From Desulfuromonas sp. (GTDB taxonomy: Bacteria > Desulfobacterota > Desulfuromonadia > Desulfuromonadales > Geothermobacteraceae): 32,275 bases of DNA. The notes under the pieces are model-generated. The model was given only the letters and a program-made list of their open reading frames with translations. It had not been told where the DNA came from and did not search any database. Each line of letters opens with the position of its first letter. Position 1 is the first letter of the stretch. Below, in pieces: positions 1 through 32,275 of the stretch. The translations under genes were made by a program, and so were the position numbers. Where the stretch lies: assembly GCA_002868905.1 (NCBI GenBank), contig PKUA01000066.1, positions 1 through 32,275 of the forward strand, in the 5' to 3' direction.

Positions 1-84
1 AACGGCCCCCGTCGATGCGGAGAAGCGGCAGGCCATGGTTACAAATCAGCAATGTTGAAAAGTGGCGACAGTCACACGCGAACA

Positions 85-180
85 CCATGCCCGCCGCGGG
101 CGAAAGGCCCTTTTCTGCATCCTCTTTTGGGCCAGCAAAAGAGGATGGCGTCCGGCGGGACGCGACCCGCCGATTTTGGT
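85..180. repeat. palindrome-rich dispersed-repeat-like element
   Basis: Two perfect stem-loops lie side by side. The first is 118-147 (CATCCTCTTTTG, loop GGCCAG, CAAAAGAGGATG; 12-bp stem). The second is 153-172 (CGGCGGG, loop ACGCGA, CCCGCCG; 7-bp stem), followed by ATTTTGG. A shorter GC palindrome (GCCCGCCGCGGGC) precedes them around 89-101. An open reading frame crosses the element (62-253, +), but its translation, with a WASKRGWRPAGRDPP-like stretch, looks like the spurious proteins often predicted from such intergenic repeats in proteobacteria. I infer a dispersed intergenic repeat. Only one copy is visible in this window. Confidence 0.5.
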
Positions 181-233
181 TACCGCTTTAGCTTTTAGCC
201 TTTATTGGCGAGTAGCATACAGAGTCTCCGGAT

Positions 234-1148
234 TCAATCCGGCAAAGGAATAAACTCCGTATCCCCCGGAACAGGCGCAAAGTTCCCTTTGCGCCAATCC
301 TCTTTCGCCTGCTCGATCCGCTCCGGGCGACTCGAGACGAAATTCCAGACGATGTGGCGTTCGCCGAGCGGATCGCCGCCGATGAGGACCAGGCGGGCGT
401 CGGACTGTGCGGTCAGCACCGCTTTTTTGGTTGGAGTCAGCACATTCATGGTCTGCGGCTCGATCGGGTGGCCGTCGAGGCTCGCCTCGCCTCCGACCAG
501 GTAAATCCCCCGTTCCGGAATTTCGACGGGGATTTGCAGCTCTGCTCCTTTTTGCAAGTCGATGTCGACATAAACTGCCGGCGAGTGGGAGCGGACCGGC
601 GACTGCAGGCCATAAGCTCTGCCGACCATGACCCGCAGGCGAACTCCCTCTTCTTCACTGGTCGGGAGGTCGGCCGCCGGATAGTGGGAGAAGTCGGGAG
701 AGGTTTCTTCCTCTTTCTCAGGCAGGGCGACCCAGAGCTGCAGGGCGTGGACCCGGTGAGAGTCGCCCCGCACCTCCGACGGGGTCCGTTCGGAGTGGAC
801 AATGCCACTGCCGGCGGTCATCCAGTTGATGTCGCCCGGACGGATCGGCTGTACACTGCCGAGGTTGTCGCGGTGCAGGATCTCCCCCTCGAACAGGTAG
901 GTGACCGTCGCCAGGTTGATGTGGGGGTGGGGGCGGACGTCGATGCCGCTGCCCGCCTCGAATTGTGCCGGGCCGAGATGATCGAAAAAGATGAACGGTC
1001 CGATCATCTTCCGTTCTTGCGAGGGGAGGGAGCGACGGACCTGGAAGCCACCGAGATCCTTCAGGTGGGGGCGGATGACCAGGTCGATGCCGGGCTCCGG
1101 CCGGCTGGTACAGCGGCAGGCGCCGAACTTGGTTTCAAATTGACTCAT
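234..1148 (-). CDS. pirin family protein
   Basis: 304 residues, cupin-fold pirin. The conserved N-terminal pirin domain (about 20-150) carries the metal-site pattern: HPHIN gives His74 and His76, and GSGIVHSE gives His118 and Glu120. These match the Fe-binding 2-His + His/Glu set of human pirin and E. coli YhhW. A C-terminal cupin half follows (about 185-290, including the LIGGDPLGERHIVWNFVSS stretch typical of the family). Known family roles range from quercetin dioxygenase activity to redox-sensing regulation, so the substrate cannot be stated. The start is the ATG at 1148, preceded by GGGAG. It is a single-gene unit, divergent from the riboswitch-protease unit and separated from it by about 309 bp. 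The residues before 20 are less conserved, so a later start cannot be excluded. Confidence 0.9.
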   Translation of the reverse strand: MSQFETKFGACRCTSRPEPGIDLVIRPHLKDLGGFQVRRSLPSQERKMIGPFIFFDHLGPAQFEAGSGIDVRPHPHINLATVTYLFEGEILHRDNLGSVQPIRPGDINWMTAGSGIVHSERTPSEVRGDSHRVHALQLWVALPEKEEETSPDFSHYPAADLPTSEEEGVRLRVMVGRAYGLQSPVRSHSPAVYVDIDLQKGAELQIPVEIPERGIYLVGGEASLDGHPIEPQTMNVLTPTKKAVLTAQSDARLVLIGGDPLGERHIVWNFVSSRPERIEQAKEDWRKGNFAPVPGDTEFIPLPD

Positions 1149-1243
1149 TCTCGACTCCCGGGAAGAAAGCAGTTGGTCGGTCGGTTTAATGTTGGCCAGT
1201 TCTAACTATTTAAAAAATAACGAAAAATTATGCTAGAATGAGG

Positions 1244-1271
1244 TTGACAGGCCTGCCAAGTCTGATAAGTG
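1244..1271 (+). promoter_or_regulatory. candidate promoter of the riboswitch-protease unit
   Basis: TTGACA at 1244-1249 and TAAGTG at 1266-1271 are separated by 16 nt. An alternative just upstream is the extended -10 motif TGCTAGAAT at 1231-1239, which lacks a good -35. Either would start transcription upstream of the hairpin at 1297 and the aptamer at 1326. Assignment is by motif only. Confidence 0.45.
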
Positions 1272-1296
1272 TAACAGAAAGATTGTCGGTCTGCTG

Positions 1297-1317
1297 TTTC
1301 GGGGCAAAACCCCGAAA
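1297..1317 (+). other. leader hairpin upstream of the riboswitch
   Basis: TTTCGGGG, loop CAAAA, CCCCGAAA forms a perfect 8-bp stem directly before the aptamer. It is too A-rich on its 3' side to be a standard terminator in the + direction. On the - strand it would be followed by only a few T residues. Its role is unknown; it may insulate or help fold the downstream aptamer. Confidence 0.5.
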
Positions 1318-1323
1318 AACGTT

Positions 1324-1398
1324 CCCGATAAAGCCAGCCCTGTTGCGAGGCAGGTGCGGAAAGCTGCGGATCTTCCGTTGAAGATGGCCGGGTTGCCG
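1324..1398 (+). ncRNA. GEMM-I cyclic-dinucleotide riboswitch aptamer
   Basis: The segment matches the GEMM-I plan element by element. There is a closing pairing CCCG (1324-1327)/CGGG (1389-1392). The AGC (1332-1334)/GCT (1363-1365) pairing replaces the usual GGC/GCC. A 6-bp helix (1339-1344/1349-1354) is capped by a GNRA tetraloop GCGA (1345-1348). Next comes the TGCGGAAAGC segment in place of GACGCAAAGCC. A second arm ATCTTC-CGTT-GAAGAT (1370-1385) is followed by the hallmark GGCCGGGTTGCCG (1386-1398). The base before the AGC/GCT helix is A. In my alignment this is the selectivity position, where A rather than G favours 3',3'-cGAMP over c-di-GMP. The ligand call is tentative. Confidence 0.75.
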
Positions 1399-1434
1399 AA
1401 GGAGTCGATTCCTTGCGGGCAGACCGGCCATTTT
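1381..1434 (+). promoter_or_regulatory. riboswitch expression platform (alternative helix)
   Basis: AAGATGGCCGG (1381-1391) can pair with CCGGCCATTTT (1424-1434), an 11-bp helix with one G-U pair. An inner TGCC/GGCA pairing (1394-1397/1418-1421) and an AGGA-GTCGAT-TCCT tip extend it. The 5' arm overlaps the 3' strand of the aptamer (pairing arm 1389-1392 and the arm ending 1385), so the two folds exclude each other. The helix ends in a short run of U, as in a weak terminator. The natural reading is that ligand binding frees downstream transcription (ON switch). This is inference from pairing only. Confidence 0.55.
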
Positions 1435-1457
1435 CATTGCAACAGCGGGGGCGGATT

Positions 1458-3932
1458 ATGAGCGATTCAAATTACCACCTCAAGTCGTTCGGGACGCTGG
1501 TTCCTCTCGGACTATTCATCCTGTTGTTTCTCCTGGTCCCCCAGACATGGGGATTGACCGCACACATCGGAGATCGGCATCACGCGGCAGCCGGTCTGCT
1601 CAAGGCCGACGTCGTCGGCAAGGCCGATATGGCTCTGCGGAAAGCCCACGTTGCGTTCCTTGCCCAGGGGATGCCGGATGATTTCCGGCCCGGGAATCCG
1701 CTGCTGCGGTTCAACCGGGGCAAGGTCCTGGTCGATGCTGTGGCGGTCGCGGATGGCAGTCGATTGGCCGCCATTCTGTTTCGACATGGGCTGGAAAAAT
1801 CGTCTCGCTACGGCCATGTCGTCTCCGGCTGGCTCCCCATGGGGCAGCTGCGTCAGGTGCTGGCCGAATCTGAGCTCCGCTCCATCTCCGCTTCTCTGCA
1901 GCCTTTAAACCGAGTCGGCTCGGTCACCAGTGAAGGGGACGCGGCGATGGGGTCCGATCTGGCCCGCGCCGACTTCGTGGTGGATGGCAGCGGCATCCGG
2001 GTCGGGGTACTCTCCGACAGTTACGATCAGCTCAACGGGGCGGCCGGGACCATCAGCAGCGGCGACCTGCCGACCGATATCATCGTGCTTGATGATTCGG
2101 CCAGCTGCAGCGGACCCTGCACCGACGAGGGGCGGGGGATGATGGAGATCATCCACGACGTGGCGCCGGGGGCGTCGCTCGCCTTTCATACCGCCTGGGG
2201 CGGGGTGGCCGATTTCGCCGGCGGCATCGTCGAGCTGGCGACAGATGCCGGGTCCGATGTCATCGTCGATGACGTGCTCTATTTCGCCGAGCCGATGTTT
2301 CAGGACGGCCCGATCGCCCAGGCGGTCGACCAGGTGGTCAACAGCCACGGTGTCGCCTATTTCTCCTCGGCCGGCAACGCCGCGCGCAAGAGCTACGAGT
2401 CGCCGTTCGTTTCGAGCGGCGAGGAATTCTGGGTTGAAGACTGCCTTGGTGGTCTTGGCGGCTGCACCACTGATTACCGCGGCATCCTGCACGACTTCGA
2501 CCCCGGTCCCGGCGTCGATTACATGCAGCAGATAACCATCCCGGTCGGCGCGACGATCATCGTATCGTTCCAGTGGGATTCGCCCTTCGCCTCGGTCTCG
2601 CCGGGGAACGGGTCCCCCAATGATCTTGATATCTACCTGACCGACCCGAGCGGTGGCATCATCTGGGCCGAGGGGATCAGCGACAACATCGGCAGCGGCG
2701 AGGCGGTCGAGGTCATGCAGTTCACCAACTCGAGCCTTCTCGGTCTCGGCACCTCTTTCAACCTGATGTTGGCCCACTTCGACGGTCCGGTGGCCGGCAA
2801 GCTCAAGTATGTTTACTACGGCAGTCTCGGCGTGGACGAGTACGCCACCAACAGCGGTACATCTTTCGGGCATAACAACGCGACCGGAGCGATGGGAGTC
2901 GGTGCGGTCTACTGGGGAGATACACCCGCCTACGGTACCAACCCGCCGCAGCTCGAGTATTTCTCGTCCGCCGGCGGCGTGCCGATCCTGTTCGCCACCG
3001 ACGGAACTCCGTTGCCGGTGGCCGAAGACCGCGGTAAGCCGGATGTCTGCGCCCCGGACGGCGGCAGCACCACCTTCTTCTACAGTGACAGCGACGGAGA
3101 CGGCATCCCGAATTTCTACGGGACCTCCGCCGCCGCACCACACGCGGCAGGCCTCGCCGCCCTGCTGCTCGATGCCGACGGCTCCCTGGCCCCGGCAACT
3201 CTCTATGCCGCCCTCGAATCGACCGCCCTCGACATGGAGGCGGTCGGTTTCGACCACGACAGCGGCTATGGCCTGGTGCAGGCCTATCCGGCCCTGGAAT
3301 CGATCGGCGGGTTGCTTGCCCCGACTGCCGATTTCGACATGAGCGTTAATGGGCTGCAGGTCGATTTCACCGACCTGAGCAGCGACCCGGACGGGAGTGT
3401 TGATGTTTGGGCGTGGAATTTCGGCGATGGCAACGGTTCCGCGGAGCAGAACCCGAGTCACACCTACGGCGATTACGGCAGCTACACGGTGAGCCTGACG
3501 GTCACCGACAACGGCGGCGCGACCGACGATACCAGCATGCCGCTCGAGCTGGTCGACCCGACGCCGGTCGATAACCCTCCGGTCGCCGCGTTCAGCTGGA
3601 GTTGCAGTTCCACCGCTTGCAGTCTTGACGCGACCACGTCGAGCGATGACGGTACGATCGACTCCTTCACCTGGAAGGCTGACGGCAGCGTCATCGGCAG
3701 CGGGGTGACCCTCGACTACGATTTCGGCACACCGTCGACCTACAATGTCGAATTGACCGTTATCGACGATGGTGGCCAGAGTGGAACGGGCAGTGCCGAT
3801 ATCCGGGTGAAGAAGAAAGGGGGGAGCGAAGGGAGCGTGACCGGAGATGTCGGTGGTGGTGATACGGGCGGCGACACCGGCGGACCGCCCGCCTGCAAGG
3901 GGAAGAACAAAAACGATCCGGGATGTCCCTGA
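1458..3932 (+). CDS. secreted subtilisin/sedolisin-superfamily serine protease with two PKD domains
   Basis: 824 residues from the ATG at 1458, preceded by GGGGGCGG. An in-frame TTG at 1413 lies inside the riboswitch platform and is rejected as the start. Residues 1-35 form a signal peptide (hydrophobic core 12-29, likely cleavage after LTA35). The catalytic domain spans about 178-615: Asp187 in VGVLSDSYD, Asn307 of the oxyanion hole in YFSSAGN, and Ser557 in GTSAAAPH. At the site where subtilisins have the catalytic His (HGTHVAG), this protein has Glu224 (DEGRGMMEIIHDVAPGA), as in sedolisins (S53). A DSDGDG loop (544-549) looks Ca-binding. PKD1 covers about 621-700 (NFGDGNGS, NPSHTYGDYG) and PKD2 about 706-785. 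A Gly/Asp-rich linker ends in a Lys-rich tail with Cys813 and Cys823. Substrate unknown. Expression is probably set by the upstream riboswitch, and a terminator follows. Confidence 0.88.
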   Translation: MSDSNYHLKSFGTLVPLGLFILLFLLVPQTWGLTAHIGDRHHAAAGLLKADVVGKADMALRKAHVAFLAQGMPDDFRPGNPLLRFNRGKVLVDAVAVADGSRLAAILFRHGLEKSSRYGHVVSGWLPMGQLRQVLAESELRSISASLQPLNRVGSVTSEGDAAMGSDLARADFVVDGSGIRVGVLSDSYDQLNGAAGTISSGDLPTDIIVLDDSASCSGPCTDEGRGMMEIIHDVAPGASLAFHTAWGGVADFAGGIVELATDAGSDVIVDDVLYFAEPMFQDGPIAQAVDQVVNSHGVAYFSSAGNAARKSYESPFVSSGEEFWVEDCLGGLGGCTTDYRGILHDFDPGPGVDYMQQITIPVGATIIVSFQWDSPFASVSPGNGSPNDLDIYLTDPSGGIIWAEGISDNIGSGEAVEVMQFTNSSLLGLGTSFNLMLAHFDGPVAGKLKYVYYGSLGVDEYATNSGTSFGHNNATGAMGVGAVYWGDTPAYGTNPPQLEYFSSAGGVPILFATDGTPLPVAEDRGKPDVCAPDGGSTTFFYSDSDGDGIPNFYGTSAAAPHAAGLAALLLDADGSLAPATLYAALESTALDMEAVGFDHDSGYGLVQAYPALESIGGLLAPTADFDMSVNGLQVDFTDLSSDPDGSVDVWAWNFGDGNGSAEQNPSHTYGDYGSYTVSLTVTDNGGATDDTSMPLELVDPTPVDNPPVAAFSWSCSSTACSLDATTSSDDGTIDSFTWKADGSVIGSGVTLDYDFGTPSTYNVELTVIDDGGQSGTGSADIRVKKKGGSEGSVTGDVGGGDTGGDTGGPPACKGKNKNDPGCP

Positions 3933-3951
3933 GATCGTTCAATGCAAGGAG

Positions 3952-3983
3952 AGCAGGCTGCCGGTTGGCAGCCTGCTTTTTTT
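3952..3983 (+). terminator. intrinsic terminator after the protease gene
   Basis: AGCAGGCTGCC (3952-3962), loop GGTT, GGCAGCCTGCT (3967-3977), an 11-bp perfect stem followed by TTTTTT to 3983. It lies between the convergent protease and stomatin genes and is oriented for the + strand. Confidence 0.92.
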
Positions 3984-3997
3984 GTCGTGAACCTGTG

Positions 3998-4864
3998 TCA
4001 GGAAGGTTTTCCTGTACCGCCGAAAATCCCGCGGATCGCGGCCGGCAGGTCGGCCGGCAGCAAGACTGTTTTAGCGTTGTTCGCCTTGGCGGCATCCTGC
4101 ACCGCCGCGACATATTTCTCCCCGAGCAGGAAGTGAATCGCTGCCTGGGGATCGCCTCCGCCTGCCGCTTCGGCGACCATCCTGATCGCTTCCCGCGATG
4201 CCTTGGCCATCACCAGTTTCGCCTTGGCGTCCCGTTCTGCGGCTCCGAGGCGGCCGTCCGCTTCCTTGATCGCCGCCTCCTTGTCGCCGTCGGCCCTGGT
4301 CACCGTGGCGCGCCGTTGCCGTTCGGCGGCGGCCTGCTCCTCCATCGCTTTCTGCATGGTTGGACTCGGGTTGATATCCTGGATCTCCACGGTCTTGACC
4401 GTGACCCCCCAGTCGGCGATATCGTCCGAGATGGCGTGCTTGAGTGAGGCCTTGATCTTATCCCGCGAGCTGAGGGCGTCGTCCAGGGCCATTTCCCCGA
4501 TAATGCTCCGCAGGCTGGTCTGAACCAGGTTCTGAATGGCGTAATGGTAGTTTTCGACCCCGTAGACCGAGCGTTCCGGATTGATGACATTGAGGTAGGC
4601 GACCGCATTGGCGATGATGACCGCGTTGTCGCGGGTGATGACCTCCTGGCTCGGAATGTCGAGGACCTGGTCCTTGGTGGTGACCTTGTAGGCGACCGAG
4701 TCGACGTAGGGGATAATGATGTTCAGCCCGGGGCCGAGGGTTTTGTGGAACTTGCCGAGCCGCTGCACCACGTATTTCGAGCCTTGCGGTACAAGCCTGA
4801 CGCCGAGTGTTATGGTGACGATCACCATAACCGCGAAAATGCCAACCAGAACCATTCCTGCCAT
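3998..4864 (-). CDS. qmcA: SPFH/Band 7 (stomatin-like) membrane protein, QmcA type
   Basis: 288 residues. An N-terminal membrane segment (about 3-21) is followed by the SPFH/Band 7 domain (about 23-185), with family signatures VPQGSKYVVQRLGKFHKTL, PYVDSV and DIPSQEVITRDNA. An Ala/Glu/Lys-rich coiled coil (about 185-245) and a conserved tail (AAIHFLLGEKYVAAV, KTVLLPADL) follow, closely matching E. coli QmcA/YbbK. Such proteins form large membrane-associated oligomers that organise membrane domains and often partner NfeD proteins and proteases. Here it lies 22 nt downstream of an nfeD gene on the same strand, the usual pairing. Start ATG at 4864, with GGGAGG upstream. The precise client or physiological role is not shown by the sequence. 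Confidence 0.93.
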   Translation of the reverse strand: MAGMVLVGIFAVMVIVTITLGVRLVPQGSKYVVQRLGKFHKTLGPGLNIIIPYVDSVAYKVTTKDQVLDIPSQEVITRDNAVIIANAVAYLNVINPERSVYGVENYHYAIQNLVQTSLRSIIGEMALDDALSSRDKIKASLKHAISDDIADWGVTVKTVEIQDINPSPTMQKAMEEQAAAERQRRATVTRADGDKEAAIKEADGRLGAAERDAKAKLVMAKASREAIRMVAEAAGGGDPQAAIHFLLGEKYVAAVQDAAKANNAKTVLLPADLPAAIRGIFGGTGKPS

Positions 4865-4886
4865 GAAGCCCTCCCGTGTTGATGTT

Positions 4887-5345
4887 TCAGGATCGTTTTT
4901 CGACGATCATCGTGTTGCCGGAGAATTCTTTCACCTGCACCCGGTCGCCGACCACAACCTCCGAATCGGAGATGAACGGCCACTGGTCAGCCCCCAGAAT
5001 CGGGACCGGAAACCGCATTTCGCCGCGTTGCCCTTCGACCGGTGCCCTGATCACGGTGCCGGTTTCACCGATGACAGCTTCGCGGGCAATGCCGGCCTTG
5101 GTTTTGTCTATCGACAGCGGCTTGATCCATTTGAACCAGGCCAGTGCGAAGATGGCCGAACAGACGGCCCAGATGAAAACCTGCCAGCTGAAAGACGGTT
5201 CGATGCCGATCCAGAGTAGCAGGCCGACTACGCAGGCCCCAAGCCCGAACCAGAAAATCGTGAACGAGGTGATGAAAATCTCGGCGATGATCAAAACCAT
5301 CCCGAACGCAAGCCAGTGCCAATAGAGCGGGGTGAAGCCCTCCAT
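4887..5345 (-). CDS. NfeD family membrane protein (YbbJ type)
   Basis: 152 residues. Three predicted membrane segments lie in the first half (about 8-25, 28-47 and 53-73). A soluble C-terminal OB-fold domain (about 85-150) carries the NfeD pattern GETGTVIRAP, GEMRFPVPILG, GDRVQVKEFSG and MIVEK. This is the short, non-protease form. NfeD proteins are thought to work with stomatin/SPFH partners in membrane quality control, and the downstream gene is such a partner. The start is the ATG at 5345, preceded by a strong AGGAGGAA ribosome site. No convincing promoter is picked, although AT-rich DNA lies at about 5350-5405. Confidence 0.9.
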   Translation of the reverse strand: MEGFTPLYWHWLAFGMVLIIAEIFITSFTIFWFGLGACVVGLLLWIGIEPSFSWQVFIWAVCSAIFALAWFKWIKPLSIDKTKAGIAREAVIGETGTVIRAPVEGQRGEMRFPVPILGADQWPFISDSEVVVGDRVQVKEFSGNTMIVEKRS

Positions 5346-5572
5346 GGTTCCTCCTGTCGCGAGGTATCTATGAACTTCAAATGAAAATTAGCTTACCATT
5401 TTACAGGGAGGAGGTTCGGTTTTTTTCGGTCTGGGGGGAGAGGTTGTGAATGCTGGCAAGTCAAGATTCCGGCAGCTGTCGGGTCGCCGGAGCGATCCAA
5501 AATGGCAATAACAGCAGAAAGTCAGGCAGGGTACCGGGAATCCTTTCCTTTCGCGATGTGCCTTGGGGAAAG

Positions 5573-5749
5573 TCAGGATTTTTTGGAACCCTGCGGTTTG
5601 CCGAACGTGTCATGGCCGAAAAGCAGACGGCTCCGGTGGGTTGATAATTCAATGTCATGAAAACGTTTGATGAAAAGTCGGTACTCCGCCTGGTCGGAGA
5701 TGTCGTCCAAATCGATCCCGCAACCACGAACTCGCCACAAGTCTTCCAT
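5573..5749 (-). CDS. possible small protein, 58 residues, function unknown
   Basis: An ATG at 5749 opens a 58-codon frame ending in TGA at 5573-5575. The product begins MEDLWRVRGCGIDLDDISDQ and ends in a basic GKPQGSKKS tail. There is no membrane segment and the composition is balanced and charged. Support for reality: AAAAGGA sits 6 nt upstream as a ribosome site, a good promoter lies about 70 nt upstream, and a 10-bp hairpin lies in the leader. About 60% of third codon positions are G or C, moderate for this genome. Longer frames on both strands overlap it (5461-5817 - and 5450-5644 +) but have less protein-like composition. I do not recognise the family. Confidence 0.45.
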   Translation of the reverse strand: MEDLWRVRGCGIDLDDISDQAEYRLFIKRFHDIELSTHRSRLLFGHDTFGKPQGSKKS

Positions 5750-5773
5750 GTCTTGTCCTTTTCCCGGTGAAAT

Positions 5774-5802
5774 CTAAATGGAATCCCCCGGTTTCCATTT
5801 AG
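5774..5802 (-). promoter_or_regulatory. leader hairpin before the small gene
   Basis: CTAAATGGAA (5774-5783) and TTCCATTTAG (5793-5802) form a perfect 10-bp inverted repeat with a 9-nt loop. In the - strand transcript the loop reads ACCGGGGGA. It lies about 25 nt upstream of the start codon at 5749, and the ribosome site between them also contains GGA (AAAAGGACAAG). GGA in a loop plus GGA in the Shine-Dalgarno region is the arrangement bound by CsrA; that link is inference. Confidence 0.55.
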
Positions 5803-5815
5803 GGTTAATGCGGGC

Positions 5816-5843
5816 ATGATAACAAACGCGGGCTATTATTCAA
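5816..5843 (-). promoter_or_regulatory. sigma70-type promoter for the small gene
   Basis: On the - strand, -35 TTGAAT (5838-5843), a 16-nt spacer and -10 TATCAT (5816-5821), with an upstream TGT giving an extended -10. Transcription would start near 5809, so the hairpin at 5774-5802 would be at the very 5' end of the mRNA. Confidence 0.5.
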
Positions 5844-6037
5844 GGTAAAAAATTAGCTATTTGGTATAACGCTGTTTCATAATATTTTCCATGTCCATGG
5901 GGAAGGGTACGAGTTCCCCTTGGTTTTTCTGGGCGACAGCCTGTTCTGTTCACTGGTGATTAGCCTGGGATCCGGATTGCACTTTTTGGACAGAGGGTTT
6001 GACGGGGAGGGTCGAGTCGCTTTCCCGGGAGCGTTCT

Positions 6038-6925
6038 CTATCGCTTTCTGAGGCGCCAACCGTCGTTATTGGTGATCCATGCACCGGTCAGGATCAGGAC
6101 GCCGCCCTGCAATACCGTAGGAGTCAACGGTTCGTCAAGCAGCAGCAAGCCAAACAGCATGGCAAACACCGGAACAAAATTGATGAAGACCGCGGCGCGA
6201 ACGGTGCCGATCTCCCGGATCGACTGGTAGTACCAGAGAAAGCCGACCACGGTGCCGAAGAGTGCCAGGTAAACAATGCTGCCCCAGGCGACGAAACTGT
6301 AATCGACCACCCTGGAGAGGTCGGCCTGCAAGGCCGCCAGGGGAAGGAGCAACAGCGCACCGATGACGGCCGAATAGGTGACCGCTGCCAGGGACGAGAT
6401 CTCCCGCATCGCACGTTTTCCGATGACCGAATAGAGAGACCAGCTTATGACGCAGCCGAGCAGCATCAACTCCCCTGCCCCGATCCCCCCCGGGAGCAGG
6501 CTGATGTTTCCCCGGCTGATCACCAGCATGGCGCCGGCCACCGACAAAAGTACGCCAAAACTGCGTATTCGGCTCAGCGGCTCTCCGCCGATCAGAGCCG
6601 ACAGGAGAGTGATGCCAACCGGATTGAGGGCGATAATCAGCCCTGCGCGTCCGGCGGAGACGCTCTGCAGCCCGGTGAAAAACGCGGCGTTGTAGCCGAG
6701 GACGCCAGTGAGCCCCAGCAGGGTCACCGCACCGAGTTGCCGCCGGCTCAGGCGGGGGAGGCGACCCTCGCTCCGCAACAAAAGCCAGAGCAGGAGCAGC
6801 CCGGCGAGAAGGAAACGGAGCAGGGCGGCGTGGAACGGAGGAACTTCTCCGGCGAGCATGCGCCCGGCGACGAAGGTCCCGCCCCAGCAGGCCATGGTCG
6901 CCAGTAATTTGAAATAGGTGAGCAA
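6038..6925 (-). CDS. EamA/DMT-superfamily transporter (RhaT/YdcZ-like)
   Basis: 295 residues, ten predicted membrane helices arranged as two EamA repeats (about 5-135 and 150-280), typical of drug/metabolite exporters. Recognisable features are the first helix with CWGGTFVAGR, a second-helix region HAALLRFLLAGLLLL, the repeat ending LLSVAGAMLVISRG, and the second repeat with ISWSLYSVIGKR and TVVGFLWYYQSIREIG. Members export amino acids or other small metabolites; this substrate cannot be predicted. The chosen start is a TTG at 6925, because it keeps the entire first helix; the next ATG (codon 11) would cut into it. The ribosome site is weak. It diverges from yfcG across about 102 bp. Confidence 0.85.
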   Translation of the reverse strand: MLTYFKLLATMACWGGTFVAGRMLAGEVPPFHAALLRFLLAGLLLLWLLLRSEGRLPRLSRRQLGAVTLLGLTGVLGYNAAFFTGLQSVSAGRAGLIIALNPVGITLLSALIGGEPLSRIRSFGVLLSVAGAMLVISRGNISLLPGGIGAGELMLLGCVISWSLYSVIGKRAMREISSLAAVTYSAVIGALLLLPLAALQADLSRVVDYSFVAWGSIVYLALFGTVVGFLWYYQSIREIGTVRAAVFINFVPVFAMLFGLLLLDEPLTPTVLQGGVLILTGAWITNNDGWRLRKR

Positions 6926-7027
6926 GGCTCGCCATCCGCTGAAAAAGTGTAAAATTATTACGTGAGCCGGGACTCTCGATCCTGACGCTCATTCGGAACG
7001 AAGATACACCAAGCGAAAGGTGCTGTC

Positions 7028-7726
7028 ATGATCGATCTGTATTACTGGCCGACACCGAACGGTCACAAAATCACCATTTTTCTCGAGGAAGCCGCAATGC
7101 CGTATCGCCTGGTGCCGGTCAACCTGGGAGCGGGGGAGCAGTTCAAACCGGAGTTCCTCCGGATCTCTCCCAACAACAAGATGCCGGCGATTGTCGACCA
7201 GGAGCCAAACGACGGGGGCGATCCCTTGTCAGTGTTCGAGTCGGGAGCGATTTTGCTCTACCTGGCCGAGAAGACCGGTCGGTTTCTACCGCAGGATTTG
7301 CGGGGGCGAACGGCGGTGACCGAATGGTTGATGTGGCAGGTCGGTGGGCTCGGCCCGATGCTCGGCCAGAACCACCATTTCACCCAGTACGCCCCGGAGC
7401 CGATCCCGTACGCCATCGAGCGCTACGTCAACGAGACCGAGCGGCTCTACGGGGTCCTCGATACCAGGTTGGAGGAGCGTGAGTTCATTGTCGGTGACTA
7501 TTCAATTGCCGACATGGCGGTTTACCCGTGGATTGTTTCGCACAAAAAGCAGCGCCAGGACCTGAAGGATTTCCCGGAGGTTCAAAGGTGGTTCCGGAAG
7601 GTCGGGGAGCGGGCTGCGGTGAAGCGGGCCTATGAGCGGGGAGAGGAGATCCAGGTGCCGACCACCCTCGATGACAAGGCGCGTGCCGTCCTGTTCGGGC
7701 AGCGTCGCCGCCGAGAAGATCCATGA
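7028..7726 (+). CDS. yfcG: YfcG-type (nu-class) glutathione transferase/disulfide reductase
   Basis: 232 residues. It follows E. coli YfcG almost motif for motif: MIDLYYWPTPNGHKIT, with Thr9 and Asn11 at the known active-site positions, FLRISPNNKMPAIVD, VFESGAILLYLAEKTG (the glutathione-binding Glu-Ser), and WLMWQVGGLGPMLGQNHHF. The N-terminal thioredoxin-like domain is about 1-87 and the helical domain about 92-210. The E. coli enzyme reduces disulfides using glutathione and has little classical transferase activity. Ribosome site AAAGGTG precedes the ATG. The stop overlaps the start of the following lipoprotein gene (ATGA), so the two are probably co-translated. Whether this organism makes glutathione is not shown here. 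Confidence 0.93.
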   Translation: MIDLYYWPTPNGHKITIFLEEAAMPYRLVPVNLGAGEQFKPEFLRISPNNKMPAIVDQEPNDGGDPLSVFESGAILLYLAEKTGRFLPQDLRGRTAVTEWLMWQVGGLGPMLGQNHHFTQYAPEPIPYAIERYVNETERLYGVLDTRLEEREFIVGDYSIADMAVYPWIVSHKKQRQDLKDFPEVQRWFRKVGERAAVKRAYERGEEIQVPTTLDDKARAVLFGQRRRREDP

Positions 7727-8310
7727 TTTCCATCGGACGGATCTTACGGTTTCTCTGCGTTATTCCCTTGTCGTTTTTCCTGGCCGGATGTAGCGCTCCC
7801 CTGTCCTGGGGGACGGCGGATGAGAGCAAGGCGGTCCCCGAGGGGATCGTCTCCATCGGTCTGCCGCGCCTCGCTTTCGTTGACGACTCGCCCGACGACT
7901 CCTGTTTTTTCGATGCAGGTGATCTGCTCCGTCGGCATGTCCGCTACGAACTCGAAAAGCGGGGTTACAACGTGGTCACGATCACGGCGCCACCGCGGGA
8001 GAATATCTTCGGAGGGGACTTCCTTGCCGACTTCAGCGCAGGGCAACTGGTGTCGCTCGCTCCGGAACTCGATGCGGTCATGCTGGTCCGGGTCGAGGAG
8101 TACCTCGGGCACGACCTCTGTGATCGTGACAGCATGGCGAGTCTCGATCTGAAGGCCACGGCCAGGCTGTACCGGACCGGATCCGGGGCTTTGCTCTGGC
8201 AGGGAGCAGGGACGGGGAGCGACCTCGGCGGGAGTGGCAGGGATGTTCACTTCAGTGCGGGGAGGGAGTTGGCTTTCGCGCTTTTCGCTACACTGTCGGA
8301 CAAAGAATAG
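7723..8310 (+). CDS. putative lipoprotein, function unknown
   Basis: 195 residues. A lipoprotein signal peptide is clear: a basic N-terminus, hydrophobic residues 7-20, and lipobox LAGC with Cys23 as the predicted lipidated residue. The mature part has alternating beta/alpha character (SIGLPRLAFVDDS, LLRRHVRYELEKRGYNVVTI, LDAVMLVRVEEYLG, LKATARLYRTGSGALLWQG). It loosely recalls small outer-membrane lipoproteins of the CsgG/GNA1162 type, where a residue-poor strand is followed by 'element in metabolite type' strands such as the last one. That comparison is weak. It overlaps yfcG by 4 nt (ATGA) and is followed by a strong terminator, so it is the last gene of a two-gene unit. Confidence 0.75.
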   Translation: MISIGRILRFLCVIPLSFFLAGCSAPLSWGTADESKAVPEGIVSIGLPRLAFVDDSPDDSCFFDAGDLLRRHVRYELEKRGYNVVTITAPPRENIFGGDFLADFSAGQLVSLAPELDAVMLVRVEEYLGHDLCDRDSMASLDLKATARLYRTGSGALLWQGAGTGSDLGGSGRDVHFSAGRELAFALFATLSDKE

Positions 8311-8335
8311 AATCTGGCTCTATATATCAATAAAG

Positions 8336-8368
8336 AAGAGCGGGGTGCCATCAGGCACCCCGCTCTTT
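8336..8368. terminator. bidirectional terminator between the lipoprotein gene and hemL
   Basis: AAGAGCGGGGTGCC (8336-8349), loop ATCA, GGCACCCCGCTCTT (8354-8367), a perfect 14-bp stem. TTTAT follows on the + strand and CTTTATTG on the - strand, so it can end both convergent units. Confidence 0.92.
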
Positions 8369-8397
8369 ATCGTTGATTTTGATTGTTCGACCTCTCT

Positions 8398-9681
8398 TTA
8401 GAGCGCTGCAAACGATTTTTCCGCCGCTGCGATCGTTGTGTCCAGGTCTGTCTGGCTGTGAGCGATGCTCATGAAGCCGGCCTCAAACTGGCTCGGCGCG
8501 AGATTGACCCCTCCTTCGAGCATCTGGCGGAAGAATTTGCCGAACAGGTCGGTGTCGCTCCTGGCCGCATCGGCGAAGGAGTTGACCGGACCGGCCTGGA
8601 AGTAGGTGCAGAACATGCCACCGACCCGCTGGAAGCAGGTCGGGCCGCTGTACTTGGCGGTGGCGGCTTTCAGCCCGGCTTCGAGGTAGGCGCTCTTCTC
8701 CTCGATCTGGTCGTAGAACCCTTCCTGCTTGAGCAGGGAGAGGGTGGTGATCCCGGCGGTCATGGCGAGCGGGTTGCCGGAGAGGGTTCCGGCCTGGTAA
8801 ACGCCGCCCTCCGGGGAGAGCATGTCCATGATCTCCTTCTTGCCGCCGAAGGCGCCGACCGGCAGGCCACCACCGATGATCTTGCCGAGGCAGCAGAGAT
8901 CGCCCCGTACGCCGAAGCGTTCCTGGGCACCACCGAAGGCGACCCGGAAGCCGGTCATGACTTCGTCAATGATCAGGACGATCCCTTCGGCGTCACACAA
9001 GGCGCGAAGCCCTTCGAGGAAGCCGGACCGGGGGATGACGCACCCCATGTTGCCGGCGATCGGCTCGAGGATGATGCAGGCGATCTCTCCCTTGTTGGCG
9101 GCGACCAAAGCCTTGGTCTCCTCCAGGTCGTTGTAGGTGGCGGTCAGGGTGTGCTTGGCGAAGTCGGCGGGGACGCCGGGGGAGGTCGGCACACCGAAAG
9201 TCGCGGCGCCCGAGCCGGCCTTGACCAGCAGGGAGTCGGCGTGGCCGTGATAACAACCGTCGAATTTGAGAATCTTGTCACGGCCGGTGTAGCCTCGGGC
9301 AAGGCGAATCGCGCTCATGGTCGCCTCGGTCCCGGAGGAGACCATCCGCATCTTCTCCATGTTCGGGTAGGCCTCGCGCACCATCTCGGCCAGGATGATC
9401 TCCCGTTCGGTCGGGGCGCCGAAGCTGGCGCCGGTTGCTGCCGCCTGCTGGATCGCTTCCACCACCTTGGGGTGGCAGTGGCCAAGAATCATCGGTCCCC
9501 AGGAACCGACGTAGTCGATGTAGCGGTTGCCGTCGGCATCAAAGATGTAGGGCCCCTCGGCTTTGTCGATGAAGATCGGGTCGCAACCGACCGATTTAAA
9601 GGCGCGGACCGGGCTGTTGACTCCGCCCGGAATTGTTTGTTTTGCACGTTCGAACAGAGTGGCTGACGTCTGATGTTTCAT
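8398..9681 (-). CDS. hemL: glutamate-1-semialdehyde 2,1-aminomutase
   Basis: 427 residues, the usual length. A PLP-dependent class III aminotransferase-fold enzyme that converts glutamate-1-semialdehyde to 5-aminolevulinate, the entry to heme, siroheme and cobalamin in the C5 pathway. Visible signatures: [12 protein letters not shown] near the N-terminus, [17 protein letters not shown] (115-131, phosphate binding), [19 protein letters not shown] (PLP-ring Asp239) and the Schiff-base lysine Lys267 in [13 protein letters not shown]. The conserved [11 protein letters not shown] segment follows. Start ATG at 9681 with GGGAG upstream. It is a single gene with its own promoter and shares a terminator with the convergent lipoprotein gene. 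A heme supply role fits a cytochrome-rich organism, but that is inference. Confidence 0.97.
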
Positions 9682-9746
9682 GGGAGCTCCCTCGGTCTGA
9701 AATGGGTTTTCCTAGTGTTGTTGGCTTCGATTGAAAACGATTCGAC

Positions 9747-9775
9747 TGCTTAGCATAGAGGCCGGTGGGTGTCAA
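9747..9775 (-). promoter_or_regulatory. hemL promoter
   Basis: On the - strand, consensus -35 TTGACA (9770-9775), a 17-nt spacer and -10 TAAGCA (9747-9752), preceded by TGC as an extended -10. It is about 70 nt upstream of the hemL ATG. Confidence 0.65.
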
Positions 9776-9939
9776 GCTGTGCGGCCGATCGTTGCAGCCA
9801 TGGTTCGTATAAGCACCGAACGATCCGTCTGAAGGTTCAGGGACAGGGGATTCCTGGCGCGCAAGAAAGTGGAATAAAACATATTGATTCTGCGACTGTT
9901 TGCCGGTATTCAGTTTTGCGCAAGTAAACAAATATTCAT
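9776..9939. other. intergenic stretch between the hemL and rnf promoters
   Basis: No convincing gene. It contains a 7-bp inverted repeat GATCGTT...AACGATC at about 9787-9827, with a competing GTTCG...CGAAC inside. AT content rises after 9870 towards the rnf promoter. I see no further motif I can name. Confidence 0.4.
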
Positions 9940-9968
9940 TTGACATGGTGTGAAGCCCTGTTTTATAA
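9940..9968 (+). promoter_or_regulatory. rnf operon promoter
   Basis: Consensus -35 TTGACA (9940-9945), a 17-nt spacer and -10 TTATAA (9963-9968; TATAAC one base on also fits). The predicted start lies near 9975, inside the palindrome at 9971-9985 and about 35 nt before the rnfA ATG. Confidence 0.7.
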
Positions 9969-9970
9969 CC

Positions 9971-9985
9971 ACTGGTCTGACCAGT
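9971..9985. promoter_or_regulatory. GntR/FadR-type operator-like palindrome at the rnf start site
   Basis: ACTGGTCTGACCAGT is a perfect 7+1+7 palindrome. Its core TGGTCTGACCA fits the TGGTNNNACCA pattern bound by FadR-subfamily GntR regulators. It begins 3 nt after the -10 box and covers the predicted start site, a repressor-like position. The regulator is not in this window. Confidence 0.6.
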
Positions 9986-10010
9986 TGAACGCACGTTACG
10001 GAAAAGACCG

Positions 10011-10592
10011 ATGGTAGATCTTGTACTTATTCTAATCAGCGCAATCTTTGTCAATAACTTCGTCCTGGCCCGGTTTCTCGGCATCTGTCCGTTCCTCGGT
10101 GTGTCGAAGAAGGTCGAAACCGCTCTCGGCATGGGAATGGCGGTCACCTTCGTCATGACCGTGGCGGCGGTCGTCACCTGGTTTATCCAGTATTTCATCC
10201 TGATTCCGTTCAATATTGAATACCTGCAGACCATCGCTTTTATCCTGGTCATTGCCTCCCTGGTCCAGTTGGTCGAGATGGTGGTCCAGAAGGTCAGCCC
10301 GGTTCTTTATCAGGCGCTCGGTATCTTCCTGCCGCTGATCACCACCAACTGCGCGGTGCTCGGTTTGGCGGTTCTCAACATCCAGAAAGACTATACTTTC
10401 CTGGAAAGCGTGGTCTTCGCTCTCGGAGCGGCGGGCGGTTTCACCCTGGCGATGGTGCTGTTTGCCGGTTTGCGGGAGAGGCTCGACCTCTGCCCGGTGC
10501 CGAAGAGTTTCCGGGGCACAGCCATCGCCCTGGTGACAGCGGGCCTGCTTTCCCTGGCCTTCATGGGATTTGCCGGTCTGGTCAAAGGGTAG
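10011..10592 (+). CDS. rnfA: Rnf complex subunit A
   Basis: 193 residues, six membrane helices. It is an integral membrane subunit of the ion-pumping ferredoxin:NAD+ oxidoreductase, related to NqrE/RsxA. Family signatures: [26 protein letters not shown] near the N-terminus (Cys in the helix pair thought to hold a membrane-embedded Fe-S cluster with RnfE), [30 protein letters not shown] and [15 protein letters not shown]. First gene of rnfABCDGE, the gene order known from E. coli rsx and Rhodobacter/Vibrio rnf. The start is the ATG at 10011, preceded by GGAAAAG. Expression likely depends on the promoter at 9940-9968 and the overlapping operator-like site. 87 nt separate it from rnfB, the largest gap of the operon. 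Confidence 0.96.
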
Positions 10593-10618
10593 GAATCCAT
10601 AGACGTTTTCCCGGATCT

Positions 10619-10659
10619 CGGCCTGCACATAGTGAGGCCGGCTCCACTTTCGTAAAGTG
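10619..10659 (+). other. tandem hairpins between rnfA and rnfB
   Basis: CGGCCT (10619-10624)/AGGCCG (10635-10640) with a 10-nt loop, then CACTTT (10645-10650)/AAAGTG (10654-10659) with a 3-nt loop. Neither is followed by a T run. They could mark RNA processing or set different expression of rnfA and the rest; only the pairing is seen. Confidence 0.45.
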
Positions 10660-10679
10660 ATAGCGAGCGACTTGACGTT

Positions 10680-11519
10680 ATGTTAGCAGCAATACTCAGT
10701 CTCGGTGGTATCGGCCTGGCGGCCGCCGTCGCCCTCGGGTTTGCGGCGAAGAAGTTTGCCGTTGAGGTCGATCCGCGCGAACAGGCGATCCTCGAAGTGC
10801 TCCCCAACGCTAACTGCGGTGCCTGTGGTTTTCCCGGCTGTTCCGGGTACGCCAAGATGGTGGCCACCAGCGATAAGATAGCCGCCGCCTGTCCTCCCGG
10901 CGGTGCGGTGGTGATGGAAAAAATTGCCAACATCATGGGGCTCGCTCCGGTTGAGGCAGAACCGATGGTCGCCGTAGTGCTCTGCCAGGGTGATGATGGC
11001 AAGGCGAGGCAGAAATACCATTATCTCGGCGTTCATGACTGTGTCGCGGCGCAGAAGGTCGCCGACGGTCCGAAGACTTGTCCCTCGGGTTGTCTCGGTC
11101 TCGGTACCTGCGCGCGGGTCTGTCCGTTTGACGCCATCGAGATGACCCCTGACGGCCTGGCCGTGATCAGCCGGGCACGCTGCACCGGTTGCGGCAAGTG
11201 CGTTTCGTCCTGCCCGCGCAGTGTCATCGGCATGAAGCCTCTCGACGCGACCGTGCATGTCCTGTGTAACAGCCATGACAAGGGCGGGCTCGTGCGCAAA
11301 TACTGCGATATCGGCTGTATCGGCTGCATGATTTGTAAGAAGACGGCGCCAACGGCTTACGAGATTGAGAATTTTCTGGCAAGCGTAGTATACGAGAATC
11401 ATGGTGATGCCGAGGTGGCGATCGAGAAATGCCCCACCAAGTGTATTCGTAATTTCATGGACGGCTACCCGGAAGGGAGCTCGTTCTCCGCGCCGACTTG
11501 CATGCGCGAGGCGGGTTAG
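10680..11519 (+). CDS. rnfB: Rnf complex subunit B, Fe-S protein
   Basis: 279 residues. One N-terminal membrane helix (about 3-24) is followed by a [4Fe-4S] domain with CGACGFPGC and a distal Cys (Cys46, 49, 54, 71). Two ferredoxin-type clusters come next (CLGLGTCARVCPFDAI with its GC-rich lead, and CTGCGKCVSSCPRSVI). A further Cys-rich C-terminal stretch (YCDIGCIGCMICKKTAP, CPTKC) is usual in bacterial RnfB. RnfB is regarded as the cytoplasmic entry point for electrons from reduced ferredoxin. The start is the ATG at 10680; the ribosome site is poor (GCGAG), so translation may be weak or depend on upstream structure. Second gene of the operon. Confidence 0.96.
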   Translation: MLAAILSLGGIGLAAAVALGFAAKKFAVEVDPREQAILEVLPNANCGACGFPGCSGYAKMVATSDKIAAACPPGGAVVMEKIANIMGLAPVEAEPMVAVVLCQGDDGKARQKYHYLGVHDCVAAQKVADGPKTCPSGCLGLGTCARVCPFDAIEMTPDGLAVISRARCTGCGKCVSSCPRSVIGMKPLDATVHVLCNSHDKGGLVRKYCDIGCIGCMICKKTAPTAYEIENFLASVVYENHGDAEVAIEKCPTKCIRNFMDGYPEGSSFSAPTCMREAG

Positions 11520-11543
11520 ACCGCATCTGGTTTCGAGAAGAAC

Positions 11544-12875
11544 ATGTCTGTAGCGATGAAAAACCTCAAAACGTTCCCTGGCGGCCTTCACCCGCCGGAC
11601 AACAAGCAGTGGTCGGCGGACAAGCCGATTGAAGACTGCCCCATGCCCGACGAGCTCGTTATTCCTTTGGCCCAGCATATCGGCGCTCCGGCCGAAGCGT
11701 GCGTCGAAGCGGGAGAGCTGGTGAAAAAAGGGCAGTTGGTCGGTACGGCCAAGGGGTTTGTCTCGGTACCGATTCACGCGTCGACCTCGGGTGAGGTGGT
11801 CGCGGTCGAACCGCGCCCCCATCCGATGGGGAAAGCGCTGCCGGCGGTGGTGATCAAGCCGGACGGCGAAGATGCCTGGTTGCCGGGGCTGCAGGGGGGG
11901 GACCCGGCGAGCCTGTCGCCGGTGGAGTTGCGTGACCGGATCAGGGACGCCGGTATTGTCGGCATGGGCGGGGCGACCTTCCCGGCCCACGTCAAGCTCT
12001 CGCCGCCGGAGGACAAGCCGATCGACACCCTGATCCTCAACGGGGTCGAATGCGAACCCTACCTGACTGCGGATCACCGCCTGATGCTGGAGCGGCCTGA
12101 AGCGATCCTTGGCGGCATTGCCATCCTGCAAAAAATTCTCGGCGTCAAGCGGACCTGTATCGGCATCGAAGCGAACAAGCCCGACGCTATTGAGCAGTTG
12201 ACGGCCGCTACGTCTGATCTGCCGATCGAAGTGGTGCCGTTGCAGGTCAAATATCCGCAAGGTGCCGAGAAACAGTTGATCCTGGCGATCACCGGTCGTG
12301 AAGTCCCGTCGGGTGGGTTGCCGATGGATGTCGGCGTGGTGGTGCAGAATGTCGGCACCTGCACCGCAATCGATGACGCCGTCCGCCGCGGTCTGCCGCT
12401 GGTTGAGCGGATTGCCACCATCACCGGTCCGGGCGTGGTCGAACCGAAGAATCTCAGGATTCGCGTCGGGACTTCGCTGCAGTACCTGGTCGACCAGTGT
12501 GGCGGGCTCAAGGGGGAACCGGCCAAGATTATCATGGGGGGGCCGATGATGGGCATGGCCCAACTCTCCCTCGATGTGCCGGCCACCCGAGGCACCTCCG
12601 GGCTGCTTTTGTTCACGTCCGAGAACGTACCGGTCCGGCCTGAAGGGCCGTGCCTGCGCTGTGGCCGTTGCGTCCGCGCCTGTCCCGCACGTATCCTGCC
12701 GACCACCATCGCCGCCTACGCCCGGCTCGATCTGACGGACGAGGCGGAGGCGTACCACGCCATGGATTGCATCGAGTGTGGTTGCTGCACCTACTCGTGT
12801 CCGGCGGCGCTGCCGCTGGTGCAGGCGATCCGGGGTGCCAAGGGGGCCATCCTGGCGAAACGGAGGAAGGGATAA
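11544..12875 (+). CDS. rnfC: Rnf complex subunit C, NADH/FMN- and Fe-S-binding
   Basis: 443 residues, soluble and membrane-associated. Domains in order: an N-terminal barrel-sandwich region (about 40-110, GTAKGFVSVPIHASTSGEV), a NuoF-like FMN/NADH-binding fold (about 130-330, with GIVGMGGATFPAHVK and ILNGVECEPYLTADHRLM), a SLBB-like region (FRIRVGTSLQYLVDQ-like segment near 305-345), and two [4Fe-4S] motifs (Cys370, 373, 376, 380 and Cys409, 412, 415, 419). It is the site of NAD+ reduction in the complex. Start ATG at 11544; another in-frame ATG lies 12 nt later. It ends 2 nt before the rnfD start, so the two are coupled. The length is in the short range for the family, without the long Ala/Lys tail of enterobacterial forms. 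Confidence 0.96.
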   Translation: MSVAMKNLKTFPGGLHPPDNKQWSADKPIEDCPMPDELVIPLAQHIGAPAEACVEAGELVKKGQLVGTAKGFVSVPIHASTSGEVVAVEPRPHPMGKALPAVVIKPDGEDAWLPGLQGGDPASLSPVELRDRIRDAGIVGMGGATFPAHVKLSPPEDKPIDTLILNGVECEPYLTADHRLMLERPEAILGGIAILQKILGVKRTCIGIEANKPDAIEQLTAATSDLPIEVVPLQVKYPQGAEKQLILAITGREVPSGGLPMDVGVVVQNVGTCTAIDDAVRRGLPLVERIATITGPGVVEPKNLRIRVGTSLQYLVDQCGGLKGEPAKIIMGGPMMGMAQLSLDVPATRGTSGLLLFTSENVPVRPEGPCLRCGRCVRACPARILPTTIAAYARLDLTDEAEAYHAMDCIECGCCTYSCPAALPLVQAIRGAKGAILAKRRKG

Positions 12876-12877
12876 CC

Positions 12878-13867
12878 GTGTCGAGTCAACTCTATCTATC
12901 CAGTTCCCCCCACGTTTACGCGGGAGACAGGACCGAGCAGATCATGCGCGGGGTGATCTACGCCCTGCTGCCGGCCTGTGGTGTCGCCGTCTACTTCTTC
13001 GGCTTGCCGGCCCTGGTGACCCTGGCGCTGGCGACGTTTGGCTGCGTCGGGTTCGAGGCGGCCTGCCAGAAGGCGATGAAGCAGCCAGTGACGGTCAAGG
13101 ATGGCAGCGCCGCCCTGACCGGTATCCTGCTCGCACTCAACCTGCCGCCGAACGCACCCTGGTGGTTGACCCTGCTCGGCGCCTTTGTCGCGATCGTTAT
13201 CTCAAAACAGATTTACGGTGGCCTGGGGTATAATCCCTTCAACCCTGCTCTGGTAGCGCGGGTGGTCCTGCTGATCTCCTTCCCGGTGCAGATGACCCGT
13301 TGGACCGCTCCGGCGCCGCTCTTCTCGGGAATCGATGCGGTCAGTACCGCCACTCCCCTCGGCCAGGCCAAGGAATCGGTGATGCTGACCGGGAGCCTGC
13401 CATCATCGATGCAGGGGGGGATGGGTGATTTCCTGCTCGGAAACATGGCCGGCTGCCTGGGTGAAGTGTCGGCGCTGGCGTTGCTGCTCGGCGGAGCGTA
13501 TCTGCTGGTGCGCAGGATCATTACCTGGCACATTCCTGTCGCCTATCTCGGCTCGACCGTGGTGTTGGCTGGGATTTTCTGGCTGGTCGATGGCAGTCGC
13601 TACCCGGACCCGCTGTTTCACCTGTTGACGGGCGGCCTGATGCTCGGCGCGCTGTTCATGGCGACCGACATGGTCACCTCCCCGATCACCGGCCGCGGCC
13701 AGATTGTCTACGGCATCGGCTGCGGCATCCTGACAGTTTTGATCCGCCTGTTCGGTGGTTATCCGGAAGGGGTTTCTTTCGCTATTTTATTGATGAACGC
13801 GGCGACCCCGCTTATTGATCGTTATACCCAGCCGACCAAGTTCGGTTACGTGGAGACCAAGGCCTGA
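12878..13867 (+). CDS. rnfD: Rnf complex subunit D, flavinylated membrane subunit
   Basis: 329 residues from a GTG start at 12878, chosen because GGAGGAA lies 11 nt upstream and the product begins at the normal family position (SSQLYLSSSPHVYAGDRT). An in-frame extension back to 12650 would run through rnfC and is rejected. There are about nine membrane helices. The NqrB/RnfD signature includes GGLGYNPFNPALVARV. The covalent FMN site is read as DAVSTATPL, with Thr159 as the expected flavinylated residue (STAT instead of the more common SGAT). RnfD forms part of the ion-translocating core with RnfG, A and E. It starts 2 nt after rnfC. Confidence 0.94.
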   Translation: MSSQLYLSSSPHVYAGDRTEQIMRGVIYALLPACGVAVYFFGLPALVTLALATFGCVGFEAACQKAMKQPVTVKDGSAALTGILLALNLPPNAPWWLTLLGAFVAIVISKQIYGGLGYNPFNPALVARVVLLISFPVQMTRWTAPAPLFSGIDAVSTATPLGQAKESVMLTGSLPSSMQGGMGDFLLGNMAGCLGEVSALALLLGGAYLLVRRIITWHIPVAYLGSTVVLAGIFWLVDGSRYPDPLFHLLTGGLMLGALFMATDMVTSPITGRGQIVYGIGCGILTVLIRLFGGYPEGVSFAILLMNAATPLIDRYTQPTKFGYVETKA

Positions 13868-13875
13868 ATCGGGCG

Positions 13876-14487
13876 ATGAAGACCATGAATGAAAATGTCC
13901 GCCTCGCAGTTGTTCTGACATTGATTGCCGCCGGCGCCGGCTTGATCCTCTCCCTGGTGGAGTCGGTAACCCGGGAGCCGATCGCCGAGCAGCGACGTCT
14001 GGAGACGGTTCGTGCCCTGCGCAACGTGTTGCCCGAGTTTGACAATAGTCCCGATGCGGACACGGTGGTGCTGGTTGTCGGCCAGGACAAAAAGGGGCGG
14101 GATGTGAAGCGCACCTTTTTCCGGGGGCGCCAGGGGAGTGAGTTGAGCGGAATCGCTTTTCCGGTCACCGCACCGGAAGGGTACAGCGGTAACATCGGTA
14201 TCATGGTCGGTGTCGCGCCGAACGGGACGGTCAGCGGCATTGAAATCCTGACCCATGCCGAGACCCCCGGCCTCGGGGATAAGATAGCTTTTCCCGAGTT
14301 CAAGCGGCAGTTTGCCGGGAAGAATCTCGACAACGCCGACTGGCGGGTTAAGAAGGACGGTGGCGAGTTCGACCAGATCACCGGTGCCACCATCTCGCCA
14401 CGCGCGGTGGTCAAGGCGGTTGCGGGGGGCTTGACGTTTTTCCGGCAGCACCGGGCTGAAGTCCTCGTGAACAAGCAGGGAGAGTAG
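13876..14487 (+). CDS. rnfG: Rnf complex subunit G, covalently flavinylated
   Basis: 203 residues. A single N-terminal membrane helix (about 9-28) anchors an FMN-binding domain outside the cytoplasm. Signatures: ILTHAETPGLGDKI (126-138) and TGATISPRAVVKAV, where Thr172 is the expected phosphoester-linked FMN attachment residue. It relays electrons with RnfD. The 8-nt gap after rnfD and 2-nt gap before rnfE indicate tight co-translation. The flavin transferase ApbE needed for attachment is not in this window. The start is the ATG at 13876; a second in-frame ATG three codons later is also possible. Confidence 0.95.
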   Translation: MKTMNENVRLAVVLTLIAAGAGLILSLVESVTREPIAEQRRLETVRALRNVLPEFDNSPDADTVVLVVGQDKKGRDVKRTFFRGRQGSELSGIAFPVTAPEGYSGNIGIMVGVAPNGTVSGIEILTHAETPGLGDKIAFPEFKRQFAGKNLDNADWRVKKDGGEFDQITGATISPRAVVKAVAGGLTFFRQHRAEVLVNKQGE

Positions 14488-14489
14488 AA

Positions 14490-15083
14490 ATGGATCTGGC
14501 GCGTGAATTCGGCAAAGGGATCTGGCGTGAGAATGCGGTGTTTCGTCTGTTGCTCGGGCTCTGTCCGGCGCTGGCGGTCACCACCAGCGCCGAAAACGGT
14601 CTCGGCATGGGGCTGGCTACGACCTTTGTGCTGCTCTGCTCCAATATCGTGGTCTCCTGCCTCCGGAAGCTGATCCCGGCTAAGGTGCGCATACCTTCTT
14701 TCATCGTCATCATCGCCTCGTTTGTTACAGTTGTGCAGTTGCTCATGGAGGCTTATGTCTATGACCTGTATAAAGCCCTCGGTATCTTCATCCCGTTGAT
14801 CGTCGTCAACTGCCTGATTCTCGGTCGGGCAGAAGCATTCGCCTCCAAGCAGACGACTCTGCCGTCAATCATTGATGGCCTCGGGATGGGACTCGGTTTC
14901 ACCCTCGCCCTGTTCGTCCTCGGCGGGGTACGCGAGATTTTCGGCTCGGGGGCCCTGCTCGGTTTCAGCCTCTTCGGTGCCGGTTACCAACCTTTTCTGT
15001 TGATGATCCTTCCTCCCGGAGCGTTCATTGCGCTCGGTCTGCTCCTTGCCGGGATGAACCGGCTGGACGCACGCAAGGAGTAG
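14490..15083 (+). CDS. rnfE: Rnf complex subunit E
   Basis: 197 residues, about six membrane helices, homologous to RnfA and NqrD. Signatures: GIWRENAVFRLLLGLCPALAVTTSA with the Cys of the half-buried membrane Fe-S site, GLGMGLATTFVLLCSN, ALGIFIPLIVVNCLILGRAEAFA, and GLGFTLALFVLGGVREIFGSG. It pairs with RnfA as inverted-topology partners in the translocating core. Last gene of the operon. No gene follows for 513 bp; a GC-rich imperfect hairpin without a T run (about 15094-15124) lies just downstream. Confidence 0.96.
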   Translation: MDLAREFGKGIWRENAVFRLLLGLCPALAVTTSAENGLGMGLATTFVLLCSNIVVSCLRKLIPAKVRIPSFIVIIASFVTVVQLLMEAYVYDLYKALGIFIPLIVVNCLILGRAEAFASKQTTLPSIIDGLGMGLGFTLALFVLGGVREIFGSGALLGFSLFGAGYQPFLLMILPPGAFIALGLLLAGMNRLDARKE

Positions 15084-15093
15084 TTGTCAGGAT

Positions 15094-15436
15094 CCGGCCG
15101 ACTCCGGTTTCCCGACCGGACGGCTCAATATTGCCCGCCCCGATTCCTCCTTTCCGCACCCGGAAACGTAAAGATTAAATCGATTTTAAAATTCTGCTGT
15201 CAGGCAGGTCGGTAATGGCTGAAACTCCACCTTGAAATCCCGGTGTGGCCAGTGACCTTGTCCAGGAAATTCTGCAATTCTATTTCAGCGTTTGAAACAG
15301 GACGGTCAAAAGAGAAATACGACCAAGATTTAGCAAGTTGCACCGCCCTCGACGAGCGTAAAACCGGGGATGAATAGCGTCTGTCGAGGGAGCTCTAAGG
15401 TGTTAATAAACCACTGTTTTATCCAATGTTTTTTGC
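15094..15436. other. long intergenic stretch between rnf and nuo
   Basis: No gene recognised. Near 15094-15124 an imperfect GC hairpin (GCCG..CCGG..CCGG..CGGC) follows rnfE without a T run. At 15346-15353/15383-15390 there is an 8-bp inverted repeat CCCTCGAC...GTCGAGGG around a 29-nt loop. The rest is AT-richer than the genes and has stops in all frames. It might hold a decayed gene or a small RNA; nothing supports either beyond the inverted repeat. Confidence 0.4.
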
Positions 15437-15452
15437 ATACAGTATACTGTAT
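15437..15452. promoter_or_regulatory. 16-bp operator-like palindrome upstream of the nuo promoter
   Basis: ATACAGTATACTGTAT is a perfect 16-bp palindrome ending 7 nt before the -35 box. The position suits a dimeric regulator. Several repressor families use GTATAC-centred boxes. In Geobacter the repressor HgtR is reported to control central energy genes including nuo; I cannot compare its box from memory, so that link is only a candidate. Confidence 0.6.
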
Positions 15453-15459
15453 TTTTTCC

Positions 15460-15488
15460 TTGACAATGGGTTGCTTTTATCCTACTTT
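15460..15488 (+). promoter_or_regulatory. nuo operon promoter
   Basis: Consensus -35 TTGACA (15460-15465), a 17-nt spacer and -10 TACTTT (15483-15488). A start near 15495 would give a leader of about 100 nt before nuoA. No other candidate in the gap is as good. Confidence 0.7.
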
Positions 15489-15558
15489 GCCTGAGCTCAG
15501 AAGCCGTAAACGGCATTTCTGAACCCACTATATCCGGACCTTGGATGCCTCAGGCAAA
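15486..15558. promoter_or_regulatory. nested inverted repeats in the nuo leader
   Basis: The outer arms TTTGCCTGAG (15486-15495) and CTCAGGCAAA (15549-15558) are perfect 10-bp complements. Inside, TCAGAAGCCGT (15497-15507) pairs with ACGGC-AT-TTCTGA (15510-15522), leaving a 2-nt AA tip and an AT bulge. The outer 5' arm overlaps the -10 box, so with the promoter above it would not be in the RNA. It may be a DNA site, or transcription may start upstream. The inner hairpin would sit at the 5' end of the mRNA. Confidence 0.5.
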
Positions 15559-15596
15559 GGTTCGGTTACCATTCAGTAACTGGAGGAGCAGCGCCC

Positions 15597-15953
15597 ATGT
15601 TGGACAGTTACCTGCCAATTATCGTCCTGATCGGAATCGCCGTCGGCTTTGCCATCTGCACCACGATCTTTTCCCGACTGATCGGGCAAAAGAAACCGAC
15701 CGAAGTCAAGTTGGCCCCGTACGAATGCGGAATGCCTCCTGTCGGTTCGGCACGTGAGCGGATGTCGATGAAATTCTACATTATCGCCATGCTGTTCATC
15801 GTCTTCGACATCGAGGCGGTGTTCCTGTACCCCTGGGCGGTCATGTTCAAGAAACTCGGCTTGTTCGGCTTTGTCGAGATGGGTGTCTTCATCGCCATCC
15901 TTCTTGTCGGTTATATCTACGTTTGGAAAAAAGGAGCGCTGGAATGGGAGTAG
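15597..15953 (+). CDS. nuoA: complex I subunit A (NADH:quinone oxidoreductase)
   Basis: 118 residues, three membrane helices (about 4-27, 60-82 and 88-108). NuoA/ND3 signatures: [24 protein letters not shown], with the conserved Cys in the flexible loop near the quinone site, and [16 protein letters not shown] with the conserved Asp/Glu. The start is the ATG at 15597 with GGAGGAG upstream. First gene of the fourteen-subunit operon. Its end overlaps the start of nuoB by 10 nt, indicating translational coupling. Confidence 0.97.
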
Positions 15954-16453
15954 AACAGACTCTTGGCAACAATGTCATAACCACCTCCCTGGATAAACTG
16001 GTCAACTGGTCACGTTCCAGGTCGCTCTGGCCGATGACATTCGGTCTCGCCTGCTGCGCTATCGAAATGATGGCGACCGGTGCTGCCCGTTTTGACCTCG
16101 ACCGCTTTGGTGTCTTGTTCCGCGCTTCTCCCCGCCAGGCTGACGTCATTGTCATTGCCGGCACCGTGACGAAGAAAATGCTGCCGGTTATCCAGACTGT
16201 TTACGAGCAGATGCCTGAGCCGCGCTATGTCGTCGCCATGGGTGCCTGTGCCTGTTCGGGCGGGATTTTCGATACCTACAGCACCGTGCAGGGTATTGAC
16301 GAGGCGCTGCCGGTCGATGTTTACGTGCCCGGTTGCCCGCCACGTCCGGAGGGCCTGCTGTACGGCCTGATGAAGCTGCAGGAAAAAATCATGAACGAGC
16401 GCAACTCGTTCGGGGCCGCTATCGGCGTCGGCGAGCGGGTCAGCGAAGTTTAA
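15944..16453 (+). CDS. nuoB: complex I subunit B, carries cluster N2
   Basis: 169 residues from the ATG at 15944, which has AAGGAG upstream and lies inside the end of nuoA. The PSST/NuoB fold contains the [4Fe-4S] N2 ligands: the tandem Cys37-Cys38 ([11 protein letters not shown]), Cys102 (GACACSGG) and Cys131 ([12 protein letters not shown]). N2 passes electrons to quinone. No membrane helix; the protein sits at the junction of the peripheral and membrane arms with NuoD. 64 nt separate it from nuoC. Confidence 0.97.
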
Positions 16454-16517
16454 TTGAGCCGGTTTATCGCGGATCGTTGTCCTGATTCGCCAACCTTGAG
16501 TTACAGGAACGTAGACC

Positions 16518-17000
16518 ATGAGTGAACATCGTGCCGTTGCCCCATTGAAGACCGAATTTGCCGACGCCGTTCTGGATGTCGTCGAGTTCCGTGGTGAGAC
16601 TACCGTGACCGTCAAGAAGGAGCAGATCGTCGAGGTCTGTACTTTCCTGAAGAAGGAGCTCGGGTTTAATTTCCTGACCGACCTGTGTAGTGTCGATTAC
16701 CTCGGTCAGGATCCCCGGTTCATGGTGGTCTATCAATTGTACAGCATCGACAAGAACGACCGCCTGCGGATCAAGGCGCCGGTTGCCGAGACTGACGCGC
16801 GGATCGAGACAGTCACCTGCGTCTGGCAGACCGCCAACTGGCTGGAGCGTGAGTGCTGGGACTTGATGGGGATTGAGTTTGTCAACCATCCCGATCCGCG
16901 TCGCATCCTGATGCCGGCCGACTGGGAAGGTCACCCGTTGCGCAAGGATTATCCGGTACAGGGTCCCGATCGTGAGCCCTACCAGGGCCGGTTGAGCTAG
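16518..17000 (+). CDS. nuoC: complex I subunit C (30-kDa type)
   Basis: 160 residues, soluble peripheral-arm subunit. The family signature covers about 109-150: ERECWDLMGIEFVNHPDPRR then ILMPADWEGHPLRKDYP. It has no cofactor and supports the N2/quinone module with NuoD. It is a separate gene here, unlike the fused nuoCD of E. coli. The ATG at 16518 has AGGAA upstream. Third gene of the nuo operon. Confidence 0.96.
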   Translation: MSEHRAVAPLKTEFADAVLDVVEFRGETTVTVKKEQIVEVCTFLKKELGFNFLTDLCSVDYLGQDPRFMVVYQLYSIDKNDRLRIKAPVAETDARIETVTCVWQTANWLERECWDLMGIEFVNHPDPRRILMPADWEGHPLRKDYPVQGPDREPYQGRLS

Positions 17001-17053
17001 AGAGAGACATCTTCCGATCGAATCGATACTTTCGCGAGACTGAAGAGGCAGAT

Positions 17054-18232
17054 ATGGCGAGCACCGAAGTAATGACAATCAATATGGGACCCCAGCATCC
17101 GTCGACCCACGGCGTGTTGCAGCTGGTCCTGGAACTCGATGGGGAGACGGTCGTCAAGGCGACGCCGCATATCGGTTTTCTTCATCGGGGCATCGAGAAG
17201 CTGGCGGAGCATCGGACCTACCACCAGATTTTGCCGCTGACCGACCGGCTCGATTACCTGGCGCCGATGCACAACAATCTCGGTTATATGCTGGCGGTGG
17301 AGAAACTCCTCGGGATCGAAGACCAGATTCCGGAGCGAGCCCAGGTTGTCCGCGTGCTGCTGGCAGAGTTGACCCGTATCAAGAGTCACCTCGTCTGGAT
17401 CGCCTGCCACGCTCTCGATATCGGTGCCATGACGGTGTTCATCTACGCTTTCCGCGAGCGTGAACACATCATGAACATTTATGAAAAGATCTCCGGCGCA
17501 CGGATGACCTCCAACTATTTCCGCGTCGGCGGTCTGTCTGCCGATCTGCCGGACGGTCTGGAGCAGGAGATCAGGACTTTTGTCGACTCGATGCCGGGTC
17601 ATATCGACACCTACGAAGGTCTGCTGACCGGCAACAAAATCTGGCAGAAGCGTATCCAGAATGTCGGAGTTATCAGTGGCGAAGACGCCATTGACCTCGG
17701 CGTTTCGGGTCCGAGCCTGCGCGGTTCCGGAGTCGACTGGGACCTGCGGCGGGACAACCCGTATTCCGGTTACGAGAATTATGATTTCCAGGTTTGTGTC
17801 GATGACGGGTGTGACACCTGGGCGCGTTACAAGATTCGCCTGCTCGAGATGCGCGAATCGTGCAAGATCATCTACCAGGCTCTCGACAAGTTGAAGCCGG
17901 GTCCGATTCTTGCGGATTGCCCGAAAGTCTGCCTGCCGCCGAAAAAGGATGTGGTCGACAGCATCGAGGGCTTGATCCACCACTTCAAGATCATCACCGA
18001 AGGGTTCAAGCCGGAAAAAGGTGAGGTTTATGTCGGCGTCGAAAATCCGAAGGGGGAGGTCGGGTTTTACCTGAACTCCGATGGTGGACCGCGTCCCTAC
18101 CGGATGAAAATCCGACCAGCTTCATTCATCAACCTGCAGGCGTTGCCGAAGATGGTTGAAGGATCGATGATCGCCGACGTGGTGGCAGTCATCGGGACAC
18201 TCGATATCGTCCTCGGTGAAATTGACCGCTAA
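17054..18232 (+). CDS. nuoD: complex I subunit D (49-kDa type), quinone site
   Basis: 392 residues. The 49-kDa/NuoD family, related to the large subunit of NiFe hydrogenases but without the metal ligands. Signatures: NMGPQHPSTHGVLQLVLELDG, with His19 at the position of the quinone-binding His, HIGFLHRGIEKLAEHRTY, and RLDYLAPMHNN, with Tyr68 at the position of the conserved quinone-binding Tyr (49 residues apart, as in Thermus). The C-terminus matches the family ending (VIGTLDIVLGEIDR). Starts at the ATG 17054. Confidence 0.97.
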   Translation: MASTEVMTINMGPQHPSTHGVLQLVLELDGETVVKATPHIGFLHRGIEKLAEHRTYHQILPLTDRLDYLAPMHNNLGYMLAVEKLLGIEDQIPERAQVVRVLLAELTRIKSHLVWIACHALDIGAMTVFIYAFREREHIMNIYEKISGARMTSNYFRVGGLSADLPDGLEQEIRTFVDSMPGHIDTYEGLLTGNKIWQKRIQNVGVISGEDAIDLGVSGPSLRGSGVDWDLRRDNPYSGYENYDFQVCVDDGCDTWARYKIRLLEMRESCKIIYQALDKLKPGPILADCPKVCLPPKKDVVDSIEGLIHHFKIITEGFKPEKGEVYVGVENPKGEVGFYLNSDGGPRPYRMKIRPASFINLQALPKMVEGSMIADVVAVIGTLDIVLGEIDR

Positions 18233-18258
18233 CCGGAATTGCACGAAGGGGTGTCGTC

Positions 18259-18756
18259 ATGAGCGAGACAGCGGAACAAGTACAAGAGCAGGAGATCGAT
18301 CTCGCTGCGGCCAACGAGATCCTGGACAAGTACCAGGGTATGCAGGGTGCTTTGATGCCGGTTCTGCAGGAAATCCAGGATCACTACGGCTTCATCCCTG
18401 AACCGACCGTCCACTTGACCGCCGAGCGATTGAATGTCTATTCCAGCCAGATTTTTGGTGTGTTGACGTTCTACGCCCAGTTCCACCTGGAGCCGCGTGG
18501 CAAGTACATTATCCGGGTCTGCATGGGGACGGCCTGTCACGTCAAAGGGGCCGGGCGCCTCGGTGACACCGTTAAGGAACGGATCGGCATCGGTCATGCG
18601 GAAACGACCGAGGATCTCAAGTTTACCGCCGAGTTCGTTGCCTGTATCGGCGCCTGCGGTATGGCGCCGGTCATCATGGTCAACGATGCGACCTACGGCT
18701 CGTTATCGGTGCAGAAAATGAACGATATCGTTACCAAATATCAGGAAATGGACTAA
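18259..18756 (+). CDS. nuoE: complex I subunit E (24-kDa type), [2Fe-2S]
   Basis: 165 residues. An N-terminal helical bundle (LMPVLQEIQDHYGFIPE) is followed by a thioredoxin-like [2Fe-2S] domain with ligands Cys88 and Cys93 (RVCMGTACHVKGA), Cys129 and Cys133 (ACIGACGMAP). It carries cluster N1a next to the FMN of NuoF. All four ligands are intact, in contrast to the related domain at the N-terminus of the following NuoF. Start ATG at 18259, 26 nt after nuoD. Confidence 0.96.
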   Translation: MSETAEQVQEQEIDLAAANEILDKYQGMQGALMPVLQEIQDHYGFIPEPTVHLTAERLNVYSSQIFGVLTFYAQFHLEPRGKYIIRVCMGTACHVKGAGRLGDTVKERIGIGHAETTEDLKFTAEFVACIGACGMAPVIMVNDATYGSLSVQKMNDIVTKYQEMD

Positions 18757-18788
18757 GGTCCAGCAACCGCAAGTCATCTGAGGATTCC

Positions 18789-20570
18789 ATGGCCGAGAAT
18801 ACCGAACAGATACAGGTCCTCATCTGCACCGGAACCGGGGGTATCGCTTCCGGGTCGTTGGAGGTCGCAGCAGCATTCGAGGAAGAGTTCGCCAAGCATG
18901 GCGTCGAAGCGAAAGTCGGCAAGCGTTGCGCGGTCAAAAAGACTGGTTGCCGCGGCCTCTGCGCTAATGACGTTCTGGTCGATGTCGTTCTGCCGGGTCA
19001 GGAGCCGGTGACCTACGATTTCTGTAAACCGGAACTGGTGCCGCAGATCGTCGAAGAACACATTCTGGGGAACGAGCCGGTGCCGAAGAAGGTGGCCGGA
19101 CCTTATTACGAAAAATTTCTCGAAAAACAGCACCGTATCATCTTCTCCCGCTGCGGCACCATTGACGCGGAGAGTCTGCAGGACTACCTCGATCACAAGG
19201 GCTTCGAGGGGATCAAGAACGCCGTCAAGATGGCCCCGGAAGAGGTCATCGAGGCCGTCAAGAAATCCGGGTTGCGTGGTCGTGGCGGCGGCGGCTTCCC
19301 GACAGGCGTCAAATGGTCCTTCGCCAAGGCTTCCCCCGGCACGGACAAGTATTTGATCTGTAACGCAGACGAAGGCGATCCAGGCGCGTTTATGGACCGC
19401 TCCCTGCTCGAAGGCGACCCGTACGGCATCATCGAAGGGATGATGATCGCCGCCTACGCCATCGGCTGCAAATTCGGCTACGTCTATGTCCGCGCCGAGT
19501 ATCCGCTCGCGATCAAGCGTCTGCAGATGGCGATCGATACCTGCTACGAGAAAGGGATCCTCGGCGAGAATGCCATGGGTCTCGGGTTCCAGTTCAACAT
19601 GCGGATCAAGGTCGGTGCCGGCGCGTTCGTCTGCGGCGAAGAGACGGCCCTGATGGCCTCGATCGAGGGGCAGCGCGGAATGTCCCGTCCCCGTCCGCCG
19701 TTCCCGGCGGTCCGCGGTCTCTGGGGCAAGCCGACCAACATCAACAACGTTGAAACCTACGCCAACGTCACCTACATCCTGCTCAATGGGGCCGATTGGT
19801 ATGCCAATATCGGGACCGAGGGGACCAAGGGGACCAAGATCTTCGCCCTGACCGGGAAGGTCAAGCATACCGGTCTGGTCGAGGTCCCGGCCGGGACCAC
19901 CATGCGCGAGGTTATCTACGACGTTTGCGGCGGCCTGCTCAATAACCGGAAATTCAAGGCGGTGCAGGCGGGTGGCCCGTCCGGCGGTTGTCTGCCGTCC
20001 GAAGCCCTTGATGCCGAAGTCGATTACGACTCGCTGATCAAGGCCGGCGCCATGATGGGCTCCGGCGGCCTGGTCGTCATGGACGAAACGACCTGCATGG
20101 TCGATATCGCCCGCTTCTTCCTGAATTTCACCAGGGTCGAGTCTTGTGGCAAATGCATCCCCTGCCGGATCGGACTGAAGATCATGCTTGAGATTCTCGA
20201 GCGGATCTGCGGCGGTGAAGGCCGCGAAGGTGATATCGAGTTGCTGCAGGATATGGCGATCGATATCAAGAAGAGTTCACTCTGTGGTCTCGGTCAGACG
20301 GCACCGAACCCGGTCCTGTCGACGATTCGCTATTTTCGCCACGAATACGAAGCGCACATCAAGGAGAAAGAGTGTCCTTCTCACGGATGTAAACCGCTGC
20401 TTCACTTCGAGGTGATCGAGGATGCCTGCAAAAAATGCGGTCTCTGCCCGAAGGTCTGCCCGGTGGACGCCATCGAGTGGGAAAAGGGCAAGGTGGCTTA
20501 TATCGATAAGGAGATCTGCACCGAGTGCACCTCCTGTTACGATGCCTGCCGATTCATGGCAATCAAGTAA
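18789..20570 (+). CDS. nuoF: complex I subunit F, NADH/FMN-binding, with extra N- and C-terminal Fe-S domains
   Basis: 593 residues, longer than the roughly 430 of classical NuoF. Domains: N-terminal thioredoxin-like [2Fe-2S]-type domain (about 8-95); the FMN/NADH core (about 115-440) with GLRGRGGGGFPTGVKWSF (161-178) and NADEGDPGAFMDR (192-204); SLBB region; cluster N3 (Cys453, 456, 459, 499); and a C-terminal 2[4Fe-4S] ferredoxin domain (Cys547, 550, 553, 557 and 577, 580, 583, 587). This is the layout of HydB/HndC-type subunits of bifurcating hydrogenases and formate dehydrogenases. In the first domain the expected C-x4-C reads CTGTGG, so Gly18 replaces a ligand Cys, while Cys54 and Cys58 are kept. 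It oxidises NADH, or could exchange electrons with ferredoxin (inference). Confidence 0.95.
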   Translation: MAENTEQIQVLICTGTGGIASGSLEVAAAFEEEFAKHGVEAKVGKRCAVKKTGCRGLCANDVLVDVVLPGQEPVTYDFCKPELVPQIVEEHILGNEPVPKKVAGPYYEKFLEKQHRIIFSRCGTIDAESLQDYLDHKGFEGIKNAVKMAPEEVIEAVKKSGLRGRGGGGFPTGVKWSFAKASPGTDKYLICNADEGDPGAFMDRSLLEGDPYGIIEGMMIAAYAIGCKFGYVYVRAEYPLAIKRLQMAIDTCYEKGILGENAMGLGFQFNMRIKVGAGAFVCGEETALMASIEGQRGMSRPRPPFPAVRGLWGKPTNINNVETYANVTYILLNGADWYANIGTEGTKGTKIFALTGKVKHTGLVEVPAGTTMREVIYDVCGGLLNNRKFKAVQAGGPSGGCLPSEALDAEVDYDSLIKAGAMMGSGGLVVMDETTCMVDIARFFLNFTRVESCGKCIPCRIGLKIMLEILERICGGEGREGDIELLQDMAIDIKKSSLCGLGQTAPNPVLSTIRYFRHEYEAHIKEKECPSHGCKPLLHFEVIEDACKKCGLCPKVCPVDAIEWEKGKVAYIDKEICTECTSCYDACRFMAIK

Positions 20571-20608
20571 AGTTCTGACGCGATAAGCGCACCGATAACG
20601 AGGACAAG

Positions 20609-23074
20609 ATGGTCAACCTGACAATCGACGGAAAACAGGTCACTGTTAGCAAAACCGCCACCATTTACGAGGCGGCCAAGGAAGCGGGAGTCGATATCCC
20701 GGTTCTCTGCTATGCGAAGAAACTGCTGCCCTTCGGCGCCTGCCGGGTCTGCCTGGTGGAAGTCGAGCAGATGAAAGGTCGCCTGATTCCGGCCTGCACC
20801 ACGCCGGCCACCGAAGGGATGGTGGTGACGACCAATTCGGACGAGATCGCCAAGGTCCGCAAGACCGTCATGGAGTTTCTCCTGGTCAATCATGTGCTCG
20901 ACTGCCCTGTCTGCGACAAGGGTGGCGAATGTGACCTGCAGGACCTGACCTACGACTTCGAAGTCAACTCCAACCGTTTCGAAGGGGTCAAGTTCGACCT
21001 GCCGACCGATGAGGTGAATCCGCTGATCGAACGGAACATGAACCGTTGCGTCCTTTGCGGTCGTTGCGTTCGCGTCTGCGACGAAATCGTCGCATACGGA
21101 TCCTACTCTTTCATCAATCGTGGATTCGAAACCAAGATCGCCACGGCCTTCGACCGCGGGTTGAGCTGCGAATTCTGTGGCCAGTGCCTCTCCATGTGTC
21201 CGGTCGGCGCCCTGTTGCCGCGCCCCTTCAAATTCAAGGCGCGTCCATGGCAGCTTAAGGAAGTTGATTCGGTCTGCGGGTATTGTGGCAACGGTTGTAC
21301 CGTCACTCTCGGCTGCAAGGACAACCAGGTTCAGACCATCCGTTTCAACGACAAGATCGGTGTTAACGATGGCAACCTCTGTGTCCGTGGCCGTTTCGGT
21401 TACTCTTATGTCAACAGGGATGACCGCCTGACCACTCCGCTGGTTCGTAAGGATGGACAGCTGGTCGAGGCGAGCTGGGACGAGGCGCTCGACGCTGTCT
21501 CTTCCGCTCTCAAGGATGGCAAAGCCGGAATCCTCTCTGGCGCCCGCCTGACCAACGAAGAGCTTTTCCTGCTGAAGAACGTCGCAAAAACCGCCTCCGC
21601 CAGCCTCGATCATTCCGGGGGAGAATGCTACAAGGGCGTGACCGAAGGGTTGCAGGAGACGCTTGGCCTGGCTTCGTCAACCGGGACGTTCCCGCAGGTT
21701 GAGGATGCGGATGTCATTCTCAGTATCCGCTCTGATTTCTATGAAACCCACCCAGTGTTCGGCATGGTCGTCAATCAGGCGGTCAAGCGGAACGGTGCCA
21801 AGTTCCTGGTTTTGAGCGACAAGACCGGCAAGTTCAACAAGCTTCCGGATGCACAGACCCTGCTGACCAAGCCGGGCCTCGAGGTCAACGTCCTCAACGC
21901 CATTTGCGCCGCGCTGCTCGAGAGCGGTCAGGCCAAGACCGACGGTGTCAGCGGAGTCGACGAATTCAAGTCCGCCCTGGCCGATTATGCCCCGGCCAAG
22001 GTGTCAGCCCAGACCGGAGTCCCGGTCGAGGCCATCACGGCTGCGGCCGAGCAGCTCGCGGGCGCCAAGAAAGGTGCCATCCTGCTCGCTTATGGCCTGC
22101 CGTACACCGCCCAGAGCAAAGAACTGGCGATCGCCGCTGCCAACCTCGCCATACTCTCCGGACTCGCCGCGCAGGATGAGGCGGGACTCTATATCTGCGG
22201 TGAGAAAGCGAACAGCCAGGGCGCGATCGACCTCGGTATCCTGCCGGGTGACGGTCTCGGGGCCCAGGAGCAATTAGCTGCCGCGGCCAAGGGCGATCTC
22301 GATCTGCTTTATGTCATCGGTGAAGACCCGATGACCAGCTACCCTGACGGTGCGAAGGTCGAGGCGGCCATCAATGGCGCCAAGATGGTTGTCGTTCAGG
22401 ACCTGTTCCTGACTCCGACGGCCGAGCAGGCAGATGTGGTTCTTCCGGCGGCTTCTTTCGCCGAGAAGGACGGCACCTTTACCAACGCGGAAAGACGCAT
22501 TCAGCGGGTTCGGCCGGGTATCACCTCTCCGGGTGAGGCTAAATCCGATTTCGAAATTTTCACTTCCCTGCTCGGTCGGCTCGGCGCCCAGGTCAGCTAC
22601 ACTGGACCCCAGGCCGTGTTTGCCGCCCTTGCTGCGGAGAATGGCGAATACGCAGGGATCGATTTCGATGCCATTGGCCCACAGGGGGTTGTCTGGGGCG
22701 GGGACAAGCTTGCACCGAAACAGCAGGTACTGGTTTCGGTTAGCGGCTTGCAACCGGTTGAGGCTCGCTTCCAGCTGGTCACCGGCAGCGCCCTGTATCA
22801 CAGCGGGACCACATCAACGAGGGCCAAGGGGCCGAGGGCCGTTATCGACGAGGCTTACGTCGAGCTCGGTCGGGAAGATGCCGCTGAACTCGGTGTAGCG
22901 ACGGATGATCAGGTCACCGTCAAGGCGAATGGCAATACCGTCAAGCTGAAGGCGAAAGTTGACAACCGGTTGCCGAAAGGGGTGGTTTTTGTCCCGAACC
23001 ATTTCGCCGGGACCGGGTTGAACAAGATTTACCAGGGAGCCGCTTCGGTCGCTGTCGAGGTGACCAAGGGTTGA
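20609..23074 (+). CDS. nuoG: complex I subunit G, Fe-S chain, with an extra [4Fe-4S] motif
   Basis: 821 residues. N-terminal [2Fe-2S] ligands Cys34, 45, 48, 63; N5-type His95, Cys99, 102, 108 (HVLDCPVCDKGGECDLQD); then two complete ferredoxin motifs, Cys147, 150, 153, 157 and Cys187, 190, 193, 197. Canonical NuoG has only one cluster (N4) in that stretch, so one [4Fe-4S] cluster is extra. The N7-type set follows (Cys223, 226, 230, 258). The rest is a molybdopterin-oxidoreductase-like domain presumed not to bind the cofactor (GEDPMTSYP, LFLTPTAEQADVVLPAASFAEKDGTF). Start ATG at 20609. It carries electrons from NuoF towards NuoI. Confidence 0.95.
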   Translation: MVNLTIDGKQVTVSKTATIYEAAKEAGVDIPVLCYAKKLLPFGACRVCLVEVEQMKGRLIPACTTPATEGMVVTTNSDEIAKVRKTVMEFLLVNHVLDCPVCDKGGECDLQDLTYDFEVNSNRFEGVKFDLPTDEVNPLIERNMNRCVLCGRCVRVCDEIVAYGSYSFINRGFETKIATAFDRGLSCEFCGQCLSMCPVGALLPRPFKFKARPWQLKEVDSVCGYCGNGCTVTLGCKDNQVQTIRFNDKIGVNDGNLCVRGRFGYSYVNRDDRLTTPLVRKDGQLVEASWDEALDAVSSALKDGKAGILSGARLTNEELFLLKNVAKTASASLDHSGGECYKGVTEGLQETLGLASSTGTFPQVEDADVILSIRSDFYETHPVFGMVVNQAVKRNGAKFLVLSDKTGKFNKLPDAQTLLTKPGLEVNVLNAICAALLESGQAKTDGVSGVDEFKSALADYAPAKVSAQTGVPVEAITAAAEQLAGAKKGAILLAYGLPYTAQSKELAIAAANLAILSGLAAQDEAGLYICGEKANSQGAIDLGILPGDGLGAQEQLAAAAKGDLDLLYVIGEDPMTSYPDGAKVEAAINGAKMVVVQDLFLTPTAEQADVVLPAASFAEKDGTFTNAERRIQRVRPGITSPGEAKSDFEIFTSLLGRLGAQVSYTGPQAVFAALAAENGEYAGIDFDAIGPQGVVWGGDKLAPKQQVLVSVSGLQPVEARFQLVTGSALYHSGTTSTRAKGPRAVIDEAYVELGREDAAELGVATDDQVTVKANGNTVKLKAKVDNRLPKGVVFVPNHFAGTGLNKIYQGAASVAVEVTKG

Positions 23075-23083
23075 CGGAGGTTT

Positions 23084-24082
23084 ATGCGCTGTCCTAACTG
23101 CCGACACCCGGTCACTGAGACGGCCAGGTTCTGTGAGCAGTGTGGTGTGCCGCTGGCTAAAGATGTTACAGCGATGCATCAGAAAGCGCTGGACCTTTAC
23201 CACCGGGGGGCGATCGACGAGGCGCTGGAACTCTGGCGTGAGTCGACAAAGCAGAACCCCAAATTCAGTAAGGGGTTCTATTACCAGGGGTTGGCTCTTT
23301 ATGATCGCGGTGACCTGGTTGGTGCGATTAACGCCCTGAAACTGGCACTTGAATTCGAGGAAGAGCCCTTCAGGGTTTATTTCAAGCTCGGGTTAGCGGA
23401 ATACGGGCTTGGTGATTTGTCCGCCAGCATCAGGAATTTCAAGCTGGCGTTGGAATTGAATCCGGAGAGCGCTGAAACCCATTACAGACTCGGCCTCGCT
23501 TATTTGCGAAGTTCGAATCTTGATGCGGCCCGGATGGCCCTGGAAAAAGCGATTAATATCAACCCCGGCTACACAAGGGCTTTGCACATTCTCGGCATGA
23601 CCCTGGCCCAGCAGGGGGAGGTCGAAGCAGCGGTCGAAACATTTCGGAAGATCACGGAAATCAGCCCCGGATTTTCCGCCGCACGCTTCGAGCTTGGGAT
23701 GGCACTGTTCAAACGCGGCGAACTTGAAATGGCCGCCGAACAGTTCCGACAGGCAACACTTGGTGAAAAACGTTTCGCCCCCGGCCTGTTCATGCTGGGT
23801 GAGGTCTCCCGAAAACTCGGGAAATTCAGCGAAGCGATCAGCGCCTACTCTGAGGTGCTCTCCATCAACCCGCGGGACAGCGAAGCCTGGCTGCGGATGG
23901 CTGAAAGCAACATACAACTCGACCTGCTGGATGCCGCGCGGGAGAATCTCCGCCAGGCGCTTGAGGTCAATCCAGATAACCAGGAAGCGGATTATATGCT
24001 TCGCCACCTGGGCGAGATGAACACACCCCACAAATCCGGGGTTGACGCTGAGAAAACGACGAAGGAAAAGGATGAGTCATGA
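23084..24082 (+). CDS. zinc-ribbon/TPR protein embedded in the nuo operon, function unknown
   Basis: 332 residues. Residues 1-25 are a small zinc ribbon (Cys3, Cys6, Cys17, Cys20: CPNC and CEQC). From about 28 to 310 there are about eight tetratricopeptide repeats, e.g. GFYYQGLALYDRGDLVGAIN, YRLGLAYLRSSNLDAARMAL, HILGMTLAQQGEVEAAVETF and FMLGEVSRKLGKFSEAISAY. The tail is Lys/Glu-rich. There is no signal or membrane segment, so it is cytoplasmic. It starts 9 nt after nuoG (GGAGG ribosome site), and its stop overlaps the nuoH ATG (ATGA), so it is made with the complex. TPR proteins are scaffolds; an assembly or maturation factor, or a docking protein, for complex I is the natural guess but unproven. 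It is not one of the fourteen core subunits. Confidence 0.9.
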   Translation: MRCPNCRHPVTETARFCEQCGVPLAKDVTAMHQKALDLYHRGAIDEALELWRESTKQNPKFSKGFYYQGLALYDRGDLVGAINALKLALEFEEEPFRVYFKLGLAEYGLGDLSASIRNFKLALELNPESAETHYRLGLAYLRSSNLDAARMALEKAININPGYTRALHILGMTLAQQGEVEAAVETFRKITEISPGFSAARFELGMALFKRGELEMAAEQFRQATLGEKRFAPGLFMLGEVSRKLGKFSEAISAYSEVLSINPRDSEAWLRMAESNIQLDLLDAARENLRQALEVNPDNQEADYMLRHLGEMNTPHKSGVDAEKTTKEKDES

Positions 24083-25137
24083 CGCCTGAACTTTTGAGCA
24101 TGTCAAATGCGCCGTGGATCTTTGTGAGTGCCATGATGGTCAAGATCTTGCTGGTTTTCGGCGTGACCATGGGGATCGTCGCCTACGCGACCTGGGTCGA
24201 ACGAAAGCTGATCGGGCATATGCAGACCCGGCTCGGTCCGATGTTGACCGGTTGGCACGGTCTGCTGCAACCGATCGCCGATGGACTCAAGCTGTTCTTC
24301 AAGGAGGACATCATTCCGGCCCAGGCGAGTAAGGTCCCGTTCCTGCTCGCTCCGCTGATGATCCTGGTCCCTTCGTTGATCACCATCGCCGTGGTCCCGT
24401 TCGGAGGTGATATTTCTTTCACCTACCATGGTCAGACCTACTTGATCCCGCTGCAGATTTCGGATCTCAACATTGGCATTCTCTACGTGCTTGCCATGGC
24501 CGGACTCGGCGTCTACGGCATCACCCTGGCCGGTTGGTCCTCCAACAGCAAGTACTCCCTGCTCGGTGGCGTCCGCGCTTCGGCCCAGATGATCTCTTAC
24601 GAACTCGCCGCCGGGCTTGCGATTGTGGCGATCTTCATGATGTCCGAGTCCCTGAGCCTGCGCGACATCGTCGCCGCCCAAAGGGAAGTGCTCTGGGGGA
24701 TCGAAAGCCTGCCCCACTGGGTGCACAACTGGTACGTCTTCAGCCAGCCGCTCGCTTTCTGCCTGTTCGTGGTGACCGGGATGGCAGAGATTAACCGGAC
24801 CCCTTTCGACATGCCGGAAGCTGAATCCGAGTTGGTCTCGGGTTTCTGCACCGAGTATTCTTCCATGAAGTACGCCCTGTTTTTCATGGCCGAGTACGCC
24901 AACATGATCGTGCTTTGTGCCATTATCTCCACCCTCTTTCTCGGTGGTTGGGACGGCCCGTTCTGGGGCCCGCTTAACCTGCTGGCGAAAATATTCAGCT
25001 TCATGCTGTTCTTCATGTGGATTCGCGCAACCTTCCCGCGGGTTCGTTATGACCAGCTGATGAAAATGGGGTGGAAGCTGTTTCTCCCCCTGGCCCTTGC
25101 CAATATTGTGATTACCGGCATCGTCATGGTGCTGTAA
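24079..25137 (+). CDS. nuoH: complex I subunit H (ND1 type)
   Basis: 352 residues, about eight membrane helices. Signatures: ATWVERKLIGHMQTRLGPM (with the Glu-Arg-Lys loop), LLQPIADGLKLFFKEDIIP (quinone chamber loop), GWSSNSKYSLLGGVRASAQMISYELA, and MAEINRTPFDMPEAESELVSG. NuoH anchors the peripheral arm and forms much of the quinone cavity and the first proton-coupling segment. The ATG at 24079 overlaps the stop of the TPR gene by 4 nt. Confidence 0.97.
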   Translation: MTPELLSMSNAPWIFVSAMMVKILLVFGVTMGIVAYATWVERKLIGHMQTRLGPMLTGWHGLLQPIADGLKLFFKEDIIPAQASKVPFLLAPLMILVPSLITIAVVPFGGDISFTYHGQTYLIPLQISDLNIGILYVLAMAGLGVYGITLAGWSSNSKYSLLGGVRASAQMISYELAAGLAIVAIFMMSESLSLRDIVAAQREVLWGIESLPHWVHNWYVFSQPLAFCLFVVTGMAEINRTPFDMPEAESELVSGFCTEYSSMKYALFFMAEYANMIVLCAIISTLFLGGWDGPFWGPLNLLAKIFSFMLFFMWIRATFPRVRYDQLMKMGWKLFLPLALANIVITGIVMVL

Positions 25138-25183
25138 GGGAACCTAACTGACGCTCCAGCGATAACGTAACGAGGAAAGACCC

Positions 25184-25585
25184 ATGTTCAAGGAATTTAT
25201 CCAAGGTCTGAGCATCACCCTGAAGCACCTGAGCCCGAAGCACATCACAACCGTGCAATACCCGCGGGTCAGACTGCAGGTTTCCGATCGGTTCCGTGGT
25301 CTGCATCGGCTGGTGCCGACACAGGACCGCGAAAAGTGCGTTGCCTGTTACCTCTGCCCGACGGTCTGTCCGGCCAAGTGCATTACGGTGGAATCGGCTG
25401 AGAATGAAAAGGGTGAGAAGTATCCGAAGGTCTACCAGATCGATATGCTGCGCTGCATTTTCTGCGGCTACTGTGTCGAGGCCTGCCCGGTCGAGGCGAT
25501 CGAGATGAGTGGACAGTACGAGCTTGCCAATTACAAGCGCGAACAGTTCATTTTCGACAAAAAGCGCCTGCTTGAAACCAAATAG
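25184..25585 (+). CDS. nuoI: complex I subunit I, 2[4Fe-4S] ferredoxin-like
   Basis: 133 residues, shorter than the 160-180 of many NuoI. Two classic motifs, Cys52, 55, 58, 62 (CVACYLCPTVCP) and Cys91, 94, 97, 101 (CIFCGYCVEACPVEAI), hold clusters N6a and N6b, the last relays before N2 in NuoB. The N-terminal amphipathic part touches the membrane arm. Start ATG at 25184 with a GAGG site upstream; 12 nt before nuoJ. Confidence 0.97.
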   Translation: MFKEFIQGLSITLKHLSPKHITTVQYPRVRLQVSDRFRGLHRLVPTQDREKCVACYLCPTVCPAKCITVESAENEKGEKYPKVYQIDMLRCIFCGYCVEACPVEAIEMSGQYELANYKREQFIFDKKRLLETK

Positions 25586-25597
25586 GAGCACGGAGAC

Positions 25598-26098
25598 ATG
25601 CAAGTATTGTTTTTCTACCTGGTCGCTTTCGTTGCCGTTGCTTCGGGACTGCTGGTCGTCACCTGCAAGAGCCCGGTCAACAGCGCCCTGGCGTTGGTCA
25701 ACACCTTTTTCTGCCTGGCGATCTTCTATGTGATGTTGCACGCTCCTTTCATGGCCGCCATTCAAATCATGGTCTACGCCGGTGCGATCATGGTGTTGAT
25801 CCTGTTTGTCATCATGCTGCTCAACCTGGGCGTGGAGACCATGAAGAAGACGACCCACACTGTATGGGGAATCGTTGCCGGGTCGCTGGTGATGATGCTG
25901 ACCTTCTTCTTCATCAAACGCGGTCAACCGGCCAACATCAGTGGGCCCATCACCAACGAGGTGGTGGAATCGGTCGGTCACACCCAGTTAATTGGAAAAC
26001 ATATTTTCGTTGATTTTCTGCTGCCGTTTGAGATTACTTCCATCCTTCTGCTGGTGGCCATCGTTGGTGCGGTCATTCTGGCCAAGAAGGAAGTCTGA
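25598..26098 (+). CDS. nuoJ: complex I subunit J (ND6 type)
   Basis: 166 residues, five membrane helices. Signatures: [21 protein letters not shown] and [20 protein letters not shown] with the conserved pi-bulge region of helix 3. The subunit lies in the membrane arm between NuoH/A and NuoK. Start ATG at 25598 with GGAG upstream. Confidence 0.95.
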
Positions 26099-26124
26099 AC
26101 CGCGTCGGGATAGGAGAGTTCATT

Positions 26125-26427
26125 ATGATTACCGTCAATCATTACCTCGTCGTCAGTGCCATTCTCTTTTCCCTCGGCACCTTCGGCGTTCTTACCCGGC
26201 GTAATGCAATCGTCATTTTCATGTGCATCGAGTTGATGCTCAACGCCGTCAACCTCACCTTCATCGCCTTGTCGAATCACCTCGGCAATATGGACGGCCA
26301 GGTGTTCGTGTTCTTCGTGATGACGGTGGCCGCTGCGGAAGCGGCAGTCGGTCTCGCTTTGATGATCAGTTTCTTCCGTAACCGGGAGTCCATCGAAGTT
26401 GACGATATCAGCCTGTTGAAATGGTAA
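26125..26427 (+). CDS. nuoK: complex I subunit K (ND4L type)
   Basis: 100 residues, three membrane helices. The typical NuoK pattern: [28 protein letters not shown], with the conserved Glu in helix 2, and [20 protein letters not shown], with the second conserved Glu in helix 3. These residues form part of the central proton path. Start ATG at 26125 with GGAGAG upstream. Confidence 0.97.
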
Positions 26428-26478
26428 TTCGTCCGGCAATGCATTCAAGCTCACTGCGCTGAGAGGAGATAGAGGTCG

Positions 26479-28464
26479 ATGCAAGATTACAGTTTGTTGT
26501 GGCTCATTCCATTCTTTCCCCTGGTCGGGTCGATTATCAACGGCCTGTTCGGGAAGAAAATCCGGAACGAGGCGCTGATCGGAACGATCGGTACCGCTGC
26601 TATCGGTGCTTCCTTCGTGGTCTCCTGCACCTATTTCTTCAAGTTGCTTGGAGATGCGGAGAAGATCCACGAAACCACCATTTTCGGCGCCATGGGGAGC
26701 GGTACATGGATGAATGTCGGGCAACTCCAGATCGATTGGGGTTTCCTGCTTGATCCACTCTCAGCATTGATGATCATGGTAGTGACCGGGGTCGGCTCGC
26801 TGATCCACCTCTACTCCATCGGTTACATGCACGGCGAGGAAGGGTTCTACCGCTTTTTCAGCTACCTGAACCTCTTCTGTTTCTCCATGCTGATGCTGGT
26901 TCTCGGTAATAACGCCATGGTCATGTTCATCGGCTGGGAGGGCGTCGGCCTCTGTTCCTACCTGCTGATCGGCTACTACTTCGAGAAGAAGAGCGCCGGG
27001 GATGCCGCCAAGAAAGCGTTCGTCGTCAACCGCGTCGGTGACTTCGGTTTCCTGATTGGTCTCTTCTTGCTTTTCTGGTCCCTCGGCCAGAAGGGTGTCC
27101 GGACCATCCGCTTTACCGAAATCGCAGCCAACGCGCATCTGCTCGAAAACGGTGGAACGATCGTTACCATCGTCACTCTCTGCTTTTTCCTCGGTGCGAC
27201 CGGTAAATCGGCCCAGATTCCGCTCTATACCTGGTTGCCGGACGCTATGGAAGGTCCGACGCCGGTCTCCGCCCTGATCCATGCCGCGACCATGGTCACC
27301 GCCGGCGTCTACATGATCGGCCGAATGAACGGCCTGTTCGCCATGGCTCCCGACACCATGATGGTGATCGCCATCGTCGGTGCCGCGACCGCGATCTTTG
27401 CCGCCTCCATCGGCCTGGCGCAGAATGACATCAAGCGCGTCCTCGCCTACTCCACTGTCTCCCAGCTTGGCTACATGTTCCTCGCCATGGGGGTCGGCGC
27501 GTTTACTGCGGGGATCTTCCATCTGATGACCCACGCCTTCTTCAAGGCCTGCCTGTTCCTCGGCTCCGGTTCGGTCATTCACGGCATGCACCACGCCTAT
27601 CACCATGCCCACCTGCATGACGACCCGCAGGACATGCGGAATATGGGCGGCCTGCGCAAGAAAATGCCAATTACCTTCATTACTTTCCTGGTGTCGACGA
27701 TTGCTATCGCCGGGATCCCAGGGTTCTCGGGGTTCTTCTCCAAGGACGAGATCCTCTGGTGGTCGTTCGGCTCGACCCGTGGCGGCTGGATCCTTTGGGT
27801 GGTTGGCGCTATCGCCGCCGGCATGACCGCCTTCTACATGTTCCGTCTGGTGTTCATGACCTTCTTTGGTGAGCAGAAAACAGACCCGCGCGCCAAGGAT
27901 CATATCCCGGAGTCCGGCCTGACGATTACCATCCCGCTGATGGTTCTTGGGGCTCTGGCGGTCATTGGTGGTTATATCGGTGTCCCGGCTATTCTGGGTG
28001 GTGCCAATCATATTCACCATTTCCTCGAGCCGGTTTTTGGTCAAGCTCAGAAGTTGCATGCCATTGAAGCCCACGGCAGTCACGCTACCGAATATGGTCT
28101 GATGGGCATTTCGGTTGGTATCGCTGTGATCGGAATCTTTGGTGCATGGTTCATGTATGTGAAGAATCCCGAGATGCCGAAGCAGCTGGTGGCCAAGTTC
28201 AAGTGGCTGCACACGGCCATTTTCAACAAGTGGTTCGTCGATGAGCTGTATGATGCCATGTTCGTCAATGCCACCAAGCGTGCGGGCCGTATCTGCTGGA
28301 AAGGCTTTGACCTGCCGATCATCGATGGCATTGTCAACGGCGTTGGCTGGTTGGTTCGTGGATTTTCCGCCGCACTCCGTTACACCCAGTCTGGCCAGAT
28401 TCACAGTTACGCCATGGCCATGGTTATCGGTGCGGTGATTATTGTTGCCGCATATGTACTGTAA
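26479..28464 (+). CDS. nuoL: complex I subunit L (ND5 type), proton channel
   Basis: 661 residues, antiporter-like subunit with a C-terminal lateral helix. Key channel residues can be read: Glu154 in IGWEGVGLCSYLLIG, Lys243 in GATGKSAQIPLYTWLPDAMEG, and a later Lys in QNDIKRVLAYSTVSQLGYM. An unusual loop at 368-380 holds seven His in thirteen residues (HGMHHAYHHAHLH). The C-terminus (about 545-661) has the long lateral helix and the final anchoring helix. Start ATG at 26479 with GAGAGGAGA upstream. Confidence 0.97.
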   Translation: MQDYSLLWLIPFFPLVGSIINGLFGKKIRNEALIGTIGTAAIGASFVVSCTYFFKLLGDAEKIHETTIFGAMGSGTWMNVGQLQIDWGFLLDPLSALMIMVVTGVGSLIHLYSIGYMHGEEGFYRFFSYLNLFCFSMLMLVLGNNAMVMFIGWEGVGLCSYLLIGYYFEKKSAGDAAKKAFVVNRVGDFGFLIGLFLLFWSLGQKGVRTIRFTEIAANAHLLENGGTIVTIVTLCFFLGATGKSAQIPLYTWLPDAMEGPTPVSALIHAATMVTAGVYMIGRMNGLFAMAPDTMMVIAIVGAATAIFAASIGLAQNDIKRVLAYSTVSQLGYMFLAMGVGAFTAGIFHLMTHAFFKACLFLGSGSVIHGMHHAYHHAHLHDDPQDMRNMGGLRKKMPITFITFLVSTIAIAGIPGFSGFFSKDEILWWSFGSTRGGWILWVVGAIAAGMTAFYMFRLVFMTFFGEQKTDPRAKDHIPESGLTITIPLMVLGALAVIGGYIGVPAILGGANHIHHFLEPVFGQAQKLHAIEAHGSHATEYGLMGISVGIAVIGIFGAWFMYVKNPEMPKQLVAKFKWLHTAIFNKWFVDELYDAMFVNATKRAGRICWKGFDLPIIDGIVNGVGWLVRGFSAALRYTQSGQIHSYAMAMVIGAVIIVAAYVL

Positions 28465-28509
28465 GGGCTTTAAGCGAGAGACGCATAGCGAGGTAAGGAG
28501 CGTATACCA

Positions 28510-30066
28510 ATGTCCGAGCATCTTCTCAGCCTGATAACTTTCTTCCCGCTTCTCGGGATGATCGTTCTGCTGTTCATTCCACGGGATAATGATGGGGTTC
28601 TCAAGGGGCTGACCCTGGTCTTCACCTTGATCACCTTTTTCATCAGCCTCCCCCTGGCGTTTAACGATGTCTTCAAGACCTCGGCCGCCATGCAGTACAA
28701 GGAGTTCGTCCCGTGGATCAGCATCGGCGACTATTTCCAGATGAACTACCACGTCGGCATCGACGGAATCAGCCTCTGGCTGGTGATGTTGACGACCTTC
28801 ATCATGCCGATCGCGGTGCTGTCAACCTGGCAGTCGGTCACCAAGAATGTTAAGGGGTTCATGGCGCTTCTGCTGCTGTTGGAAACCGGCATGCTTGGGG
28901 CCTTTATCTCCCTCGATCTGTTTCTGTTCTACTTCTACTGGGAGTTGATGTTGATCCCGATGTACTTCCTGATCGGCATCTGGGGGGGCGCCAAACGGAT
29001 CTACTCGGCGATCAAGTTCTTCATTTACACCGCGGTCGGGTCTCTGCTGATGTTGGTGGCGATTATCTTCGTCTACTACTATGCTCTGCAAAGCGGGATG
29101 CCGTTCGAGCAGGGTTTCAGCGTACTGCACTTTTATGATCTTAATATCCCGGCCGAGACGCAGACATGGTTGTTCCTGGCGTTCGCTTTCAGTTTCGCCA
29201 TCAAGGTGCCGATGTTCCCGGTTCATACCTGGCTGCCTGACGCTCACACCGACGCTCCGACGGCCGGTTCGGTCATTTTGGCCGCCATCCTGTTGAAGAT
29301 GGGAACCTACGGCTATGTCCGTTTTGCCATGCCTCTGTTCCCGGATGCATTGCAGATGTTCCTGCCGTACCTGGCGTTGCTCGCGGTTATCGGCATCATC
29401 TACGGTGCATTGGTCGCGATGGTGCAGGAGGACGTCAAACGCCTGGTCGCCTACTCGTCGGTCAGTCACCTCGGCTTCGTCATGCTCGGTATCTTCGCGC
29501 TGAACATCCAGGGGATGGCCGGCGGGATGATCCAGATGATCAACCACGGTATCTCGACTGGAGCGCTCTTCCTTATCGTCGGCTTTATCTATGAGCGCCG
29601 CCACACGCGCCAGATTGCAGATTTTGGCGGGCTTGCCAAGAGGATGCCGGTTTTTGCCACCATTTTCCTGATCGTCACTTTCTCCTCCATCGGCCTTCCC
29701 GGAACCAACGGATTCGTCGGTGAACTCCTGATCATGGTCGGTGCTTTTGAGAGTGAGCTCCGCTGGTTCACCGTCTTTGCTGCGACCGGGGTGATTTTCG
29801 CCGCCGTGTACATGCTCTGGATGTTCCAGCGGGTCATGTTCGGCGAGTGTAAGAACCCGGCGAACCAGGATCTGCAGGACCTGACCGTACGTGAAATTGT
29901 GTTGATGCTGCCGCTCCTGGTGTTCATCTTTTGGATCGGTATCTTCCCGAACGTGTTTTTTGACAAGATGAACCCCTCCCTGGAGAATCTGATTGATCAG
30001 ATCAAAGGGAAACAGCAGGTTGCCGTGGTTGAACAGGTCAACCTGCCGGCGCGGAACCAGGACTAG
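28510..30066 (+). CDS. nuoM: complex I subunit M (ND4 type), proton channel
   Basis: 518 residues, about fourteen membrane helices. Signatures: HVGIDGISLWLVMLTTFIMP, FYFYWELMLIPMYFLIGIWGG with the conserved Glu145, FAIKVPMFPVHTWLPDAHTDA with the channel Lys, and QEDVKRLVAYSSVSHLGFVMLG. Second antiporter-like subunit, between NuoL and NuoN in the membrane arm. Start ATG at 28510 after AAGGAG. Confidence 0.97.
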   Translation: MSEHLLSLITFFPLLGMIVLLFIPRDNDGVLKGLTLVFTLITFFISLPLAFNDVFKTSAAMQYKEFVPWISIGDYFQMNYHVGIDGISLWLVMLTTFIMPIAVLSTWQSVTKNVKGFMALLLLLETGMLGAFISLDLFLFYFYWELMLIPMYFLIGIWGGAKRIYSAIKFFIYTAVGSLLMLVAIIFVYYYALQSGMPFEQGFSVLHFYDLNIPAETQTWLFLAFAFSFAIKVPMFPVHTWLPDAHTDAPTAGSVILAAILLKMGTYGYVRFAMPLFPDALQMFLPYLALLAVIGIIYGALVAMVQEDVKRLVAYSSVSHLGFVMLGIFALNIQGMAGGMIQMINHGISTGALFLIVGFIYERRHTRQIADFGGLAKRMPVFATIFLIVTFSSIGLPGTNGFVGELLIMVGAFESELRWFTVFAATGVIFAAVYMLWMFQRVMFGECKNPANQDLQDLTVREIVLMLPLLVFIFWIGIFPNVFFDKMNPSLENLIDQIKGKQQVAVVEQVNLPARNQD

Positions 30067-30111
30067 CGGCTACGAGCCTCAGGCCTTAATTGTTTTCGAA
30101 GGAGCCTTTCG

Positions 30112-31575
30112 ATGGATAACCTGATGCAAATCGCCATGCAGAACGTCAATTACGGTTCGATCATGCCGTCCTTGGTCCTCTGCATCTTTGGCATGGCATT
30201 GCTGCTGATCAACGTCTTCCTGCCCCGGGGGAAAACCACTCCGGCCAGCTGGATCGCCCTGATCGGGCTGGTGGTTACGGCGGTCTTTGCCGCGCGTGGA
30301 TGGGGTGACCCGCAGTTCGGCTTCGCCGGGCATGTGGCGCTTGACAAGTTCGCCTCGTTTTCCAACATCATCTTCCTCTTCTCAGCAGGTTTGACCATCC
30401 TGATGTCGGATGAATACCTGCAGCGGGAGGGGTATCCGATCGGCGAATACTACCCGCTGATCCTGTTCGCCACAGCCGGTGCGATGTGGATGGCTTCCGG
30501 GACCGACATGATGACGATCTTCCTCGGCCTGGAGGTGCTCTCCATCTCGTTGTACATCCTCGCCGGAATGTTCCGCGGACAACTCCGTTCCAACGAGGCA
30601 GGCCTGAAGTACTTCCTGCTGGGCGCTTTCTCGACCGGTTTCCTGGTGTACGGGATTGCTCTGATCTACGGGGTGAGCGGCACGACCAACGTGGCCGACA
30701 TCGGCATGTATCTCAAGTCCCATCCGGCCATGCTCGGCAACCCGATGACCATCGCCGGCATGCTGTTGATCTCGGTCGGTTTCCTGTTTAAAATCGGCGC
30801 CGCACCGTTTCACATGTGGGCCCCCGATGTTTACCAGGGCGCACCGACTCCGATCACCGCTTTTATGTCGGCGGGACCGAAAGCAGCGGCACTGGTCGCT
30901 TTCGTACGCATCCTTATTCTCGGCCTTGACGGGCTGCAGGGTGATTGGACCAGTCTCCTCTGGGTCCTTGCGGTTCTGACCATGACGGTCGGTAACATCA
31001 TCGCCATCAACCAGACCAACATCAAGCGGATGCTTGCCTATTCTTCTATTTCGCATGCCGGCTATGCCCTGGTCGGATTGGTGGCGGCGAACCAAATCGG
31101 CGTCTCCGGCATTCTCTTCTATATGCTTGCTTACACCTTCATGAATCTCGGCGCCTTCGCGGTGCTGGTTCTGGCTGGCAAGAAGGGTGAGGAAAATCTG
31201 ACCCTTGAAGGTTTTGCCGGTTTCGGTTTCAAGCGACCCTTCCTCGGCGTGGCGATGTCGATCTTCCTCATCTCACTGATGGGGATTCCGACCACGGCGG
31301 GTTTTGCCGGTAAATTCTACATTTTTGCCGGTGCGATCAAGGCGGGTTATATCTGGCTGGCCGTGCTCGGTGTTCTAAACTCGGCGGTCTCTCTCTATTA
31401 CTACCTGCGGGTGATGGTTTACATGTATTTCAAGGAGCCGGCCGAGGACTACGGTTGGGTGACTCTTCACGCCGGAGCGGTTATTTCGATTATCATCTCT
31501 GTCGTAGGTGTGTTTTACCTTGGCCTGATTCCAGGCAAGGTCATGGAGATGGCGAGGATGGCCCTCTTCTTCTAG
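30112..31575 (+). CDS. nuoN: complex I subunit N (ND2 type), proton channel
   Basis: 487 residues, about fourteen membrane helices. Signatures: FLGLEVLSISLYILAGMFR with Glu141, RSNEAGLKYFLLGAFSTGFLVYG with the channel Lys, FKIGAAPFHMWAPDVYQGAP, and NIKRMLAYSSISHAGYALVG. Last gene of the operon, followed by a strong terminator 24 nt after the stop. Start ATG at 30112 after AAGGAG. Confidence 0.97.
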   Translation: MDNLMQIAMQNVNYGSIMPSLVLCIFGMALLLINVFLPRGKTTPASWIALIGLVVTAVFAARGWGDPQFGFAGHVALDKFASFSNIIFLFSAGLTILMSDEYLQREGYPIGEYYPLILFATAGAMWMASGTDMMTIFLGLEVLSISLYILAGMFRGQLRSNEAGLKYFLLGAFSTGFLVYGIALIYGVSGTTNVADIGMYLKSHPAMLGNPMTIAGMLLISVGFLFKIGAAPFHMWAPDVYQGAPTPITAFMSAGPKAAALVAFVRILILGLDGLQGDWTSLLWVLAVLTMTVGNIIAINQTNIKRMLAYSSISHAGYALVGLVAANQIGVSGILFYMLAYTFMNLGAFAVLVLAGKKGEENLTLEGFAGFGFKRPFLGVAMSIFLISLMGIPTTAGFAGKFYIFAGAIKAGYIWLAVLGVLNSAVSLYYYLRVMVYMYFKEPAEDYGWVTLHAGAVISIIISVVGVFYLGLIPGKVMEMARMALFF

Positions 31576-31599
31576 GGCCTTCTCTACTGGAAAAGTAGA

Positions 31600-31631
31600 C
31601 CCCCGGCATCGAGCATGCCGGGGGTTTTTTT
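31600..31631 (+). terminator. nuo operon terminator
   Basis: CCCCCGGCAT (31600-31609), loop CGAGC, ATGCCGGGGG (31615-31624), a perfect 10-bp GC-rich stem followed by seven T residues. Confidence 0.95.
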
Positions 31632-31658
31632 ATGTGTGGCAAGGTTGGTGCGAGAGTG

Positions 31659-32015
31659 CTATTGCAGGGTGTCGCCCCGGGTTTCCATGTCGAAGATTTC
31701 CATTAACGATTCAGCGTTCATAGAAAGGGTTGCCGTCTGCTTCGGCTCGCGGGCAGAGGTCCAGACGATCACCTCGCCATGAGTCCTGTTCTCCCTTTTG
31801 ACCCTGCCTCCGGCATACTGTTTCAATGCGTCCCACATCTTATTCATGTCAAGCAATTCATAACCAGCAAATTCCAAATCTTCATCGATGGTGGATAGAA
31901 AAGTGTCAAGCTTTTCATAATCGACAAAGTCATTTTCTTTCCGCCACCAGCGAATAAACATGGTGTCGGGGTTCCTCTGCTCCGCAATTTCCTGTTTGAT
32001 CTGGTGCCCGTTCAT
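31659..32015 (-). CDS. hypothetical protein, 118 residues
   Basis: An acidic, soluble product without signal peptide or membrane segment (FIRWWRKENDFVDYEKLDTF, FAGYELLDMNKMWDALKQY, THGEVIVWTSAREPKQTATL). I do not recognise the family. It is probably real: a strong ribosome site (GGAGAGGAGG) lies just before the ATG at 32015, a TATAAT box sits about 46 nt further upstream on the same strand, and codon use is coding-like. It converges on the nuo operon and has no same-strand partner in the window. Confidence 0.7.
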   Translation of the reverse strand: MNGHQIKQEIAEQRNPDTMFIRWWRKENDFVDYEKLDTFLSTIDEDLEFAGYELLDMNKMWDALKQYAGGRVKRENRTHGEVIVWTSAREPKQTATLSMNAESLMEIFDMETRGDTLQ

Positions 32016-32060
32016 GACGTCCTCCTCTCCGATACCGATCGAGTGTTATGGCTCATTATC

Positions 32061-32066
32061 ATTATA
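32061..32066 (-). promoter_or_regulatory. -10 box (TATAAT) for the 118-residue gene
   Basis: A perfect TATAAT on the - strand, about 46 nt upstream of the ATG at 32015. No good -35 is seen at 16-18 nt, so an activator may be needed, or the match may be chance. Confidence 0.4.
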
Positions 32067-32251
32067 TCGTGTGATGGTGGGATGTGGTTGCATTCCATTG
32101 TTGAATTGTTAAAGCACGAGGGGCGTCTTTGTCGCAAAGTCCTGGTAAAGTCGTTTGGTCAAACAGGTGACAATGAAAGGCCGAGGGGAGAAAGAAGTTT
32201 GGATTTGCTAAAATCTGGTTTCTTGCGGTAGAATGCAGCTCAAAACACATC

Positions 32252-32275
32252 AAGGCGGACCGAGTGGTCCGCCTT
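32252..32275. terminator. terminator-like hairpin at the window edge
   Basis: AAGGCGGACC (32252-32261), loop GAGT, GGTCCGCCTT (32266-32275), a perfect 10-bp stem cut off by the window end. The T run, if any, lies beyond. No + strand gene upstream of it is evident after nuoN. Confidence 0.6.

Follow-up and report, generated by a model that had tools for sequence, protein, structure and literature searches.

A c-di-GMP-I riboswitch with a swapped ligand-site pair upstream of a gene for a predicted secreted subtilase-fold protein in Desulfuromonas sp.

The locus

The window, that is the whole stretch of DNA that was analysed, comprises 32,275 nucleotides of the Desulfuromonas sp. contig PKUA01000066.1, and the leader under study precedes the open reading frame at 1458..3932 on the forward strand. 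A preliminary description, made from the letters alone, had placed a GEMM-I-like aptamer in this leader. An Infernal search bears this out: the Rfam family RF01051 (c-di-GMP-I) matches the forward strand at 1323-1400 with 49.2 bits, above its cut-off of 35 (E 6.8e-07), over the full length of the model (1-87), and it is the sole Rfam family above its gathering score in the window. The features are listed below. The ligand-site numbering is that of the Vc2 aptamer (PMC3764141), placed on the window via the Infernal register.

1321..1405, forward strand: P1 closing helix, 1321-1325/1401-1405, predicted; three Watson-Crick pairs (1323-1325/1401-1403) and two G-U pairs
1323..1400, forward strand: GEMM-I (c-di-GMP-I) aptamer; RF01051 49.2 bits (gathering score 35), RF03167 57.4 bits (gathering score 59), and 89.1 bits with R1, a model partly built from the window sequence itself
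1327, 1397 and 1399, forward strand: G14-C93-A95 (G1327-C1397-A1399)
1333, forward strand: G at the selectivity position (Vc2 G20), by the Infernal register
1334 and 1359, forward strand: C21-G46 (C1334-G1359), swapped relative to the usual G21-C46
1335 and 1358, forward strand: C22-G45 (C1335-G1358), neighbour of the 21-46 pair
1360, forward strand: A47, the base stacked between both ligand bases (role from PMC9049102)
1386, forward strand: G82, usually A
1387, forward strand: G83, which pairs with C44 (C1357)
1396, forward strand: C92, Watson-Crick partner of the ligand (role from PMC9262584, as pilM C75 and Cd1 C87, and from PMC4744006)
1379..1436, forward strand: terminator-like hairpin that competes with the aptamer; its outer arms are 1379-1391/1424-1436, its inner arm lies between 1394-1403 and 1410-1421
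1431..1438, forward strand: U-rich tract UUUUCAUU, 6 U in 8, 3' of the G+C core of the stem
1458..3932, forward strand: gene for an 824-aa secreted subtilase-fold protein with PKD domains (Pfam S8 6.9e-12, PKD_4 1.1e-24)

By its covariance score and by G20, A47, C92, the C44-G83 contact and the GNRA loop, the aptamer is a c-di-GMP-I (GEMM-I) riboswitch. The parts named in the preliminary description can be placed on this fold. Its GNRA-capped helix is P2 (1339-1344/1349-1354, loop GCGA), its second arm is P3 (1362-1394) and its hallmark GGCCGGGTTGCCG lies at 1386-1398. A covarying AGC/GCT in place of GGC/GCC was a misreading, as 1332-1334 and 1363-1365 do not pair with each other in the GEMM-I fold; the pairs formed there are 1334-1359, 1335-1358 and 1362-1365/1391-1394, and the true change is from G21-C46 to C21-G46. 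In relatives P1 is short and has different letters (CTC/GAG, TCTC/GAGA and ACC/GGT, by eye). Directly 5' of the aptamer there is a perfect hairpin at 1297-1317, TTTCGGGG-CAAAA-CCCCGAAA, and a T run after its stem is absent on both strands.

The downstream protein

The gene begins with an ATG at 1458, 57 nt 3' of the aptamer. The N terminus of its product is hydrophobic and signal-peptide-like by eye, and its C-terminal half is of the subtilase type, with 45.7 bits for PF00082 against a cut-off of 21.8, over positions 181-288 only of the 288 in the profile. The S8 family is characterized by catalytic Asp, His (HGTH) and Ser (GTSxxxP) motifs. In the window protein the Asp and Ser motifs are present, the latter as GTSAAAP, and HGT is replaced by DEG. 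All four aligned relatives likewise have EG in place of HGT, and a remote relative, L278, has HGT. By eye, SSHGTACAEIVYDMAPG of L278 aligns with TDEGRGMMEIIHDVAPG of the window protein, which suggests that Glu occupies the position of the catalytic His. Invariant in the five aligned proteins are the Asp of SD, the Glu-Gly of DEG/GEG, the E and D of ExxxD, VDD and the Ser of GTSAAAP; this Ser-Glu-Asp set presumably recalls the sedolisins.

A profile of the protein matches PDB subtilisins (best 1.3e-14), mostly over its C-terminal half. The NCBIfam scan gave just two matches, both below cut-off and both to serine proteases, and the structure predicted for residues 153-620 from single-sequence input has a mean pLDDT of 34.9 and was set aside. 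The secreted protease of the preliminary description therefore stands in part: the signal-peptide-like N terminus, the S8 C-terminal half and the Ser motif agree with it, but with Glu in place of the catalytic His, protease activity is no more than plausible. Among the matches listed, no full-length ortholog occurs in the 136 genomes of the order, 50 of which have some match to the protein, and the other matches begin at residue 476 or later. In the phylum sample the N-terminal catalytic region is found in 10 further genomes of 395. Elsewhere in the window, the stretches 10680-14487 and 17054-30066 carry Rnf/Nqr-type genes and genes of NADH dehydrogenase (complex I) (nine of the ten scanned frames).

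Ligand-site bases and the likely ligand

Among the mapped ligand and tertiary positions, only 21, 46 and 82 depart from the usual letters. The preliminary description had read an A at the likely selectivity position and taken it as a hint of 3',3'-cGAMP. This A is 1332, at position 19; position 20 is G1333, as in c-di-GMP aptamers, and the A at position 20 that marks the cGAMP-sensing GEMM-Ib riboswitches is absent. In Gmet_0970 an A20G exchange shifts selectivity from cGAMP to c-di-GMP (PMC6456294). A47 and C92 are likewise compatible with c-di-GMP, and from these contact bases c-di-GMP is most likely the ligand. That said, G21 and C46 are named as key contact residues in a molecular dynamics study (PMC9049102), and as the C21-G46 pair lies inside the ligand pocket, affinity or preference could differ.

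The rest of the genome gives some context for this assignment. The assembly (3.3 Mb, 84 contigs) has 16 RF01051 matches, 15 of them above the cut-off. A20 is found in 11, including L016 just below the Rfam cut-off, G20 with G21-C46 in two, and G20 with C21-G46 in three (L001, L013 and L008, which is the window aptamer). Several A20 aptamers lie close together, in groups of two or three inside roughly 1 kb (L009/L014/L015 and L004/L007), and G20-type aptamers are grouped in the same way at G003:C2:145876-146461.

GGDEF domains give 16 matches in the same assembly, L293 and L297 being fragments of a single gene. A motif is readable in 11 of the 16 loci, five having no readable motif pair. It is GHxxGS in L289 and L290, on contigs C38 and C13, and the ordinary GHxxGD in the others, which represent eight GGDEF genes. 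We take Ser for Asp in this motif to be the mark of Hypr-type enzymes, which makes L289 and L290 candidate cGAMP-making cyclases. A WspR D226S construct agrees with Ser as the Hypr mark (PMC6456294). With both GHxxGS and GHxxGD cyclases, the cell probably makes c-di-GMP as well as cGAMP.

A cGAMP (GEMM-Ib) riboswitch at the window locus would be in keeping with this probable cGAMP synthesis, with the prevalence of A20 in the genome and with the two C21-G46 aptamers elsewhere in the order that have A20; yet the window aptamer itself has G at position 20, and we consider this alternative very unlikely. The two A20 aptamers just mentioned (L089, 1501-1580, and L092, 1060-1139) also have G82 and are possibly cGAMP sensors built on a C21-G46 scaffold.

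Spread of the C21-G46/G82 sub-form

In the order, 81 loci with 101 R1 matches were reduced to 86 distinct aptamers, A47 being present in all 86. Written as position 20, pair 21-46 and position 82, the types are G/GC/A (36), G/CG/G (29), A/GC/A (11), G/GC/G (5), A/CG/G (2), and G/CG/A, G/GC/C and A/GC/C (1 each). G82 thus accompanies 31 of the 32 C21-G46 aptamers and A82 accompanies 47 of the 54 with G21-C46, in a list that is biased toward the former, G82 included, as R1 was built from five C21-G46 aptamers. R1 also missed L011, a known RF01051 match.

A pattern scan of named genomes found at least 117 stretches, 80 of which are listed. The listed matches come from Nitrospirae, Desulfobulbaceae, Desulfuromonadales, gamma- and betaproteobacteria and others. 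The pattern fixed C21, C22, G45 and G46, so the 78 of 80 distinct R1 matches listed that have C21-G46 are uninformative on the 21-46 pair. At position 82 these 78 listed aptamers have G in 61, A in 14, C in two and a gap in one, with a bias toward G82 from the GGCCG that the pattern required. The tie between 21-46 and 82 is therefore a tendency, looser here than in the order, where it holds for 31 of 32, and a sub-form as widespread as this points to natural variation.

A competing hairpin and the probable direction of the switch

The preliminary description had also proposed an 11-bp alternative helix that excludes the aptamer's closing helix. This alternative helix exists, extends to 13 contiguous pairs (one of them G-U; 1379-1391/1424-1436) and takes up the 3' strand of P3, so that the two cannot coexist. 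In the inner part of the hairpin 1394-1397 pair with 1418-1421, taking in C1396, the ligand-pairing base. The 13 pairs are the longest helix between the aptamer and 1401-1457. When the downstream DNA is shuffled with its dinucleotides preserved, 53 of 2000 sequences reach this length, so the helix taken alone is just modestly beyond chance. For the leader as a whole (1290-1460) the folding z-score is -4.47, from 200 shuffles.

The free fold of the leader has -52.3 kcal/mol against -33.6 kcal/mol for the enforced aptamer. By the energy model the OFF state is thus some 19 kcal/mol more stable, and switching would have to be kinetic. In ligand-free ensembles, transcripts ending at 1424 or before have the P2 hairpin at 0.69-0.76 and lack the alternative stem, which is dominant from transcript end 1428 (0.71) and reaches 0.99 at 1434. 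P3 stays at or below 0.29 and P1 at or below 0.41 at all transcript ends tried, so the energy model does not prefer the aptamer fold. In the most stable fold the outer four U of UUUUCAUU are base-paired, and the tract is a poor one. No site came from a simple terminator scan, which allows loops of up to 8 and thereby excludes the 1379-1436 hairpin.

The arrangement recurs in relatives. We scored it as an arm pairing to the 3' strand of the aptamer, then at least five U in eight nucleotides. In the order it follows 26 of the 32 C21-G46 aptamers (the window's included), against 10% in shuffles; three of the six that fail resemble terminators just below the thresholds by eye. Among the listed matches from named genomes 46 of 77 have it and 31 fail, against 6.3% in shuffles. 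Both other C21-G46 aptamers of the same genome keep the hairpin with altered letters.

An ON switch is the best reading, given a competing hairpin far more stable than the enforced aptamer and its recurrence in the order. Folding and comparison thus support the ON switch by an alternative terminator helix that had been suggested for this leader, and both its direction and termination in the leader are probable. Overall, we give a probability of roughly 0.78 to a class-I c-di-GMP riboswitch of the C21-G46/G82 sub-form that has c-di-GMP as its ligand and turns the gene on at the level of transcription. In the unbound state, the strand 1379-1397 would detach from the aptamer and pair with 1418-1436, and the long hairpin, ending in the U-rich tract, would halt transcription 5' of the start codon at 1458. 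With c-di-GMP bound during transcription, P3 and P1 would retain the strand 1379-1397 and polymerase would proceed into the gene.

Control could instead be translational, the unbound P2 strand 1340-1346 pairing with 1439-1445 beside the ribosome-binding site and hiding it. This pairing co-occurs with the terminator hairpin in the minimum-energy fold of 1290-1460, and P2 drops to 0.09 once 1445 is transcribed. However, a perfect match of 7 bp is reached in 216 of 2000 shuffles and so is not better than chance, and neither L001 nor L013 has an equivalent pairing by eye, which leaves such control improbable beside transcriptional termination.

Aptamers before related genes

Among the genes matched in the order, 40 leaders were taken from a longer list, several of them ending at contig ends. 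Among these listed matches, four of the 40 genes are immediately preceded by a GEMM-I clan aptamer, at a distance of 50-235 nt. L299 is an S8 protease by Pfam; L298, L300 and L302 are PKD proteins with no Pfam protease domain. Judged by their letters, the aptamers of L299, L298 and L300 have C21-G46 and G20, and that of L302 has A20 and G-C. With 875 GEMM-I matches in 136 genomes (6.4 per genome) and an assumed 3000 or so genes per genome, about 0.1 of 40 leaders would be expected to have an aptamer against the four observed, a comparison weakened by the fact that GEMM-I favours genes for secreted proteins anyway.

In the phylum sample two of 13 loci have an aptamer, the window's own and L278. 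Direct control of an S8 gene was rejected for L278, where a 179-aa frame separates the aptamer from the S8-like gene. L264 is likewise not counted among the homolog leaders that carry GEMM-I, because its aptamers precede a different reading frame, one that ends before the matched gene. The intervening frame of L278 (232-771) resembles the N-terminal region of the protease itself by eye and is possibly a free propeptide or inhibitor.

In the named genomes, 17 aptamers with no reading frame under the rules used were dropped before the Pfam count, and the 59 proteins 3' of C21-G46 aptamers, among the matches listed, have mixed domains. The listed families (25 of 73) include TPS secretion, MtrC-like cytochrome, PEP-CTERM and N_methyl, with two members each, and M35 metallopeptidase with one. 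Secreted enzymes are thus among the targets, not the rule.

Known systems and significance

The Vc2 and Vc1 aptamers of RF01051 share with the window aptamer the P1-P2-P3 fold, the GNRA tetraloop, the C44-G83 contact and G20, A47 and C92, but have G21-C46 and A82 where the latter has C21-G46 and G82. Vc1 precedes a gene for a secreted protein and is reported to be an ON switch (PMC4744006). The pilM riboswitch of Geobacter metallireducens, whose terminator pairs the ligand-binding C75 (PMC9262584), likewise sequesters that base, but senses cGAMP, whereas the window aptamer has G20. In the GSU1761 leader cGAMP is thought to stabilise an antiterminator (PMC6456294). The secreted protease PPEP-1 (CD2830) of C. 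difficile is under a c-di-GMP riboswitch, of class I according to PMC11477304 and of class II according to PMC4744006; unlike the proposal for the window gene, it is produced when c-di-GMP is low, and it is a metalloprotease. Control of a secreted protease by c-di-GMP is therefore already known, and the window riboswitch is of a known kind.

By bit score the nearest class is c-di-GMP-I-GGC (RF03167), which at relaxed thresholds is the best match on 1280-1460. That the aptamer belongs to this variant class, with an unknown or altered ligand, is the least probable alternative, for although RF03167 scores it higher than RF01051 does and 16 of 20 scanned C21-G46 loci exceed the RF03167 cut-off, its own 57.4 bits fall below 59, and the aligned consensus has G-C at 21-46, A82 and, in agreement with what the name suggests, a G following the pair, where the window aptamer has A47 (A1360). 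No account of the bases of c-di-GMP-I-GGC was found in the partial texts on that class. As the RF03167 label falls on A47 RNAs, it may mislead annotation.

Could the C21-G46/G82 aptamers be a functionally distinct subclass of GEMM-I, in which the swapped pair and position 82 retune affinity or cyclic-dinucleotide preference and so enable a third regulon in a cell making both c-di-GMP and cGAMP? We regard this as unlikely. No description of the sub-form appears in the partial texts on GEMM-I G21/C46 and c-di-GMP-I-GGC. If the swapped 21-46 pair does alter affinity, GEMM-I would be tuned without a change at the recognised selectivity base.

For the organism, these results make an extracellular protease-like protein a probable member of a c-di-GMP regulon, in a genome that also has a larger set of cGAMP-type aptamers.
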